From NCBI RefSeq assembly GCF_021223605.1, contig NZ_CP075175.1, forward strand, positions 3,365,501 to 3,429,500: a DNA stretch of 64,000 nucleotides. Direction: 5' to 3'. Below the pieces are notes generated by a model. That model saw only the letters and a list, made by a program, of their open reading frames with translations. It was not told the origin of the DNA and made no database searches. The DNA is from Paenibacillus sp. 481 (GTDB lineage: Bacteria > Bacillota > Bacilli > Paenibacillales > Paenibacillaceae). This document shows, in pieces, positions 1-64,000 of the stretch; the stretch's first letter is position 1; each line of letters opens with the position of its first letter. A program made the position numbers and the translations under genes.

Positions 1-324
1 GAAGAAATTTATATCATCGGTCACCACAATTGTGGGATGAGCCAGAGCAATCCGGAAGGAACCTTGCAAAAAATCATGGATCGGGGAGTGGCGACACCAG
101 AAATTCTATCTTCACTTGAATATGCAGGCATCGACCTGCATAAATGGTTGTTCGGCTTTACGAATGTCGTGGATTCGATTAAAGGGAACATTGAATTAGT
201 GCGGAATCATCCGCTCATTCCGAAAGAGGTTGCGGTTCACGGCCTGGCGATTGCGCCAGATACAGGCAAGCTGGATCTGATTGTAAACGGATATGAACAA
301 GCGCCAGCTCAACTTAAGCAATAA
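1..324 (+). CDS. beta-carbonic anhydrase, C-terminal part (5' end outside window)
   Basis: The reading frame is open from base 1 and encodes the last 107 residues of a beta-class carbonic anhydrase, which interconverts CO2 and bicarbonate. The motif GHHNCGM at residues 7-13 of the visible part supplies the His and second Cys zinc ligands typical of the family. The first Cys/Asp ligands would lie upstream of the window. The protein ends 40 bases before the cyanase start, on the same strand. In known cyn operons a carbonic anhydrase recycles the bicarbonate that cyanase consumes, so this pairing fits cyanate detoxification. A cynT-like role is an inference from this neighbour. The family call is secure. 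Confidence 0.88.
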   Translation, partial: EEIYIIGHHNCGMSQSNPEGTLQKIMDRGVATPEILSSLEYAGIDLHKWLFGFTNVVDSIKGNIELVRNHPLIPKEVAVHGLAIAPDTGKLDLIVNGYEQAPAQLKQ

Positions 325-363
325 GCGATATTCATTATACTAAACCAAAGGGAGCAATGAAAC

Positions 364-807
364 ATGAATAGAAAAGAAGCGACACAACACATTTTGGAAG
401 CTAAATTTGCAAAAGGATTAACTTGGAGTGAAATCGCGAAAGAAAGCGAGCATTCGGAGAGCTGGGTTGTAACGGCATTGCTGGGTCAAGCGACAATGAC
501 TCGTGAAGAAGCAGATAAAATGGGCAAATTGCTCGAACTCGATGAAAAAGTAGTACAAGCGCTCACACAAATTCCACACCGTGGCGATGTGATTGACATG
601 CCGCCTTCAGATCCAGGCTTGTACCGTTTATACGAAATGCTGCTCGTATACGGTCCAACGGTTAGAGAGCTTATTTTGGAGAAGCTTGGCGAAGGTATCA
701 TGAGCGCAATCGATTTCCAATTCGACGTGCAAAAGCAAGAAGATCCGAACGGCGATCGCATCATTCTGACGATGAACGGAAAGTTTTTGCCATACCGTAA
801 ATGGTAA
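364..807 (+). CDS. cynS: cyanate hydratase (cyanase)
   Basis: Cyanase converts cyanate plus bicarbonate to ammonia and CO2 in the cytoplasm, as a decamer in known examples. The 147-residue length is typical. The catalytic triad of the family can be placed by eye: Arg88 and Glu91 in LYRLYEML, and Ser114 in GIMSAIDF. The N-terminal half is the helical, HTH-like domain of the family. The ATG start is preceded by AAGGGAG. The gene follows a beta-carbonic anhydrase with 39 bases between them and is closed by a strong hairpin terminator at about 847-890, so the two form a cyanate-degrading unit. Confidence 0.95.
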   Translation: MNRKEATQHILEAKFAKGLTWSEIAKESEHSESWVVTALLGQATMTREEADKMGKLLELDEKVVQALTQIPHRGDVIDMPPSDPGLYRLYEMLLVYGPTVRELILEKLGEGIMSAIDFQFDVQKQEDPNGDRIILTMNGKFLPYRKW

Positions 808-846
808 TCGATCAAGGACGATTTGTAGCATAATCCATGAATAGGG

Positions 847-890
847 AAGCCACCTTTTTACGATTTTCCATCGGAAGGTGGCTTTCTTTT
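847..890 (+). terminator. intrinsic terminator after cynS
   Basis: A 10-bp perfect stem (AAGCCACCTT pairing with AAGGTGGCTT) is followed by a T-rich tract. It lies between cynS and the permease start at 908, so the permease depends on read-through or on a promoter inside this short gap. Confidence 0.85.
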
Positions 891-907
891 TGCAAAGGTG
901 AGTTGAA

Positions 908-2218
908 ATGAAGAACAAGTATGTTAACGATAGTCTCAGCACTGTTCAGTGGTTTGTTTTTTTGCTAGCTAATGCTGTAGCTCTTCCGATTGTAATTGGT
1001 GGTATTTTTCAATTGTCGTTGGAACAAATCTCGACTCTCATGCAGCGGACATTTTTTGTGGTCGGAATCAGTTCATTTATTCAGGGGTGGTTGGGGCATA
1101 AATATCCGATTGCGGATGGACCTGCGGGATCATGGGTAAGCATATTTGTCATATTAGGGAATTTAGCCTTGATTCAAGGACAAGATTATATGCATACCTT
1201 GCAAATTTTAGAGGGTGGTCTAATCGTAGCAGGTCTGTTTCTCTTCGTATTAGGAGCGACAGGGCTCGTCTATCGGCTTCAATTTTTGTTTACCCCGTTA
1301 GTAGCGGGCTCGTTTTTGTTCATTCTTGCCCTGCAATTGAGCGGTGTATTGTTAAAGGGCATGCTCGGACTACAAGGAACGAACGCCCAACCCGATTATG
1401 TGGCCGCACTCCTATCCCTGTTTATTTTTGGGCTTGTCATCTTTCTCTCCATTAAAGGAAGAGGGTGGATTAAAAGTTACGCCGTATTAATTGGAATCGG
1501 CTTGGGCTGGGGGCTGTTTGCGTTATTTGGAAAAGTGGAACCAACATTTTCAGCAGCAACTTCCATCCTGACATTTCCACAGGTGTTTGCTTGGGGTGCG
1601 CCTCGATTCGATCTAGGGATCGTGATCACCGCCCTATTGTTTACGTTTCTGCTCGTTTCGAATACCATTGCCGCGATTTCAGCAGTAAGACAAGTTGTTC
1701 CGGTTGTATCCAAAGTTGAAAGAACGGCATTAAGCCGAGGGATTTGGACTGGGGGGATCTCGCATATATTAGCCGCCCTATTTTCAACGATTGGGGTTGT
1801 TCCGCTGCCAGCGTCGGCAGGATTTATGCAATTAACGGGGCACAAGCGGATTCGTCCGTTTCTTATCGCTTGTCTATTATTAACGGTGATCGCGCTCATA
1901 CCGTCAGTTGTCAATGGATTAGCGCTGCTTCCAGGTCCGGTTGCTAGTGCTGCGCTGTTAGCTACTTTTGTGCAAATCATAGGGATTGCCTTACAGTCCA
2001 TGCTGCGGGAGCAGCTTGATCATCGTCGATTAACGATCTTAGGAATAACGTTGTTAGTGAGCATTGGACTTATGTTTTTGCCTGCAACTGTATTTCAGAA
2101 CCTTCCTTCCACGCTGCAATATATTTGCAGCAACGGGCTGCTTGTCGGTACCTTGATCGCCATTCTATTAGAGCAAATGTGGAAGCATGAACAGGAAACT
2201 GCTGGCGTTGGTGGTTAA
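908..2218 (+). CDS. NCS2-family purine/pyrimidine (nucleobase) permease
   Basis: A 436-residue hydrophobic protein with about 12-14 predicted membrane segments resembles the xanthine/uracil permease family (nucleobase:cation symporter-2), which imports purines or pyrimidines with a cation across the cytoplasmic membrane. Visible family-like segments include the GPAGSWVS region near residue 75 and the SNTIAAISAVRQVV stretch with following helices. The C-terminal half (from about residue 290) carries the PLPASAGFMQLTGH segment. The start ATG has AAAGGTGAG 5' to it. No purine riboswitch is visible in the 100-base upstream gap, which is filled by the cynS terminator. Substrate cannot be read from the sequence. 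Confidence 0.8.
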   Translation: MKNKYVNDSLSTVQWFVFLLANAVALPIVIGGIFQLSLEQISTLMQRTFFVVGISSFIQGWLGHKYPIADGPAGSWVSIFVILGNLALIQGQDYMHTLQILEGGLIVAGLFLFVLGATGLVYRLQFLFTPLVAGSFLFILALQLSGVLLKGMLGLQGTNAQPDYVAALLSLFIFGLVIFLSIKGRGWIKSYAVLIGIGLGWGLFALFGKVEPTFSAATSILTFPQVFAWGAPRFDLGIVITALLFTFLLVSNTIAAISAVRQVVPVVSKVERTALSRGIWTGGISHILAALFSTIGVVPLPASAGFMQLTGHKRIRPFLIACLLLTVIALIPSVVNGLALLPGPVASAALLATFVQIIGIALQSMLREQLDHRRLTILGITLLVSIGLMFLPATVFQNLPSTLQYICSNGLLVGTLIAILLEQMWKHEQETAGVGG

Positions 2219-2753
2219 GATTTGAGAAGAAGAAGACTCGCAGCTACTATGCGAGAGAATTCTCTGAACCGCACAGTATGGGTGAAAATCGTTCGCATAA
2301 CGAGATTATTTAAGCACATATCTGCAATCGGGCGCCCGTGAAAGATGTCGGCTTTATTGGTTGTTTGTCGAAGATGGAAAGGTATAAAGATAAAATTAAT
2401 TTAATATTAAGGGATAAATGAAGGTTATAGAGCTGGCTGCATAATCGGCTCTATTTTCTTATATCATGATTTTTGCATCGCAAATGATATCATAAACTTC
2501 CATTTTACGCCCTCAGTTCCTTGAATTTGGGCCAAAACCCCTTGATTCAACACCTTAGATGTAAAACTATCTCAATTTGAGATGAATATCATCTTTAATT
2601 TCTATCTATTATTTCGCACTCTTTTTGATTCAAGTGGAGAGACTTCTAGTATAATGAAGACGTTTCCATTTAATTTAATCGTCATAATAAATTCACAACT
2701 AGAACATGAACTTGTAACCATCCAGTATAAACAACGTAAGGAGGTCCTGATCG
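2219..2753. other. intergenic region upstream of odhA, no gene seen
   Basis: About 530 bases without a convincing gene. A weak hairpin with AGAGC/GCTCT arms near 2428-2455, followed by TTTT, may end the permease transcript. The right part is AT-rich and contains a possible promoter for odhA. Confidence 0.5.
2625..2655 (+). promoter_or_regulatory. possible sigma-A promoter of odhAB
   Basis: TATAAT at 2650-2655 is a perfect -10 element, 98 bases before the odhA start. The nearest -35-like hexamer, TTGATT at 2625-2630, has a long 19-base spacer, so the -35 assignment is weak. Confidence 0.35.
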
Positions 2754-5627
2754 ATGACGGCAGGATTGTCACACAAGAACGGGCCATGGGAGCGATACTT
2801 CGGTCCCAATCTGGGATATGTTTATGAACAATATGAGCAGTATTTAGTAAATCCAGATGCGGTAGATGCGCGATTTCGGGAGTGGTTCGAACAATACGGT
2901 CCACCACCGGAGGTTTCCGGTGCAGAACATACATCTGATTCACAAGCAACCAATCAAGCTGTAGTTTCAGGAATGAACCATGTACTTAGCAGCGAAGCAT
3001 TAATGCAAGCAGTAAATGCGGCCAAGCTGGCTGACCATATCCGTATGTACGGACACTTGGCAGCTAACATCGATCCGCTAGGTGTGAATGCGGAACCTGA
3101 TCCGCGTCGTTTCGAGCCAGAGGCATACGGCCTAACACGTGAAGGGCTGCAATCTTTGCCGGCTTCACTCGTGTGGAGTGATCATCCCGCTGAGCTACGC
3201 ACAGCTTGGGATGCGATTCAACGCTTGAAACAAGCGTACACAAGCTCAATCGCTTATGATTTCGGACACGTTCACGATGTAAACGAGAAGCGTTGGCTGC
3301 GTGAAAAGGCAGAGCAAGCAAACTTTGCGGTTTCCTTGTCCAAGGAAGAGCGTTTGGAACTGCTGCGCCGCTTAATGGAAGTCGAGCATTTTGAAAAGTT
3401 CCTGCACAAAACGTTTGTCGGTGCAAAGCGCTTCTCCATTGAAGGTAACGATGCACTTGTTCCGATGCTGGATGAAATCGTGCGCGACTTTGCACGCCGA
3501 GGAACATCCAATATTTTGATGGGAATGGCTCACCGCGGTCGTCTCAACGTGCTTACACATGTGTTGGGCAAGCCTTATGCAGCTATTTTCAATGAGTTCA
3601 TGCATGCACCGAACAAAGATCAGAACCTTTCCGAAGGTTCTACAGGCATTAACTTTGGCTGGACAGGTGACGTGAAATATCACTTAGGTGCTGACCGTAA
3701 TTTTGAGGAAAATGAGTACAAAACAACGATTAGCTTGGCTAACAACCCGAGCCATTTGGAGTTCGTTAACCCTGTCGTTGAAGGCTTTGCTCGTGCAGCT
3801 CAAGAAGATCGCAGTCAACCAGGTTTCCCTGTGCAAGATACACAGAAGGCAGTAGCTATCCTCATGCACGGTGATGCAGCATTCCCTGGTGAGGGCATCG
3901 TGGCAGAGACGTTGAACTTCAACAAGCTGCGCGGTTACCAAAATGGCGGGACGATTCATTTTATCGTTAACAACCGCATCGGCTTTACGACTGAAAGTGA
4001 AGATTCCCGTTCGACGTTGTATGCAAGTGATTTGGCAAAAGGTTATGAGATTCCGATCATTCATGTGAATGCGGATGATCCAGACGCTTGTATCGCTGCA
4101 GCGCGGATGGCTTTTGAATACCGTGATACGTTTAAAAAGGACTTCCTGATCGACCTTATCGGCTACCGCCGTCATGGTCACAATGAGATGGATGATCCGA
4201 CTGTAACTAATCCGAAGACGTATGAGAAGGTGCACGCTCATAAGACGGTTTACTTCTTGTATATTGATAAGCTGAAACAAGAAGGCGTTGTTACAGACGA
4301 AATCGTAAAGCTCATGCAAGATGAAGTAGATGCTACTTTGCAGGGAGCTTATGATCAGGTCCGTGATATGACGGATCAGGAATATTACTATCAAACGACG
4401 AAGACGCAAGATGAGTATGTTCCGAACCAGAAAATAAAAGTCGCTACGTTGGAGCAGCTCAAGGCAACGAACAGCAACTTGTTGAACCTTCCAGCTGATT
4501 TCAAAATTTATCCGAAGTTGGAGCGTATTTTAAGACGTCGTGAGTCTGCACTTGATGAAGGTGAAAAAGTGGAGTGGGCAACGGCAGAAGCGCTTGCATT
4601 CGCGACGATTTTGGAGAACGGACAGCCTATCCGGATTAGCGGTCAAGATTCTGAGCGTGGAACGTTCGCACATCGTCATCTGATGTTGCATGACTATACG
4701 AACAATAATACGCACTGTCCGATGCATCATTTGCCAACAGCCAAGGCATCGTTTGCTATTCATAATAGCCCGTTGTCTGAAGCTGCTGTACTTGGCTTCG
4801 AATACGGATATAACGTGTTCTCGCCAGAAACGCTCGTCATTTGGGAAGCGCAATTCGGCGACTTCGTAAATACAGCACAAGTAATTATTGACCAATTCAT
4901 CGTATCTGGTCGCGCGAAGTGGCATCAATATTCGAATATGGTTATGCTGCTACCACACGGTTACGAAGGTCAAGGACCAGAGCATTCCAGCGCACGTTTA
5001 GAACGCTTCTTGCAGTTGTCAGCTGACAACAACTGGACGGTTGCGTACTTGTCCAGCGCGGCGCAATATTTCCACTTGCTTCGTCATCAAGCATCAATTG
5101 GCGGAACGTACGCTTCTCGTCCGCTTATTGTGATGTCGCCGAAGAGCTTGCTGCGCAACCCTCGCTGTGCTTCACCTGCTGCGGAGTTTGTGGAAGGCTC
5201 ATTCAAACCGATTTTGGAGGAGCCGTTGACTGGCAGCAAGCCGACGAAAGTAAACCGTATCGTATTGTGTACGGGTAAGATTTCGTTGGAATTGCAAGCG
5301 GAGATCGACAGCCAACCAGAGTTGGATTGGAGCTGGCTGCACATTATTCGCGTGGAACAGCTCTATCCGTTCCCAGCTGAAGAAATTGCCGAAGTATTCG
5401 CACGTTTCAAAAATGTGAAAGAAATCGTATGGGTTCAAGAAGAGCCGAAGAACATGGGTTCGTGGACGTTTATGGAATCCCGTTTGCGCGCAGTAGCGCC
5501 TAAAGGTGCCGAAGTGAGCTATAGAGGACGCGTTGAGCGCTCCAGCCCATCCAGCGGTTATGCGGATGTACACAGCTATGAGCAACGCCAAATTATCGAA
5601 CAAGCATTGAACCTGCATCATAAATAA
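2754..5627 (+). CDS. odhA: 2-oxoglutarate dehydrogenase E1 component
   Basis: This is the thiamine-diphosphate-dependent decarboxylase of the TCA-cycle 2-oxoglutarate dehydrogenase complex, 957 residues, the usual length in Bacilli. The N-terminal segment (ERYFGPNLGYVYEQYEQY, about residues 13-30) is the E1-specific peripheral region. Core motifs include GMAHRGRLNVL (about 258-268), HGDAAFPGEGIV (about 373-384) and RRHGHNEMDDPTVTNP (about 472-487, cofactor and metal region). The transketolase-type pyrimidine-binding domain and C-terminal domain follow. The ATG has a near-consensus AAGGAGGT eight bases upstream. It is followed 27 bases later by odhB, so the two are one operon. The lipoamide dehydrogenase gene is not in this window. 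Confidence 0.97.
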   Translation: MTAGLSHKNGPWERYFGPNLGYVYEQYEQYLVNPDAVDARFREWFEQYGPPPEVSGAEHTSDSQATNQAVVSGMNHVLSSEALMQAVNAAKLADHIRMYGHLAANIDPLGVNAEPDPRRFEPEAYGLTREGLQSLPASLVWSDHPAELRTAWDAIQRLKQAYTSSIAYDFGHVHDVNEKRWLREKAEQANFAVSLSKEERLELLRRLMEVEHFEKFLHKTFVGAKRFSIEGNDALVPMLDEIVRDFARRGTSNILMGMAHRGRLNVLTHVLGKPYAAIFNEFMHAPNKDQNLSEGSTGINFGWTGDVKYHLGADRNFEENEYKTTISLANNPSHLEFVNPVVEGFARAAQEDRSQPGFPVQDTQKAVAILMHGDAAFPGEGIVAETLNFNKLRGYQNGGTIHFIVNNRIGFTTESEDSRSTLYASDLAKGYEIPIIHVNADDPDACIAAARMAFEYRDTFKKDFLIDLIGYRRHGHNEMDDPTVTNPKTYEKVHAHKTVYFLYIDKLKQEGVVTDEIVKLMQDEVDATLQGAYDQVRDMTDQEYYYQTTKTQDEYVPNQKIKVATLEQLKATNSNLLNLPADFKIYPKLERILRRRESALDEGEKVEWATAEALAFATILENGQPIRISGQDSERGTFAHRHLMLHDYTNNNTHCPMHHLPTAKASFAIHNSPLSEAAVLGFEYGYNVFSPETLVIWEAQFGDFVNTAQVIIDQFIVSGRAKWHQYSNMVMLLPHGYEGQGPEHSSARLERFLQLSADNNWTVAYLSSAAQYFHLLRHQASIGGTYASRPLIVMSPKSLLRNPRCASPAAEFVEGSFKPILEEPLTGSKPTKVNRIVLCTGKISLELQAEIDSQPELDWSWLHIIRVEQLYPFPAEEIAEVFARFKNVKEIVWVQEEPKNMGSWTFMESRLRAVAPKGAEVSYRGRVERSSPSSGYADVHSYEQRQIIEQALNLHHK

Positions 5628-5654
5628 CCGACCGGCTTGAAGGAGGAAATCATC

Positions 5655-6944
5655 GTGGCTGAAATTAAAGTACCTGAGCTAGGGGAATCCATTACAGAAG
5701 GCACGTTGCATAAATGGCACGTTCGTGAAGGCGAAGCAGTAAAGTCAGGCGATGTGTTGGCAGAATTGGAAACGGATAAAGTTAACTTGGAAATTAGTGC
5801 TGACGAAGACGGCGTCATTAGCCAGCTTCTCGCGCAAGAAGGCGACAACGTGGCAGTAGGCTCTGTTATCGCGTTGATCTCGGCAGGCGGCGCAGCTGCG
5901 TCCGCTCCAGCAGCGTCTGCTGCACCGGCAGCGGTACCAGCATCTGCACCAGCTGAGCAACCAGCAGCACAGGCTGCTGCTCCAGCACCGCAAGCTGTGG
6001 CTGCACCTGAGCAAGGCGGCGCTGATGGCGTACACGCAACACCGCACGCTCGCAAGCTTGCTCGCGAGCAAGGCATCGATCTGAAGGACGTGCAAACGCG
6101 CGATCCGATCGGCCGCATTAATCCAGACGACGTGCAAGCGCGCGTCCAAGGACACACAGCACCAGCTGCTGCTCGTCCGGCTGCACAAGCGGCTCCAGCA
6201 CAAGCAGCGCCAAGCCCGGCATTTGCTGACGCTGAAAATGGCAAGCCAGTCGAGCGCACGAAAATGTCTCGCCGCCGCCAGACGATCGCGAAGCGTCTCG
6301 TCGAGGCACAGCAGACAGCTGCGATGCTGACAACGTTCAACGAAGTCGATATGACGGCGATTATGGACGTTCGCAAACGCCGCAAAGATGCGTTCAAAGA
6401 GAAGAACGAAGTGAACCTTGGCTTTATGTCCTTCTTTACGAAGGCAGTCATCGGCGCGTTGAAAGCATACCCATTGTTGAACGCAGAAATCGATGGCGAC
6501 GAGCTGCTCGTCAAAAAATATTACGACATCGGTATCGCGGTATCCGCGAAAGAAGGCCTTGTCGTACCAGTCGTGCGTGACGCAGACCGTCTCGGCTTCG
6601 CTGGCATCGAGAAAGAAATTATCTCGCTTGCAGGTAAAGCACGCACGAACTCGCTAGCGTTGTCTGATTTGCAAGGTGGCACGTTCACGATTACTAACGG
6701 TGGCGTATTCGGTTCCTTGCTGTCCACGCCGATCTTGAATGCACCGCAAGTCGGTATTCTCGGCATGCACAAAATCCAATGGCGTCCGATCGCAATCGAT
6801 CAAGAGCGTATGGAAAATCGCCCGATGATGTACATCGCGCTTTCCTACGATCACCGTATTGTCGATGGCGCAGAAGCGGTAAGCTTCCTCGTGAAAGTGA
6901 AAGAGTTGTTGGAAGATCCAGAATCTTTGCTGCTTGAAGGCTAA
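5655..6944 (+). CDS. odhB: 2-oxoglutarate dehydrogenase E2, dihydrolipoyl succinyltransferase
   Basis: The E2 core transfers succinyl from the E1-bound intermediate to CoA. Domain order is standard. The lipoyl domain (1-76) has the lipoylated Lys in [10 protein letters not shown] long Ala/Pro-rich flexible linker follows, then an E3-binding domain ([17 protein letters not shown], about 130-146), a second Ala/Pro linker, and the catalytic acetyltransferase domain with the active-site motif SYDHRIVDG near residue 399. The GTG start at 5655 is preferred because AAGGAGG lies eight bases upstream and the product then begins [16 protein letters not shown], the conserved family N-terminus. Length 429 residues. 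A large terminator follows at 7074-7118. Confidence 0.96.
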
Positions 6945-7073
6945 GCGCAACAGAGAATAATAGCTTACAACAGCGCACAACAGCGTACAACAAAGCATAA
7001 CGGGATGCAGCAGTAACAGCGTGGCACTCCGGCCGATATGCTTGTAACGACTTATAACCGCACTTAACGAACC

Positions 7074-7118
7074 AGCGGCCATTTCCCGACACGTAATCGG
7101 GAGATGGCCGCTTTATTT
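7074..7118. terminator. strong terminator shared by odhAB and the convergent membrane gene
   Basis: A 16-bp stem (AGCGGCCATTTCCCGA with TCGGGAGATGGCCGCT, one G-T pair) with a 6-base loop is followed by CTTTATTTATT. It sits between convergent genes and may act in both directions. Confidence 0.8.
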
Positions 7119-7728
7119 ATTGGTCTTTTTTATCTTCACTCGGGAGTTTGTTATTTGTGTTCGCGACATGATTTTTCAGTTCCATTTTCTTTAAAATAGG
7201 CGTAATAACTACACCAGCGGCAATTAAGATGGCGTATACAGCCAGCAGTCGATAACTCAAATCACTCGCACTTAAATTATTTATAACGATTACCGTTAAC
7301 GATATAGTAAGTACAGCAATAATGCCTAACGTCAGAAAGTTAACCCATTTTGAGTATCCCTGACCAAAACCAATATTCCACATTAACGATGCAACCGAAC
7401 CTAAAACCGACCACACATTCATGATCATAAGAACTTTAACCCATATTTCATCGTCCCAAGACATCGATCCCCAAATAAATAGCAAGTCCCAACACAACGT
7501 TACGACCAGCAAAATCAATCCAATTAACCCTACCGCCTTTTTCTTATCATCAAATAATTTTGCTATTGGAATACCTAAAAAGCTAAACAAAAATACGAGG
7601 AACGCCGTACCTAATATTTTTAGCTGTGAATAACTAAAATCGCTGATCAAAAATAGAACGACAGCAATAGCTACACACAAAGCTATGGAACCTACAAAGA
7701 CCTTTAAAAATAGATTTTTCAAACTCAC
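7117..7728 (-). CDS. multi-spanning membrane protein of unknown function
   Basis: I do not recognise this family. The product (203 residues from the GTG at 7728) is strongly hydrophobic with about six likely membrane segments and a short charged C-terminal tail ending in EDKKDQ. The start at 7728 is chosen over the GTG at 7737 because AGGAGA lies nine bases upstream of it, whereas the outer GTG touches that site. The gene stands alone and converges on odhB across a shared hairpin. No enzyme motif or conserved charged pattern suggests a function. Confidence 0.65.
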   Translation of the reverse strand: MSLKNLFLKVFVGSIALCVAIAVVLFLISDFSYSQLKILGTAFLVFLFSFLGIPIAKLFDDKKKAVGLIGLILLVVTLCWDLLFIWGSMSWDDEIWVKVLMIMNVWSVLGSVASLMWNIGFGQGYSKWVNFLTLGIIAVLTISLTVIVINNLSASDLSYRLLAVYAILIAAGVVITPILKKMELKNHVANTNNKLPSEDKKDQ

Positions 7729-7808
7729 TAGTATCACTCTCCTGTTCTTTGAATATTACTTGAGTAGTTAAGAGAAGAAAAGTATAAAAATTGGGTAATA
7801 AAACCATG

Positions 7809-7838
7809 TTGACAACTGGGAATTATAGGTATTATGAT
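7809..7838 (+). promoter_or_regulatory. sigma-A promoter of the ABC transporter/sulfatase operon
   Basis: TTGACA at 7809-7814, an 18-base spacer and TATGAT at 7833-7838. It lies upstream of the hairpin at 7886-7934, leaving an untranslated leader of about 115 bases. Confidence 0.65.
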
Positions 7839-7885
7839 AGTTGCAACGTATTAACTTCATCCCACAAGTGCCGATTGGTCAACCA

Positions 7886-7934
7886 AAGGCTCCTTCGTTT
7901 ATTTCGAATCCGGATAAACGTAGGGGCCTTTTTT
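7886..7934 (+). terminator. leader terminator/attenuator between promoter and first gene
   Basis: A two-part stem (AAGGCTCC with GGGGCCTT, and CGTTTAT with ATAAACG) is followed directly by six T. It lies after the promoter at 7809-7838 and before the ATG at 7961. A short palindrome TTGGTCAACCAA (7875-7886) abuts its left arm and could form an alternative structure. The alternative is that it ends some unseen upstream transcript. Confidence 0.6.
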
Positions 7935-7960
7935 ATATTTGAATAGAAGGAGGGGGCAGG

Positions 7961-8995
7961 ATGCAAAAGGTGCGTTGGCGATACACTGGAATGTTAGTAG
8001 TAGCACTCTGTTTCATGTTAGGTGTCGCGGGTTGTTCACCGTTTGGGAACAAAACGGAAACGAATCAAGCTGTAGATGGCACGCCAGCGACAGTCGTGAA
8101 TTTTGCACTCGACACAGCAGGAGGAGGAGCGTTGCAATTTCGTATGGCAAAAGCAAAAGGGATATTTAGCAAATACGGTATAGAGCCTGTATTTCATAAC
8201 TTTCCTTACGGCATTGATACGTTGAATGCGATGCTGATTGGACGCTCGGAGACGGGCACGGCGGCAGATTACGCCTTGTTGAATTCATTGGCGAAGGGAG
8301 ATATGACTGTCGTCAGCACATTAGGGCGTTCGCGAAAAGATTCTGGCTTTAGTTCTGTTCTGCTGGCAAAAGGCGACGTGCAATCAGCGACTCAATTACG
8401 CGGCAAGCGGCTTGGGGTAGCTAAAGGTACGGTGTATGAATACATTTGGGCCAAATATTTGGAGCAGCAAGGTATTCCGGAGCAAGATATCGTCTACGTG
8501 CCGTTTCAGTCACCTGATGAGGCAATCGTAGCTATGGAAAAAGGCCAAATGGACGCAGTGTGGGCAGGTGGGATATTAATAGAGAAATTTAAAAAGCTCG
8601 ACGGCGTGCATGTATTGGCCACGTCTAAGGACGCTAACATTAAAATTGTGACTTATTTCGTGATGCAACAAGCATTCGTCAAGCAACATGAGAAGGCAGT
8701 GGGACACATTTTACAGGCGTTAAATGAATCTATTGCCTATGTGCCTAAGCATCCAGAAGAGACAGCTGATGTGGCGTTCAAGGAACTAAAGCTGCCGAAG
8801 GATGGTGTGCTCAAAGATATCGATCAAGTGAACTATGTCATTGGGTTCAGCCAAGAAGATTTTGACCATTTGCAAGCGATGAAGACGTGGCTGGAAAAAA
8901 GGGGACTCCTCAAGGTGAAATATAATCTCAAGGATAAAATTAATGTTGACCCCTTGAAGCGAGTGCTGCCGCATAGCGTAACTTATTCGCCTTAG
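7961..8995 (+). CDS. ABC transporter substrate-binding lipoprotein (NMT1/SsuA-like)
   Basis: This is the extracytoplasmic binding protein of an aliphatic sulfonate/nitrate/taurine-type importer. The N-terminus is a lipoprotein signal peptide: RWRY, a hydrophobic stretch, and the lipobox GVAGC with lipidated Cys25. The mature part has the two-lobe periplasmic-binding-protein-II pattern of the SsuA/THI5/NMT1 family: a GGALQFRMAKAKGIF start, a region like GTAADYALLNSLAKGDM, and LRGKRLGVAKGT near residue 146. Length 344. The start is preceded by AAGGAGGGGG. It is the first gene of an operon with the ATPase, permease and sulfatase, so an organosulfur substrate is likely but not shown. Confidence 0.85.
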   Translation: MQKVRWRYTGMLVVALCFMLGVAGCSPFGNKTETNQAVDGTPATVVNFALDTAGGGALQFRMAKAKGIFSKYGIEPVFHNFPYGIDTLNAMLIGRSETGTAADYALLNSLAKGDMTVVSTLGRSRKDSGFSSVLLAKGDVQSATQLRGKRLGVAKGTVYEYIWAKYLEQQGIPEQDIVYVPFQSPDEAIVAMEKGQMDAVWAGGILIEKFKKLDGVHVLATSKDANIKIVTYFVMQQAFVKQHEKAVGHILQALNESIAYVPKHPEETADVAFKELKLPKDGVLKDIDQVNYVIGFSQEDFDHLQAMKTWLEKRGLLKVKYNLKDKINVDPLKRVLPHSVTYSP

Positions 8996-9039
8996 ATATT
9001 ACCATTCAATTACCATATACATGGAAAGGATGTTAGAGC

Positions 9040-10005
9040 ATGACCTTAGCCCGTCAACCGGAACCGATTATCATTGAAAAGTTAAAGAAGACATATGCCT
9101 CTCCTTCGCCAAATAAGCAACCGCACTACATTATTCAAGACGTCGATCTTGTCGTACGAGGCGGTGAATTTTTCGTGCTGCTCGGCCCGAGCGGCTGCGG
9201 CAAGTCGACGCTCTTAAATATGATTGCGGGCTTTATAGCCAAGTCAGAAGGCCGTCTCGCGATCGGGCACAAGGAAATTACGAAGCCGGGAAGTGATCGG
9301 GCGGTCGTCTTCCAGCAGGCAGACGCCTCGCTGTTTCCTTGGCTTACGGTGCGCGAAAATGTGGAATTTGGATTACGGATGAAAAAGGTACCGAAGGACG
9401 AGCGTCGCGAACGGTCGGATAGGTACATCCAGCTTGTTGGGTTAACTGGACATGAGAACAAATTTCCGAAGGAGTTGTCCGGTGGAATGAAGCAGCGCGT
9501 TCAATTGGCGCGGGTGCTTGCTAATGATCCGGCTATCCTGTTAATGGATGAGCCGTTCGGTGCGCTGGACGCGATGACAAGGCGTTCGATGCAGCGCGAG
9601 TTGGTTCGCATTTGGCAGCAGACGAGCAAGACCGTCGTCTTTGTCACTCACGATATTCACGAAGCGCTGCTGCTGGGGCAGCGAATCGGCATTATGTCCG
9701 TTGGGCCGTCTTCGCGCATATCGGATATTTATGAAGTTCCGCTGTCCTATCCACGGCAGCTTGGCGATCCTGCTTTTCATGAATGGTACCACACGATTCA
9801 ATCGCACTTTGATGATTTGGAGCAAGGACGGGAGGACGGAGTTGAGGAGGTGCCCGCAAAAAGACCTGAAGAAAGACCTGAAGAAAGACCTGAAGAAAGA
9901 CCTGAAGAAAGTCCTGAAAAAAGACCTGATGAAAATCCAGATGGAGGTCCTGAAGCAGCGCGCGAGCAAATACTCGAAGAAGAAGTCAAACGAGGGTGGG
10001 CGTAG
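9040..10005 (+). CDS. ABC transporter ATP-binding protein (SsuB/TauB type) with repeat tail
   Basis: This is the nucleotide-binding subunit of the importer. All ATPase motifs are present: Walker A GPSGCGKST (49-57), Q-loop FQQADASLFPW, signature LSGGMKQRVQLAR, Walker B ILLMDEPFGALD, and switch His in VFVTHDIHEAL. The core is about 260 residues, as in SsuB/TauB/NrtD. An unusual C-terminal extension follows, made of repeated Arg-Pro-Glu-Glu units (about residues 274-300) and a charged end, not typical of the family. It lies 44 bases after the lipoprotein gene and 17 bases before the permease gene. Confidence 0.9.
   Translation: MTLARQPEPIIIEKLKKTYASPSPNKQPHYIIQDVDLVVRGGEFFVLLGPSGCGKSTLLNMIAGFIAKSEGRLAIGHKEITKPGSDRAVVFQQADASLFPWLTVRENVEFGLRMKKVPKDERRERSDRYIQLVGLTGHENKFPKELSGGMKQRVQLARVLANDPAILLMDEPFGALDAMTRRSMQRELVRIWQQTSKTVVFVTHDIHEALLLGQRIGIMSVGPSSRISDIYEVPLSYPRQLGDPAFHEWYHTIQSHFDDLEQGREDGVEEVPAKRPEERPEERPEERPEESPEKRPDENPDGGPEAAREQILEEEVKRGWA
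9858..9955 (+). repeat. 12-bp tandem repeat encoding RPEE units
   Basis: At least four near-identical copies of a 12-base unit (GAAAGACCTGAA phase) followed by diverged copies. In frame they encode RPEE-type units in the C-terminal tail of the ABC ATPase. Slippage-type expansion is likely. Confidence 0.85.
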
Positions 10006-10022
10006 AAAAGGAGGGATAGCTA

Positions 10023-10805
10023 GTGACGCTATTCAAAAATCTGCTTAACACGGGGCTGCTCACATGGATTATAAGCTTAGTCATATGGCAAATTGCCTCT
10101 TGGTGTTCAAACCCCGATTTTCTCCCTGGTCCTTACGAGACGCTACGTGGTGCAATAGAACTGTCGCAGGACGGTTCCCTGCTGCGTTACATTTACGTTA
10201 GCTTTGCCCGCGTATTTACAGGCTGGCTGCTCGGACTTGCGCTGGCAATACCGATTGGGCTTGTGATGGGCAGGGTGACCGTTGTCCGCGTGTTGGCCGA
10301 GCCTGTCTTAAATTTTATTCGTTTTATTCCTCCGCTTGCGTTTATTACCTTATTTCTACTTTGGTTCGGTATTGGTGAACAATCGAAAATTGTACTCATT
10401 ATTTACGCCACGTTGTTTATCGTCATTTTAAATACGATGACCGGTGTGCTAGCTGTCGAAGAAGATAAGATTCGGTCCGCGCGCAGTATGGGCGCTTCGG
10501 AGTGGCAAATCTTGCTGCACGTCATTATTCCTGCAACGGTGCCCCATATGTTCACCGGGGCGCGGCTTGCGATGAGTACTTCGTATATGGCCATCATCGG
10601 TGCTGAAATGGTTGCAGCAAATGAGGGCGTTGGCTACTTAATATGGAATTCTCGCTTATATTTTAAGACGGATTGGATATTCGTAGGGCTTGTTGCGCTG
10701 GGGTTAATGGGCTTTTTGATGGATCGTTTGCTTGGCTTGTTCGGTAGTATGGCATTATCTCGATACGGAGTGACGAAGGGGCAGGTATTCAGGGGCAAGC
10801 TTTAA
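10023..10805 (+). CDS. ABC transporter permease (SsuC/TauC type)
   Basis: This is the membrane subunit of the same importer, 260 residues with about six membrane segments. The BPD-transport EAA-type loop that contacts the ATPase is visible as ARSMGASEWQILLHVIIPAT (about residues 155-174). The start is GTG with AGGAGGG eight bases upstream. The gene lies between the ATPase and the sulfatase gene on the same strand. The family transports sulfonates, nitrate, taurine or similar small anions. The specific substrate is inferred from the sulfatase only. Confidence 0.88.
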   Translation: MTLFKNLLNTGLLTWIISLVIWQIASWCSNPDFLPGPYETLRGAIELSQDGSLLRYIYVSFARVFTGWLLGLALAIPIGLVMGRVTVVRVLAEPVLNFIRFIPPLAFITLFLLWFGIGEQSKIVLIIYATLFIVILNTMTGVLAVEEDKIRSARSMGASEWQILLHVIIPATVPHMFTGARLAMSTSYMAIIGAEMVAANEGVGYLIWNSRLYFKTDWIFVGLVALGLMGFLMDRLLGLFGSMALSRYGVTKGQVFRGKL

Positions 10806-10895
10806 GCGCTTTGAGTGTTGATGAAGGCTATCGCGGTATCGGATTTTGGTGTGCGGATTAAGCATGTAATGAAAGCGAATAGGAGTGAAGAAAGC

Positions 10896-13199
10896 ATGAG
10901 CGAGAGCCAACAGAGCCATCAGAAGTCGTCTTCTTTTATAAAGGATCAGCAGCCCGTGATTGGTATTACTGTTGAGGAGTCGATCCCCCATTGGCCTGAT
11001 CCGGTTCGAGCGCCGCAAGGGGCACCCAATATCGTCTTAATCGTGATCGACGATCTAGGATTTTCGCATTTAGGCTGCTACGGTTCGGATATTGCAACGC
11101 CCAATATCGATAGCTTGGCACAATCCGGACTAAGGTATAACAACTTTCATACAACCGCGATTTGCTCGCCAACGCGTGCGTCGCTGTTAACGGGACGCAA
11201 TCCGCATGCCACGGGGGTCGCTTTTGTGTCCGAGTACGATAGCGGATTTGATCATAGCCGTGGCAAGGTTAGCAAGGAAACAGGGCTCTTAAGTGAACTA
11301 CTCGTTGAGCAAGGGTATAACACATTTGCGGTAGGGAAGTGGCACTTAACGCCTGGGGCGAGTCAAAGCCAAGCAGGGCCATTTGATGATTGGCCGTTGG
11401 GACGGGGCTTCGAGCAGTATTACGGCTTTCTCGGTGGTGCTACAAGTCAATGGCATCCTGATTTGGTAGAAGGAAATCGGAGGGTACAGCAGCCGCAGCT
11501 CCCAGAAGACGGTTACCATTTAACCGAGGATTTAACGGAGCGGGCTATTGCTTATATTCGGGAGCAGCGAACCGCGGCACCAGATAAGCCGTTTTTTTGC
11601 TATCTGGCTTATGGAGCTACACACGCGCCGCATCACGCACCGCAAGCTTACATAGACAAATACAAAGGCAAGTACGACAAAGGCTGGGACGAGACACGGG
11701 CTGACTGGTTCAAGCGTCAACAGCGATTAGGCATTGTGCCGACAGATGCTAAGCTCCCGCCACGCAGTCCTGATGTTAAGGCGTGGGCCTCGCTTTCTAT
11801 GGAAGAGAAGCGATTGTTTGCTCGCTTGCAGGAGGCATTTGCCGGATTTTTGGAACACACGGACGTTCAGATTGGCCGTTTGTTCACGGCCTTGCAGGAA
11901 GTGGAGCAATGGGACAACACCGTTATTATACTCTTGTCTGACAATGGCGCATGTGCCATGGGGGGCGATGAAGGAGCAGTAGCCAATTGGCACAATCTGA
12001 ATGGCGTAAAGGAATCACTCGACAGCAAGCTAGCGCGAATCGAGGAGATCGGCACACCGCTCGCGAACAATCATTACCCAGCAGGCTGGGCGCAAGTTGG
12101 AAACACCCCGCTGCGCTGGTACAAATCGTTTGTCCATGCAGGCGGGGTCAAAGACCCGCTAATCATTCATTATCCGCAGCTTATTCGTGACGGAGGAGGA
12201 ATCCGGCAGCAATATCATCATGTCGTTGATATTGTGCCGACTTTACTAGAATTAACAGGCATCACTCTGCCTGAAACGATTCGTGGCGTGCGTCAGGAGC
12301 CGCTTCATGGCGTAAGCCTTGCCTATACGTTTGCACAAGCGGATGCACCTACCGAGAAGCAAGTTCAATATTACGAAATGGTAGGCAATCGCGGCATTTG
12401 GCATCAGGGGTGGAAAGCGGTAGCTGCTCATGAATCCGATACCCCTTTTCAGGATGACAAATGGGAGCTGTATCATGTGGACAGCGATTTTAGTGAAGTA
12501 AACGATTTGGCTGAAACGCATCCAGAGAAGCTGCAAGAGCTTATTGATTTGTGGTGGATTGAAGCGGGAAGGTATGGCGTGCTGCCACTGGATGGCCGTT
12601 CGTTAGCGAATAAGCTGAAAGGCTTGCGCAATGCACGGAAAGAGACGGTAGGGCCAGTTCGACGGACGTATTATCCATCACGTGTAGGATATGCTCGCAC
12701 AGTAGCGCCCGACATTCGTGACAAATCCTTTCAAATTGAAGCGATTGTCGAACGAACCGTGATTTACGATGGCGGTGTGATCGCGGCTTTCGGCACCCGT
12801 GCTGGAGGCTATGTGCTGTATATCCAGCATAATCGTTTGTTTTTTCATATCCATACGCCGGGGTTGGCCCAGTCTACATTTATTTCATGTGAAGAGCTGC
12901 CACTTGGCAAGATTCATTTACGGCTGCAAGTCATCAAATCAGAAACAGCAACTGGGGCAGGCTTTATTAAAGGGTACGCTAATGACCACTTCATAGGAGA
13001 AGGTAAACTGCTCGGCCTAACACAGCTAGGCACGGGCGCTGGACTCCTTCATATTGGCCGTGACAGCTATTCGTCCGTTAGTGCATTGTACACGCCGCCA
13101 TTTGCGTTTCAGGGAACGGTTCACCGTGTGGATTTCACGGTAGGGGGTCATGAAACGGATTGGGAGACACGAATGATAGAGGAGCTGGCGACGGAATGA
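10896..13199 (+). CDS. Cys-type sulfatase (arylsulfatase family) with extra C-terminal domain
   Basis: Hydrolyses sulfate esters. Formylglycine motif C-S-P-T-R-A starts at Cys90, in the Cys form matured by FGE-type or radical-SAM enzymes. Other metal and active-site elements are visible: IDDLG near 51-55, GKWHL, ATHAPHH and LLSDNGA. The ATG at 10896 is chosen because AGGAG lies upstream and a start at 10815 would add 27 residues with no ribosome binding site. Length 767. The catalytic part ends near residue 580. The remaining 180 or so residues look beta-rich, like a carbohydrate- or surface-binding domain, but I cannot name it. No signal peptide is visible, so the enzyme appears cytoplasmic. 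It probably releases sulfate from imported esters. Confidence 0.9.
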   Translation: MSESQQSHQKSSSFIKDQQPVIGITVEESIPHWPDPVRAPQGAPNIVLIVIDDLGFSHLGCYGSDIATPNIDSLAQSGLRYNNFHTTAICSPTRASLLTGRNPHATGVAFVSEYDSGFDHSRGKVSKETGLLSELLVEQGYNTFAVGKWHLTPGASQSQAGPFDDWPLGRGFEQYYGFLGGATSQWHPDLVEGNRRVQQPQLPEDGYHLTEDLTERAIAYIREQRTAAPDKPFFCYLAYGATHAPHHAPQAYIDKYKGKYDKGWDETRADWFKRQQRLGIVPTDAKLPPRSPDVKAWASLSMEEKRLFARLQEAFAGFLEHTDVQIGRLFTALQEVEQWDNTVIILLSDNGACAMGGDEGAVANWHNLNGVKESLDSKLARIEEIGTPLANNHYPAGWAQVGNTPLRWYKSFVHAGGVKDPLIIHYPQLIRDGGGIRQQYHHVVDIVPTLLELTGITLPETIRGVRQEPLHGVSLAYTFAQADAPTEKQVQYYEMVGNRGIWHQGWKAVAAHESDTPFQDDKWELYHVDSDFSEVNDLAETHPEKLQELIDLWWIEAGRYGVLPLDGRSLANKLKGLRNARKETVGPVRRTYYPSRVGYARTVAPDIRDKSFQIEAIVERTVIYDGGVIAAFGTRAGGYVLYIQHNRLFFHIHTPGLAQSTFISCEELPLGKIHLRLQVIKSETATGAGFIKGYANDHFIGEGKLLGLTQLGTGAGLLHIGRDSYSSVSALYTPPFAFQGTVHRVDFTVGGHETDWETRMIEELATE

Positions 13200-13226
13200 C
13201 ACAAAGAAGAGGCTAATGATTCTTAA

Positions 13227-13616
13227 ATAAATAATTATGAACAAACGATCGTGGTCTCATTGGATGGTAAAAAAGTAATATCTAAAGATACAAATGCGTG
13301 GCGTTTTAGCGATGGCATTCAATTTAATTTTAAGTTCACTAATAATGCGGATAAAGATGTGCGAGCATTTAGAGGTGTGGCGAAGTTTAATGACGTATTC
13401 GGTGAAGAGATTTTGTCGATGAATATGGATTACGACGAAGGTGTGAAGTCCAAGCAATCCAAGCAATCCAAGCAATGGACAGGTCACCTTGAGTTGAACC
13501 AATTTATGGATGATCATAAAAAATTAAAAACGACCGAATTTAAAAATATTAAGTTTGAATTTGAACCTAGAACGAATATTTTTAGCGATGGTACGACTGT
13601 CGGTGAAACAAGCTAG
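13227..13616 (+). pseudogene. probable fragment of an exported beta-sandwich protein
   Basis: The frame is open from 13227 (stop just upstream) to 13616. It encodes about 129 residues beginning in mid-domain, with the pattern F-x-F-x-N-N-A-D-K-D-V-R-A-F-R-G-V then FGEEI and a C-terminal IFSDGT. This resembles small lipoprotein or DUF domains seen after a signal peptide, but no signal peptide, good ATG or ribosome binding site is present. A GTG at 13251 is the only available start. It is likely a truncated remnant next to the sulfatase operon. The core carries a short SKQSKQSKQ repeat (13450-13476, three 9-base units). A terminator follows. Confidence 0.45.
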
Positions 13617-13636
13617 TCAACATAGATTCAAGTTGG

Positions 13637-13664
13637 AAGAGTCCGCGTAGGCGGGCTCTTTTTT
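13637..13664 (+). terminator. intrinsic terminator
   Basis: Stem AAGAGTCCGC with GCGGGCTCTT around a GTAG loop, then a T run. Confidence 0.8.
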
Positions 13665-13761
13665 CATGTTCCCACCCGCAACTTATGTTACAATTTCACA
13701 GAAGCAAAAAATAAGATAGTGCCTGTCGATAGTTATAAAAATACAACAGGAGTGGTGGGCA

Positions 13762-15084
13762 GTGTTGACAACTGGAGCATTATCGTCAGAGTCTTTGGGC
13801 GATGGAAGTCGCAAGCGACAGCTTAAATATTTGTATAGCTACATGTTTATGATCTTTACGCCTGCTGCATTATTTTCTTCTTTTTTCCCGCTTTATTACA
13901 AGGACATCGGTTATACGGATGCGATGTATGGGATGCAAAATGCGATCTTACCGATTATCGGTATGGTCGCCAATTATTTGTTCGGTTACATAAGTGATAA
14001 GTTCGGCAGCATGAAACCGATGCTTATTTCGATGTACGTCCTATTAATGGGCGTGTTGTATTTTATTTTTCAAACTTCCGATCCATGGATCGTGATGGGG
14101 CTCGTGTTTTTGTTTCAATTTTTGTGGATTCCTGCGATGATGCTTACGGATAGTATGGCGATGCTGGCAGCACGCCGACTAGGAGATTCCTATGCCGTCA
14201 TTCGAGGGTTTGGGGCGGCTGGGTTTGCTGTGGCCGCGTTGTTGATTGGCTGGCTACTTGATGCACTGCCTGGCAACAGCTCGATGGGCTGGATCGCGAT
14301 TGCGCTTGTTGGCTTAACATGTTGTGCGTTGCTGCCGATTCGTGATCCGCGTCGTCAATCGGTGGATGATCGTAAAGGTTCGACGGGTACGTCTGCCGCT
14401 ACGGATGCCACTGAACCTACTGACGCAACTGTTGCGTCTGACCCAAAAGGTGCTCAGCGTGAACCTGTGCAAATGAGGGAGTTATGGAAATACGTCCTGA
14501 CCAAACGTTTTATTTTATTTGCTTTCATTATGCTGATTTATCAGATGACGTTTGTGTTTAATGACCAATACTTCAGCTTTTTGATTCGGGAGGTTAATGG
14601 TACAGCGTTTGATATCGGTCTTGGCTGGATGCTACCCGCGGCAATCGAGGTGGGCGTGTTCTTGTATCTAGGCCGCAGTAACAAGCGGTTTAAGCCTTTG
14701 CCGATGCTGGCAATCTCAGCGGTCATTATGGCGGTGCGTGCGTTCGTTATCGGAATGACGGATTCCCTGCCGATTATTTTATTTATGCAGGCTGTGCAGG
14801 GCGTTGCGATCGCGATATTTTTCGTCTACTTGGCGGAGTATATGATGGAGCTCATTCCAGATCGGTTTCGTGTCAGTGGTCAAGCGACACTGTCTGTAGT
14901 GCTTAGCATAGGTGCAACGATGACGGGAAGTCTGATCGGCGCATACATATACAATCAATGGGGCTTGAAAATGTTGTTCTATGCGATGGGAGTATTGCTC
15001 ATTGTGACAGTGGTCGGCTTTTTCATCGCTGAAAGGCAGGAGAAGAAAAGACGGGCGCAAGCGTCTATTTCTGAAAGCAATTGA
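13762..15084 (+). CDS. MFS transporter
   Basis: A 440-residue major facilitator superfamily protein with two six-helix halves. The inter-helix 2-3 motif is seen as NYLFGYISDKFGSMKPML (about residues 72-89). The second half begins near residue 245. The central cytoplasmic loop carries a low-complexity Thr/Asp/Ala-rich insertion (TDATEPTDATVASD, near 214-227). The start is a GTG with AGGAG nine bases upstream. It resembles the nucleoside-permease/phenylpropionate type MFS proteins in layout, but I cannot assign a substrate. It stands as a single gene between two hairpins. Confidence 0.82.
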   Translation: MLTTGALSSESLGDGSRKRQLKYLYSYMFMIFTPAALFSSFFPLYYKDIGYTDAMYGMQNAILPIIGMVANYLFGYISDKFGSMKPMLISMYVLLMGVLYFIFQTSDPWIVMGLVFLFQFLWIPAMMLTDSMAMLAARRLGDSYAVIRGFGAAGFAVAALLIGWLLDALPGNSSMGWIAIALVGLTCCALLPIRDPRRQSVDDRKGSTGTSAATDATEPTDATVASDPKGAQREPVQMRELWKYVLTKRFILFAFIMLIYQMTFVFNDQYFSFLIREVNGTAFDIGLGWMLPAAIEVGVFLYLGRSNKRFKPLPMLAISAVIMAVRAFVIGMTDSLPIILFMQAVQGVAIAIFFVYLAEYMMELIPDRFRVSGQATLSVVLSIGATMTGSLIGAYIYNQWGLKMLFYAMGVLLIVTVVGFFIAERQEKKRRAQASISESN

Positions 15085-15146
15085 AAAAAGATTGAAAATA
15101 AATGGTCTTTTGGGCGAATACGTATTTTCAAAAACAAATTATTTAT

Positions 15147-15161
15147 TTATAATCATTATTA
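15147..15161 (+). promoter_or_regulatory. PerR/Fur-type operator upstream of metal ATPase
   Basis: TTATAATCATTATTA matches the PerR box consensus TTATAATnATTATAA at 13 of the 14 defined positions and the related Fur box at fewer. It lies about 155 bases upstream of the metal ATPase start. Known PfeT-type exporters are regulated by PerR and Fur. Confidence 0.55.
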
Positions 15162-15223
15162 TAAAGTTGCCTCAATTCAAAAAAAATGACTTTGGTGAAA
15201 ATAGATCTCATTCTCAACTTATC

Positions 15224-15262
15224 CATGCTGTTTCCTTTCTATAGGGAACAGCATGTTGCATT
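15224..15262 (+). terminator. hairpin between operator and metal ATPase gene
   Basis: A 12-bp stem (CATGCTGTTTCC with GGGAACAGCATG, one G-T pair) is followed by TTGCATTTTT. It may be the terminator of the MFS gene or an attenuator in the ATPase leader, because it lies downstream of the PerR-like box. Confidence 0.6.
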
Positions 15263-15279
15263 TTTAGGGGTCTAAAAAC

Positions 15280-15296
15280 GATTGTCATTCTCAATG
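15280..15296 (-). promoter_or_regulatory. second Fur-like box next to the ribosome binding site
   Basis: GATTGTCATTCTCAATG. On the other strand it contains TGAGAATGACAATC, close to Gram-positive Fur sites (TGAGAATnATTCTCA or TGATAATnATTATCA type). It ends about 5 bases before the GAGGAG site. Assigned by eye. Confidence 0.4.
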
Positions 15297-15315
15297 AAAA
15301 GAGGAGATGATGTTT

Positions 15316-17589
15316 ATGCGGAAATTAATGATGATTATTTTTAATATGAAAAATGGGGCTGCAAAGCTCCGGGACTTGAAGCAGTGGGCAGCAGGGAAGG
15401 AAAAATACAGCGAAGCAGCGGGAGCAACGGGAAGTGCTTTATTTTTACTGCTGGCGTGGATTGCAGGATATGCAGCGGAGGGTTGGGCCATTCCATTATA
15501 CGTGGCGTCCTACGTCTGCGGCGGCGCATTGAAATTGAAGGATGGCATTATCACGCTCGTGAAGGAGCGTGACTTGGACGTTAATTTACTCATGATTGCA
15601 GCTGCTGCTGGTGCTGCCAGTATTGGTTATTGGGCTGAAGGTGCGGTACTTATTTTTATTTTTGCATTGAGTGGGGCCTTGGAGACGTTTACGATTAATC
15701 GCAGCTCGCGCGATATTTCGGCTTTAATGGAGTTGAAGCCAGAGGATGCTTTACGTATTGTGAATGGCATAGAAGAGCGTGTGCTTGTCGAACAACTGCA
15801 AGTGGGCGATATCGTGTTAGTGAAACCAGCTGAGCGTATTCCGGTTGATGGGGTGATTGAGCAGGGCGGTTCGGCTGTTAATCAGGCTTCTATTACAGGG
15901 GAAAGTGTACCTGTCGACAAAAGTGTCGGGGATGATGTGTTTGCCGGAACGATGAATGGTCAAGGCGTGTTATATGTGAGTGTGGCCAAATCGAGCGAGT
16001 CCACGATGTTTGCTAAAATTGTGCGGCTCGTGCAAGAGGCGCAAAGTGAGACGCCCAAATCACAGCGCGTGGTGGAAAAGTTCGAGCGTATTTATGCGCG
16101 GGCAATTATTTTGTTCACGGTGCTGCTTGTGATGGTGTCGCTGTATGTGCTCGGGCAAAGCTGGGAGGAATCGTTCTATCGCGCGATGGTGTTTCTGGTC
16201 GTGGCGTCACCATGTGCGCTTGTCGCTTCGATTATGCCCGCGACGTTATCAGCGATCTCGAATAGTGCCCGCAAAGGGGTGCTGTTCAAGGGCGGGGCGC
16301 ACTTGGAGCATTTGTCACGTGTGAAGGTGGTCGCGTTCGACAAGACGGGGACGCTAACGCAAGGCACGCCGGATGTGACCGATGTTGCCGTGTATCAGGG
16401 CTATTCAGCGGAACAAGTTATGCAGGCAGCGGCTGTATTGGAGTCTCTGTCGACGCATCCGATTGCACGTGCGATTGTACAGCACTGCGAGTCGCAAGTT
16501 GAAGCGTCGTATGTGCCTAGGGACGCTGTGCTGAATGTTAGGCGGCAAGTTGAATCGTCACACACGGAGCCGCGGCATACGGAGTCGTCGTACATGATGC
16601 CACTGCACACGGAGTCGTCGTACATGATGCCGCCGCACACGGAGCCACCGCAAACGGGCTCGTCGTACATGGAGCCACCGCACGCAAAGTCATCGCACAC
16701 CGTGCGAAACGATGTAGAGCGTGCGCGTGTCGCCTCGTATACTGGGGAGCAAGTTGTCGATAGGCCAAGCGAACTGTACGCTACAGGATGCGATGCGCGG
16801 ATGCAAGCCCAAGGCTGTGACGCAGCTTCACATCGTAAATTGCTGTCGCACATATCCGACTTCCAAGCCTTGACGGGCATGGGGGTTGAGGCTCGGCTAG
16901 ACGGCGTGCAATGGCGCGTCGGCAAGCCAAAGTACATCATGAACCTCGCCTGCATACACAATACGGCGGTGCAGGATGACATCCGTCGTTTGGAACAGCA
17001 GGGCAAGACAGTCGTGCTTGTACAGCGCAATGATGAAGTCGTAGGTCTCATTGCTTTGCAGGATCGCATTCGCCGACAGGCTAAAGCGCTTATTCAACAG
17101 CTCAAGCGGCTTGGCATACAGGCAGCGATGCTGACAGGTGACCAGCAGCAGACAGCCCATGCCATTGCGGAGGAAGCGGGCATTGAGCTCGTGTATGCAG
17201 AGCTCATGCCGGAAGATAAGCTGCGTATTGTAAAGCAGCTCAAGCAACAGTACGGCGCCGTTGCCATGGTCGGCGATGGCGTAAATGATGCGCCAGCCCT
17301 TGCCGCGGCTACAGTTGGCATTGCGATGGGGGCGGCAGGCAGCGACGCCGCCTTGGAAACAGCCGATCTTGTCCTGATGAATGACGACTTGGATCGGATT
17401 AAAGATGCTATTTTGCTAGGCAGAAGAACCCATGCGATCGTAAAGCAGAACATTATATTTGCGAGCATCATTATTTTATCGCTGATTGGTACTAACTTCT
17501 TGTTTGGAATTCCGCTTCCATTAGGTGTAGTTGGGCATGAAGGGAGTACTATACTCGTTATTTTGAACGGATTACGTCTTCTTAAATAA
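15316..17589 (+). CDS. P1B-4-type heavy-metal P-type ATPase (PfeT/ZosA-like)
   Basis: A transition-metal efflux ATPase of the cytoplasmic membrane. The signature of the P1B-4 subgroup (Fe/Co/Zn exporters such as PfeT) is present: SPC at 298-300 in a membrane helix and HEGST at 741-745 in the last helix. Phosphorylation motif DKTGTLT begins at Asp342. TGES (about 196-199) and GDGVNDAPAL complete the machinery. There is no N-terminal metal-binding domain. The start ATG at 15316 has GAGGAG nine bases upstream; ATGs at 15307 and 15310 are too close to it. At 757 residues it is over 100 longer than usual because of a His/Met-rich tandem insertion plus a Cys-containing stretch in the nucleotide-binding domain (about 415-510). 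Fur/PerR-like boxes upstream fit iron or peroxide control. Confidence 0.88.
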   Translation: MRKLMMIIFNMKNGAAKLRDLKQWAAGKEKYSEAAGATGSALFLLLAWIAGYAAEGWAIPLYVASYVCGGALKLKDGIITLVKERDLDVNLLMIAAAAGAASIGYWAEGAVLIFIFALSGALETFTINRSSRDISALMELKPEDALRIVNGIEERVLVEQLQVGDIVLVKPAERIPVDGVIEQGGSAVNQASITGESVPVDKSVGDDVFAGTMNGQGVLYVSVAKSSESTMFAKIVRLVQEAQSETPKSQRVVEKFERIYARAIILFTVLLVMVSLYVLGQSWEESFYRAMVFLVVASPCALVASIMPATLSAISNSARKGVLFKGGAHLEHLSRVKVVAFDKTGTLTQGTPDVTDVAVYQGYSAEQVMQAAAVLESLSTHPIARAIVQHCESQVEASYVPRDAVLNVRRQVESSHTEPRHTESSYMMPLHTESSYMMPPHTEPPQTGSSYMEPPHAKSSHTVRNDVERARVASYTGEQVVDRPSELYATGCDARMQAQGCDAASHRKLLSHISDFQALTGMGVEARLDGVQWRVGKPKYIMNLACIHNTAVQDDIRRLEQQGKTVVLVQRNDEVVGLIALQDRIRRQAKALIQQLKRLGIQAAMLTGDQQQTAHAIAEEAGIELVYAELMPEDKLRIVKQLKQQYGAVAMVGDGVNDAPALAAATVGIAMGAAGSDAALETADLVLMNDDLDRIKDAILLGRRTHAIVKQNIIFASIIILSLIGTNFLFGIPLPLGVVGHEGSTILVILNGLRLLK
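16558..16700 (+). repeat. 30-bp tandem repeat encoding His/Met-rich decapeptides
   Basis: Two almost identical 30-base units encode HTESSYMMPL and HTESSYMMPP, flanked by partial units (HTEPRHTESS before; HTEPPQ, TGSSYMEPP and HAKSSHT after). The array lies inside the N-domain of the metal ATPase and keeps the frame. Confidence 0.85.
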
Positions 17590-17641
17590 ACGCCAAAACA
17601 TACATGCATGCTGACTATTTACGATGATTGATCATGAGGTT

Positions 17642-17699
17642 AAAAAACAGATCACCCTTATCTGGCTAGATTGTACGGATAATGGGTGATCTGTTTTTT
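17642..17699. terminator. terminator after metal ATPase gene
   Basis: A 16-bp perfect stem (AAAAAACAGATCACCC with its complement) closes a longer imperfect hairpin and ends in TTTTTT. Symmetric A and T tracts make it potentially bidirectional. Confidence 0.85.
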
Positions 17700-18119
17700 G
17701 TTATGGCAAATGCTCAGGCATACACTAGTATTCGACATTTTTTTCTCATAACAAGCATCTATAAATCCGCTATCCATTCTCTTTTTTTAGAAAATATTTA
17801 GAATTACGAAATTACATAAAAAGTACATGGAAAGTACATGAAATAATTGTCGTTCAGTGTAAAATATTTAATTGCATAAAGTATCACTAACTTACAAAAA
17901 AATTTAATAATTGACAATTGACACGATGTAGTGAAATATATTACTATCAACTCAACTTCATCAAACTATTTAAGTTTTAATTGTTTTTGTATTTTTTATG
18001 TAGTGTTGGGATCATCAAGAATTATGTGTAAATGAAAACAACCTTCTCTGTAGAACAATGTATGGATCTATGGTGATGAACAGGGGTTGGAGATTTACTC
18101 GATTGACTGATTTAAAGGC
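17700..18119. other. AT-rich intergenic stretch, no gene seen
   Basis: No plausible coding frame. It contains a good promoter-like sequence at 17918-17947 that now points into decayed DNA. Confidence 0.5.
17918..17947 (+). promoter_or_regulatory. promoter-like sequence facing decayed region
   Basis: TTGACA at 17918-17923, 18-base spacer, TACTAT at 17942-17947. It points toward the biosynthetic cluster 1.6 kb downstream. It could be the former promoter of the lost NRPS gene. Activity unknown. Confidence 0.4.
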
Positions 18120-18640
18120 GCCGCATAAGCTTGCCCGATCAGAAATATTTACTTTATGAGCAAGATTACATGGCACATGTAAGCAGCACGATTGATACTA
18201 GGCTTGAGGATATGCATTCTTTATTGCAGCTACAATACTTTTCAATCCGTAAGTAATAATGAGCACAACTTCTTCTGTACCACAAGCTCTCACATCCTGT
18301 AATAGCTCGTTCCAGACTGTGCGGATTCCGTTGGAGCAATGGTATAGGCTAACACTTCTTTAGATCCATCCTCACGAGCACCAGCCTCCAGATATGAAGC
18401 TTCTTTAGAGACGGGCTCACGCTTACGGCATTATAGCTCACATCAGTGTAATCACAAACATAGCGCTTGTCTAACGTTCGCTTAGTGAAGGCATCTATCT
18501 GCGCGACTAAAGCTTTCGTTATATTAGAGGTTGTCTGCGGTGTGGAATGTACGCGTATACCCACCGTTACGGCATTTTTCTGAATTCATCCCTTAGAAAG
18601 TACATTAGTACCTACTACAACTACCTACTACCGACTATTC
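18120..18640 (-). pseudogene. remnant of an IS256-family (mutator) transposase
   Basis: Reading the minus strand in several frames recovers a recognisable IS256-type transposase. One frame gives TPQTTSNITKAL, then AFTKRTLDKRYV and the region around CDYTDVSYNAV. Another gives KEASYLEAGAREDGSKEVLA followed by YTIAPTESAQS. A third gives NELLQDVRACGTEEVVLI, GLKSIVAAIKNAYPQA and YQSCCLHV, matching the family block with the conserved C/H residues. At least two frameshifts and one in-frame stop separate these blocks, so the gene is dead. I did not find terminal inverted repeats. Confidence 0.8.
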
Positions 18641-19029
18641 AACCGAGAATAGAAGCCCATATTTTCTTCTGAGAACAGCCTCTAGTTTATTAACAACCGA
18701 CTTCAAGGAACTTCTTCAGAGCGCCTTAATACGACAGATGAGCGCTACTATAACAAACATCCAACAGAACACACATAAACGCACCAACAGAATCCTCTCA
18801 TGCGATTCTTGAGCTGAAGAACTATCCATGTAACACACTTGAGAACAGCACAGTAAATCTAGGAATAACGAGCGTATTTCTTCATGAATACAATCATTAT
18901 CGTTAATCCGGGACATCTACGGCTTGTTTTCATCAAGGATACTTTATAACTACATTCGATATTCGATACCGATAAACCAATCAAAAGTAAATTTTACATA
19001 TAATAGTGTATGAAGACAAAAGGTGAATG

Positions 19030-19560
19030 CTAGGTGTTTTTAAAAGTGAGGATGCGTTCCAATTCGCAGTAAGCAAGGTTGATATATGGAACGAATAAAT
19101 CAAATTTAGTTCAATATGAGGCTATGTTTTCTTTATTAAATAAGTAAATTAATTTTACGTCTAGTGATATGAACCTAACAGACTTGTCTGGTGAACAATT
19201 GGAATGACATCATTGTGTGGCTTATTTATGGAAATAAATAATTAACTTTTGACTATGAAGATTTACGACCAATGGCTGAGCATCAGCAAGCAACGGTATA
19301 TTCGATCGTTTGGAGCTTCCATCCTGTATGAACAGATGCCAATTATGATGTCGATGTTACCGTTATAAACGGTGAGGATATACAGATTTAGTTCCAATAC
19401 AATGCCGGTGTGTACGATGCTGCATGTATACAAAGAGTAGCGGGTCATTTTTCTCGGACCATTAAACAAGTGTTACATAATCCTCATATTTGCTTAGGGG
19501 ATTTGAATTTAGTAATAACGATGCAGTCAAATGAAATGAATCAAATACGAGGAGCGGGGG
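19030..19560 (+). pseudogene. remnant of an NRPS condensation domain (C-terminal half)
   Basis: The plus strand encodes, with in-frame stops, the end of a nonribosomal peptide synthetase condensation domain. Readable blocks are YEDLRPMAEHQQATVYS, then TDANYDVDVTVINGEDIQI, a stop, then FQYNAGVYDAACIQRVAGHF, and SRTIKQVLHNPHICLGDLNL followed by VITMQSNEMNQI. This matches the usual order (NYDF..., FxYN, hydrophobic helix, linker to the adenylation domain). The AMP-ligase gene starts exactly where an adenylation domain would begin. It suggests the present cluster grew on, or was cut out of, a larger NRPS locus. Confidence 0.7.
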
Positions 19561-19566
19561 GTTGTT

Positions 19567-21027
19567 ATGCTATATCAACGCATGAACCAACTGATGGAAA
19601 TGAATCCACAGGCACCGGCGATATTACTGGAAAATGAAGAAGTGTCTTATCAAGATTTTATAAAGGAGGTGGATAAACTTGTTGATGCCTTTAGAAAGTT
19701 GAATTTGGATGGTTCGACACCATTAGCTATTACGATTAACAAAAGTGAGGTAATCTGGTCGGCTGTTATAGCAGCAAGTCATCTGGGCATTTCAGTAATG
19801 CTAGTAGATCCGAACTTAAAAGAAGAAGAAATGAACAAGCTAATGACGTTGTACAAACCTCATTTTCAATTATCTGAAGATAATAAGCCTGAATGGCAAG
19901 CGGAATCAGCAAGTCAACTCGAATGTTTTGGATCTACTTTTTGGTTAAAAGATATCGGTAAACATGCACAATGTTGGGATGAATATGTAAATCCACCTAA
20001 TCATGAGACTTATTTTGTTCTCCTTACATCGGGATCGACTAAGGTGCCTTCTGCAGTTGTCAAAACGGTGAGCAGTGTTATGGCAGATGGAGAACAAATT
20101 GGTATATCACTTGGCATTACGTCAGAAGATCGGGTGCTATGTGCAGCTCCCGTATATCATGCCTTTGGTTCCATCTGTGGATGTTTTGCTACTTTTTTAA
20201 GAGGAGCATCTGTATCTTTTATTGGGGCTTACGTACTTCCATCTAGCTTAGAGAACAGAATGTATAAGCGTGATTGCAATATCTTAATGGCTTTACCCGC
20301 GCATTATAAAATGATTGTAAAGCATGTTGAGCGTCCGTTAGACCAGATTCGTTTTGCACTTTCTTCAACAGCTCCTTTGACCAAAGAAGTCATTGATTAC
20401 TGTAAAGAGCAATTGAATTTACCTATCTACAATATTTATGGTTCATCAGAAGCGGGTGCCATATCTATTCAGAAAAACCATTTATTCGACAGTCAAGCCG
20501 TTAATTTAGGACAACCTGTCACAGGCGTGCATGTGAAATTCGATTCTAGCGATGTTTCAGAGTTTCACGGTGAAGTAGTGAGTGAATTGTTAATAAAGAG
20601 CCAGTCTCTGGCTAAAGGTTATTTGCAAGTAGAAGGGATAGACGATAACGAGTTTGCCATGGAAGATGGTTGGTGGAGAACTGGGGATCTGGGATATCTC
20701 GATCAAAATAAAGAATTGAACATTGTTGGGCGAGTGAAAACGACCATCAATGTAAATGGAAAAAAAGTTAATGCGTATGAGATTGAAGAAGTGCTTAGTA
20801 GACATGCTGCTGTCTTAGAGGTAGTCGTCGTTGGTATTCCAGATACGACGAGAGGAGAAATACCTGTTGCGTTTGTTGTATTAAAAGAGTCGGTCACTGA
20901 AATTGAGCTCTTAAAATATTGCCAGCTTCATTTATCAGATTATAAAGTTCCGCGGCAAATTGTTATTAAAGACTCTTTACCAAAAACGGCGACGGGTAAG
21001 ATTCGGAGAAAAGAAGTACACATTTGA
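19567..21027 (+). CDS. AMP-dependent acyl ligase (starter-unit activation)
   Basis: An ANL-superfamily enzyme of 486 residues that would activate a carboxylic acid as its adenylate and pass it to CoA or an acyl carrier protein. Core motifs are visible: P-loop LTSGSTKVPSAVVK (about 154-167), NIYGSSEAGAIS (near 292-303), WWRTGDLGYLD (about 365-375), and the C-terminal catalytic Lys in PKTATGKIRRKEV. The start ATG has a G-rich site upstream (AGGAGCGGGGGG). It is the first intact gene of the biosynthetic operon and is followed 16 bases later by the ammonia-lyase gene. The likely substrate is the cinnamate-type acid made by that lyase, an inference from context. Confidence 0.85.
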   Translation: MLYQRMNQLMEMNPQAPAILLENEEVSYQDFIKEVDKLVDAFRKLNLDGSTPLAITINKSEVIWSAVIAASHLGISVMLVDPNLKEEEMNKLMTLYKPHFQLSEDNKPEWQAESASQLECFGSTFWLKDIGKHAQCWDEYVNPPNHETYFVLLTSGSTKVPSAVVKTVSSVMADGEQIGISLGITSEDRVLCAAPVYHAFGSICGCFATFLRGASVSFIGAYVLPSSLENRMYKRDCNILMALPAHYKMIVKHVERPLDQIRFALSSTAPLTKEVIDYCKEQLNLPIYNIYGSSEAGAISIQKNHLFDSQAVNLGQPVTGVHVKFDSSDVSEFHGEVVSELLIKSQSLAKGYLQVEGIDDNEFAMEDGWWRTGDLGYLDQNKELNIVGRVKTTINVNGKKVNAYEIEEVLSRHAAVLEVVVVGIPDTTRGEIPVAFVVLKESVTEIELLKYCQLHLSDYKVPRQIVIKDSLPKTATGKIRRKEVHI

Positions 21028-21043
21028 GGGGGCGTTATCAATC

Positions 21044-22684
21044 ATGAATGAAGTATTAGTGAGCGAGCAAGATGCACAACAGAAAAACAAGCAAGATATC
21101 GTATTGAATGGAAATGAGTTAACGATTGAAGATATTGTAAATGTAGCCAAAGGTGAACATGAATCCTTTATGTTTACGGTGTCAGATGAGGCATTGGATC
21201 GTATTGAGAAATGCAATGAGTTAAAACACGAAATTATTAATCAGCAGCAGCCTATCTACGGTGTTACAACTGGTTTTGGTGATAGTGTAATGAGACAAAT
21301 TTCACCACAAAAAACAATTGATTTGCAACGAAATTTAGTTCGATTTCTCTCTTGTGGTGTAGGTCCTAACTCCGAAGAAAGTGTTGCTAGAGCAACGATG
21401 TTAATACGGACAAATTGTTTGATTAAAGGCAATTCAGCTGTCCGAGTAGATGTCATTAATCAACTTATTCAGTACATGGAAAGAGGAATTACTCCTGTTA
21501 TACCTGAGCGAGGCTCTGTAGGAGCTAGTGGAGACTTAGTTCCATTAAGTTATTTGGCTGCTATCTTATCAGGAGAAGGACAAGTCCTTTACAAAGGTGA
21601 GTCCCGCGACATCAAAGAAGTACTGAAAGTAGAAGGGCTGCAACCATTAGTATTGGAAGCAAAAGAAGGGCTCGCTCTAGTAAACGGAACTTCGTTTATG
21701 TCTGCATTTGCTTGCCTAGCCTACAAAGATGCTGAAGAAATTGCATTCGTAGCTGATATTTGTACAGCGATGGTTTCAGAAGCATTGCTTGGAAATCGAG
21801 GTCATTTCTACTCTTTTATACACGAGCAGAAACCGCATTTCGGTCAAATGACGAGTGCTCAAAATATTTATTTGATGTTAGAAGGCTCCCAGTTATCTAA
21901 AGAGTATTCGCAAATTATTAAAACGAATGAAAGTATTGAATCCAAAACGTATGTTCAATTAACACAAAGCATTCAGGATCGCTATTCCATCCGCTGTGCG
22001 CCGCATGTTACAGGGGTATTATACGATACATTATCATGGGTTAAAAATTGGCTCGAAATCGAAGTGAACTCCACGAATGATAATCCGGTGTTTGATATCG
22101 AAACGCGCGAAGTGTACAACGGGGGTAATTTTTACGGTGGACATGTGGTGCAAGCTATGGACTCCTTAAAAATAGCAGTTGCGAATATTGCTGACCTGTT
22201 GGATCGACAATTACAGCTAGTCGTAGACGAGAAATTCAATAAAAATTTAACGCCAAATCTGATTCAAAATTATGAAGAGAATGATTATGAATTAGGTTTA
22301 CATCATGGTTTTAAAGGGATGCAAATTGCATGCTCTGCCTTAACGGCTGAAGCTTTAAAGCTAACTAATCCTGCCAGTGTGTTTTCCAGATCTACGGAGG
22401 CACATAATCAAGACAAAGTAAGTATGGGTACGATTGCATCAAGAGATGCGCGTACGATTGTTGAATTAACGCAACATGTAGCAGCTATTCATCTTATTGC
22501 ACTCTGCCAAGCTTTAGATTTGCGTGGTGCAGATAAGACATCTCCACAAACCGCTGTCATTTACAACATGATTAGAGAAGTGACTCCTTTTGTAGACCGC
22601 GATCGCCCCTTAGACAATGATATTCAAGCAGTGGTTGAGTTGATCCGTTCCGGAAAATTAAAAAAAGCAATTCAAACTAATTAG
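21044..22684 (+). CDS. aromatic amino acid ammonia-lyase (HAL/PAL/TAL family)
   Basis: An MIO-dependent enzyme that removes ammonia from an aromatic amino acid to give an arylacrylate. The MIO-forming tripeptide Ala161-Ser162-Gly163 lies in the canonical GSVGASGDLVPLSYLAA. Other conserved parts are YGVTTGFGD near the N-terminus, YSIRCAPHVTGV, and NSTNDNPVFD. The selectivity position has Phe101-Leu102 (LVRFLSCG), as in phenylalanine-type PALs rather than the His of tyrosine-type enzymes, so cinnamate is the likely product, though an aminomutase cannot be excluded. The ATG at 21044 is chosen over an upstream frame because GAGGGGG precedes it. Length 546. A histidine-catabolic role is unlikely: no hut genes are near. 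Confidence 0.88.
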   Translation: MNEVLVSEQDAQQKNKQDIVLNGNELTIEDIVNVAKGEHESFMFTVSDEALDRIEKCNELKHEIINQQQPIYGVTTGFGDSVMRQISPQKTIDLQRNLVRFLSCGVGPNSEESVARATMLIRTNCLIKGNSAVRVDVINQLIQYMERGITPVIPERGSVGASGDLVPLSYLAAILSGEGQVLYKGESRDIKEVLKVEGLQPLVLEAKEGLALVNGTSFMSAFACLAYKDAEEIAFVADICTAMVSEALLGNRGHFYSFIHEQKPHFGQMTSAQNIYLMLEGSQLSKEYSQIIKTNESIESKTYVQLTQSIQDRYSIRCAPHVTGVLYDTLSWVKNWLEIEVNSTNDNPVFDIETREVYNGGNFYGGHVVQAMDSLKIAVANIADLLDRQLQLVVDEKFNKNLTPNLIQNYEENDYELGLHHGFKGMQIACSALTAEALKLTNPASVFSRSTEAHNQDKVSMGTIASRDARTIVELTQHVAAIHLIALCQALDLRGADKTSPQTAVIYNMIREVTPFVDRDRPLDNDIQAVVELIRSGKLKKAIQTN

Positions 22685-22700
22685 AAGTGGAGTTTGAGAC

Positions 22701-22946
22701 ATGACAGAACAAACTATGAAAGCAACGCTGCGAACCATTATTTCCGACGTTACTGAAATTAATGATTATGAAAATGATGAAAAATTCAATGAGCGATTAG
22801 GTGTTGATTCCATGATGATCATTGAAATCGCTGTACGCATTGAGAAAGCATTCAACATCACTGTACCGGAACATTACCTTCCTCGACTTACTAACTTAGA
22901 CGAAACTCATCTTGCTATTAATGAACTTGTTTATCAACTGAAATAA
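22701..22946 (+). CDS. acyl carrier protein 1
   Basis: An 81-residue acyl carrier protein. The phosphopantetheine Ser lies in RLGVDSMMIIEI, with acidic helices around it. It resembles the second ACP of the operon (23767) closely through the segment DSMM-x-IEI-x-VRIEKAF, so the pair probably arose by duplication. It lies 16 bases after the lyase gene. It would carry the aryl starter or the growing polyketide chain. Which ACP serves which step cannot be read from the sequence. Confidence 0.88.
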   Translation: MTEQTMKATLRTIISDVTEINDYENDEKFNERLGVDSMMIIEIAVRIEKAFNITVPEHYLPRLTNLDETHLAINELVYQLK

Positions 22947-23004
22947 CCTTCACCAGCACCATCATCAAGCCGCGACAACATTAACTCAATAGAGGTGGAT
23001 TTTA

Positions 23005-23736
23005 TTGTTTACGGATCAAACATTTTTGGTTACAGGTGGCACTCGTGGAATTGGAAAAGCAACTGTTCAAGCGCTCATTGAACGAGGAGCAAATGTTGCT
23101 TTTACATATCAAAGTAATCGAGTGCTCGCGGAACAAATTTGTGAAGAGCTTGGACAAGGCAATAACATTTTGGCGGTAGAAGCAGATGTGCAAGATTTTA
23201 CTCAAGCCCAAAAAACGATTGCACAAGTGAAAGAGCGGTTTAATCAATTGCATGGAGTCGTGCTAAATGCCGGAATTGCTAGAGATAAACCTTTTTATAT
23301 GATGAGCGAAGAAGATTGGGATGTTACGATCCAGACGAATCTTAAAGGAACATTTAATTATGCAAGAGCTTCGGTGTTTGATTTCATTAAACAAAAATAC
23401 GGCCGGATCGTGTGTGTGAGTTCAGTAAGTGCGATGAAGGGTGTATTAGGGCAAGTCAACTATTCTACTACCAAGGCTGGCCAAATCGGGTTTATCAAAT
23501 CGTTAGCTAAAGAGGTTTCCAAATTTGGGATTACCGTAAATGCAGTGGCTCCAGGATTTATCGCTACGGATATGTGGAATGACATCCCAGACGATCGCAA
23601 AGCGAAAATTTTGGGCGAAATCCCGCTTGGCAGAGCTGGAGAGGCTTCGGAAGTGGCAGATGCAATTTGTTTTTTATTGCAGTCCAATTACATCACAGGT
23701 AGTGTGATTGCTGTCGATGGCGGAATACTGATTTAA
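23005..23736 (+). CDS. 3-oxoacyl-ACP reductase (FabG-like SDR)
   Basis: A classical short-chain dehydrogenase of 243 residues that reduces beta-ketoacyl-ACP. The cofactor motif TGGTRGIGKAT is at about 10-20, NAG near residue 89, and the catalytic Ser and YxxxK are in VSSVSAMKGVLGQVNYSTTKAG. The end (ITGSVIAVDGGILI) is FabG-like. A TTG start is used, with AGAGGTGG upstream. It sits between the two ACP genes, so it is the ketoreductase of this assembly line and not the housekeeping FabG. Confidence 0.88.
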   Translation: MFTDQTFLVTGGTRGIGKATVQALIERGANVAFTYQSNRVLAEQICEELGQGNNILAVEADVQDFTQAQKTIAQVKERFNQLHGVVLNAGIARDKPFYMMSEEDWDVTIQTNLKGTFNYARASVFDFIKQKYGRIVCVSSVSAMKGVLGQVNYSTTKAGQIGFIKSLAKEVSKFGITVNAVAPGFIATDMWNDIPDDRKAKILGEIPLGRAGEASEVADAICFLLQSNYITGSVIAVDGGILI

Positions 23737-23766
23737 ACCATAAACCATTCAAATGGAGGAACGAAT

Positions 23767-24024
23767 ATGACTACGAATTTGACGAGTGAGAATACAAAAG
23801 AAGTGATCAGAACCATTGTTGCGGAAATTGCAGAAACTACGGAATTTCAGGATACCGATCCGTTTAACGAAACATTGAATATTGATTCCATGATGGTTAT
23901 CGAAATTGTCGTTCGCATTGAAAAAGCATTCAAGATTTCAATTCCAGAAAGCTACATCCCTCGTTTTACAGATTTAAATGAGTCCGTTCTTGTGGTACAG
24001 GAAATCGCGTCGGGTGAAAAGTAA
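23767..24024 (+). CDS. acyl carrier protein 2
   Basis: An 85-residue acyl carrier protein with the phosphopantetheine Ser in NIDSMMVIEI and a PESYIPRFTDL segment that mirrors ACP 1. The ATG has ATGGAGGA upstream. The stop codon overlaps the start of the ketosynthase gene (TAATG), which suggests translational coupling. It probably carries the chain during elongation by the adjacent KS/CLF pair. Confidence 0.88.
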   Translation: MTTNLTSENTKEVIRTIVAEIAETTEFQDTDPFNETLNIDSMMVIEIVVRIEKAFKISIPESYIPRFTDLNESVLVVQEIASGEK

Positions 24025-25241
24025 TGAAAAAACGGATCGCAATTACGGGTCTTGGTGTTCTTTCCCCAATCGGATCTGGAGTTAATAAGTTTTGGGAAGC
24101 ATTAATTGCAGGTGAGATTGGTACGAGAACCATAACATCTTTTGACACTTCAATATACAGTGTTAATCAGGGAGGGGAAGTGCTGGATATGGATCCAGCC
24201 TCCTTCTTTCGGCAGTTAGACCCTAACGTATTGGGGAGAACAACGCAATTAGCTGTGGCTTCATCATGGATGGCATGGGATGATGCTCAGGTACCAAGCG
24301 ATTATTATTCCAGCGAGCGGGTTGGTGTATGTATAGGCACTGGAATTGGTAACAGCTCTATTTTGGAAAATAGCCATGATATTGAATTAAGCGGGGAACA
24401 AAAAGTGCGTTCGGAATATGTAGCTAACTATCCCTTAGCTTCTGTTGCAAATGCAGTTTCTACTGAATTAGGGTTTGAAGGACCCAGCCTAACAATATCT
24501 ACTGCCTGTGCATCTGGTAATTATGCGATTAGTCGGGGGATAGATTTGATCCACGAAGGAGTTCTAGATGTAGCTGTTGTAGGTGGAGCGGATGGCATGT
24601 CTAGATTTTGCTATACCGCATTTCATCGTCTGGGAGCGATTGCACCCGAAGTATGCCAACCATTTACAAATGATCGAAAAGGGATGATCGTAAGTGAAGG
24701 GGCAGCTAGTTTAGTATTGGAAGATATGGAAAAAGCAATTGAACGTGGTGCTACCATTTATGCTGAACTTGTAGGATATGGCCTTGCTTGTGACGCGTAC
24801 CATCTTACTGCACCTCATGTTGAAGGATTAGGTGCAGTACTTGCCATGAATAGAGCCATCGAAGATGCTGATATTGAGAGAAATGAGGTCTCTTATATTA
24901 ATGCCCATGGCACTGGAACGAAAGCAAATGACTCGAGTGAGTCGCTGGCCGTTTACACCACTTTTGGGGAACAAGCCGATTTAATTCCTGTTAGTTCGAT
25001 TAAATCTATGCTAGGCCATACGATGGGAGCCTCGAGTGCAATTGAAGCAGTGGCTTGTACCTTGGCTATTCGCCATTCTGTTATTCCTCCAACGATGAAC
25101 GTATCCGAACTCGATGCTGATTGTGTGAAAAATGTTGTACCTAACCAAGCGGTTCATCAACCAGTCAAAGTTGCAATTAGCAATTCCTTTGCTTTTGGAG
25201 GCAATATTTCCACTATTGTGTTGAGAGGAGTAACGGAATGA
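24024..25241 (+). CDS. beta-ketoacyl-ACP synthase (active KS subunit)
   Basis: A FabF-type condensing enzyme of 405 residues. The complete Cys-His-His triad is visible: Cys162 in STACASGNYA, His295 in NAHGTGTKAND, and His332 in KSMLGHTMGA. It would condense malonyl-ACP with the aryl-acyl chain. Its stop overlaps the start of the next gene, which encodes a related but catalytically incomplete protein. That overlapping KS/KS-like arrangement is the hallmark of type II polyketide synthases and not of primary fatty acid synthesis. Confidence 0.9.
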   Translation: MKKRIAITGLGVLSPIGSGVNKFWEALIAGEIGTRTITSFDTSIYSVNQGGEVLDMDPASFFRQLDPNVLGRTTQLAVASSWMAWDDAQVPSDYYSSERVGVCIGTGIGNSSILENSHDIELSGEQKVRSEYVANYPLASVANAVSTELGFEGPSLTISTACASGNYAISRGIDLIHEGVLDVAVVGGADGMSRFCYTAFHRLGAIAPEVCQPFTNDRKGMIVSEGAASLVLEDMEKAIERGATIYAELVGYGLACDAYHLTAPHVEGLGAVLAMNRAIEDADIERNEVSYINAHGTGTKANDSSESLAVYTTFGEQADLIPVSSIKSMLGHTMGASSAIEAVACTLAIRHSVIPPTMNVSELDADCVKNVVPNQAVHQPVKVAISNSFAFGGNISTIVLRGVTE

Positions 25242-26383
25242 ATCACCAAGAAGATCGTATCGTAGTTACAGGAATGGGGACCGTTTCAGCTCATGGTGTT
25301 GACGATCAGGCTTTATGGTCCTCTATTCGGAATGGGGATCTTCCACCTCGTCATACACACTCGAATCCATCAGAGACCCCTCCAGTTGTTAGGGTAGATA
25401 AGTTTCAAGCCGCTGATATTTTAGGTAAAAAAGGATTGCAATTTATGCAACCTTCTTCATTGTTCTTATGTGCTGCCTCACTAGCAGCTTTAAGCAATGC
25501 GTCTATCGATTTAAACACGGTAGACCCTGATCAATTAGGCATTGTAATAAGCACGAATTACAGTGGTTTTAAAGTAAGTTCTCAATTCGACCAAACGACA
25601 ATAACGGAGGGTCCTAAACATATAAGCCCTATGGAAGTACCCAATGGGCTTGTTAACGCACCCGCCTCTCATCTAGCTATTCGTATTCAATCAAGAGCAT
25701 GCAACACGACGATTTCTTCTGGATTTTGCGCAGGATTGGATGCGATTGGTTATGGTATTAGCATGCTCAGAAAGAAAAATGCGGATTTCGTCGTTGTTGG
25801 CGGTACAGATGAGTGGAATGATGAGGTGCATTGGTATTACAACCATGCCGGATTATTGTCTGCTGGCCCAAAGGGGAGTTTAATTCCGGGTGAAGGCGCA
25901 GCAGTTGTTGTGTTAGAGCGGTATGAAGATGCGATTCGGCGTAAAGCAAATATATTAGGAGAAATTACATCTTGGTATTCTTGTTTTGCACCAGTTGCTA
26001 ATCAAGAAGCACGAATTAAAGGGTTTATGAGATGCATGGATACCGTGATTCAAAACGGTACCGCTCCAAATCATGAGGTTGATCTTGTTATTACAAGTAC
26101 AAATGGACTTGTTGATCAGGATCATATCGAATTAACGGCCATAAATGAAAAGTTCAAGCAAGTTCCGATCTTGGATATCAAAAAAACAATTGGGGAAACA
26201 AGCGGCGCGGGCGGACTGTTTCAAGTTATTTCATCGATTCACGCCATAAAAGATAACGCGATTCCGAGTCATGCCTTAGTTAACGGTTCTTCTAACGAAA
26301 CCGATTCTATTAGCACTGTACTTTTAACTGCAAATGATTTATTTGGAGGGATCAGTTCCGTTCTTGTAAAGGCAGTAAGCTAA
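25238..26383 (+). CDS. KS-like chain-length-factor-type partner, lacking catalytic residues
   Basis: A 381-residue ketosynthase homologue. Aligned by eye to its neighbour, the nucleophile position is Phe163 (ISSGFCAG; a Cys follows at 164 but is out of register), the first His position lies in a STNGLVDQD segment without His, and the second His is replaced by Glu in KKTIGETSGAGG. It therefore should not catalyse condensation alone. By analogy with chain length factors in type II PKS it would pair with the active KS and set chain length. It starts within the last codons of the KS gene (ATGA overlap). Confidence 0.82.
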   Translation: MNHQEDRIVVTGMGTVSAHGVDDQALWSSIRNGDLPPRHTHSNPSETPPVVRVDKFQAADILGKKGLQFMQPSSLFLCAASLAALSNASIDLNTVDPDQLGIVISTNYSGFKVSSQFDQTTITEGPKHISPMEVPNGLVNAPASHLAIRIQSRACNTTISSGFCAGLDAIGYGISMLRKKNADFVVVGGTDEWNDEVHWYYNHAGLLSAGPKGSLIPGEGAAVVVLERYEDAIRRKANILGEITSWYSCFAPVANQEARIKGFMRCMDTVIQNGTAPNHEVDLVITSTNGLVDQDHIELTAINEKFKQVPILDIKKTIGETSGAGGLFQVISSIHAIKDNAIPSHALVNGSSNETDSISTVLLTANDLFGGISSVLVKAVS

Positions 26384-26404
26384 AATTAGAGGAGGTTAAC
26401 ACGT

Positions 26405-26863
26405 ATGTCCGCGAAAGTTTATTTTGATGAAATTAAACGTTTATTGCCACAAGACTACCCATTTATTTTCGTCGATCGTGTAGAGCATTACGAAGAGTTT
26501 AAATCGATTACTTGTGTGAAAAATATTACAGGAAATGAGTGGGCTGTAACGGGACACTTTCCTAAACAAGCTATTTTTCCAGGTGTGCTTATAAATGAAG
26601 GATTTGGTCAAGCAACGATACTATTAATCAAGTTGAGTCAAAAAAATGAAGAGCAGCGGGTCATGGAAATTAACAGTGACTCGACCTTTTTAATGACCTC
26701 AGCAAAGATAAGATACTTAAAAACAATTGTGCCCGGGGATCAGCTGTATTATCACTGTAATATCGTTAAATTGACTAGCAATTCAGGCGTTATTGAAGGG
26801 ATTGCGAAGATCGATAATGAGGAAATTGCCGCGAAAGCAGAATTGGTTTTTTGTGTAAAATGA
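26405..26863 (+). CDS. hotdog-fold 3-hydroxyacyl-ACP dehydratase (FabZ-like)
   Basis: A 152-residue hotdog-fold protein. The active-site His is in GHFPKQAIFPGVLINEGFGQ, with the Glu of the FabZ type in the same segment. It follows the KS pair and is preceded by GAGGAGG. It would dehydrate the beta-hydroxyacyl intermediate formed by the ketoreductase. No enoyl reductase is encoded in the cluster, so repeated cycles would leave conjugated double bonds, a polyene. Confidence 0.85.
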   Translation: MSAKVYFDEIKRLLPQDYPFIFVDRVEHYEEFKSITCVKNITGNEWAVTGHFPKQAIFPGVLINEGFGQATILLIKLSQKNEEQRVMEINSDSTFLMTSAKIRYLKTIVPGDQLYYHCNIVKLTSNSGVIEGIAKIDNEEIAAKAELVFCVK

Positions 26864-26896
26864 TTCTTCCGTTTATAACCGTTAGGGGTGAATAAA

Positions 26897-29800
26897 ATGA
26901 GTTTAGACGATATTCAGTTGTATCCATTAACTCAGGCACAGCAGCGCATTTGGAATACGGAGTTGTTGTATCCGAATACATCAGTGTGCATTCTGGCGGG
27001 TGCAATAAAAATAGAAGGACAACTGCATAGAGACTTGTTGGAACAAGCTATTAACTTGGCTGTGCAGCAGCATGATGCATTCAGAATCATGTTGATCAAT
27101 GACCAAAATGAAATGAAGCAATACTTTGAAACCTACTCCTATCAAACCATTGACTATATTGATTTTAGTGCAAATAACGATGAACGCCATGTGGATGATT
27201 GGCTGCATGAACACAAATTAAAGCCTATGCAGTTAATTCAATCTGCGTTGTATCACTTTTTAATGTTTAAGACGGATCATGAACAATATGGATATTGCAT
27301 AAAAATTCATCACATTATAGCTGATGGAATTTCATTGGAAATTATCACAAATCAAATTACTTCAAACTATTTTCAATTGTTAAGCAATAATCCAGTAGCA
27401 AGTCATGAACCCAAATCGTATATCGATTATATTTCTGCGGAACAAGATTATCGTTTTTCTGATCGATTTCAACAGGATCGTAATTACTGGATAAACACAT
27501 TTGACACGCTGCCTGCTTTTATCGAATTTAAAGCCTATCAACCTATCCTCTCAAGTACTGCTGCGAACAGAGCAAGCTTTACCATTAAGGGTGGGTTGTA
27601 CCAAGATTTGAAACAATTTTGCCAGGATCAGCAAATTAATGTGTATGCCTTCTTTTTGTCTGTGTTATATACGTATATTCATAAAGTGTCGAACGAGCAA
27701 GATATGGCAATTGGAGCTGTTTATTCAAATCGGTCGACGAAAAAAGAAAAAGGTACAATGGGCATGTATGCGAGTACAGTTGCCGCTAGAATAGCTATCG
27801 ATCCTGAAGAGCAATTCGGTTCATTTTTACAACGTGTTTCCCTTAATTTATCTAAAATTATGCTGCATCAAAAATATCCCTACAATCAATTAATTCAAGA
27901 TTTAAGAGTCGAACATCACAATATAGAGTTGCAGCGACTGTTTAGTATTATTATGGAATACCGAGTAATGAACTTCTTAAAATCGGATCAAACACAAAAC
28001 GATAAAAAGCTAGCATCTCAGCACCATTTTTGTGGACATGAAGTCAACGATTTACTTATCCGAATAGAGGAAGAGCTTTCTGAACATGTGTTACATATTC
28101 ATTTGGATTACCGTACATGTGTATTCGAAGAACATGAAATAAATAAATTGATTGAATATATGTCCGATATTGTGCGATATATCATTGGAAATAGTCAGCA
28201 AAAAATATCAACGTTTTTCCTTATTCATGAAGAGGAGAAACAAATCATTTTAAATGAGTTTAATGATACAACAATAGCGTATCCCCAACATAAGACGATC
28301 CAGCAATTGTTTGAAGAGCAGGTGCAGCGCACACCTGATCGTATTGCTGTAGCATTTGAGGGTCAAACGCTGACTTATCAGGAGTTAAATGAGAAATCCA
28401 ATCAGGTAGCTCGAGCGTTAAGGGCGGAAGGTGTAAAAGTTGATCAATTAGTAGGTATTATGGTTGAGCGCTCTTTGGAAATGATGATTGGCATGTTGGG
28501 GATTTTAAAAGCAGGTGGTGCATACGTACCTATAGATCCTGAGTATCCTCAAGAGCGTATCCATTATATTTTAAACGATTCTAATGTGGATGTATTATTA
28601 CTGCAACATCATTTGCAAGAACGAGTAAGTTATGAAGGCAAAGTGATCACTTTAGAGGGTGAACATTTTCACCATGAAGATCGTTCGAACCTGCCACACC
28701 TTTCACAACCAAATGATTTGGCCTATGTCATTTATACATCAGGTACAACAGGGAAACCAAAAGGCGCTATGATCGAACATCGCAACGTCGTCCGATTAGT
28801 CAAAAATACAAATTCTCTTCCATTGAACGATCAAGTGCGTATTTTACAAACAGGCTCTATCGTGTTCGATGCCTCTACATTTGAAATATGGGGAGCCATG
28901 CTTAATGGTGGTCAGCTGCACCTAACGGAACACGCTAATATTATTAATGCAGTGGTGTTAAAACAATTAATAAATACGAACGATATCAACTTGATGTTTT
29001 TGTCTACAGCATTATTTAACCAACTCGTACAACAAGACCATACGTTATTTGAACGTTTACAAACCTTAATTGTAGGCGGAGAAGAACTATCTATAGCCCA
29101 TGCTAATAAATTGATACTTCATTACCCTACAATAAATTTGATTAATGGTTACGGGCCTACAGAAAATACAACATTTTCAACCACGTATCCGATCCATGGA
29201 GAGCAGCTGAAGAAGGCTCCTATTGGACGCCCTATTTCGAATTCCACTGCCTATATCGTAGATCAAGGTATGAACTTACAACCAATTGGTGTGTATGGGG
29301 AATTGATTGTGGGTGGAGACGGTGTGGCGCGAGGATATTTAAATCAGCCTGAACTTACGGCTCAAAAGTTTGTGAATGGTTTGTTTAAAGACGGTGAGCG
29401 CTGCTATCGAACAGGAGATTTAGCTCGTTGGCTACCTGATGGTAACATTGAATTTTTAGGCCGAATGGATCACCAAGTGAAAATTCGGGGATACCGAATT
29501 GAATTAGGTGAGGTCGAGACGTCACTGTTAAGTGTAGATTGCGTTCAAGAGGCAACCGTAGCTACACACGAAGTTAAAAATGGTGAGAAAGTGATATGTG
29601 CCTATTACGTGGCCAAGCAGTCGCATACGATCCATGAAATTAAGGCTGCATTGTCAGAGAAATTGCCTAGTTATATGATACCGACTTACTTTGTGGAGTT
29701 AGACCAAATTCCGCTCACGCCAAATGGAAAAGTTGATCGTAAGTCATTGCCAGCTCCTGAAAGTGGTATGCAAATGGGAACGGAATACGTACCGCCTCAA

Positions 29801-31267
29801 ACACCAGCTGAAATCATCATGTCTAACGTATGGGAAGAAACGCTTGGACTAGAGAAAGTAGGCATTACAGATAGCTTTTTCGATCTCGGAGGACACTCAT
29901 TAAAAATTATTGAGACGTTGCCGAAATTAACTCGAGCAGGACTACAGGTCACGATTAAGGACTACTATGATTTAAAAACGATCGCAGCTATTACGTCAAA
30001 AATAAGTGGTGAACAGCCAGAAATTCGTACAGACGAACAAGTCAACGAGATGATTTGGAATAAACCGCCTAAAAAACGGCTGACGGATGAGCAAATAAGC
30101 AAGCCATTTAATCACAGCGGTCATCTATTACTAACAGGCGCAACAGGATATTTAGGGGCCCATCTGTTAGAACAATTATTACGAACAACGGATTGCACCA
30201 TTACGTGCATTATCCGTGGTCATTCCGATCAAGAAGTGACGGAAAGACTAGTAAATAAAGTGCAGTATTATTTTAAAAACGACGATGTTATTCCATGGTT
30301 GAATCAACGTGTCAGCGTTCGATGCGGGGATTTAAGTCAGCCCAATTTAGGTTTGGCAGAAGCCGTTTATAACGATTTAAAAGTTACCGTAACTGAAGTG
30401 ATTCATGCAGCCGCGTTAACGAAACATTTTGGAACTCAAGAAGAGTTTACATTGGCCAATGTGAGTTCGGTTGAGCAGCTATTGAAATTTGTAGGGCATG
30501 ATAAGAAGTTTCATCATACGTCTACCATAAGTGTGTCCGGTCTTCAAGTCGATGAGGATGAAGATGTGTTATTTACGGAACACGACTTTTATATTAAACA
30601 GGACTATTTGTGCAATGTGTACATCGAAACCAAATTTTTAGCTGAAAAATTAATATATGATTATGTATCGACAGGTACGGATGCAGTCATTTATCGAATA
30701 GGTAATTTAACAAACCGATATACTGACGGTCAGCATCAACAAAATATGAACGAAAACAGTTTCTTGAAACGATTAAAGTTTATGATCAAATACGGTGTGA
30801 TCACAGATCTATTCCCAACCGGACTAGAATTTACACCAGTAGATAAATGCAGTGAAGCTATGCTGAACATCATCACGCAGCGGGGAGATTCAGCCGAGCA
30901 TTATGTGTTCCACTTATCGAATGATAAGACGCTTGAAACGGAACAATTTATCGAAATGTTAGATGAACACGGTTATAAAGTGGAACTCATGAAGCAGCAA
31001 CGTTTTGAACAGATTGTGGCTCTGAATCAGGAAGATGAACAGTTCAATCAAGAGCTTCAATTTATGATGGGGTACGGTTCTGACGTTGACGTCCATTCTC
31101 GCTATCGCTCAAAAGTGAACATAGACTCTACTTTTACGAAGCAGCGATTAGCACAGCTGCAATGGCACTGGCCAGACATTAATCAAACATACATTAATCA
31201 AGTACTCCAGCATATGTTCGCTACGGGTTACATTCGTAAGGAAGAGCTTCAAAATTTGCTCGTATGA
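26897..31267 (+). CDS. single-module NRPS: condensation-adenylation-carrier-reductase
   Basis: A 1456-residue NRPS. The condensation domain (about 1-440) has HHIIADG from His138. The adenylation domain (about 455-970) has YTSGTTGKPKGA, NGYGPTENTTF, YRTGDLARW and NGKVDRKSLP. The carrier Ser1001 is in LGGHSLK. The terminal reductase (about 1075 on) has TGATGYLGAHLL near 1079 and YIETKFLAEK. Read by eye against GrsA, the specificity residues are D-A-F-F-I-G-G-T-F-K, close to codes I associate with branched aliphatic residues such as Val. The ATG at 26897 follows TAGGGGTGAATAAA. It likely joins the polyketide acyl chain to one amino acid and releases an aldehyde or alcohol. Confidence 0.9.
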   Translation: MSLDDIQLYPLTQAQQRIWNTELLYPNTSVCILAGAIKIEGQLHRDLLEQAINLAVQQHDAFRIMLINDQNEMKQYFETYSYQTIDYIDFSANNDERHVDDWLHEHKLKPMQLIQSALYHFLMFKTDHEQYGYCIKIHHIIADGISLEIITNQITSNYFQLLSNNPVASHEPKSYIDYISAEQDYRFSDRFQQDRNYWINTFDTLPAFIEFKAYQPILSSTAANRASFTIKGGLYQDLKQFCQDQQINVYAFFLSVLYTYIHKVSNEQDMAIGAVYSNRSTKKEKGTMGMYASTVAARIAIDPEEQFGSFLQRVSLNLSKIMLHQKYPYNQLIQDLRVEHHNIELQRLFSIIMEYRVMNFLKSDQTQNDKKLASQHHFCGHEVNDLLIRIEEELSEHVLHIHLDYRTCVFEEHEINKLIEYMSDIVRYIIGNSQQKISTFFLIHEEEKQIILNEFNDTTIAYPQHKTIQQLFEEQVQRTPDRIAVAFEGQTLTYQELNEKSNQVARALRAEGVKVDQLVGIMVERSLEMMIGMLGILKAGGAYVPIDPEYPQERIHYILNDSNVDVLLLQHHLQERVSYEGKVITLEGEHFHHEDRSNLPHLSQPNDLAYVIYTSGTTGKPKGAMIEHRNVVRLVKNTNSLPLNDQVRILQTGSIVFDASTFEIWGAMLNGGQLHLTEHANIINAVVLKQLINTNDINLMFLSTALFNQLVQQDHTLFERLQTLIVGGEELSIAHANKLILHYPTINLINGYGPTENTTFSTTYPIHGEQLKKAPIGRPISNSTAYIVDQGMNLQPIGVYGELIVGGDGVARGYLNQPELTAQKFVNGLFKDGERCYRTGDLARWLPDGNIEFLGRMDHQVKIRGYRIELGEVETSLLSVDCVQEATVATHEVKNGEKVICAYYVAKQSHTIHEIKAALSEKLPSYMIPTYFVELDQIPLTPNGKVDRKSLPAPESGMQMGTEYVPPQTPAEIIMSNVWEETLGLEKVGITDSFFDLGGHSLKIIETLPKLTRAGLQVTIKDYYDLKTIAAITSKISGEQPEIRTDEQVNEMIWNKPPKKRLTDEQISKPFNHSGHLLLTGATGYLGAHLLEQLLRTTDCTITCIIRGHSDQEVTERLVNKVQYYFKNDDVIPWLNQRVSVRCGDLSQPNLGLAEAVYNDLKVTVTEVIHAAALTKHFGTQEEFTLANVSSVEQLLKFVGHDKKFHHTSTISVSGLQVDEDEDVLFTEHDFYIKQDYLCNVYIETKFLAEKLIYDYVSTGTDAVIYRIGNLTNRYTDGQHQQNMNENSFLKRLKFMIKYGVITDLFPTGLEFTPVDKCSEAMLNIITQRGDSAEHYVFHLSNDKTLETEQFIEMLDEHGYKVELMKQQRFEQIVALNQEDEQFNQELQFMMGYGSDVDVHSRYRSKVNIDSTFTKQRLAQLQWHWPDINQTYINQVLQHMFATGYIRKEELQNLLV

Positions 31268-31337
31268 ATTTCATTTTCTTAGCTTTAATAGGGTAGATAA
31301 GCCTTGCTAGAGTTAGGAGTTAAGAGAGGTAAAAGGA

Positions 31338-32117
31338 ATGGATCTGAAAAATAAAGTCGTGTTGATTACAGGCGCTTCAACGGGAATAGGAGCGGAAGCA
31401 GCTCGTTTAATGGTGAATAAAGGTGCGAAAGTCATTATGACAGCTCGTTCTGTTCAAAAATTGCAGGACCTTGCAGACCGGTTAGGCCCAAATGCTTTTT
31501 TTTATCCCCTTGATGTGTCCAATGGCACGGAAGTTAACGATGTAATACAAAAGGTTATTCACGATCATGGTCGAATCGATGTACTTGTAAATAATGCAGG
31601 TACTATTCAATGCGGTCATTTTGTGGATTTGCCATTGGAATCGTTTGAACAAATGATGGATGTTAATTATTTTGGTACAGTACGTTGTCTTAAGGCCGTG
31701 GTACCACATATGATTCATAACAAAAGTGGACACATCGTCAATGTTGCCTCTATGGCAGGGAAGTTTGGACAAGGAACATTTTCCGCATATTCGCCTTCCA
31801 AACATGCTCTATTAGGATTGACGAATAGTTTGAGACAAGAATTACAAGGAACAGGAATTCATTTTACAGCTATTAATCCAACGTTTGTTAATACAGCCTT
31901 TGTGGATCAAGCAGATCCAACAGGGGGCTTAAAACGAAAAAATAACTCAAAGATGTTACAACCTGTTGATGTCGCAAATAAAATTGTGCTCGCAGTTGAA
32001 AGAAATATTAGGGAAATCGACTTGCCATTTTTAATGACGATGTCTGGGAAGTTACTATTTCATTTATTCCCTAAATGGTTTGATAAATTTTCAATTAGTG
32101 GACCTGAAAATAAGTAA
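31338..32117 (+). CDS. short-chain dehydrogenase/reductase
   Basis: A 259-residue classical SDR. Cofactor motif TGASTGIGAEAA is at about 11-22, NNAG near 86-89, and the catalytic YSPSK motif follows the VASMAGKFGQG Ser region. It differs from the FabG of the cluster in its C-terminal part (LKRKNNSK, then VANKIVLAVERN), which resembles DltE/retinol-dehydrogenase-like SDRs. Located 70 bases after the NRPS gene and before the operon terminator, it probably tailors the released aldehyde, for example by reduction to an alcohol. That role is inferred. Confidence 0.82.
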   Translation: MDLKNKVVLITGASTGIGAEAARLMVNKGAKVIMTARSVQKLQDLADRLGPNAFFYPLDVSNGTEVNDVIQKVIHDHGRIDVLVNNAGTIQCGHFVDLPLESFEQMMDVNYFGTVRCLKAVVPHMIHNKSGHIVNVASMAGKFGQGTFSAYSPSKHALLGLTNSLRQELQGTGIHFTAINPTFVNTAFVDQADPTGGLKRKNNSKMLQPVDVANKIVLAVERNIREIDLPFLMTMSGKLLFHLFPKWFDKFSISGPENK

Positions 32118-32136
32118 ATTCAAGCTTAATAAGCGA

Positions 32137-32168
32137 GCCGAACACTAAAAATGTTCGGTTTTTTTTTG
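32137..32168 (+). terminator. terminator of the biosynthetic operon
   Basis: Stem CCGAACA / TGTTCGG with a 7-base A-rich loop, then a run of about nine T. Confidence 0.85.
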
Positions 32169-32296
32169 ATTTTAGGGTAAAAAGTAAGCTATAATGATAT
32201 TAGCAGAGATTATATGCGATTTTATAGTTAATTTGCTTGAAAATCGACGATTATGGGGGGAAATGGCTGAAATAAACATAAAGGGGAGATGCAATC

Positions 32297-33808
32297 TTGT
32301 GGACTACAGATGCAATGATGCTTTTATTCGGAACATTACTTTTAATAGGTGTTGCTGGGGCTAAATTTTCTAATCGCTTTAATGTGCCTTCACTCGTACT
32401 ATTTATTGTGGTAGGTATGGCACTTAATCCGCTTATTTATTTTGATAATGCTAAATTAACGCAGTTATTAGGTGTACTCGCCCTAATTATTATATTGTTC
32501 GAAGGCGGTATGCAGACGAACTATCGAGAGATACGTCCCATCTTAGGCTCTGCCTTGTCGTTGGCAACGGTAGGCGTTGTACTGACGGCGGGAATTATCG
32601 GGGTGTGTGCCAGCTATATTTTGGACATATCTTTGTTAGAAGGCTTACTTATTGGAGCCATTGTCGGTTCTACAGATGCGGCAGCGGTATTCGCCGTATT
32701 AGGAAGTCAAAATATTAAAAAGAGACTTACCTCCACGCTTGAAGCTGAGTCAGGAACGAATGACCCGATGGCGGTCTTCCTCACGATTTCATTAATTGAA
32801 CTAATTAAAGTGCCTGATACGCCTTTGATCAATATGTTACTCGCATTTTTCTGGCAAATGGGCTTCGGTTTAGCGATGGGGCTTGCCTTAGGTTGGCTGT
32901 TTACACAAGTGCTAAATCGCATTCAATTAGATACATCGGGACTTTATCCCGTGTTAGCAGTTGGCGCGGCGATATTTACGTATAGCAGCACTGCAATGTT
33001 GCATGGAAGTGGTTTTTTGGCGGTCTATGTATTGGGAATGGTCATTGGAAACAAAGATATTACGTACCGTTACTCGATCGTACGCTTTAATGAAGGCTTC
33101 GCATGGATGATGCAAATTATGATGTTTGTCGTGCTGGGCTTGCTCGTATTCCCGAATCAACTGTTAGAAATTACTTGGCAGGGCTTACTGTTGTCCGTTT
33201 TGCTTATGTTTATCGCTCGTCCAATAGGGGTGTTTATTAGCTTGGCAATAAGTAATTTCACCTTTAAAGAAAAAACGCTGATTGCTTGGTCGGGGCTTCG
33301 TGGTGCTGTACCGATCGTTATGGCTACGTATCCGCTTATTGCTGGATTGGAAGGCGGGCAAATGTTCTTCAATGTCGTCTTTTTCGTGGTGTTAACGTCC
33401 GCATTGTTGCAAGGGGCAACCATTTCACCGTTGGCTCGTCGCTTAGGGCTAGTAGGTGAGCGGAAGGTAGAGCCTATGCATACGATGGAACTTATTTCGG
33501 TCGGCAAAACGAATATGGAAATGGTTAAAAAGACGGTCGAACCTGGGACAGCCGTTGTAAAGTATATGCTGCATCAATTAGAACTGCCACAAGATGCGCT
33601 TATCACAGCTATTGTGCGTGGAGAATGCATGATTTCTCCAAATGGTACAACGCAGATGGAAGCAGGGGATGTTGCCTACATCTTAGTTGCCAAAAAAGAT
33701 AGAGAAGCTTTGCGATCGCTGTTTACGGTGCTTGTTGAAGAGGTTGACGACGAGCAAAAAAACGATGAAAATAACGGTGAGGGTAATGAGAAACATACCC
33801 TGAGATAA
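32297..33808 (+). CDS. CPA1-type potassium/proton antiporter (NhaP2/CvrA-like)
   Basis: A 503-residue membrane antiporter with about 12-13 helices followed by a cytoplasmic TrkA-C-like regulatory domain (about 395-480). The transport core contains GSTDAAAVFAVLG and ESGTNDPMAVF, the paired acidic motifs of the CPA1 family. It exchanges K+ or Na+ for protons in known relatives. The start is TTG with AAGGGGAG eight bases upstream. It is a single gene after the terminator of the biosynthetic operon. Confidence 0.87.
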   Translation: MWTTDAMMLLFGTLLLIGVAGAKFSNRFNVPSLVLFIVVGMALNPLIYFDNAKLTQLLGVLALIIILFEGGMQTNYREIRPILGSALSLATVGVVLTAGIIGVCASYILDISLLEGLLIGAIVGSTDAAAVFAVLGSQNIKKRLTSTLEAESGTNDPMAVFLTISLIELIKVPDTPLINMLLAFFWQMGFGLAMGLALGWLFTQVLNRIQLDTSGLYPVLAVGAAIFTYSSTAMLHGSGFLAVYVLGMVIGNKDITYRYSIVRFNEGFAWMMQIMMFVVLGLLVFPNQLLEITWQGLLLSVLLMFIARPIGVFISLAISNFTFKEKTLIAWSGLRGAVPIVMATYPLIAGLEGGQMFFNVVFFVVLTSALLQGATISPLARRLGLVGERKVEPMHTMELISVGKTNMEMVKKTVEPGTAVVKYMLHQLELPQDALITAIVRGECMISPNGTTQMEAGDVAYILVAKKDREALRSLFTVLVEEVDDEQKNDENNGEGNEKHTLR

Positions 33809-33914
33809 GGGCCGATTTAGAGACATAAAAATAATCATTGAATCGTGACCCAATTTATCTTCATAGCTCTTCTGAAACGGAAGTGTTTTGCCGATATTAA
33901 TAGATAAGGGTTAG

Positions 33915-34214
33915 GTGAGTAGTTTGACTATTCCATATGTGCAATTAGATAAAGAATATAAACATGTCGGTTATTTTCCATCACGCTATGTGCACGTTGT
34001 TAATGTAACGTGTGAGACAGTGGACTTCGACTATCAGGAGAAAGAGCGCGTTGACCAGCTTGTTATTGGTTCTGAGGAGCCGATTACGGAAGCAGAGTTG
34101 CGTGATATAGCACGTGAGAAATTAATGGAGGAGCATCAAGATTTTCATTTTTACCGTGAAGTAACGGTAAGTGAGCTTGAAATGGTGCGAGCATTCGATC
34201 TTACGCTGACTTAG
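33915..34214 (+). CDS. small conserved-looking acidic protein of unknown function
   Basis: A 99-residue cytoplasmic protein, acidic, with no membrane segment and no recognised domain. The GTG at 33915 has a weak upstream site. A TTG at 33924 is an alternative. It is followed within seven bases by a strong hairpin terminator, so it is a single-gene unit. I cannot assign a function. Confidence 0.6.
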   Translation: MSSLTIPYVQLDKEYKHVGYFPSRYVHVVNVTCETVDFDYQEKERVDQLVIGSEEPITEAELRDIAREKLMEEHQDFHFYREVTVSELEMVRAFDLTLT

Positions 34215-34220
34215 TGGTGA

Positions 34221-34260
34221 AGACACCGCTTACGCCTTGGCGTTCGCGGTGTCTATTTTT
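34221..34260 (+). terminator. intrinsic terminator
   Basis: AGACACCGC pairs with GCGGTGTCT, followed by ATTTTTAT. It lies directly upstream of the chemoreceptor gene. Confidence 0.8.
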
Positions 34261-34289
34261 ATATGTTTCAATGAGGGAGCTGGAGAGAG

Positions 34290-36389
34290 ATGAAAAATAA
34301 AGCACGTTCTTTTTGGAAAGCGCTTACCAAATCTGGTATGTTGCAACGACCTTCGAAATCAGTCGGCGTCAAGTTGTTTATCATTTTTGTCGTCAGTATC
34401 GTCTTATTTGTGTTTAGTGTAGGAACGATTTCGTACATGTTATCCCGTGATGCAATCAAAGAGCGTGTATCCACATCCAGTTACCAAACGATGATCCAAG
34501 CAGCTGAGAAACTCGATTTAATGCTGAATCAATTTTCAAACTTGACGATGCAAATTATGCTAGACCCAAACCTCACAGAAAGTATGGACAAGCTCGACGA
34601 AGTGAAAGAGGGCACCTATGATAAAGTGCAGTTGATAGAAAAAATTCAAGAGACACTGCAAACGTACTCCGTGGGCAACAACTTAATTGAGAATGTGTAC
34701 TTAATTCCGCTTGACGGCGAACGTCAGCAATTTTCTGCACTTGGGATGCGGCGTGGTGTGCAATCTGCTGCGGACAAGCCTTGGTTCGATGCAGTGCAGA
34801 ATAGCAAAGGACAAGCTGTATGGATCGATACGATGCCAACGGGTCTTGAACAGTCTCATGCGCCAACGTTTGGTATCGCTCGACCTCTGCGCGATCTGCT
34901 TTCTGGTAAAGCGCACTATATTATATTTTTAGAAATTCGTATGCATGCATTGGCTCAGGAACTGAAAGGCATACAATTAGGGGATGGATCTTCCGTTCAT
35001 GTCTTGAATCCTACAGGGCAATACATATATACACTGGACCAAGCGATGCTGACGAAGGAAGCTCCGCAGTGGCTTGTTCCAAAAAAGGAGCAAGAATCCA
35101 GCGAGCTATTATCCGGTAGTAAAACGGTCACCTCCGATCAAGATGAGCAAATATTGCTAGCGTACCATCCTTTGAAATCTAGCAATTGGGAGCTGGTCGG
35201 TACGGTACCGGTTAAGCAGTTAGTGAAAGATGCGGACTTTATTTTGTTAGTCACGTTTATATTAATGATTGCGGCGGCGATCTTGGCAGCTGTTATCGGT
35301 TGGTTTGTGATGCGAATGATCGCGAAGCCCTTGCATACGTTGCGCGACTTAATGAATGAGGGAGCGCAAGGTAATTTGGCTGTGCGGGCGTCCGTGAAGA
35401 CGAAGGATGAGATTGGTGAGCTAGCACACGGTTTTAATACGATGATGGAGCAAATTACAACGCTTGTGCAGCATACGGAAGCAAGTGCGCGATCCGTATT
35501 GGAGACGGCGGTGTCGCTGACCGATGCGTCTCGTAGTACGGCGGTGTCAGCGAAAGAAATCGCAATTGCCACGGAGGAAATTGCGAAAGGTGCTAGCAGC
35601 TTGGCGGTCGAAGCAGAGCGTGGTCACGACTTAACGCATCAGATGGCGATGCAGATGCAGATGGTTGTAGCGGCAAATGAACAAATGGATCATTCCGCAC
35701 AAGAGGTTTCGCGCTCGAGTGAACTCGGTGCGAGCAATATGACTACTTTGCTGACGCGTACGAGTACGACGGAAGAAACGATGCGTACTTTGTCAGACAG
35801 AGTGAATAAGCTGAATGAGAATACGCAGTCGATTCGCAAAATATTGGAGCTGCTGCAAAATATGACGAAGCAGACGAATATTTTGTCCCTGAACGCAACG
35901 ATTGAGGCGGCCCGTGCGGGAGCCGCGGGTAAAGGATTTATGGTTGTTGCGGACGAAATTCGTAGCTTGGCGGATCAATCGCGGCAATCGATTGACGTAG
36001 TCGGGCAAATTACGGTTAGTATTCAGGCCGAAATTAAGGAGACGGTAGACGCCCTTGCGCAGGCGTTTCCGATGTTCAGCTTGCAAGCCGAGGCTGTAAA
36101 AGAAACGGATAGCATTTTTAGCGCCGTTACGGAGCAGATGGGCGGAATGGTTGGGAAATTAAGCGATGTGACCGAATCGGTTGAGCGGTTAAATCATTCG
36201 CAAGCGATCTTAGTGGAAGCGATGAGTAATGTAAGTGCTGTAGCCGAAGAAGCGTCAGCGACTTCTGAAGAGGTGGCGTCATTGAGTACGGAGCAGTTGA
36301 GTATTTCGAACCGTTTAGTCGATTTGTCGCATCAGTTGGAAGAGGTGTCCCAGCAATTGAAGGCGACGCTGTCCAAATTTAGTTATTAA
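34290..36389 (+). CDS. methyl-accepting chemotaxis protein with extracellular Cache-type sensor
   Basis: A transmembrane chemoreceptor of 699 residues that signals to CheA/CheW. The layout is typical: membrane helix 1 (about 27-50), a large extracellular sensor region resembling dCache, membrane helix 2 (about 312-338), a HAMP domain, then a long cytoplasmic signalling coiled coil. The kinase-contact tip is the highly conserved segment around LSLNATIEAARAGAAGKGF. No ligand can be inferred. The start ATG is preceded by GGGAGCTGGAGAGAG. The gene is monocistronic between hairpins. Confidence 0.92.
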   Translation: MKNKARSFWKALTKSGMLQRPSKSVGVKLFIIFVVSIVLFVFSVGTISYMLSRDAIKERVSTSSYQTMIQAAEKLDLMLNQFSNLTMQIMLDPNLTESMDKLDEVKEGTYDKVQLIEKIQETLQTYSVGNNLIENVYLIPLDGERQQFSALGMRRGVQSAADKPWFDAVQNSKGQAVWIDTMPTGLEQSHAPTFGIARPLRDLLSGKAHYIIFLEIRMHALAQELKGIQLGDGSSVHVLNPTGQYIYTLDQAMLTKEAPQWLVPKKEQESSELLSGSKTVTSDQDEQILLAYHPLKSSNWELVGTVPVKQLVKDADFILLVTFILMIAAAILAAVIGWFVMRMIAKPLHTLRDLMNEGAQGNLAVRASVKTKDEIGELAHGFNTMMEQITTLVQHTEASARSVLETAVSLTDASRSTAVSAKEIAIATEEIAKGASSLAVEAERGHDLTHQMAMQMQMVVAANEQMDHSAQEVSRSSELGASNMTTLLTRTSTTEETMRTLSDRVNKLNENTQSIRKILELLQNMTKQTNILSLNATIEAARAGAAGKGFMVVADEIRSLADQSRQSIDVVGQITVSIQAEIKETVDALAQAFPMFSLQAEAVKETDSIFSAVTEQMGGMVGKLSDVTESVERLNHSQAILVEAMSNVSAVAEEASATSEEVASLSTEQLSISNRLVDLSHQLEEVSQQLKATLSKFSY

Positions 36390-36496
36390 ATAAGGAATAT
36401 TAATAAGGAACATAAACATAAATGTCGCGCTGTCCTCATATTGATGATTAATAGTTAATGAGGGTTCCACTTTAGAGCAGGAAGGTGGATGAAAGC

Positions 36497-36724
36497 GTGA
36501 CACAGGAGCAAGTGCCGTCGCAGGTTGTGTATCCTATTGATCCTTATGTCGTTCAGACGCTGCAATCCGTTACCGATAAGGTTGTGGTTGTTGAAACGGT
36601 GCGCGGTCCATTGAAGGGTAAGGTCAAAGATGTAAAGCTTGATCATATCGTCCTCCAAATTGACGATCATCTATTTATTATTCGCATTGCGCAAATCGTA
36701 TGGGTAAGGCCTGAATCGAAGTAA
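36497..36724 (+). CDS. DUF2642-type small protein
   Basis: A 75-residue protein ending in HLFIIRIAQIVWVRPE, with a KGKVKDVKLDHIVLQI core. This pattern matches the DUF2642 family common in spore-forming Firmicutes, which folds as a small beta barrel; its function is not firmly established. The GTG at 36497 is chosen because AAGGTGG lies eight bases before it. The alternative start at 36485 would use that site as coding sequence. Confidence 0.65.
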   Translation: MTQEQVPSQVVYPIDPYVVQTLQSVTDKVVVVETVRGPLKGKVKDVKLDHIVLQIDDHLFIIRIAQIVWVRPESK

Positions 36725-36748
36725 TCAGTTTCAACCGTTTATGTAAAG

Positions 36749-36820
36749 TACCCCCTAGCGTAGACATTGGACAATACCTTGATGGTACATTCCGATGAAT
36801 ACAATAGGGGGTATTGTTTT
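36749..36820. terminator. convergent terminator between DUF2642 gene and nucleoside transporter
   Basis: TACCCCCTA (about 36749-36757) pairs with TAGGGGGTA (about 36805-36813) across a loop of roughly 47 bases, followed by TTGTTTT. The loop is long, so strength is uncertain. Confidence 0.5.
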
Positions 36821-36825
36821 CAGTG

Positions 36826-38040
36826 TTAATAGAACATTCCGGCAATGGATGCGCTTAGCAAATTGGCTATTGTTCCAGCTAACACAGAGCGAAAGCCTAG
36901 CTCCGTAATAATACTGCGCCGATTGGGAGCAATGGCCGAAATGCCGCTGATCTGCATCGCGATCGAGCTGAGGTTAGCGAACCCGCACAGTGCAAAAGCG
37001 GCAATCATAAAGGATCGATCGCTTAGCTGACTTTGGATTTTGACGAGTTCGGAGAACGCGACAAACTCATTGATAATTATTTTTTGTCCGATTAGGCTGC
37101 CTGCAAGTATCGTTTCAGACCAAGGAACGCCAATTAAAAAGGCAATCGGGGCAAATAAAAAGCCGAGAATGCCCTGTAAGGAAAGCGTCGGCATGCCGAA
37201 CCAGCTTCCCACACCGCCTAATAAGCCATTGACGAGCGCAATTAGCCCGATAAATGCGATCAAGGTGGCCGCGACTGCAATTGCAATTTGGACACCGTCA
37301 ACGGCACCTCGCGCCGCAGCGTCAATAACGTTGGCAGATGTATCATCTTGCTGAACCGTTACCTCTTTGCTCGTTTCCGATATTTCGGTCTCGGGAATAA
37401 GCAGCTTGGACACGAGCAGTCCCGCGGGGGCAGCCATAAAGCTGGCTGCAATTAAGTAATTAAGCGGTACGCCGATTAAGGCATAACCGGCCATTACGGA
37501 GCCGGACACCGAGGCCATGCCGCCAGCCATCACGGTAAACATTTCGGATCGAGTCATGCGGTCCAAGTATGGCTTGATGACAAGCGGGGCCTCAATTTGG
37601 CCGACAAAAATGTTCGCCGTCGCTGATAACGATTCGGCCTTGCTCGTGCCGAGTAATCTGCTTAAACCACCTCCGATTAAGCGAATGATCCATTGCATAA
37701 TGTGCAAGTGATACAAGACGGCAATTAATGCGGAGAAAAATACGATTACGCTTAGCACCTGAAAGGCAAATACGAAGCCTTGACCTGCGGCAGGGATTGC
37801 ACTGCCAAACACAAAAGCTACACCTTCGTTGGCATAGCTAATAATTGAAGACACGCCGCCAGAAATGGCGTTAAGTACTTCTCTTCCCGCTGTCCATTTC
37901 AGGACGATGAAGCCGAACAACAGTTGAATCGCCAATGCGCCTAATACGGTGCGCCAACGAATACGCCGTTTATTTTCCGATAATAAAAAAGCGATCGCCA
38001 AAAGGCCAACAACTCCAAGTAACCCCCATACGTACTGCAT
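36826..38040 (-). CDS. concentrative nucleoside transporter (NupC/CNT family)
   Basis: A 404-residue cation-coupled nucleoside importer. CNT signature segments are visible: FVGQIEAPLVIKPYL (about 150), the SVSGSVMAGYALIG region, and IINEFVAFSEL in the C-terminal half, which contribute nucleoside- and ion-binding residues in known structures. The start at 38040 is preferred since AAAGGAG is eight bases upstream. It is a single gene on the minus strand. Confidence 0.92.
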   Translation of the reverse strand: MQYVWGLLGVVGLLAIAFLLSENKRRIRWRTVLGALAIQLLFGFIVLKWTAGREVLNAISGGVSSIISYANEGVAFVFGSAIPAAGQGFVFAFQVLSVIVFFSALIAVLYHLHIMQWIIRLIGGGLSRLLGTSKAESLSATANIFVGQIEAPLVIKPYLDRMTRSEMFTVMAGGMASVSGSVMAGYALIGVPLNYLIAASFMAAPAGLLVSKLLIPETEISETSKEVTVQQDDTSANVIDAAARGAVDGVQIAIAVAATLIAFIGLIALVNGLLGGVGSWFGMPTLSLQGILGFLFAPIAFLIGVPWSETILAGSLIGQKIIINEFVAFSELVKIQSQLSDRSFMIAAFALCGFANLSSIAMQISGISAIAPNRRSIITELGFRSVLAGTIANLLSASIAGMFY

Positions 38041-38122
38041 CAGATTCACTCCTTTGCGTTAACGACAGGGGTAGTATTGGAGATTGTTGGCCTCCTTATG
38101 CATATATTCCAATTACAAAATA

Positions 38123-39037
38123 TTAAGACTTGGCTGCACGGAATCCAGCATCTTTTGCAGCCTGCTCTGTACAGAACATTTGCTCCGCCTTTGTCCGTTT
38201 ATATTGCGAACTATCTGTGGTGTGGTATATTTTTTCGCCATCACGATTAATGTTGCCTTTAATCTTCGGATCTTGGCATGTCTCAGCAGAATTGCTTGAA
38301 TTGTTCGAACTTTCTGAACTGTCAGAACTGCTCGAACTGTTGGCATCATTTTGGTCATTCGCTTGGCTTGATTCATTTTCTTCGCTTACAAGTGTTGATT
38401 TACTTGAACCCTTTGCTGTACTTGCATCGCGCTTGTCGCTCGCCTGTAGACTGTCATCGAAGCCCTTTTCCGTAGCATAATTCTCGATGCTCCAAATGCC
38501 GCGCTCTGCTTTACGCGCCTCAGTCTGCACCTCACGAAATTGGTCCACGTATTTTACGTTAGGCGGATAAACATAGGCTACACGAGCAAACCCTTCCCGC
38601 AGCAGCTCTTCGTTAAACATTTGGCCGTCAACCCAGATGTAGGCCAGCAATCGGCCGTACTTATCCCGCTCAGAAACGTCGAATTCGACCTCTACATCGC
38701 GATTTTGTAGCTTTTTCTTGGCAAAATCAGATGCTTCGCGTCCAAAAGGCTGAACCGGTTTTTTCGGATGTACCGATTCCGGTGTATCGACAAGCAGCAA
38801 TCTGATGCGCTCATTTGACTGCCCATTTTCGAGCTGAATGTCCAGCGTGTCGCCGTCTACGACTTTCACGACTTTTGCAGAAATACGACCAGCGGTGGTT
38901 TCCTTTTCTTCTGATGCGCCACACCCTCCAAGCAGCAACGAGAAGGCTAATAGCAATGTCGTTGACAAGTAGACAGTACGAACGAGGCGTGCCTCATTTT
39001 TAAAGCGGGATATGATGTTGTTAAGTATGTATTTCAT
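38123..39037 (-). CDS. thermonuclease (SNase-like) lipoprotein with C-terminal sunset-type domain
   Basis: A secreted, probably lipid-anchored nuclease of 304 residues. The signal peptide ends in the lipobox LLGGC. The staphylococcal-nuclease domain shows VVDGDTLDI, IRLLLVDTPES and YGRLLAYIW, containing the catalytic Arg, Asp and Glu region. A low-complexity Ser/Asn linker follows (about 222-245). The C-terminus (CQDPKIKGNIN, GEKIYH, then FCTEQAAKDAGFR) resembles a sunset domain. The ATG at 39037 with AGGGAGAG upstream is preferred over a longer open frame to 39184. It probably degrades extracellular DNA. Confidence 0.88.
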   Translation of the reverse strand: MKYILNNIISRFKNEARLVRTVYLSTTLLLAFSLLLGGCGASEEKETTAGRISAKVVKVVDGDTLDIQLENGQSNERIRLLLVDTPESVHPKKPVQPFGREASDFAKKKLQNRDVEVEFDVSERDKYGRLLAYIWVDGQMFNEELLREGFARVAYVYPPNVKYVDQFREVQTEARKAERGIWSIENYATEKGFDDSLQASDKRDASTAKGSSKSTLVSEENESSQANDQNDANSSSSSDSSESSNNSSNSAETCQDPKIKGNINRDGEKIYHTTDSSQYKRTKAEQMFCTEQAAKDAGFRAAKS

Positions 39038-39146
39038 GTTGTCTCTCCCTGAATATTTGGTATAGATCACAAAAAGTATTAATAAAGTATGGCTTTTTTT
39101 CTTGAAAGTGACAAGGGGATCTTGGATTATTTTATGCGAAAAAAGC

Positions 39147-39174
39147 AAAAACAGAGCTTGTGGCTCTGTTTTTG
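39147..39174. terminator. bidirectional-type hairpin
   Basis: AAAAACAGAGC pairs with GCTCTGTTTTT around TTGTG. It lies just after the end (minus strand) of the 39184-40284 gene. Confidence 0.8.
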
Positions 39175-39183
39175 ATAAAATCA

Positions 39184-40284
39184 TTAATTTTTATTTTCTT
39201 CGAAAATGACAAAATCTTGTTCCAGGAATCTCAAGTCATTTGGCTTAAACTCGTCGGGTATATTATAATTACCATGCTCGTCGGGTTCAATCTTATGAAC
39301 CTCTTTAGTATTCATTTGTCCAACCTTCAACGGAATTCTCGTTTTTTGGCCATTTTCATCGGTTCCAGTAACATTAATTACTTTAGTATTAGTCGATGTT
39401 TGAAAAATGGTCATAGGACCAGTCATTTTATTATGAAGTACATTTACTTTAATGTTGGGGTCGTTATCATTATTACGCGATAAATTATAAAATATATTAA
39501 ATTCTCCATTTTTTATTCCGTTTATAAAATATCCAGAAGCTAAATATTCTCCTTTTTGGTTTTTTATATCTAAGTATCCATGAGGTATTAAATATTTACC
39601 ATAAGATAAAAATTCACCAAACAACATAAAATCACCAACAATAATGTCGCTACGGTGAGTGGAGTATACTGTATCTGAATATCTAGCAGGTTTGTATGCA
39701 GCTTTTCTCGCGTTTTCATCGAGTATTACATTTTTCTCATTATGATCAATCAATACATCTTTTAGGGTCAAGTCTGATTTCTGTTGTTTTAATTCCACGT
39801 ACATAATCCCTTTTTGAACATCGTGCTTTACTTTACTATTCGTAGCTTTGATCATAACATTTAAAGGAATATAAGTTACCCCGTTTTTTGTAAATGGTCT
39901 TCCATTTTCAGCATAGTCAATCGATTCAGTTTCGTTAGCCTGACTTGCACGATACGGAGCCTTACTGCGATTTACGGAAGCAGAGCCTCTATCCATATAG
40001 ATATCGAGAACGAAATCGTACAGTTCGCCAACTTTTTTACCCTTAATAATCTTATTTTTGGAATCATAGCTCACACTAATATTCATTGCTTCAAAAATGG
40101 AATTATAAGGAATGAAAGTTGCACCTTTTATGACCAGTGCTTTTTCTTTTAATTGCCGGTTATCTACAAACACAACTATGCTATCTGGATTTTTGCTTGC
40201 TGCATTTGTAAAATGAGGGAAAACACAAACGGTGCAGAGCGTTAAAATAGTAACCAAACATAACAACTTGTTGACTATTCTCAT
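39184..40284 (-). CDS. secreted protein with copper-amine-oxidase-N-like stalk domain
   Basis: A 366-residue exported protein. The signal peptide covers about residues 1-28 (cleavage near NAA-S). The next part (VVFVDNRQLKEKALVIKGAT, FIPYNSIFEAMNISVSYD, then NGVTYIPLNVMI) has the pattern of the copper amine oxidase N-terminal or stalk domains abundant in Paenibacillus. The C-terminal half has repeated short beta units (GYLDIKNQKGEYLASGYFI, IKNGEFNIFYN, KMTGPMTIF) reminiscent of MORN/antitoxin-like repeats. No catalytic motif was seen. The ATG at 40284 is preferred, with AAAGGG upstream; a GTG at 40293 is an alternative. Confidence 0.7.
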   Translation of the reverse strand: MRIVNKLLCLVTILTLCTVCVFPHFTNAASKNPDSIVVFVDNRQLKEKALVIKGATFIPYNSIFEAMNISVSYDSKNKIIKGKKVGELYDFVLDIYMDRGSASVNRSKAPYRASQANETESIDYAENGRPFTKNGVTYIPLNVMIKATNSKVKHDVQKGIMYVELKQQKSDLTLKDVLIDHNEKNVILDENARKAAYKPARYSDTVYSTHRSDIIVGDFMLFGEFLSYGKYLIPHGYLDIKNQKGEYLASGYFINGIKNGEFNIFYNLSRNNDNDPNIKVNVLHNKMTGPMTIFQTSTNTKVINVTGTDENGQKTRIPLKVGQMNTKEVHKIEPDEHGNYNIPDEFKPNDLRFLEQDFVIFEENKN

Positions 40285-40391
40285 GATTGACACACCCTTT
40301 ATTTTTTTGTAACTTTGTTATTTTAGTAAATAGTGGGGTGATTGTACATGAAAATATTGGGTTTTATCGTGGGTTGATAATATGTTGAGTC

Positions 40392-40420
40392 TTGCACCAA
40401 TAAGAAAATTATGGTACATT
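40392..40420 (+). promoter_or_regulatory. sigma-A-type promoter of the tad operon
   Basis: TTGCAC at 40392-40397, a 17-base spacer and TACATT at 40415-40420. It is followed by a strong hairpin before the first gene. Confidence 0.5.
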
Positions 40421-40449
40421 AACTTCAACTTCAAACAAACATCGGACGG

Positions 40450-40510
40450 AAGCACCGTCATCAATTGTTTATATCTATTTTAGATATGGACTTGATGGCG
40501 GTGCTTTTTT
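40450..40510 (+). terminator. leader terminator upstream of the tad operon
   Basis: A 15-bp stem (AAGCACCGTCATCAA with TTGATGGCGGTGCTT) with a loop of about 27 bases, then six T. It ends about 35 bases before the cpaE-like start and lies after the promoter, so it may act as an attenuator. Confidence 0.7.
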
Positions 40511-40544
40511 GCGTATTTTTGGCGTGCTAAGGAGGCATATCGAG

Positions 40545-41807
40545 ATGAATAAGCGGGACGTTGTACTCGCACTGCATGATAAACGGATGCTGGATAGCAT
40601 GACTGCTTACTGGAAGCAGTCTAAGTATGTCGATCAGTTGCAGTTGCGCGTGTTCTCGCAAGTAGACACGTTGCAGCATTATTTACGATTACAGCCAGGC
40701 ATCGCTTTGCTTGTCACTCAGGGGGATGTGCTAGATGCGCTTGAAGAGGAAGATGTCCAAGATTTAAGCATTATGTTGCTAGGTGAGCGTACAGATATCG
40801 TGTCAATGAAGCATAGAAATCATCCTCAGTGTAGTACGGAGCTGCTGTATCAACCACTGCCTCATTTATTGCAAAAGATGTTAGAGCGCGTCGGTGCGCC
40901 GTCGGAAGCAGAGAGAGCAGGTGACGGGGCGGGAGGGGCTAGCGAATCAGCAGCCCGTACTGGTTGCTCTATCATTGCAGTAGCTTCCGCGTGCGGCGGC
41001 AGCGGAAAAACGACGGCAGCATGCCAGCTTGCACGTTATGCGGCAGAGAAAGGGCTGCGCACTTTTTTATTAAGTGTGGAGGAGCATGCGGGATTTCATG
41101 TCTTATTGCCGCAGATGGGTCGTGCTAATGACCATGCTCCGAATCATTTTTCGCAGCTGCTCTACTATTTGAAGCGAGATTTGAAGACGTCTGCGAAGCA
41201 GGGTGAAGGGTATAAAATAAAGTTCGATTTGCAGGCGGAGGGAGATAAGCAGCAGGCGCTTGCTCCGGAATCGTTTGTCGTGTCGCTGCCGCTGCTGCGA
41301 GCAGATACGTTTGTGTCTCCTGCGAGTAGAGCAGAGTGGAACATGGTAGACGCAGACTTAACGCGTGGGCTTATTCGCTGGCTTGCGGAAAGCAATCGTT
41401 ATGACGTGATTATTATCGATTCAGGGGCGGGGCATGTGCGTGCGGAAGCCGCTTGGGAGATGGCACACCACATTGTGTGGCTGCTAAATGATGATTTAGC
41501 TCATCTCCATAATACGCTGCAACTTTTCAACCATTGGGAGCAAGAACACAGCGATCATTACCGGCAGCGGATGACTCGATTAAAGCTCATTGTTAATCGG
41601 TATATGGGGACGATGATGAATCGGTGGCAGCATGGTGATGCAGCAATTTGCGGCTTTTTACCGTATATTCCGCATTGGAAACAGGTGCATCGTCCAGAGC
41701 AATGGTTCAGCTCAGCAGTGTATCAGACTGCGCTGGCAGATTGGGCCGATACACAGCTTATGCTTGGTGGTATGCGCGCTGGCGAAGGTAGGTCGACGGC
41801 AACATGA
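40545..41807 (+). CDS. CpaE-like pilus assembly ATPase (TadZ/MinD family)
   Basis: A 420-residue protein with a degenerate receiver-like N-terminal region (about 1-125) and a MinD/ParA-type ATPase domain. The deviant Walker A is ASACGGSGKTTAACQLA (about 147-163), and YDVIIIDSGAG (about 285) fits the Walker B position. In tad systems CpaE/TadZ localises the pilus machinery. The ATG at 40545 has AAGGAGG nine bases upstream. It is the first gene of the tad operon and is followed by cpaF. Confidence 0.83.
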   Translation: MNKRDVVLALHDKRMLDSMTAYWKQSKYVDQLQLRVFSQVDTLQHYLRLQPGIALLVTQGDVLDALEEEDVQDLSIMLLGERTDIVSMKHRNHPQCSTELLYQPLPHLLQKMLERVGAPSEAERAGDGAGGASESAARTGCSIIAVASACGGSGKTTAACQLARYAAEKGLRTFLLSVEEHAGFHVLLPQMGRANDHAPNHFSQLLYYLKRDLKTSAKQGEGYKIKFDLQAEGDKQQALAPESFVVSLPLLRADTFVSPASRAEWNMVDADLTRGLIRWLAESNRYDVIIIDSGAGHVRAEAAWEMAHHIVWLLNDDLAHLHNTLQLFNHWEQEHSDHYRQRMTRLKLIVNRYMGTMMNRWQHGDAAICGFLPYIPHWKQVHRPEQWFSSAVYQTALADWADTQLMLGGMRAGEGRSTAT

Positions 41808-41841
41808 ATTCATCATGGTATGGCCTAGGGGGAATGTGGGT

Positions 41842-42669
41842 GTGGCTATGACATCGCTTGAGCAACTCAGTTTAGTTGTGCGGCAAAAAGTTCGCGACAG
41901 CATGGAGTGGGGCGATCCTTTGCACGATGACGAGTTGCTGCGGCGCATCGAGACTACGTTATTTGCGGAGTCAGGAATGAATTATTTAACGGCTAGCGAA
42001 ATCGAGCACATTGTACAGCGAATCTTTTATGCTTTTCGCGGCTTGGACGTGTTGCAGCCACTCGTCGATGACCCGAGCATTACGGAAATTATGATCAACA
42101 GCCATGAAGAGTTATTTATCGAGCGGAAAGGGAAAATGGAACTGCTTCCTATGTCGTTTGAAAACAAAGAAAAACTTGAAGATATTATTCAATCCATAGT
42201 GTCACAAATGAACCGTGTCGTTAATGAGTCATCTCCGATCGCGTTAAAAGGTCCTACGGTTACGATTCGGAAATTTCCGGACAAGCCGCTTACGATGAGT
42301 GATCGTGTCCGCATAGGAGCGCTGACCGATGAGGCGGCGGCGTTGCTGCAAATGCTTGTTAAAGCGAAGTATAACTTGTTCATTAGCGGTGGAACTGGTT
42401 CGGGGAAGACGACGTTTTTAAATGCGCTATCGCAATACATTCCGGCAGACGAAAGGGTCATTACGATTGAGGATGCGGCGGAACTGCAAATTCGGACGGT
42501 TCCGAATTTAGTCTCTTTAGAAACGCGCAACGCCAATACGGAGGGAAAGGGAGAAGTTGCGATTCGCGATTTGATTCGAGCATCATTGCGGATGCGGCCG
42601 AACCGGATCGTGGTCGGGGAGGTACGTGGACCGGAGGCTTTAGATATGCTGCAAGCGATATTTATATAA
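41842..42669 (+). pseudogene. cpaF: cpaF (TadA) secretion ATPase, 5' part, interrupted by island
   Basis: The N-terminal two thirds of the type II/IV secretion ATPase that powers tad pilus assembly. Seen are the VDDPSITEIMINS segment (N-terminal domain), Walker A SGGTGSGKTTFLNAL, the Asp box VITIEDAAELQI and RMRPNRIVVGEVRGPEALDM (Walker B region). The frame then enters foreign DNA after LQA and stops at codon IFI. The GTG at 41842 is preferred, with AGGGGG nine bases upstream; ATG 41848 is an alternative. The remaining 3' part is at 58040-58438. Joined exactly, the two give about 400 codons, the normal length. Confidence 0.92.
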
Positions 42670-42675
42670 TAGGAC
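42641..42675. repeat. left junction of the island (attL-like)
   Basis: Direct-repeat copy TAGATATGCTGCAAGCGAT (42641-42659), the end of the intact cpaF coding sequence. Three bases further lies TATATAATAGGAC (42663-42675), the left copy of a perfect 13-bp inverted repeat whose partner is at 58024-58036. Confidence 0.8.
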
Positions 42676-42855
42676 TTAAATAAGGTGGTGAAAAATACGG
42701 AACATTTGTATTTAAGTAAGAGCAAATCTTATCTATATTCTTTATTTTGTGAGCTTGCGTATTGAATTGAGAAATACAGTTTTTTCTGAGGTAGACCGAA
42801 AAGAGTTACCATTCTTGCTAGTAAACTTTTCTAAGCAGTTAGAGTTATAAAAGAT
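42676..42855 (+). other. short degraded-looking stretch at the island's left end
   Basis: A GTG preceded by AATAAGG could start a 26-codon frame (from about 42688) that stops quickly. A second frame gives VDRKELPFLLVNFSKQLEL before a stop. These may be remnants of one broken gene, but they are too short to name. Confidence 0.25.
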
Positions 42856-43419
42856 TCATCGATATATAACCTCGAAGTTTTTTCCACATGTCATAATGTG
42901 ATCGTCAAACTCGACTACAAACTCTGATAAGTCACCAACAACTCTTTTTATCTTTGTTGAATCAATGATTGTTCTGATTGTAATTCCTTTTTTCTTTTTA
43001 CCGTACTTCCACCATCTTAAAGGTCTAACATTGTGATTTAGTCCAAACTTTTTTCCTTGTGGAAATAGAAAATTTACACCTTGAAAATCATCCTGAAGAT
43101 ATTCAACTTCATCTCTCAAATCTGAGGGATATCCACAATCATAATAAGCACAATAATCATATATTAAGTCCCAGATGTTCTGTTGTGCATCCTCATTTTG
43201 TAAATCGAATTTTGACCATTCATTTATAAATGTTAATGGATTTAGATTGTATTTGTTTGTGAGTGCTGTTCTAAATAATTTATATTCATTATCTTTTTTT
43301 CCAGAAATCTTTATATAGCTGCTGAAAACATTATCTAATCCATATATTTCTTCACGTAGTTTTTTGTCTTTTTCCCAAGTTAAAAATACAGGTGTTTTTG
43401 CAATAATGAAAAATGGCAT
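42856..43419 (-). CDS. unknown protein, last gene of the nuclease-protease operon
   Basis: A 187-residue soluble protein that I do not recognise. It begins MPFFIIAKTPVFLTWEKD and has many Tyr, Trp and charged residues, and a basic KYGKKKKG segment near 143-150. No catalytic motif is obvious. The ATG at 43419 is preferred over a GTG nine bases upstream because AGGTG then lies six bases from the start. It is the last of four minus-strand genes that begin with a UBL-nuclease, a protease and a membrane protein. About 85 bases separate it from the membrane protein gene. Confidence 0.65.
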   Translation of the reverse strand: MPFFIIAKTPVFLTWEKDKKLREEIYGLDNVFSSYIKISGKKDNEYKLFRTALTNKYNLNPLTFINEWSKFDLQNEDAQQNIWDLIYDYCAYYDCGYPSDLRDEVEYLQDDFQGVNFLFPQGKKFGLNHNVRPLRWWKYGKKKKGITIRTIIDSTKIKRVVGDLSEFVVEFDDHIMTCGKNFEVIYR

Positions 43420-43504
43420 TTTAAGCACCTCATTAAATTATTATTATCTCTATCTTATTGTCAGAACTTGAAGTATACCAGTTTATGGTAAAAACCACCT
43501 AAAT

Positions 43505-44215
43505 TTATTTGTCACGTTCTTTGTTTATTACTTGAACTAGATTGTTCAGGTGTCGTTCAATTTTTTCTACTACTTTAGTCAAATGATGAGTAGTTTTAAT
43601 TGTGATTTGATAACTGCCCTGATACATATTTGCATCTATTAGATATTCACGTTTATATTGATTATCTTCTAAGTCTGAAAAATCAATGGATACATTATAT
43701 GTAGGGTATTCATTGTTTGAATTTGTTAAAGCGAATAGCGATTCTACACTGCATTTTATTATTTGCTTTGGTGCTAAAAAAGCTATTGGATGCCTGAATA
43801 CATAAAGCTTTTCAAAATGTTCTGTATTCACAACTTCGTTAATTGGAATTAAAGTAATTTTAATGTTTTTAGCAGCAATTGCGCCTATGTTTTCGACTTT
43901 AAAATCCAAATTATTCATGAGTTCCATATCAAAGTACACTATGACATTTGGAGTATTATTTTCTTTTCTGATCTCACTATTTAGCTTAACAGAATCTGAA
44001 CTGTATTTTTGTGATTTCATTGCAAAATAAACGTTCAGGCCTGTTAAAAAAAGAGTAAGCAAAAAGCTGATGAAGCCGATGAGTGATGCATTTTCACTTA
44101 ACCAGTCATTCACAATATCACTTTTTTCAAATTTTGCAGAGTCTTCAAGTGCAAAAAGCCTAACAATTGTCGCTAAAACAGAATCAGTTTGTTGAACCAA
44201 GAAGTCTTCTGGCAT
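43505..44215 (-). CDS. single-pass membrane-anchored protein of unknown function
   Basis: A 236-residue protein with one or two hydrophobic stretches near residues 38-60 (NASLIGFISFLLTLFLTGLN) followed by a coiled, then beta-rich cytoplasmic or external part. I do not recognise the domain. The start ATG at 44215 is supported by TAGGAGG seven bases upstream. Its location between the protease and another unknown protein suggests it is part of the same system, perhaps the membrane component. Confidence 0.7.
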   Translation of the reverse strand: MPEDFLVQQTDSVLATIVRLFALEDSAKFEKSDIVNDWLSENASLIGFISFLLTLFLTGLNVYFAMKSQKYSSDSVKLNSEIRKENNTPNVIVYFDMELMNNLDFKVENIGAIAAKNIKITLIPINEVVNTEHFEKLYVFRHPIAFLAPKQIIKCSVESLFALTNSNNEYPTYNVSIDFSDLEDNQYKREYLIDANMYQGSYQITIKTTHHLTKVVEKIERHLNNLVQVINKERDK

Positions 44216-44325
44216 ATTATAACCTCCTAGACTTTTCAGGTGCTTTGACATAATTTTTTTGGTATCAATTAACTTTATGTTTAATATTTGAAGTACTAAT
44301 AAAGTTGATGTCCCAGTAGAGTGGT

Positions 44326-45342
44326 TTAGTCAGCTAGCTTTACAAATGCGAAAGGATATAGTTTAATCTTTAATTTCTTCCAATTTAATTGGATGTCATC
44401 CGTGTAGCCCAGATTAAAGTCATTTAAGGAGTCTATATCTACCTTTCCATAAAAAGCGGAATAATATTTAATTGCATCTATATAAGTTGACTCAATAATT
44501 TGGATTAGCTCTTCTCTACTAATTAAATCAGGTGCTTTCCTTTCTATATTGACCATTGCACTGTCCAAATTAAAAACATTCCTTATTAATGCTGGTAAAT
44601 ACGTGGATTCAGAAGATCTCTCGGTGTTAAGTATAATAAATAAGACATGCATGGATAGAAAAAATATTCTGTAAAAATTCGAAGTTGACTGTACGCAATC
44701 ATATATGATTGGATCATTATGTATCTTGAAAATAGTTATATCTATTAATTGTGATATTGCGAAAGCATCTGCATCCATCTCTAAGGTATGGAAATCTATT
44801 TCTTGTAGTTCTTCGATACCTGAATTTATCAAACCCACATGCCCATTAAGGAGATGCCCAAGTTCGTGTAGAATTACAAATTTAATTCCAAACATAGCCA
44901 TGTATTCTGCTAAAATTTTTCTTTTTTTGTCTATTGGTAAGTGAAAGTTATGTACGAACGGTATTAAATCATCCACATAATTAATATTATTCCTTATGCC
45001 TAAACTGGTTTCAGGTGTGTTTTTAATGGGATCAATGATTGGAAAATGAGATAAAATATTATAAAATACTTCGTAAAGTCTGTATATAACTCCTTCGTTT
45101 ATTAGTATTTCAATTTTATTATTTTTTAAATTAACTGCACCATTAACTTTAAATTGCTCTACGTAGATAAGTTCTAGCGGCTTCGGATGCATATTTAAAA
45201 AAATAGATTTCCATAAGTTTTCTATAAAGTTTTTATAGAAATCAAAACCTGATATCTCAGGTTCAGGATTAAATCTAATTAATGAATATTCTGTTACCCC
45301 ACCCAAAAAACTATAATCAGCGAATGTTTTATTAGAATTCAT
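44326..45342 (-). CDS. zinc metallopeptidase-like protein (HExxH, gluzincin type)
   Basis: A 338-residue protein with HELGH at 159-163 and a downstream Glu188 in LEMDADAFA, the pattern of ImmA/IrrE-like and related gluzincin peptidases (HExxH plus a third Glu ligand in an E-x-x-A-D motif). It is larger than ImmA, with a helical C-terminal part. There is no signal peptide, so it should be cytoplasmic. Its ribosome binding site AGGAG overlaps the stop codon of the upstream UBL-nuclease gene, so the two are translated as a pair. A natural guess is that it cleaves that protein or a repressor. Nothing in the sequence proves the substrate. Confidence 0.75.
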   Translation of the reverse strand: MNSNKTFADYSFLGGVTEYSLIRFNPEPEISGFDFYKNFIENLWKSIFLNMHPKPLELIYVEQFKVNGAVNLKNNKIEILINEGVIYRLYEVFYNILSHFPIIDPIKNTPETSLGIRNNINYVDDLIPFVHNFHLPIDKKRKILAEYMAMFGIKFVILHELGHLLNGHVGLINSGIEELQEIDFHTLEMDADAFAISQLIDITIFKIHNDPIIYDCVQSTSNFYRIFFLSMHVLFIILNTERSSESTYLPALIRNVFNLDSAMVNIERKAPDLISREELIQIIESTYIDAIKYYSAFYGKVDIDSLNDFNLGYTDDIQLNWKKLKIKLYPFAFVKLAD

Positions 45343-45354
45343 AGCTTTTTTCTC

Positions 45355-46287
45355 CTAATTATAATAATTATTAAAATCTAGAAATATTTCACTGACAATC
45401 TGTTGAGCTTTTTCTTCTTTAAAAGTACTTTGTTCATTAAGCCATAATGCTGAATAAGTTAATTTGGGATTATGGGATGATACTAGGGAGATTTCAAAAC
45501 CTATAATATCCCCGTCATTAATCCCCAACTCTAGCAGCGTTTTATTGTCGGTTATATTACTTGATAGGATTTTTCTCCCTTTTATATTTATTGTGGTAAT
45601 TATTTTAAATTCACCATAATTTGCAGAATAGTATTCTTGAAGATTATACAGTATCCCCATGTACTGGTGAAATTCTTTTAAAGTAAAGCTTGTAGGGATA
45701 GGTATTTTGCTAATTCTAGAATTTTGTTCACTGTAGAGAAGTATATGTATTACATTATCAGAATCAGAGAATTGAGGAGCTAAATTATTTTTAAAGCCAC
45801 TAAGTAAGAATCTTTCTGAACGGAGTATATCTATATCAGATATTTTAGTGACGATACAAAAATTTCTTCTCACTTGGTCTGGGTATCGTTCACAAATGTC
45901 GACCCAATAATCTTTTGTTTTAATATCAATAGTGGGATAAAAGGCTCTTAAGCTCTTTTCTTGCTTTCCAGACAAGTTTACATTTAAGCAAAGCGTAAAT
46001 GTATCCCAAGGTAATGAGGTTTTGATACTTATTGCTTTTGTAATGGAATTAATGGTATTTGTAACATTGAATTTATTGTTTTCGTTTATAACACACTTAC
46101 ACTGGTATGCTATTTTATTGTCTCTATAGTAGAGATCGACTCCTTGCTCTGGTGGAGTTCTTCTCACAATACTGTTTGTTTTTAAGTCAAGTTTGAGTAG
46201 CTTTAGACAGAATACTTCCCACATATCAGGAAAATTATTTTCTTCCTCAACAACGAGGAAAGGGGGATAAAGTAGATATTTTTGCAA
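45355..46287 (-). CDS. PD-(D/E)XK-like nuclease with C-terminal ubiquitin-like domain
   Basis: The N-terminal half carries a restriction-nuclease-like core: Asp51 in QGVDLYYRD, then Gln62-x-Lys64 in AYQCKC, a D-...-QxK active site as in Mrr-type domains. An upstream Glu24 may complete it. Residues about 190-268 look like a complete ubiquitin-like beta-grasp: a strand pair, a TLKEFHQYMGIL helix, an INIKGRKIL strand pair, and ITDNKTLLELGINDGDIIGF. A tail of about 40 residues follows, so no exposed terminal Gly-Gly is present. The TTG at 46287 is preferred, with AGAGGTGG upstream; the longer frame from 46371 has no such site. Partnered with a HExxH protease gene. Confidence 0.7.
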   Translation of the reverse strand: MQKYLLYPPFLVVEEENNFPDMWEVFCLKLLKLDLKTNSIVRRTPPEQGVDLYYRDNKIAYQCKCVINENNKFNVTNTINSITKAISIKTSLPWDTFTLCLNVNLSGKQEKSLRAFYPTIDIKTKDYWVDICERYPDQVRRNFCIVTKISDIDILRSERFLLSGFKNNLAPQFSDSDNVIHILLYSEQNSRISKIPIPTSFTLKEFHQYMGILYNLQEYYSANYGEFKIITTINIKGRKILSSNITDNKTLLELGINDGDIIGFEISLVSSHNPKLTYSALWLNEQSTFKEEKAQQIVSEIFLDFNNYYN

Positions 46288-46453
46288 ACGAACCACCTCT
46301 GTGAGTATTTTTTTGTACATTTTAAAGTTAGTATTATAATAATCCAAAAAAACAAAAGGCAAAATATTCATAATTTAAAAGTGGAATTGTTAAGAATGAT
46401 AAAGCAGGCAATGTATAGATATTAGAACTTACTTATAAAGGAGTAATTAATAT

Positions 46454-46651
46454 ATGATAAATAAAAAACTATTAAATAATGATGACCTAGAAAGAATGAT
46501 GGTATTTAAACGCCCAGTGCGTGTAGTATTTGATGATATTGAAGAGGTTGGATTAATTGAATCTCATAATGATACCACAGTGAAGATTAATGGCAGTTAC
46601 TTTATGAAAAACTCCTGTCAGTTCTATGCGATCCGTCCCACTGTATTTTAA
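46454..46651 (+). CDS. small protein, unknown
   Basis: A 65-residue protein with a good AAAGGAG site ten bases upstream. It has an N-terminal charged helix and a beta-rich remainder (VRVVFDDIEEVGLIE, then TVKINGSYF), like a small SH3/Sm-like barrel. It diverges from the UBL-nuclease operon and faces the Abi-like gene. I cannot name a family. Confidence 0.6.
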   Translation: MINKKLLNNDDLERMMVFKRPVRVVFDDIEEVGLIESHNDTTVKINGSYFMKNSCQFYAIRPTVF

Positions 46652-46818
46652 AAAATTCGAATTTTATTTGGAATTATATATTGAATAAATCATTCGTAAT
46701 ATTTAAGCGAAATGATAAAAATTAAAATCTCTCTTTGGAGTTAAGAGTGTTATCAGTGAGGTATACAATTTAAGTGTTATAGCTATAATTATTTGAAATA
46801 TGTGAGGGGTGTAGGAAG

Positions 46819-47736
46819 ATGTTATTTGAACTTTTTTCAAAAAGGAATAAAAAAATTACAAAGAACATTTTTACATACGACAAAATTCCCAAAGAATTTC
46901 GTATTCAAGCTATACATATTTGGTCAGATGCAATTGGAGAATATTCTGAGAGTGTTCAAATGCAAATCCCTAAAGTTCTGTGGGAAACCATACATAAGAG
47001 TTTATGTAAAGAGTACGGTGTTTTTAGACTAAACCCTAATGGATATAATCATTATGAAATATGTTGTAATTTTATAATGGAAGAAAAATCAATAGAAAAG
47101 GTATTAGACATTGTAGAAATAAGCTTTAGGCTTATTGATAAATATATCAGGAATTTAGACTCAAGTGACCGAAGAAAGTGTAAAATGACACAAAGTCCAG
47201 ATGATGCCATAAATGAGTTAAATGAGCGTTTTCGAGAACACAGTTTGGGATATCAGTTTATCGAAGGGCAGATTGTCAGAGTTGACTCAGAATACATTCA
47301 CGATGAAGCTGTTACACCTGCGGTTAAGTTATTATTTGATGAGGATTTTCAAGGAGCCTCAGAAGAGTTTTTTTCCGCACATGAACATTTTAAGAAGGGA
47401 AGAAGTAAGGAAGCTATGACAGATGCATGTAAAGCATTCGAAAGTGTTATGAAGACTATCTGTCAGAGAAAAGGCTGGGAATCCAAAAAACATACTTCGC
47501 AGGCATTAATTGATACTCTGTTTAAAAACAATCTTATACCTCAGAATCTTCAAGCTCAATTCAACTCGTTGAGGAGTACTTTGGAAAGCGGACTTCCAAC
47601 TGTCAGAAATAACTACAGTGGACATGGACAAGGGGAAACGCCAGTGGAACTTCCAACTCATTTAGTTGCCTATGCACTTCAATTAGCAGCCACAAATATA
47701 TTGTTTTTGATTGAATCATATAAGGCGTCAAAATAA
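46819..47736 (+). CDS. abortive-infection-type protein with C-terminal HEPN-like domain (STM4504/CBY_0614-like)
   Basis: A 305-residue protein. The N-terminal part (FELFSKRNKK, then FRIQAIHIWSDAIGEY) matches what I recall of the STM4504/CBY_0614 family. The C-terminal part has the Abi C-terminal pattern: ACKAFESVMKTICQRKGW, LIDTLFKNNLIPQNLQ, and RNNYSGHGQ with Arg263 and His269. That R-N-x4-H motif is the active-site pattern of HEPN ribonucleases in abortive infection proteins. The start has GTAGGAAG just upstream. The likely role is RNA cleavage on phage attack, inferred from family. Confidence 0.75.
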   Translation: MLFELFSKRNKKITKNIFTYDKIPKEFRIQAIHIWSDAIGEYSESVQMQIPKVLWETIHKSLCKEYGVFRLNPNGYNHYEICCNFIMEEKSIEKVLDIVEISFRLIDKYIRNLDSSDRRKCKMTQSPDDAINELNERFREHSLGYQFIEGQIVRVDSEYIHDEAVTPAVKLLFDEDFQGASEEFFSAHEHFKKGRSKEAMTDACKAFESVMKTICQRKGWESKKHTSQALIDTLFKNNLIPQNLQAQFNSLRSTLESGLPTVRNNYSGHGQGETPVELPTHLVAYALQLAATNILFLIESYKASK

Positions 47737-47758
47737 TTCGCAATCAGGGGGGGATGGA

Positions 47759-48166
47759 ATGTTTGGATTACTCTTTACACTGTCTGGCTCTATACTATTA
47801 GCTGTTATGGTTGCAGCAAGAGAGGAATATGCAATAAAAGAATTAACTGCTACTATTGTCCCTACAAAGGGGAAAGTGCATCCTCGTGTATTGGAGATAT
47901 TAAAGGAAACATATCTTTTTAGAATGGGTTTACTATATATAATTCTTGGCACAACACTACAAGTGTTGGGGTTTGATGTTAGTGTTGATAGTATTAATAT
48001 ATTTATTAAATTGACTTTATTTATCGTGGGGACTTTCACATTATTGTGGGTGGGGAAGAAAGTTTCATTTTATTGTGCAGAAAAAAATGTGTCTACTTTT
48101 CCACCATATAATCCAGATATAAAGAGACCAAAGATAGGCGAAATATTTTTAGATAATGATGAATAA
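47759..48166 (+). CDS. small membrane protein
   Basis: A 135-residue protein with three likely membrane helices (residues 3-18, 53-72 and 83-105) and a cytoplasmic tail ending in EIFLDNDE. The ATG at 47759 is preferred, next to CAGGGGGGGA; a longer frame from 47711 overlaps the Abi-like gene. It lies 22 bases after the Abi-like gene, so the two may be co-transcribed. I do not recognise a family. Confidence 0.6.
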   Translation: MFGLLFTLSGSILLAVMVAAREEYAIKELTATIVPTKGKVHPRVLEILKETYLFRMGLLYIILGTTLQVLGFDVSVDSINIFIKLTLFIVGTFTLLWVGKKVSFYCAEKNVSTFPPYNPDIKRPKIGEIFLDNDE

Positions 48167-48274
48167 ATAAAGTGTTATTTTAAATTTATATAACAACATG
48201 TGATAACCTTACATAAATAAGTGTATATATGGTGCAATAATAATATGGTAAATTTCTATAGTGAGGTGGGGAAA

Positions 48275-48472
48275 ATGGATAAAGTTCTTCATTTTCTTGA
48301 TACATCAAAGGGAATTAGCGATGCAGCAAAAGAAGCCATGAAAAATATAGAGAATCGATTTGGTGTCTCATTTTGGGATTACATGGCGTTGAACGGAAAA
48401 CGAAGTGTAGAGGTTCAAGCTAAAATGGATTACTCTTTATTTAAGGAGACAATTTATTTCCGTAATACATAG
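48275..48472 (+). CDS. small protein, unknown
   Basis: A 65-residue protein starting MDKVLHFLDTSKGISDAAKE, with GTGAGGTGGGG before the ATG. Two amphipathic helices and a short basic middle are visible. A helical antitoxin-like or regulatory role is possible, but unsupported. A terminator lies 73 bases downstream. Confidence 0.5.
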   Translation: MDKVLHFLDTSKGISDAAKEAMKNIENRFGVSFWDYMALNGKRSVEVQAKMDYSLFKETIYFRNT

Positions 48473-48544
48473 CAACTTTAATACCTGAGGCGGTCATGCC
48501 AACTGATATGCATTTTAAATGCATAATTCTAAGTAAGCAAAAAG

Positions 48545-48578
48545 AAAACACTACGTGAATACAAGTGGTGTTTTTTCA
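48545..48578 (+). terminator. intrinsic terminator
   Basis: AAAACACTAC pairs with GTGGTGTTTT (one G-T pair), followed by further T. It separates the preceding unit from the TIR-like gene. Confidence 0.7.
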
Positions 48579-48615
48579 TCATAAGATGATTATTACATTA
48601 AATTAAGGAGGATTC

Positions 48616-49647
48616 ATGGATACGCTACTTTTTGTCCGAGAGACTATAAAAGATATTGATGAGAGCAAATTAAAGCTTAGTTTGATACTACAGAAGTGCA
48701 AGAGAATTGCATTCGCTGTTAATGATTTTAGATCTTTGTACTGGATTGTTATGGAATTAGTTGAAATGGGTACTAATGATCAATTTGAAAAAGAGAAAAA
48801 GGAAATTGTCAAGAAATTGAGGGGACTTTTTGAAGAAGACGAATTAGAAAAACTACACAATCAACTTATCTCAGAGTATTGGGGAAGAAGAAAAGTACAA
48901 TTTCTTGATAAGAATAATAATAAAAGCGAAGAGGTTTGTACAAATAGTATATATGAGATAGAAAATCATCTAGAAACTACAAAAATGAAGGTAATTAGAA
49001 ATGATATTCCAGATGGCATGCATACACTGGATCTATACTATGCGAAACAAAAAAAAGATATAAAAGATGATTTTTACTCCAATGAAATAAATAGTCTTCT
49101 TAATATCCTTGAAAGAATTAAATCTAAAATATATGGTTTTCTTATCGAAATAGAGAATAAATTAGTCAATTCAAATGATCAAGGGGGAAGAAATTTGAAA
49201 ACAGAAGTACAGAATAATAAAAATGTCTTCATAATTCATGGACACAATGAAGCGAGATGGAGAGAGCTCGAAAAAATGCTTAAAGAGGATTTTAACTTAG
49301 AGCCAATTATTCTTCAAGAAAAACCAGATGGAGGAGCTACAACAATAATCGATAAATTTGAAGCCTATGCTTCAACGTGCTCGTACGCTTTTGCAATATT
49401 TACACCTGATGATATTGTCGAAAGTAACGGTAAAAAGTATGTCCAAGCAAGGCCTAACGTTGTTTTTGAGTTGGGTTGGTTCTCTGCTATGTTAGGTCGA
49501 CGTAGAGTATGTATTCTGATGCAAGAAGGAGAAAACATGGATATCTTCTCTGATTTTCAAGGAGTAATGCAGAAGAGATTTTACAACTCGGTAAGTGAGG
49601 TATACCGATCCATAAAACTAGAATTAGAAGATATAGGTATGATATAA
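48616..49647 (+). CDS. TIR-like domain protein (CAP12/Pycsar-type TIR) with helical N-terminal region
   Basis: A 343-residue protein. Residues about 1-190 are helical and unassigned. Residues 196-343 form a TIR-like domain of the PF10137 type: VFIIHGHNEARWRELEKML, DGGATTIIDKFE, then ARPNVVFELGWFSAMLGRRR with Glu285 at the expected catalytic position, and VCILMQEGENMD. Members of this type act in CBASS or Pycsar as NAD+-degrading effectors. No cyclase gene is near, so the trigger is unknown. The ATG follows AAGGAGG. An ADP-ribosyltransferase-like gene starts 31 bases after it. Confidence 0.83.
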   Translation: MDTLLFVRETIKDIDESKLKLSLILQKCKRIAFAVNDFRSLYWIVMELVEMGTNDQFEKEKKEIVKKLRGLFEEDELEKLHNQLISEYWGRRKVQFLDKNNNKSEEVCTNSIYEIENHLETTKMKVIRNDIPDGMHTLDLYYAKQKKDIKDDFYSNEINSLLNILERIKSKIYGFLIEIENKLVNSNDQGGRNLKTEVQNNKNVFIIHGHNEARWRELEKMLKEDFNLEPIILQEKPDGGATTIIDKFEAYASTCSYAFAIFTPDDIVESNGKKYVQARPNVVFELGWFSAMLGRRRVCILMQEGENMDIFSDFQGVMQKRFYNSVSEVYRSIKLELEDIGMI

Positions 49648-49678
49648 GGTTTGAATTTCATTCGAATTTGGAGGATGT

Positions 49679-50191
49679 ATGCTACTATATCATGGAACTA
49701 CACTCACAAATTCAATCTCAATTCACCATGACAAAACACTGAGATGTAAAATTGAAAGGTACTATAATAATGAAGAGTTTCCGACGACTGATGGATATGT
49801 GTATCTGAGTAATCGAATTAATCATGCTATTTACTATGGTAATAAAAATTCAGTGTATTCCGATGAAGAGTATTTTGCAGTATATGAGATAGATATATGC
49901 TACGATAATTTAAAGATAGATATAGATGAGCTGAAATATGTAGCTAAACTTAACGATGAAGAGATCAAAACGTTTTCAGTCGATTCATGTTTAGAGTTAG
50001 TGAGTAGTTGTAGAATAGATAGGGATTTAACGTTTGGTGTAGATGTCAAAAGATACGCTGTACTACCTACAACAATGAATTACAAACATGAGTTATGTGA
50101 TATTGCTTATGAGATTATATCCGATAGGGAAAATCGTGATGTTGACTATTTGAGTGAAATACGATTAAAACTTCCTTGGGTTGATATTTGA
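49679..50191 (+). CDS. ADP-ribosyltransferase-like protein
   Basis: A 170-residue protein with the features of the ART fold: LYHGTTLTNSISI at residues 3-15 (H of the H-Y-E type triad), GYVYLSNRINHAIYYGN around 39-55 (Y), and FAVYEIDICYD near 66-76 (E). The arrangement recalls DarT, PARP and RNA 2-phosphotransferase-type ARTs that use NAD+. It follows the TIR-like gene on the same strand with GGAGG upstream. Two consecutive NAD+-consuming enzymes suggest one system, where one may control the other. Target (protein, DNA or RNA) is unknown. Confidence 0.65.
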   Translation: MLLYHGTTLTNSISIHHDKTLRCKIERYYNNEEFPTTDGYVYLSNRINHAIYYGNKNSVYSDEEYFAVYEIDICYDNLKIDIDELKYVAKLNDEEIKTFSVDSCLELVSSCRIDRDLTFGVDVKRYAVLPTTMNYKHELCDIAYEIISDRENRDVDYLSEIRLKLPWVDI

Positions 50192-50210
50192 ATAATATGA
50201 TGAATACACG

Positions 50211-50245
50211 AAAAGGCCGCTAATTTTTTTTTTAGCGGCTTGCTT
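50211..50245 (+). terminator. terminator after the TIR/ART pair
   Basis: AAGGCCGCTAA pairs with TTAGCGGCTT around a T-rich loop. Confidence 0.75.
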
Positions 50246-50416
50246 ATTTTTATAATACCATCTTTATTTATTATATAGAGAGAGTATGATGAGTTGGATG
50301 AATATCCTAGTAATAATAAGGATTTAGAGAACTATTTTTCGAAAAAGTTATGGTATAGTTTTGGTTGAAATACATCTAACTAGATTAGTCACAAATAAGA
50401 AGATGCACACTGTAAT

Positions 50417-50490
50417 TAGTGGGGGTGCTGAAACCATCTCATTATTTTTCCGCTTCGCTTCAAAATAATGACCTACCCCCCCCACCCCCT
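50417..50490. repeat. nested hairpin with a G/C tract arm, non-coding
   Basis: Inner stem CATTATTTT (50440-50448) with AAAATAATG (50462-50470), loop TTCCGCTTCGCTTC. Outer arm GTGGGGGT (50419-50426) can pair with the C-rich run (50475-50489). No gene covers it. It lies in the 475-base gap 50192-50666, which otherwise shows no coding sequence. Confidence 0.6.
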
Positions 50491-50591
50491 TCACGGTTTG
50501 TTATTGTAAAGTATCTTAATTCAATTCTTTGCTTTAAGTAATATGCACTTAAGACACGTTCCCTCTAAACAAAAAATAAACTAAAATATGG

Positions 50592-50620
50592 TTTACACGT
50601 ATGGGTATTGATGGTAAAAT
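50592..50620 (+). promoter_or_regulatory. promoter of the peptide-receptor gene
   Basis: TTTACA (50592-50597), 17-base spacer, TAAAAT (50615-50620), 46 bases upstream of the receptor start. Confidence 0.55.
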
Positions 50621-50666
50621 TGAGTAAATGTATTAATTTGGAACTTGTCTATAGGGAGGTGATGAC

Positions 50667-51965
50667 GTGAATCGTGAAACGACACCTTTGGGAGAACTGA
50701 TACAACAATATCGGAATAAGGCTAATATGACTCAGACTGAACTTGCAAGTAAAATCCACATCACCAAGGGTGGCTTATCCAAAATTGAAACTGGGGAAGT
50801 AAAAAAGCCTGAATTAAAGACCATGCAGTGTATCGCATCTGTGCTGAACATTCCCTTTCACGAATACGTTGTATTATACATTGAGTTAGAACAGAAATCC
50901 GAATCACTAATGGGTATATTAGAAATTGCCATTACAACTTCAGAAAACACTTCAATTGCCCCCAAAATTGCAACTAAATTCCTTGAAACCGAAAAGGAAG
51001 ATAGTTTAGAATTAGTTGAGAGACTATATTCAACTACAGCATCTATAACAGACACCGCCATCCAACTCGACTTGTACAACAGCATCATAGATTACTCCCG
51101 AAGTCACGGAATTATGCCCTATATTGCACAAGGTATGTATCAGAAGTACATGATTAAACGAAATGATTTTACTAAACTTAATGAAACATATCACTTAGGT
51201 GAGAAAGTGTTAGATTATGTCCAATTTCTAAGTGACCGAGACAAAATTAAGTTTTATTATTGCTTAGCAGTCCATGCATGTGTTCTAATGAATTACGAAT
51301 ATTCAATCAAACTAAGCAATTATGTAATCGAAAATGATACCCTTCAAAGTGAGTTCAAGGGAGAATATAAAGCGCTTGCGATACACAACGTGTGTTTTGC
51401 TTTGTACTTTCTAGGTCGATATAACGAGAGCAAAGAACAATTAGAAAAATACAAGAAATTTGAATTTAGTTATATTACAGATAACTATAATTTTTTCACT
51501 GCATTGTTGAGCTCAAAAACTGAAAGTACTGATTCCGCTCTACATCAACTAAATAGTTATTTGAAATATTCTTCTGAATATAACCTTGTTTATGTAGTAT
51601 GTGAATTAATGAATATCTATTATGATTCTAATGATTTTAATTCTGCAATGGATTTATTGAAATATGAAACTCGCATGATTGAATCACTCAATGATGAGCG
51701 TATAAGACCAAGTAGACGAGTGAAGTTTGCCAATTTCTATAGGCAAGTAGGAACTATATTACTTAAAAAAAATGATGTAGAGATGGCTTTTGAGTATCAT
51801 CGTAATAGCGCCCTAGAATATGCGAAAGTTGGAATGTACGATGATGCTTTAGCGAGTGTCACTCTAATAAATGAAGCACTAATTGAAGATTTTTCAAGAG
51901 TCAGTGTAGACGTACTTAGAAATATTAATACCTTGTACCTTCGAATAATAAACAAAAAATATTAG
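50667..51965 (+). CDS. XRE-HTH/TPR regulator, RNPP-type peptide receptor (AloR/AimR-like)
   Basis: A 432-residue regulator with an N-terminal HTH (LIQQYRNKANMTQTELASKI, then GLSKIETGEVKKPELKTM, about 9-60) and a long helical TPR-like C-terminal region. This is the layout of RNPP receptors (PlcR, Rap-like, AimR, and the AloR receptors described in Paenibacillus), which bind a short signalling peptide re-imported from the medium. It uses a GTG start with AGGGAGGTGA upstream. Immediately downstream (15 bases) lies a 36-codon gene with the form of a peptide precursor, the usual position of the cognate signal. Confidence 0.82.
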   Translation: MNRETTPLGELIQQYRNKANMTQTELASKIHITKGGLSKIETGEVKKPELKTMQCIASVLNIPFHEYVVLYIELEQKSESLMGILEIAITTSENTSIAPKIATKFLETEKEDSLELVERLYSTTASITDTAIQLDLYNSIIDYSRSHGIMPYIAQGMYQKYMIKRNDFTKLNETYHLGEKVLDYVQFLSDRDKIKFYYCLAVHACVLMNYEYSIKLSNYVIENDTLQSEFKGEYKALAIHNVCFALYFLGRYNESKEQLEKYKKFEFSYITDNYNFFTALLSSKTESTDSALHQLNSYLKYSSEYNLVYVVCELMNIYYDSNDFNSAMDLLKYETRMIESLNDERIRPSRRVKFANFYRQVGTILLKKNDVEMAFEYHRNSALEYAKVGMYDDALASVTLINEALIEDFSRVSVDVLRNINTLYLRIINKKY

Positions 51966-51980
51966 AAGGGATTGGTTAAC

Positions 51981-52091
51981 ATGAGAAAGATTCTATCTAA
52001 GTTACCGATTCTTTTTGTTGCCTTATCTTTTTCATTATTGCTCTCAGGGGATATTGTGTTTTTTGATTCTCCATGGATTGGTCCCAAATAA
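51981..52091 (+). CDS. signalling-peptide precursor candidate (36 residues)
   Basis: A small gene missed by length cutoffs. The product starts MRKILSKLP, continues with a hydrophobic stretch of about 13 residues (ILFVALSFSLLLS), and ends GDIVFFDSPWIGPK. A basic start, an export signal and a short polar tail are the features of exported RNPP peptide precursors, where the mature pheromone is cut from the C-terminus. AGAAGGGA lies nine bases before the ATG. It follows the receptor gene and is closed by a compact terminator. A mature peptide within the last 5-7 residues (for example SPWIGPK) is an inference. Confidence 0.65.
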   Translation: MRKILSKLPILFVALSFSLLLSGDIVFFDSPWIGPK

Positions 52092-52114
52092 CATACCTTC
52101 ATATTTGGCTTTTT

Positions 52115-52140
52115 AAGATACCTTCGGGTATCTTTTTTAT
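52115..52140 (+). terminator. terminator of the receptor-peptide unit
   Basis: AAGATACC, TTCG tetraloop, GGTATCTT, then TTTT. A strong, compact hairpin. Confidence 0.85.
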
Positions 52141-52318
52141 TTGCCTAAGCTTTTTCGTTTTACAAAATATTCAATGAAAAATATAGTAGAATCTTTTATT
52201 TCCACATATGCAGTAAACCATATTTATACTTGTATTAACATTAACAAGAAGTACTGGTGGGGGTGATAATATTCTTCCTTCATGCTTTATATCAGGTGTA
52301 AGTGATGGGGACATTCCA

Positions 52319-52513
52319 TTGATATCCGACATCGAACATCTTAGAGAGAAATTGGTTCAAGCTGTTTACGAACATCAGAGCTTCACGGCTTACCCTGTCG
52401 TCCTCATTAGTCAACAACTTGATGGTTACATTCTGGAATATCAGAAAGCGTTCTTTACGACACGAAAGGAGGTGAAAAATGATGAAGCATCGCAAATGGC
52501 TCATTCAATGTAG
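52319..52513 (+). CDS. Spo0E-like aspartyl-phosphate phosphatase
   Basis: A 64-residue protein starting at a TTG, with the Spo0E family pattern: an IEHLREKLVQA helix, then a second helix with the signature SQQLDGYILEYQ (S-x-x-L-D). Family members dephosphorylate Spo0A-P and delay sporulation. Its end overlaps the downstream XRE gene by 35 bases. Presence on a mobile island suggests the island could influence host sporulation, which is an inference. Confidence 0.75.
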   Translation: MISDIEHLREKLVQAVYEHQSFTAYPVVLISQQLDGYILEYQKAFFTTRKEVKNDEASQMAHSM

Positions 52514-52730
52514 AGGATGCAAAACCCAAAAAGAAGTAGCGGCATTATCAGGCATTGAGCGAAGTTCTTACTCTAACATAGAGAGGGGGAGACGTGACCC
52601 AAGCGTTCAAGTAGCAATGCGTATCGGACTAGCATTACAATTCGATTGGAAACGTTTCTTTGAAGATGTAGATGGTGAGACTGTGCTTACTACCCATAAA
52701 CACAGTCTCGGAAAAACAATCGTTCACTAA
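52479..52730 (+). CDS. small XRE-family HTH regulator
   Basis: An 83-residue DNA-binding protein. The HTH is KTQKEVAALSGIERSSYSNI and continues ERGRRDPSVQVAMRIG, followed by a short tail. AAAGGAGGTG lies directly upstream; ATG at 52479 or 52482 are both possible. It overlaps the Spo0E-like gene and could regulate it or island genes. Confidence 0.78.
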   Translation: MMKHRKWLIQCRGCKTQKEVAALSGIERSSYSNIERGRRDPSVQVAMRIGLALQFDWKRFFEDVDGETVLTTHKHSLGKTIVH

Positions 52731-52895
52731 GTATTATAAAACAAGTTTCCTAAGAAAGAGACTCTTGCATTTTTATGAAAATCACCACGAATATACTTCC
52801 TTTGCAACCCCTTTAACATACCCATGAAAAACCTGCATATAGAACTTTGCTTGGATAGGATAGAGAGAACTAAATATCGTGAATGAGGTATAACC

Positions 52896-53468
52896 TTGAC
52901 TAATAAATACAGCGTATTCAAAATTATGAACTGCTTGCAACAACGTGTAGCCTTTGCTCAAAACAAGACGTTGCTTATCCCTAATGTTTACGGAGAATTA
53001 TATGTAGGGAAGTTTGCATTTAATTCCTCTGCAACGAAAAGTGAAATTAGAGCATTTATTGATAAATTCAATATACAGCTCCCTATTGAATATGAAGAGT
53101 TTCTAAGATGCTGCAATGGTGCAATCCTTTTTGATATTGGCTTAGGAATGCGAACGGAGATTTATGGCTTGGACATGCTTACAAAGTTTATGAATACTAT
53201 TTTTGATAATCGCCCACAATTCCTTCCCGTTGCTTCAAACCCGAAAGCCAACTTTTTTATAGATGCTACACGACACGAGAATTATTTATTTTGGAATGAG
53301 GGCAGTCCTAAATATATCTGTTTGGAAATGGAATTTGCAGAATGGCTGGGGCATTTGATAACAGCTAACGGTTCTGATTTTTGGAATTGGAATCCGATGT
53401 TACAGTGCAGAGATATATATAATACGGTTAATTTAGAATGTATGAAGGTTAAAGTCGTATATGATTAA
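52896..53468 (+). CDS. SMI1/KNR4 (SUKH) family protein
   Basis: A 190-residue SUKH-fold protein, seen in ATKSEIRAFIDKFNIQLPI, YEEFLRCCNGAILFD and FAEWLGHLI. In bacteria the family provides immunity to many toxins, mostly nucleases delivered by contact-dependent or secreted systems. A TTG start has GAGGT six bases upstream. It precedes the secreted HNH toxin by about 250 bases, with a terminator between, so it may protect against a toxin other than the neighbour's. Another SUKH protein lies directly after the toxin. Confidence 0.75.
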   Translation: MTNKYSVFKIMNCLQQRVAFAQNKTLLIPNVYGELYVGKFAFNSSATKSEIRAFIDKFNIQLPIEYEEFLRCCNGAILFDIGLGMRTEIYGLDMLTKFMNTIFDNRPQFLPVASNPKANFFIDATRHENYLFWNEGSPKYICLEMEFAEWLGHLITANGSDFWNWNPMLQCRDIYNTVNLECMKVKVVYD

Positions 53469-53495
53469 GCAATTCTAAAAAGACAGATTCAAAAA

Positions 53496-53536
53496 GAAAC
53501 ATCCATCACATTTTAATATAAGGTGTGGATGTTTCT
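53496..53536 (+). terminator. intrinsic terminator
   Basis: GAAACATCCATCAC pairs with GTGTGGATGTTTC (one unpaired base), followed by TATTT. Confidence 0.65.
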
Positions 53537-53721
53537 ATTTGCTACTATTTGTTACTTATAGAAACAATTACATAATCAAAAAAAGAATATAAATTCATGT
53601 AACGTAGTTTAATATCCTATTAAGGGAGGCCATAGTGCTAGAATTGCTCAAATCCACGACGAGCATAAACACCAAGACATCCATTATATTGTGAAAATAA
53701 AATATGATAGGAGCGTTTTGC

Positions 53722-54810
53722 ATGAAGCTTAAAAGAATGTTATTATCTTTCTTGACAATTGCTTTACTTGTCACATTGATCTTTCCCTCATCCTTTGTCT
53801 CTGCACAAAACAATCATCTACAGCCGCAAAGCGAAGTTACTATTTCTCAAACTGAAACACTTGGTGAATATCAAGACCACAGTCATCTTGCAAGAGAGTT
53901 GTCCGTACCTGTTGGTAGTTACGAAGAGTTAAAGTCAGACCCCAATGCCCCTAGAAAGACATATTATTATGTCGAGTTTTCATCAACCGAGAACAACACA
54001 GTAAGTTCCTCAGTCTATTCAGAAGGTAACTCAGCAAACTCCTCAGTAGCAAGTGAGCCTACGATAACGGTTGTCCCTGAACACGAATATCAAAAATTCA
54101 TTGAAGATAAAAAAAGAGAATATTCAAGTGATACAACTCTTAGAGGAGGAAAGGTTGGTGGTATAGGAGTAATTGTTACACTACGCTCACACGTATGGCC
54201 AACCATTGAATCAAGTGCTGTAGTTGATACTCTAGTTGGTAATAAGCCTAAAATGATTCAATTTCACACTACTTTTTACAGAAACGACACCAGAAGTTAT
54301 GGTGGTTGGGCTGTAAGCACTACTTACAAAAAAGAGTATCAAAAATCCGATGTTAGAGTGGGAGCTGGCGCCAACCACTTTCATTCTGTAACTCAAACTG
54401 GTTTTTATTATTCGATTTCAAAACTGAAAATTTTTGATGGTTTTATTATTGTAGTACCAGTTGGTGAAAAAGATTTCTTGAGTAACATGATACTTTTGAA
54501 CTCTAAAGGAGTAGCTTACCCTTATTATTATGACAACGATGCAAGACGTGTATTACCAGAGCCGACTTCAGCGTCATACCCTAAAGGAAAACGTCCAAAT
54601 CAGAAGTGGGGGACAACGGAAAGAAATAACTTTATTAAAGATTACAATCGAGTCTATCCATGGAATAGAATAAATTGGGCTGGGGAATTTACTGAAGTTC
54701 ATCACATTAAACCTCAAGATAGACATGGAGATAACAGCTTTTATAATTTAATGCCGTTGCCTAGATCATTTCATCGTAGTGTAGTTAGTCCATGGTGGAC
54801 TGCATACTAA
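53722..54810 (+). CDS. secreted toxin-like protein with C-terminal HNH-type nuclease motif
   Basis: A 362-residue exported protein. The signal peptide is about residues 1-28 (MKLKRMLLSF, hydrophobic core, then SFVSA). The middle part is unassigned, with a VGGIGVIVTLRSH stretch. The C-terminus contains EFTEVHHIKPQDRHGDNSFY followed by NLMPLPRSFH, the His-His and Asn-Leu pattern of HNH/LHH-type toxin nucleases that end at a terminal His. The ATG at 53722 has AGGAG eight bases upstream; an earlier ATG at 53704 does not. The gene is followed 19 bases later by a SUKH gene, the typical immunity partner. Confidence 0.7.
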   Translation: MKLKRMLLSFLTIALLVTLIFPSSFVSAQNNHLQPQSEVTISQTETLGEYQDHSHLARELSVPVGSYEELKSDPNAPRKTYYYVEFSSTENNTVSSSVYSEGNSANSSVASEPTITVVPEHEYQKFIEDKKREYSSDTTLRGGKVGGIGVIVTLRSHVWPTIESSAVVDTLVGNKPKMIQFHTTFYRNDTRSYGGWAVSTTYKKEYQKSDVRVGAGANHFHSVTQTGFYYSISKLKIFDGFIIVVPVGEKDFLSNMILLNSKGVAYPYYYDNDARRVLPEPTSASYPKGKRPNQKWGTTERNNFIKDYNRVYPWNRINWAGEFTEVHHIKPQDRHGDNSFYNLMPLPRSFHRSVVSPWWTAY

Positions 54811-54829
54811 ATTAAAGGGTGATCCCAAG

Positions 54830-55342
54830 ATGTTTGTCCAGCAAGTATTGAAATCATTATCAGAACTGTATTCTCAAGGCTCTCGTAAAATCAATGCAGA
54901 CAATGGATATTTAATTGATAGCGTAATAAAACTTACAAATCCTGCGTCTTCTGAATCAATCTCTTGGCTAACAGAACGCTACCCATCATGGCCAGAAGAC
55001 TATTTGAATTTTTTGTCGATAACGAATGGTTGTAGGCTCTTTGAAGATGTCGTGTATTCAGGGGAAAATGAAATTTTCTCAGCTGAAGAGGTTCTAGAGA
55101 CGAACTCGCATTACAATCACCCATCAAAAATTATTGTTGCATATATATGTGGCGATCACATTTTTATTGATTCAGAAGATGTGAAAAATAGTGGTGGTCA
55201 GTATATGTATGTGTCTGAGGGCGGTGTTGATTTTGATGATGCACGTTCACTATACTGCGATTTCCAAACTTGGCTAGATAGGTTTGTGATGGCTCAAGGA
55301 AACAAGTATTGGACGTGGCGTGTAGAGGATCGAAAGTTTTAG
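54830..55342 (+). CDS. SUKH-family immunity protein
   Basis: A 170-residue SMI1/KNR4-type protein: YPSWPEDYLNFLSITNG, then VAYICGDHIFIDSE and FQTWLDRFV. It follows the secreted HNH protein gene at a distance of 19 bases with AAAGGGTGA upstream, the position expected for a cognate immunity protein. It shares the general fold pattern with the protein at 52896 but is not obviously a close copy. Confidence 0.72.
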   Translation: MFVQQVLKSLSELYSQGSRKINADNGYLIDSVIKLTNPASSESISWLTERYPSWPEDYLNFLSITNGCRLFEDVVYSGENEIFSAEEVLETNSHYNHPSKIIVAYICGDHIFIDSEDVKNSGGQYMYVSEGGVDFDDARSLYCDFQTWLDRFVMAQGNKYWTWRVEDRKF

Positions 55343-55350
55343 TGAGTTAG

Positions 55351-55386
55351 AAATAAATCCTGTTCTTAAACGAACAGGATTTATTT
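55351..55386. terminator. bidirectional-type terminator
   Basis: A perfect 15-bp stem, AAATAAATCCTGTTC with GAACAGGATTTATTT, loop TTAAAC. Confidence 0.85.
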
Positions 55387-55686
55387 ACTTTTTTATGCAA
55401 ATGAATAGTTGTACAATATGTTTATACGGTTAGTATAATTTGCATTGACCTTGAATGTGTTCCCTCATTATAAGACATACAGGAACTGACTCGAAATTTT
55501 AAACTATCCCCCGTACATATGAAGTTAAGGCTAATCTACACATTGTAACGTTATCGCATCCATATTTATGTCCAATTGCTACGTGTATGTGTACCGCTCT
55601 CTATGGTTAAGCACAATTTTGTTTTAATTGTAAACCACCCCCCTACCCTCTTCAACATAGCAAAGAACCACTCAATAATAGAGTGG
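55387..55686. other. gap with C-rich tract, no gene seen
   Basis: AT-rich, without a coding frame. A C-rich tract at about 55636-55650 recalls the C-tract at 50475-50489. Probably remnant DNA next to broken recombinase genes. Confidence 0.4.
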
Positions 55687-55920
55687 CTAATCCTTAAATA
55701 AGTTATTTACTGCTTCCTGCTTATCTTCTTCGGACGGCATACTGTACCTTAATATCATATCTGCCGAACTATGACCACTTAAACCCGGAATCACGCTAAT
55801 ATTATTTCCCGCTCGAACAAGTCCTGTAATAAAAGTATGTCGTGTTTGGTGTACATTGTGACCGTGTTGTTCCATTAGACAGTTTATCGACTTTTTAAAA
55901 GGTTTAGACGTTGATAACAT
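55687..55920 (-). pseudogene. tyrosine recombinase (integrase) C-terminal fragment
   Basis: Only about 77 residues remain. They contain the catalytic C-terminal block: HNVHQTRHTFITGLVRAG (with the R-H pair of the family), LSGHSSADMILRYS (with the His and the catalytic Tyr), then a short tail. The N-terminal arm-binding and core domains are absent. It is probably a relic of an earlier integration event in or near the island. Confidence 0.75.
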
Positions 55921-56005
55921 AACAAACGCAATTTTAAGAAAAATTGTTCATCGTATTGTAGCAACAACAAATAACGAAAATGAGCTTATCATTAATACAC
56001 GGTAA
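55904..56005 (+). pseudogene. possible C-terminal end of a serine recombinase
   Basis: In frame to a stop at 56005, LDVDNITNAILRKIVHRIV followed by ATTNNENELIINTR resembles the last strand and helix of resolvase-type large serine recombinases (helix, Lys/Ile/Val, then short strands before the end). No catalytic N-terminal domain is present. It overlaps the 5' edge of the integrase fragment on the other strand. The call is tentative. Confidence 0.35.
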
Positions 56006-56177
56006 TTATTTTGAACCTCATACATTAGATATTGAATGGAACTTTATGGACAAAGCTGTATCAGACATCATAGGAAAATTGGCTGAAAAATCATTGAAAG
56101 AGTACCCCGAAGAGATGGCTCATGAAGATTATTTATACGATATGAAAGTAAAAGAGGCTTACGGTATTATACCGTAA
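55980..56177 (+). CDS. small hypothetical protein
   Basis: A 65-residue frame (MSLSLIHGNYFEPHTLDIEW...) that lacks a good ribosome binding site but is followed by a hairpin (CTTACGGTAT with its complement near 56158-56176). It overlaps the serine-recombinase-like remnant. It could be a real small gene or noise. Confidence 0.3.
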   Translation: MSLSLIHGNYFEPHTLDIEWNFMDKAVSDIIGKLAEKSLKEYPEEMAHEDYLYDMKVKEAYGIIP

Positions 56178-56227
56178 GTCTTTATTTTTTAGGCTTGCTC
56201 GATTGTTGAAGCCTGCCTAAAAAAGAA

Positions 56228-56264
56228 AACAACCAATTCGTAGCAGATGAATTGGTTGTTTTTG
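56228..56264. terminator. bidirectional-type hairpin
   Basis: AAAACAACCAATTC pairs with GAATTGGTTGTTTT, T tract follows. Confidence 0.8.
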
Positions 56265-56451
56265 TCGTTGCTGTTATCATCTTTTTCAAAGTGTCTCATG
56301 GCATTAGCCATTATCTACAGAGGATCGTTGTTAAAGAGGTTAAGAAGGCCTAAGATTGACTCTCAGGGCTTCTTGTAATGGATAAAATACGAGTTTCATT
56401 TAGATTCACTCATCAGACTTTGATATCAATATATCAGAAATCCATGACAGT

Positions 56452-57912
56452 CTAATTTGACTCGTTCTGTTCGGAATTAGGAAGAGTATCTGTACTACCT
56501 TGGTCACTCTTACAACTGTTTAGTATCTTCAAGACTTCACTGTAATCATTTAAATCGACATTCGGAACATTCGTTATTTTAGCTTTGTTTTTACAAATTA
56601 TCCGTTCGCATCTTGATTTAAAACTATAGCCATTCATTCTAGATGCAGAATTAGACCTTGATTGCATACTTGATTCTAATTCAACGAGTGCATAATTTAT
56701 GATTCCAATACTCTCGCTATCCCATTCCAAATAGTTTAAACAGAGTTCAACATATTCAGATTCTTTAGACTGAAACTTACTATAGTTATCATATTGTGAA
56801 CCTGCGTCTGTCTTAAAGAACCAAGATGATACTTCAATAATATATTTTTTGAACACATCGTTACTGTTAAGTATCCGCAATTTTCTTTCATCTGGTATAA
56901 AAGAATTAATTAGTTCGATGGTTCTGCTAGTTACAATTTTATCAACGTTTACATGTACTTTATACCTGTCTAAAATCTCAACAAAAATATCCCAGAACGT
57001 TTTCTTAAAATCATATGCAAAATAATATGGTTCATTTAGCCATTTTAATAAATCGTTCACAATAAATTTTGAGTTGAGCGAAAAGGACATTTCGAGTAAT
57101 TGAGGGTAATAGTTGTAGAAGTTAAAGAAATCTAGCGGATCATTTGAAATCACTTCTATTATGCCATCCCTTACATTTTCATGACTCGATTCTAATATAC
57201 GTTTCCAAAATTTCTTATTTTCATCATTAACCAGTTCCCCTACTCTTGTAGTTTTCTTTAGGTTTTCAAATAGTTTTTGGAAGAAGTCTTTAGAATTTTT
57301 ATTACATATCACATTTACATCATTCAATATTGTGGTTACTGTCTCTGGATTAACTATCTCGGGATATCTATAGAATTTATACAGATTTTCTAATTCCCTT
57401 GATAAGTACTCCTCACCACCAAGAACATAAAATTTACTTAAATTATCAATCATATAGTTCCAGAAACATTCTACTGTTGAACTATCAATAGTTACTTGTC
57501 TTTTTGCATGAGCGCAATCATTTCTAATATCTTTCCAGTTATTATAAGCTGTTTTAACCTGTTCCCCATTTGTAAAATGTAATATTGCAATATCCTTTTT
57601 ATTATTCTTATCTGCACAAGATGCTTCTACAATTGTATTTAAGTAACTTTCCCAACCATCGTCATTCTCTAATTTTGTTATAATTTCATTTTCCCAAAAT
57701 TTGGGGTTAGACCTAACGAGTTCTTTGCCGTAAGTACATCCCAAAATTCTATTTCTGATAGTAGTTTTAAAGGCAAGATAAGACATAATAAAAGCAGACT
57801 TATAAGCTCCAATTTTGTAGCAACGTACAGATTCCTCAAAAAATTCATTGGCAGAGTCTGATTCCTTAAAAGGCCCCGCTTCCTCAACCCATTTTTCGAT
57901 TCGTAGCTTCAT
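56452..57912 (-). CDS. HEPN-domain protein with large C-terminal region
   Basis: A 486-residue protein. Residues about 15-155 form a HEPN-like helical domain with the R-N-x3-H motif at Arg130 to His135 (KDIRNDCAHAKR), the active-site pattern of HEPN ribonucleases. The remainder (about 160-486) is helical and unassigned, perhaps a sensor or repeat scaffold. The ATG at 57912 is preferred over 57927 because GGAGGT lies seven bases upstream. It is the last gene before the right island border. The likely role is defence-type RNA cleavage; this is inferred from the fold. Confidence 0.68.
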   Translation of the reverse strand: MKLRIEKWVEEAGPFKESDSANEFFEESVRCYKIGAYKSAFIMSYLAFKTTIRNRILGCTYGKELVRSNPKFWENEIITKLENDDGWESYLNTIVEASCADKNNKKDIAILHFTNGEQVKTAYNNWKDIRNDCAHAKRQVTIDSSTVECFWNYMIDNLSKFYVLGGEEYLSRELENLYKFYRYPEIVNPETVTTILNDVNVICNKNSKDFFQKLFENLKKTTRVGELVNDENKKFWKRILESSHENVRDGIIEVISNDPLDFFNFYNYYPQLLEMSFSLNSKFIVNDLLKWLNEPYYFAYDFKKTFWDIFVEILDRYKVHVNVDKIVTSRTIELINSFIPDERKLRILNSNDVFKKYIIEVSSWFFKTDAGSQYDNYSKFQSKESEYVELCLNYLEWDSESIGIINYALVELESSMQSRSNSASRMNGYSFKSRCERIICKNKAKITNVPNVDLNDYSEVLKILNSCKSDQGSTDTLPNSEQNESN

Positions 57913-58023
57913 AAATATTACCTCCATGTATAATAACTACCATGCTATAAATGTACATCTTAGTGCCTTGGAAGTAAACATATGTCGAGACATGCAACTC
58001 TTTCGTAGCTAATTTTAATATAC

Positions 58024-58053
58024 GTCCTATTATATAGACATGCTGCAAGCAAT
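58024..58053. repeat. right junction of the island (attR-like)
   Basis: GTCCTATTATATA (58024-58036), the exact reverse complement of the left inverted repeat, is followed by the direct-repeat copy TAGACATGCTGCAAGCAAT (58035-58053), where cpaF coding sequence resumes. Confidence 0.8.
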
Positions 58054-58438
58054 GAATACTGGCCATGACGGCAGTTTGTCGACAGGCCATGCCAATGGAA
58101 CAAAAGACATGATCAGCCGTCTAGAGACGATGGTGTTGAGCGGTGCTCAGCTACCGCTCCCTGTTATTCGTCAGCAAATTGCATCTGCGATCGATATTAT
58201 TGTTCATTTAGCACGTCTGCGTGATGGCTCACGCAAAGTGCTGGAAATTGTCGAAGTTGTGGGGATGGAACACGATGAAGTCAAGCTGCTACCGCTCTAT
58301 TTATTTCAGGAGCAGGGGGAAGAAGATGGGGTTGTGCTCGGATCATTAACGAGTACATCGAACAGCTTACTAGATGCAAGGAAGCTGGAAATGGCGGGGC
58401 TATCAGAACTGACGCTGAGAGGAGGTGATAGTAAGTAG
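58040..58438 (+). pseudogene. cpaF: cpaF (TadA) secretion ATPase, 3' part
   Basis: The last 132 codons, beginning at [13 protein letters not shown], which is the conserved segment after the Walker B region of CpaF/VirB11-type ATPases. Residues VHLARLRDGSRKVLEIVEV and the EDGVV tail complete the domain. An ATG is present at 58040 by chance of the repeat, so the fragment might be translated alone, but it lacks nucleotide binding motifs. Its stop overlaps the start of the tadB-like gene by one base. Confidence 0.9.
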
Positions 58439-59277
58439 TGAAGAAGCAGGCTTTAGAGAGGCTGGGTGATTCAAAAATGCTGCGATTTGTCTCAAGAAAA
58501 ACGGGAAGGTCAGATGGTGATGCAGCGCGAACACAATTGCCCGATTATACGCGCTATGAATTGACCACGGGAGAGAGAGGAAGGGCAGTTCTAGTTGGGG
58601 CAGTAGTAATGGGGGCGGTTGGCTATTTATTTTATCAGCATTGGTTAGGCATTCTCTTGTTAGCAGCTCTGGGGTTCAAGTATGCAGGCATGCGCGAACA
58701 AGCGCTACTCGAACGCAGGCGTGGACGTTTGACGCAGCAATTTAAGCAAGCGCTGTATTCGATTTCGTCTTCGTTGAGTGCGGGACGTTCGATCGAAAAT
58801 GCATTTCGCGAAGCGATACAAGATTTGAAATTGTTGTATCCGGGTGGCGAGGTTGATGTTATTCGTGAATTGCGTATCATCGGTATGCGGCTTCAGAACG
58901 GAGAGCCAATTGAGGAAGCGTTGCTGGATTTTAGCAGACGTGCGAAGCAAGATGATATTGCTAATTTTGCAGATGTGTTCGTTACTTGCAAACGTACGGG
59001 TGGTGACTTGGTAGAAGTAGTTCGCCGAACGTCAGCCGTTATAGGTGAAAAAATGGACGTCATGCAAGAGATTGAAGTCATGGTGGCACAAAAGCGTTTA
59101 GAAATGAAAGCCATGATGGCAGCGCCTTTTTTGTTTCTCGCGTTTTTGAACGTGACGGCCCCTGATTTTATGACGGGGCTATATGAGGGCGTCGGCCGTG
59201 TAATAGCGACATTTGCCTTACTGTTGTTATTTGCGGTGGCATGGATGATTCGCAGCATGATGGATATCCGGGTGTAG
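58438..59277 (+). CDS. TadB-like type II secretion F protein
   Basis: A 279-residue inner-membrane platform protein of the tad pilus. A T2SSF domain is seen (FKQALYSISSSLSAGRSIEN, ADVFVTCKRTGGDLVEVV), with membrane helices near 53-85 and two at the C-terminus. It starts with GTG overlapping the cpaF stop by one base, with GGAGGTGAT upstream. In known systems TadB and TadC form the platform driven by CpaF. Confidence 0.88.
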   Translation: MKKQALERLGDSKMLRFVSRKTGRSDGDAARTQLPDYTRYELTTGERGRAVLVGAVVMGAVGYLFYQHWLGILLLAALGFKYAGMREQALLERRRGRLTQQFKQALYSISSSLSAGRSIENAFREAIQDLKLLYPGGEVDVIRELRIIGMRLQNGEPIEEALLDFSRRAKQDDIANFADVFVTCKRTGGDLVEVVRRTSAVIGEKMDVMQEIEVMVAQKRLEMKAMMAAPFLFLAFLNVTAPDFMTGLYEGVGRVIATFALLLLFAVAWMIRSMMDIRV

Positions 59278-59314
59278 GGATGTAGCATCGGCCAGTTGAG
59301 GAGAGGATTGTGCA

Positions 59315-60190
59315 ATGCTCATATGGTTGTGGTGGTTTGGTGTAGGGGCGTGCGTGGCGGTGTTTGGCTTAATACATATGAAAGGGAGCAAACGATATAA
59401 GGAACTTGTCTATAGTGCAGCAATCGAACTGAAATGGGCGAGCTGGCTGCCAGCAGGCTTGCTCGTGCTGGAGCGATATCAGGATGAGGCTGATCAGCAT
59501 CCGATGTTAGCGACGCTGCGGCAAGCTGTGATGCAGCTCTACGGTCCTGCTCGTGCGCACGGCATGTTCCGCATCGTCTTGGCGGAAATGGTGCTGTACG
59601 CGTACGGAGGAATCGGTTTTGGGCTGCTGCTGCCTGCTCTGACGGATGGAAGTGCTGTTAACTTTTTGGCCGGCAGCCTTGTAGGGCTTATCTTACCGCT
59701 TGCCAGAGTACGAGATTTATTGAACAAGGCTGAGCGCAGACGGCAAGAAGTGCAATTGGAGCTGCCGGAACTGTTAAGTAAACTTACGCTGCTTGTTCAA
59801 GCGGGAGAAACGGTGCAGAAAGCGCTGACGACGTGCGTCGATCGTAAAAAACACGAAACGAAACATTCTTTATACGCCGAGTTGACTAAGATGCTGCAAG
59901 ACGTTAGTAACGGATACTCGTTTCCGCAAGCATTTGAGCAATTTGCGAAGCGCTGTGCGATGCAGGAAGTATCGATGTTTGCTACGACTATTTTAATTAA
60001 TCAACGGCGTGGTGGAGCAACGTTCGTACTTGCAATGGAGGAGCTTGGTCGGCAGTTATGGGACAGGCGTAAGGCAGTTGCGCGCAAACGGGGAGAAGAA
60101 GCTTCAACAAAGCTCGTATTTCCGATGATGCTAATGTTTATCGTCGTGCTGGCGGTTGTGGGCGCCCCTGCATTATTAATGATGCGATAG
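59315..60190 (+). CDS. TadC-like type II secretion F protein
   Basis: A 291-residue membrane protein and partner of the TadB-like protein. The T2SSF region includes LPELLSKLTLLVQAGETVQK and RRGGATFVLAMEELGRQLW, with membrane helices near 1-20, 88-130 and 263-288. It follows the tadB-like gene by 37 bases. Confidence 0.88.
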   Translation: MLIWLWWFGVGACVAVFGLIHMKGSKRYKELVYSAAIELKWASWLPAGLLVLERYQDEADQHPMLATLRQAVMQLYGPARAHGMFRIVLAEMVLYAYGGIGFGLLLPALTDGSAVNFLAGSLVGLILPLARVRDLLNKAERRRQEVQLELPELLSKLTLLVQAGETVQKALTTCVDRKKHETKHSLYAELTKMLQDVSNGYSFPQAFEQFAKRCAMQEVSMFATTILINQRRGGATFVLAMEELGRQLWDRRKAVARKRGEEASTKLVFPMMLMFIVVLAVVGAPALLMMR

Positions 60191-60271
60191 CATTTTTGGA
60201 TGGATGTTGGGTATGGACATGCCTTATAAACAGGCTGCGTGGATGATTATTTTTGAAGAGGAGCGGGTTGT

Positions 60272-60457
60272 ATGCAAAGTGTGACACAGATGTGGAAGCG
60301 GTTATGGAGCGAAGAGGATGGACTCGGAATGGTTGAAATCGTGGTCATTATTGCGGTTATCGTTGTACTGGCGCTTGTGTTCCGTACGCAAATTACAGAA
60401 TTTCTGACTTCTCTCATTTCTAGGGCTAAAGGGGAGACAGATAAAATTTTCAATTAA
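60272..60457 (+). CDS. Flp-type (type IVb) pilin-like small protein
   Basis: A 61-residue protein with a short basic leader, EEDGLGMVEIVVIIAVIVVL (prepilin cleavage G|M-V-E type, with the Glu5-like residue, then a hydrophobic helix) and a short tail. This is the Flp1-like family typical of Firmicute tad loci. The GGAGCGGG site precedes the ATG. It is likely the main pilin subunit of the pilus. A dedicated prepilin peptidase is not in the window. Confidence 0.82.
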   Translation: MQSVTQMWKRLWSEEDGLGMVEIVVIIAVIVVLALVFRTQITEFLTSLISRAKGETDKIFN

Positions 60458-60494
60458 GATGTAAGGCTTATTTTTATAAAGGTAGGAGCTTCGC

Positions 60495-61172
60495 ATGATA
60501 AAAAGTTGGAAACTTTGGCAGCTGTGGCGGCAGGAAAAGGGTTCAATGACGCTGGAAGCGGCAATGGTATTTCCGATCGTGTTTTTATGTACGGTAATGA
60601 TGCTCTTTTTAGCTGTACTTATTTTTCAAAGTGTCTTAACGGCTCATGCTGCGGTGCTTGCTTCAGAACGTGGTGCTGCATTTTGGGATAATAGTCATCG
60701 CGATGGAAAAAGTGGTGTGTACAACATGGGACAGCATGACGATCTGTATTGGCGGTTGTTGGATGACAAACTGCTAGATCGCGTATTTTCTGGATTGTGG
60801 TCAAATCAGGCTTACAAAGTGACTGTGCCAGCTGGAAATAGTCGCGGTGGATTACCAGAACAGAAGTTGGCACGCGCAGCAGCATATGTACCAAATGCGA
60901 TAAGTGGGGAATTGTCATACGGAAATTCAGGCTTGGAACGTACCGTCACGGCAAAGTTTAGTAAGCCTGTCAAAAGTGTGGCACTCGCGCGCTTCACGGG
61001 GCAATCGATCCCTGTTGAAGGTGAAGCGGTATCTGCTGTAGTCGACCCTGTTGAATTTATCCGAACAGTGGAATTAGTGCGATATGTACATATGAAAATG
61101 CAAGCTTGGGCTGGTAGTGGCTTTACCGTCGGGCAAGCGGTGCAATTGCTTAGGGGTTCAGCGGCTAGATAA
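60495..61172 (+). CDS. TadE-like pseudopilin
   Basis: A 225-residue protein with an N-terminal TadE-like segment: RQEKGSMTLEAAMVFPIVF and a following hydrophobic helix. The rest is extracellular. It has GGTAGGAG upstream. It lies 37 bases after the pilin gene. Minor pilin or assembly factor of the tad pilus. Confidence 0.8.
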   Translation: MIKSWKLWQLWRQEKGSMTLEAAMVFPIVFLCTVMMLFLAVLIFQSVLTAHAAVLASERGAAFWDNSHRDGKSGVYNMGQHDDLYWRLLDDKLLDRVFSGLWSNQAYKVTVPAGNSRGGLPEQKLARAAAYVPNAISGELSYGNSGLERTVTAKFSKPVKSVALARFTGQSIPVEGEAVSAVVDPVEFIRTVELVRYVHMKMQAWAGSGFTVGQAVQLLRGSAAR

Positions 61173-61174
61173 AG

Positions 61175-63439
61175 ATGTGCATGCAGAGGGAGGGGGAGGC
61201 TATCGGTAGAGGTCGAACAAAAAAATGGTGGGGGACAGACGGTTCAGTGTCTGTCCTACTCATTTTCATATTAGCGGTTATGTTTTTGTTTATGTCCGTA
61301 CTGATCGATTATGCGCGGATTGCGGCGATCCAATGGCGCACGGAACTGATTGCGCAATCAGGTATTCGCTCCGTTATGTCGGCTTATGAGCCAGTACTAC
61401 AGGAGCGATACGGTTTATTTGGCTACGGGGAAACAGATCCTGCTCTTATTACGGAGTATGTGACGCAAGATCAAACGAAGCTGAAATCGAAGGATACGTT
61501 CTCGTGGGTAAATGCACAAATCGAGTCGCACACAACGACAGTTACTAGACCGCTAGGCCGTCATAATGAATTCGAGCGCCAAATTTTTGAGGATATGAAG
61601 TATAAAGCGCCTGTGCAAATTGCGTTCGAGCTTGGGAGCAAGCTCAAGCCAATGGCTGATGTCATGAAAGAAGCAGCGCAAGTAACGGATATGCTCGCGC
61701 AGTTGCAAAAGATCGTAAACCGTCGTAACGATGCCTTATTTGAGGCACTTCGTCTGCAAAAGCTCGCCCAAAGTGAAGCAAGTGGGTCGGATATCAAATT
61801 GAAAATTGCAATCGATCTTGTGTCCACGATTCCTAACGACCCGCTTGGAAAAATTAACACAGCGGCAGATATAGCCGCGCAATATGACGATTACATCACC
61901 AAAAAGCGATCGGATGATTCGCTTGCTGAAGATCAGAAGCTGCACACGAATGATACGGATGCTTACGAAAAAGATTCCAGATTGGCAGCGAGCCAGCTGC
62001 GCGGTCTGTCATCTCAAGTTCAGCGGGTACATGCAGATCGGTTAAATGCTGCGTTGCAGCAAATTGAGAAAGCGCGTGAAGCAAACGATGAAATAGTTAT
62101 CGTCATCCGCCGCATTCGACAAAGTAATGCTCATGTTAACTACGATCGCGTCAACAATGCTGCAACGCCGACGAATGCGGCATCGACTGCACAGCTGGAA
62201 GAAATTTTGCGAAGATTAAACAGTTCCGCTGATGATTTGGTGTTGCCACAAGAGTTTATGCACACATTTAAGCAAGAGTTGCTCAACCATAAGCTGGCCT
62301 ATGCCGAGTTGGACAATAATGTAGGCTCTTTTCAATCGATGGTTGGTCACGCTGTTGGCGGTTCGAATGAATCAGGATTGTCATTTAAATTAAAAACGGC
62401 TGTGGTCGAATTATGGAAGCAATGGAATGACTACGAACAGAACTATGTTCGATTACCAAATGTCATCACGACTCGCGAAAGAAAATTGGCTAAGTTATTG
62501 GAGGAAGACAACGCACGCCGGTTTCATGAAAGTAACGCAAATAAAAAGCTGAACCAAGCGAGCGATATGTTGTTCTTATTAGCTAATTTGGATAGTCGTT
62601 TAGCCGCGCATCGCGAAGGGTTTACTAAAGTAAATAAAATGGCTGAATCAATAGCGGTATTCAATTCGTCCCCGCTGCCGGACGGGCAACGAGGATCGGA
62701 ACGTAGGAGTGATCCGATTTCTGAAAGCAAACTTGCCATGGATCAAGTTACTTCATTGTTCGGAGCGTTAGCAGATGGATTAGAGGGAATGCGTGATCGA
62801 ACGTATCGAAATGAGTATGCCTTTTTATATTTTACGAGTTACGATCCGACAAAGCTGCAATCTATGTTCCAATCGGGCCAGCCAGCAGATGATCTTATTC
62901 AATCGCTAAGTATACATAATCAGGAGCTCGAATACATTTTGTACGGCCAAAACGGCCCGATAGGCAACATTTGTGCTGCCTATAGCGAAATATTTTTAGT
63001 TCGGCTTGCTATTCGTACTATGGAGGGGTTGGTTGAATACAGGAGCCTTGTTCATCCGTTAGTTATTTTGGCAGCAGCCGTTGCTCACGGCTTGGAACAA
63101 GCAATTCAAGATATGATCTTGCTCGTCACCCAAAATGAAGTACCTTTATCTGAGTTTATCCCTGCTGTCACACTTAGCTACAGCGATCATTTACGTTTGT
63201 TTATGATGCTGCATGGCAAGCGGGAAGCGATGATGAATCGTATGTTAGGGCTTATTCAATACAACACCGGAGTTGACCCAACAACGAGGGGAACTTATGG
63301 GGAAGTGGATCTTCAAATGAGTGCACCGGTATGGTTTTTGCCTGGTTTAATGAAGTGGTTGGGGCATGCGGGATTATGGGACGGTGAATTCAGTGATGGT
63401 CGATACCGAGTATCGCGGAAATCGGTGTTTTCGTATTAG
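61175..63439 (+). CDS. large TadG-like membrane-anchored protein
   Basis: A 754-residue protein starting almost directly after the tadE-like gene. An N-terminal helix (SVSVLLIFILAVMFLFMSVL, about 24-43) anchors it. A long, largely helical, extracellular part follows, with coiled-coil-like stretches around 165-380. The arrangement resembles the DUF5702/TadG-type proteins of Firmicute tad clusters. Its role is probably pilus-associated; the exact function is unknown. The ribosome binding site is weak, consistent with translational coupling. Confidence 0.72.
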   Translation: MCMQREGEAIGRGRTKKWWGTDGSVSVLLIFILAVMFLFMSVLIDYARIAAIQWRTELIAQSGIRSVMSAYEPVLQERYGLFGYGETDPALITEYVTQDQTKLKSKDTFSWVNAQIESHTTTVTRPLGRHNEFERQIFEDMKYKAPVQIAFELGSKLKPMADVMKEAAQVTDMLAQLQKIVNRRNDALFEALRLQKLAQSEASGSDIKLKIAIDLVSTIPNDPLGKINTAADIAAQYDDYITKKRSDDSLAEDQKLHTNDTDAYEKDSRLAASQLRGLSSQVQRVHADRLNAALQQIEKAREANDEIVIVIRRIRQSNAHVNYDRVNNAATPTNAASTAQLEEILRRLNSSADDLVLPQEFMHTFKQELLNHKLAYAELDNNVGSFQSMVGHAVGGSNESGLSFKLKTAVVELWKQWNDYEQNYVRLPNVITTRERKLAKLLEEDNARRFHESNANKKLNQASDMLFLLANLDSRLAAHREGFTKVNKMAESIAVFNSSPLPDGQRGSERRSDPISESKLAMDQVTSLFGALADGLEGMRDRTYRNEYAFLYFTSYDPTKLQSMFQSGQPADDLIQSLSIHNQELEYILYGQNGPIGNICAAYSEIFLVRLAIRTMEGLVEYRSLVHPLVILAAAVAHGLEQAIQDMILLVTQNEVPLSEFIPAVTLSYSDHLRLFMMLHGKREAMMNRMLGLIQYNTGVDPTTRGTYGEVDLQMSAPVWFLPGLMKWLGHAGLWDGEFSDGRYRVSRKSVFSY

Positions 63440-64000
63440 AGTCCAGTCGTTGCGCTCTAGACGGGGAAGCATCGTTGTAGAGGCTGCTTTATTGCTACCG
63501 ATGGTACTCATTTTGTTTTTATTTTTTGTGTATTTAATTAAGGCGGCTGTTATTGTGACTTCGTTGCAAGCCGCCGCCACAAATGCGGTCAAGCAAGTTG
63601 CCGCTCATATGTACCCCGTTCAGCTGGCTACAGCTAACATCCCGCCGATATTGGATCAAGGCCCATGGGGGCGACTGTTACAGCGTCCACCTGCAATGAT
63701 GATACGTATGGCAGCACGCGAAATGGGTCAGGCCTTGGGAGCGGGACTACCTCCTCCTATTAGTGAATGGGTGCAAGGCGGAACGAAATGGGCCGAGCAA
63801 ACAGCTCAAGCTGCGGGTGAACAAGGGCAAGCACTTGTAGGGGAAGCGACGTTTAAACCGCTACTGTCGCGCTACGGTATTCAAGGGGTACTCCACATGA
63901 GCAAAATACGTGTAACCCACTTAAAATTGCCTGATCTGCAAGAGAAGCTGGAGCCGTTTATCGCACTCGAAGTAGAGTATGACTTGCCTATGAGAGTGCC
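63396..64000 (+). CDS. TadE/TadG-like protein, 3' end outside window
   Basis: Open from the ATG at 63396 to the window end (at least 201 residues), overlapping the previous gene by 44 bases. A TadE-like segment is visible: RRGSIVVEAALLLPMVLI (from about residue 23), the hydrophobic helix and an extracellular part. It continues the tad operon. A GTG three bases earlier is an alternative start. Confidence 0.72.
   Translation, partial: MVDTEYRGNRCFRIRVQSLRSRRGSIVVEAALLLPMVLILFLFFVYLIKAAVIVTSLQAAATNAVKQVAAHMYPVQLATANIPPILDQGPWGRLLQRPPAMMIRMAAREMGQALGAGLPPPISEWVQGGTKWAEQTAQAAGEQGQALVGEATFKPLLSRYGIQGVLHMSKIRVTHLKLPDLQEKLEPFIALEVEYDLPMRV

Follow-up and report, generated by a model that had tools for sequence, protein, structure and literature searches.

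What does an operon make that places an ammonia-lyase, a stand-alone polyketide synthase (PKS) and a reductive nonribosomal peptide synthetase (NRPS) side by side in a Paenibacillus chromosome, and how did it come to lie there? In a 64,000-nucleotide stretch of the Paenibacillus sp. 481 genome (hereafter the window), ten intact genes on the plus strand fill positions 19567-32117, exactly from the first base of a ligase gene to the last base of a short-chain dehydrogenase (SDR) gene. Their order is AMP-ligase, lyase, acyl carrier protein (ACP), ketoreductase (KR), ACP, ketosynthase (KS), dead KS-like partner (chain-length factor, CLF), FabZ-type dehydratase (DH), C-A-T-R NRPS and SDR, with intergenic gaps of -4 to +70 bp. 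All catalytic motifs inspected are present, with the exception of the CLF, which has lost its Cys and both His; the best Pfam E-value per gene ranges from 1.4e-8 (second ACP) to 4.6e-169 (lyase), and this set of domain matches is not due to chance. A preliminary description of this DNA had named the same genes as one tight operon, and each of them is found intact, although it listed the lyase before the ligase, whereas the ligase comes first. It had also reported no enoyl reductase (ER), and none was found among the operon genes. On the 3′ side of the operon a terminator-like hairpin (32135-32161, plus strand) consists of a 10-pair stem followed by a T run; seven terminator-like sites were found where 8.8 are expected by chance, and this one has the longest stem of the seven and sits in the expected gap after the SDR gene. 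The operon is confirmed as a real observation; its component types are known, and their combination appears to be undescribed.

The two leading genes point to an aromatic starter. The AMP-forming acyl ligase (19567-21027, plus strand; PF00501, PF13193) carries its core motifs and is followed by an MIO ammonia-lyase of the phenylalanine (PAL) type (21044-22684, plus strand; PF00221), which most likely starts at ATG 21044 instead of TTG 20960, because GAGGGGG precedes the former and a 16-bp gap results. Both the MIO triad ASG (GASGD) and the loop Tyr (IYGV), which are PAL features, are present, and the selectivity positions read FL (RFL), a pair common to the window lyase, the lyase of the congener G001 and those of three genomes whose lyases, located in basiliskamide-like clusters, are 77-79% identical to that of the window. 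A tyrosine- or histidine-type lyase was rejected on this pair, given that the control lyases read YH (G596) and SH (the HutH-like lyase of the same genome). According to PMC5651878, FL marks PALs and YH marks tyrosine-type lyases (TALs), and BlPAL of Brevibacillus laterosporus has specific activity on L-Phe; our check covered the FL pair out of the full 19-residue motif of that paper. Plain cinnamate is the expected starter, since the FL pair coincides with 77-79% identity to these cluster lyases.

The same relatives lend themselves to another reading, which we regard as improbable, in which the PKS would build a polyenoyl chain from acetate, with cinnamate attached independently as an acyl decoration in the manner proposed for basiliskamide. 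Outside the genus, the nearest lyases end operons of large multidomain PKS-like proteins, beside a lone C-like protein, and PMC5651878 putatively links the B. laterosporus lyase to the cinnamate component of basiliskamides. In the window operon, however, the one C domain is in cis with A-T-R and there is no second acyltransferase, while two ACPs and a ligase suit aryl priming. For cinnamate as the primer, the ligase would activate it and load the first ACP, its substrate being our guess.

The elongation genes follow in close order. The two carrier proteins (22701-22946 and 23767-24024, both plus strand; PF00550) each have a DSM site, and our assignment of the first to the starter and of the second to elongation is likewise a guess. 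Between them lies a FabG-like SDR ketoreductase (23005-23736, plus strand; PF13561), in which S-Y-K is present and which scores 260.7 bits against TIGR01830, below the 297.75 cut-off. The ketosynthase (24024-25241, plus strand) retains an intact Cys-His-Lys-His, and its CLF-like partner (25238-26383, plus strand) has Phe, Ser and Glu in place of Cys and the two His, keeping only Lys (F-S-K-E vs. C-H-K-H), which bears out the dead partner of the preliminary description. In CLFs the residue replacing Cys is usually Gln; here it is Phe. An active KS beside a Cys-less KS-like partner is thus found, as in type II PKSs. The dehydratase (26405-26863, plus strand; PF07977) is a FabZ-type hot-dog protein with GHFP and FPGVLxxE, scoring 118.3 bits against NF000582, above the 113 cut-off. 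KS, KR and DH are similar to FabF, FabG and FabZ, as they would be in an operon for ordinary saturated fatty acid or storage-lipid synthesis, the former of which the preliminary description had named as the finding that would speak against it; such a role is very improbable, given that the KS is paired with a dead partner, the operon encodes no ER but does include the lyase and the reductive NRPS, and the genome holds further FabF-like or KS-like genes, as well as FabZ-like ones, at other loci.

The NRPS (26888-31267, plus strand; PF00668, PF00501, PF00550, PF07993) is a single C-A-T-R module with the motifs HHIIADG, GGHSLK, TGATGYLG and YIETK. Its R domain (PF07993, E 3.8e-44; 196.4 bits against TIGR01746, below the 213.35 cut-off) has the T, Y and K residues of a reductase (HHTST, YIETK, TGATGYLG), as in R-terminated NRPSs; their retention led us to reject a dead R domain with Dieckmann-type release. 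The ten-residue A-domain pocket code, read against a GrsA segment, is DAFFIGGTFK and resembles that for valine, most likely the substrate. The closing SDR (31338-32117, plus strand; PF00106) carries GxxxGIG and S-Y-K, and may serve in aldehyde or alcohol tailoring.

Taken in order, these enzymes suggest a pathway. PAL would convert L-Phe to trans-cinnamate, as its selectivity residues and close relatives indicate, and the ligase would load this onto an ACP, probably the first. KS/CLF with malonyl-ACP2, KR and DH, whose motifs are all present, would then add at least one C2 unit; with no ER to reduce it, the double bond formed in each cycle would stay and extend the conjugation. The C domain would move the chain to the amine of the T-bound amino acid, predicted to be valine, and R would release the thioester as an aldehyde, with the alcohol possibly formed by R itself or by the SDR. 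Malonyl transfer and phosphopantetheinylation are presumably supplied from elsewhere in the genome, where phosphopantetheinyl transferase (PPTase) frames were found, one of them of Sfp size (250 aa; G000:C1:4686648). Motifs and relatives agree with the logic of the preliminary description, namely that KS/KR/DH cycles with no ER extend a cinnamate-type starter, and that the chain then acylates a single amino acid and is released by reduction. We consider it probable that the product is an N-(phenyl-polyenoyl) amino aldehyde or amino alcohol, made by a block that was acquired or moved into place, and predict N-(phenylpolyenoyl)-valinal or -valinol. The colour of the product depends on the number of double bonds; CLF gating and cycle number are not readable from sequence.

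How many cycles take place is a point on which relatives bear. The KR-ACP-KS-CLF cassette belongs to a sparse family in Bacillota and Chloroflexota, seen in 16 species, and the four genes adjoin in all 16, with an extra gene and a second ACP between them in L036. Lyase and ligase of the window type accompany only two of the 16 cassettes; the other 14 have one ACP, apart from L036 with two. The KS residues C-H-K-H are kept, and the CLF Cys is replaced, in 11/11 aligned pairs (of the 16 species known). The second cassette with such a lyase and ligase, in an uncharacterised cluster of G001 in the same genus (C1:3361711-3383973), has the order ligase-lyase-ACP-KR-ACP-KS-CLF-C in common with the window, at identities of 57, 77, 49, 68, 51, 72, 59 and 48%, respectively; it shares the FL lyase and the CLF exchange of Cys to Phe, and its NRPS likewise begins with a C domain. 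Since the same order is retained there, the block from ligase to C domain is probably a selected unit. The G001 cluster differs in its chromosomal place, in a multimodular assembly of two NRPSs with four A domains altogether and a final thioesterase, and in that no R domain was found and no DH lies beside KS/CLF (nor in G1167 and G1177). Only one other FabZ-like gene (34%) was found in that genome, so the PKS of this lineage might make no polyenes at all. A starter block with no dedicated DH suits one or few cycles, giving a 3-hydroxy-5-phenylpent-4-enoyl starter in G001, and the window pathway could similarly stop after a single extension, in which case the amino aldehyde or alcohol would bear a 5-phenylpenta-2,4-dienoyl amide, short and colourless, and no polyene pigment would form. 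We judge this rather unlikely: an intact DH adjoins the CLF in the window operon and a DH occurs in 13/16 cassettes seen, and a dedicated CLF is usually tied to iteration.

The surroundings of the operon suggest an insertion. The operon lies between an ATPase gene and an exchanger gene, which are 183-192 bp apart in five of 18 other genomes of the genus. Upstream, three minus-strand frames (18105-18600) hold a decayed Mutator-family (IS256-like) transposase remnant, whose PF00872 pieces follow in consecutive profile order (115-172, 169-210, 208-280); the last piece has E 8.7e-11, the other two 0.006 and 0.008, a level where unrelated matches appear (DUF1218, 0.008). Directly upstream of the operon lies the C-terminal remnant of a decayed NRPS condensation domain (19326-19547, plus strand; PF00668, E 8.5e-10). 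It matches an NRPS of G001 with E 4e-11 (74 aa aligned, 31% identity), whereas a set of 20 simple shuffles gave one match in total at E<=0.01. The DNA would have been acquired or moved as a block to a site beside the IS remnant; alternatively, the block may have been lost from the congeners instead of gained here. No Rfam match at gathering score for a known leader RNA or riboswitch was found in 13000-37000, and no close plasmid copy by megablast (about 85% identity or more) in 72,556 plasmid records.

The PAL-fed operon, at 12.5 kb, is small enough for whole transfer to Bacillus subtilis, and with this size and a single domain each for amino acid activation (A) and for release, its starter, its chain length and its mode of release can be tested one by one. 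Its sister in G001, which has the starter block in common but no adjacent DH and ends in a thioesterase, is a natural counterpart for comparison. Protease inhibition is frequent among N-acyl amino aldehydes, and respiration can be inhibited by polyene amides of amino alcohols, which makes the product worth isolating.

Most of the known type II PKSs of the reduced, polyene-forming type come from Streptomyces and from Gram-negative bacteria. Gram-negative aryl polyenes (APEs; ApeO/ApeC) combine an aromatic acid starter, ligase, KS/CLF, KR and DH with no ER, and aryl starter genes with the same ER-less set are found here, beside an NRPS release and in a Gram-positive host. The aryl-polyene-like label of the preliminary description holds for logic and fails for ancestry, the KS being far closer to PDB 9s5h chain B (397 bits) and 6kxd_A (326.8 bits), its two best solved matches, than to 6qsp (182 bits) and 7f27 (170 bits); we take 6kxd_A to be the ishigamide ketosynthase Iga11 and the latter two to be APE ketosynthases. 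Membership in the Gram-negative APE family was rejected on this distance. The 9s5h/9s5i chains B and C form a 3-oxoacyl-ACP synthase pair, which is also the best solved match of the CLF profile (293 bits). Among the open-access papers searched, none describes a characterised cluster composed in this way, and the earlier statement that no characterised Gram-positive equivalent was known stands uncontradicted there, although the solved KS/CLF-like 9s5h pair points to an already studied relative. Granadaene-type (cyl) clusters have a fused double KS and a GcvT-like aminomethyltransferase, both absent from the window operon; a granadaene-type gene set is present elsewhere in this genome (L067). 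The ishigamide-type PKS (Iga11/Iga12) and kindred Streptomyces polyene or cinnamoyl PKS-NRPS systems also use stand-alone KS/CLF, KR, DH and ACP to make an unsaturated chain for amide formation, and their aromatic ring, where present, is PKS-made and not derived via PAL. They are actinobacterial, in contrast to the Bacillota host here, and we know of no C-A-T-R module of the window kind among them. BlPAL, itself outside our alignment, is a PAL from a basiliskamide context, in which FL lyases 77-79% identical to that of the window sit; its partner is a trans-AT PKS, whereas that of the window lyase is a type II PKS. In the case of phenalamide and myxalamid of myxobacteria, a terminal R domain likewise releases a polyenoyl amide whose amino acid is reduced; these systems differ from the window operon in a type I modular PKS, alaninol and an unrelated host. 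Tentatively, and with less confidence than we place in the product itself, we suggest that PAL and the stand-alone KS/CLF cassette form an exchangeable aryl-polyene starter unit of a Bacillota lineage, pluggable into differing NRPS endings, which here may yield a hitherto unknown N-(phenyl-polyenoyl) valinal/valinol class, which would be to type II PKSs what the phenalamides of myxobacteria are to type I systems.

The ten genes filling 19567-32117 of the window (3365501-3429500 of one 5.69-Mb contig) all lie on the same strand, in the order AMP-ligase, MIO ammonia-lyase (21044..22684), acyl carrier protein (ACP), ketoreductase (KR), second ACP, ketosynthase (KS), dead KS-like partner (CLF), FabZ-like dehydratase (DH), NRPS (C-A-T-R) and SDR, with intergenic gaps of -4 to +70 bp. 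The preliminary description had listed these contents correctly except on one point of order: the ligase comes before the lyase. Read by eye, a purine-rich stretch is clear upstream of eight of the ten proposed starts; it is not clear for the KS, which overlaps ACP2, or for the NRPS, where translation may truly begin a few codons further in; a hairpin and T run lie 3′ of the SDR gene. Domain searches found neither an enoylreductase (ER) nor an acyltransferase among the operon genes, and the genome contains two PPTase frames, one of 250 aa (Sfp-sized) and one of 139 aa. In alignment the KS keeps Cys-His-Lys-His, the CLF carries Phe, Ser, Lys, and Glu at these columns, and the searched motifs are present in the KR, DH, both ACPs, C, A, T, R, and SDR. 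The operon is real and intact and most likely functional.

The lyase search returned 44 of 398 class genomes at E<=1e-95, and the selectivity pair was read in five of these (the window's genome, G519, G549, G485, and G596), as well as in the same-genus genome G001 and in the window genome's own HutH-like lyase. The window lyase combines the ASG triad and a loop Tyr with an FL selectivity pair, and this pair recurs in the three nearest sampled lyases outside the genus (G519, G549, and G485; 77-79%); the G596 lyase (61-62%) has YH and the HutH-like lyase SH. According to one study, FL marks phenylalanine ammonia-lyases (PALs) and YH tyrosine ammonia-lyases (TALs), specific activity with L-Phe was measured for BlPAL of Brevibacillus laterosporus, and this enzyme is putatively linkable to the cinnamate of basiliskamides (PMC5651878). 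Cinnamate is the predicted starter of the window's operon. In G519, G549, and G485, presumably B. laterosporus kin, two large KS/KR-similar proteins and a 459-aa C-domain-like protein precede the lyase, a setting consistent with the proposal that basiliskamide is made by a trans-AT PKS carrying an NRPS-like domain (PMC3940840). Separately, the TAL-type, YH-pair lyase at 8432-10039 of L065 (G596:C5) lies near KR-like and weakly ligase-like genes, perhaps another aromatic-acid pathway.

Relatives of the KR-ACP-KS-CLF cassette were sought with the CLF, giving 6 of 394 genomes in the family (E<=1e-40), 7 of 392 in the order (E<=1e-75), and only the window's own among 398 in the phylum (E<=1e-75). 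A scan of named genomes yielded 19 loci, 11 of which (L030-L040, 35-43% identity) were judged members. The other eight (L041-L048, 21-31%) were dropped: in six the matched gene is closer to the window KS than to the CLF, and L046 and L047 contain distant CLF-like genes adjoining a KS. After duplicates were merged, 16 species remained, namely the window's own, G001, Cohnella endophytica, G273, Tumebacillus lacus, P. silvestris, Cytobacillus, P. oenotherae, a Brevibacillus MAG, two Ktedonobacteria, P. kobensis, P. xylaniclasticus, Shouchella, G1167, and G1177. KR, ACP, KS, and CLF occur together in all 16, and an adjacent DH in 13 (none in G001, G1167, or G1177); seven show C or A domains of an NRPS (own, G001, Cohnella, P. 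silvestris, Cytobacillus, G1167, and G1177), and two show the lyase with its ligase (own and G001), flanking DNA being short for L037 and L038. A single scan of ten proteins near the other cassettes turned up, among others, amine-oxidase-like and FAD-dependent proteins, methyltransferases, and ABC proteins. Among 11 aligned CLFs the catalytic Cys column holds Gln in eight, Phe in the two lyase-linked clusters (window and G001), and Ala in P. silvestris.

The sister cluster (G001 C1:3361711-3383973) shares the window's order from ligase to C domain at 48-77% identity. That C domain begins a C-A-T-C NRPS, after which comes an NRPS of 3616 aa that has a thioesterase and three A domains, making four A domains in all. 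The starter block has therefore stayed together next to different release ends, which is evidence for a functional unit. Unlike the window, G001 has no adjacent DH, and its FabZ elsewhere is only 34% identical; this urges caution on polyene length, and any cycle number for the window's operon would be a prediction. The G001 product may be a 3-hydroxy-aryl or short cinnamoyl lipopeptide.

The pocket of the window's A domain, DAFFIGGTFK, differs at one residue from the valine code DAFWIGGTFK, and valine would be the probable substrate. The R domain keeps TGATGYLG, the Thr in HHTST, and YIETK, so that reductive release is expected. The intact SDR may complete the processing of the aldehyde or have its role elsewhere, and the released product would be an aldehyde or an alcohol.

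A P-type ATPase gene borders the operon on one side and a Na+/H+ exchanger gene on the other. These two genes are 183-192 bp apart in five of 18 other genus genomes (G001, G005, G007, G011, and G014) and about 2 kb apart in G013 and G018; for G016 and G017, where the matches are partial, the distance is estimated at roughly 1-2 kb. In the remaining nine, the pair is split between contigs in two genomes, and at the thresholds applied one or both genes are missing from seven. G001 carries its own cluster at a different chromosomal place. Most simply, this pattern would reflect insertion of the operon at this site, or rearrangement of the site, after the species parted; alternatively, the block may have been lost from the congeners instead of gained in the window genome. 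Between ATPase and operon lie about 2 kb of decayed genes (17590-19566), including an NRPS condensation-domain end and the remains of a Mutator-family transposase whose reading frame is broken, with one clear and two weak pieces. The ATPase itself has an insert of ~100 residues (16492-16800; G+C 0.59), absent from all three relatives aligned and containing a 30-bp tandem repeat (16569-16644).

Among solved structures the KS matches 9s5h_B best, then 6kxd_A (Iga11), and then FabFs, with the aryl polyene (APE) KSs 6qsp and 7f27 far lower; the CLF profile matches 9s5h_C best (293 vs. 201 bits for the next). The genome also contains, at 7726-14099 of L067 (G000:C1:2706000-2725900), a set resembling the streptococcal granadaene operon: an acyltransferase, a KR, a FabZ, a GcvT-like protein, and a double KS fused into one protein of 862 aa. 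The halves of this double KS share 39% (first) and 26% (second) identity with the window KS, and the granadaene-like set is therefore a separate system. CLF-like matches also fall in open frames of 820-839 aa in G004, G006, G007, G012, and G015. No Bacillota cluster of such make-up was found in mostly open-access literature, a search that is weak as evidence of absence, and a catalogue whose KS-CLFs come from Firmicutes, Chloroflexi and other groups contains neither the word Paenibacillus nor the word Bacillus (PMC10132072). We judge the operon to be a variant of aryl-primed reducing type II PKS-NRPS biosynthesis, new as a variant.
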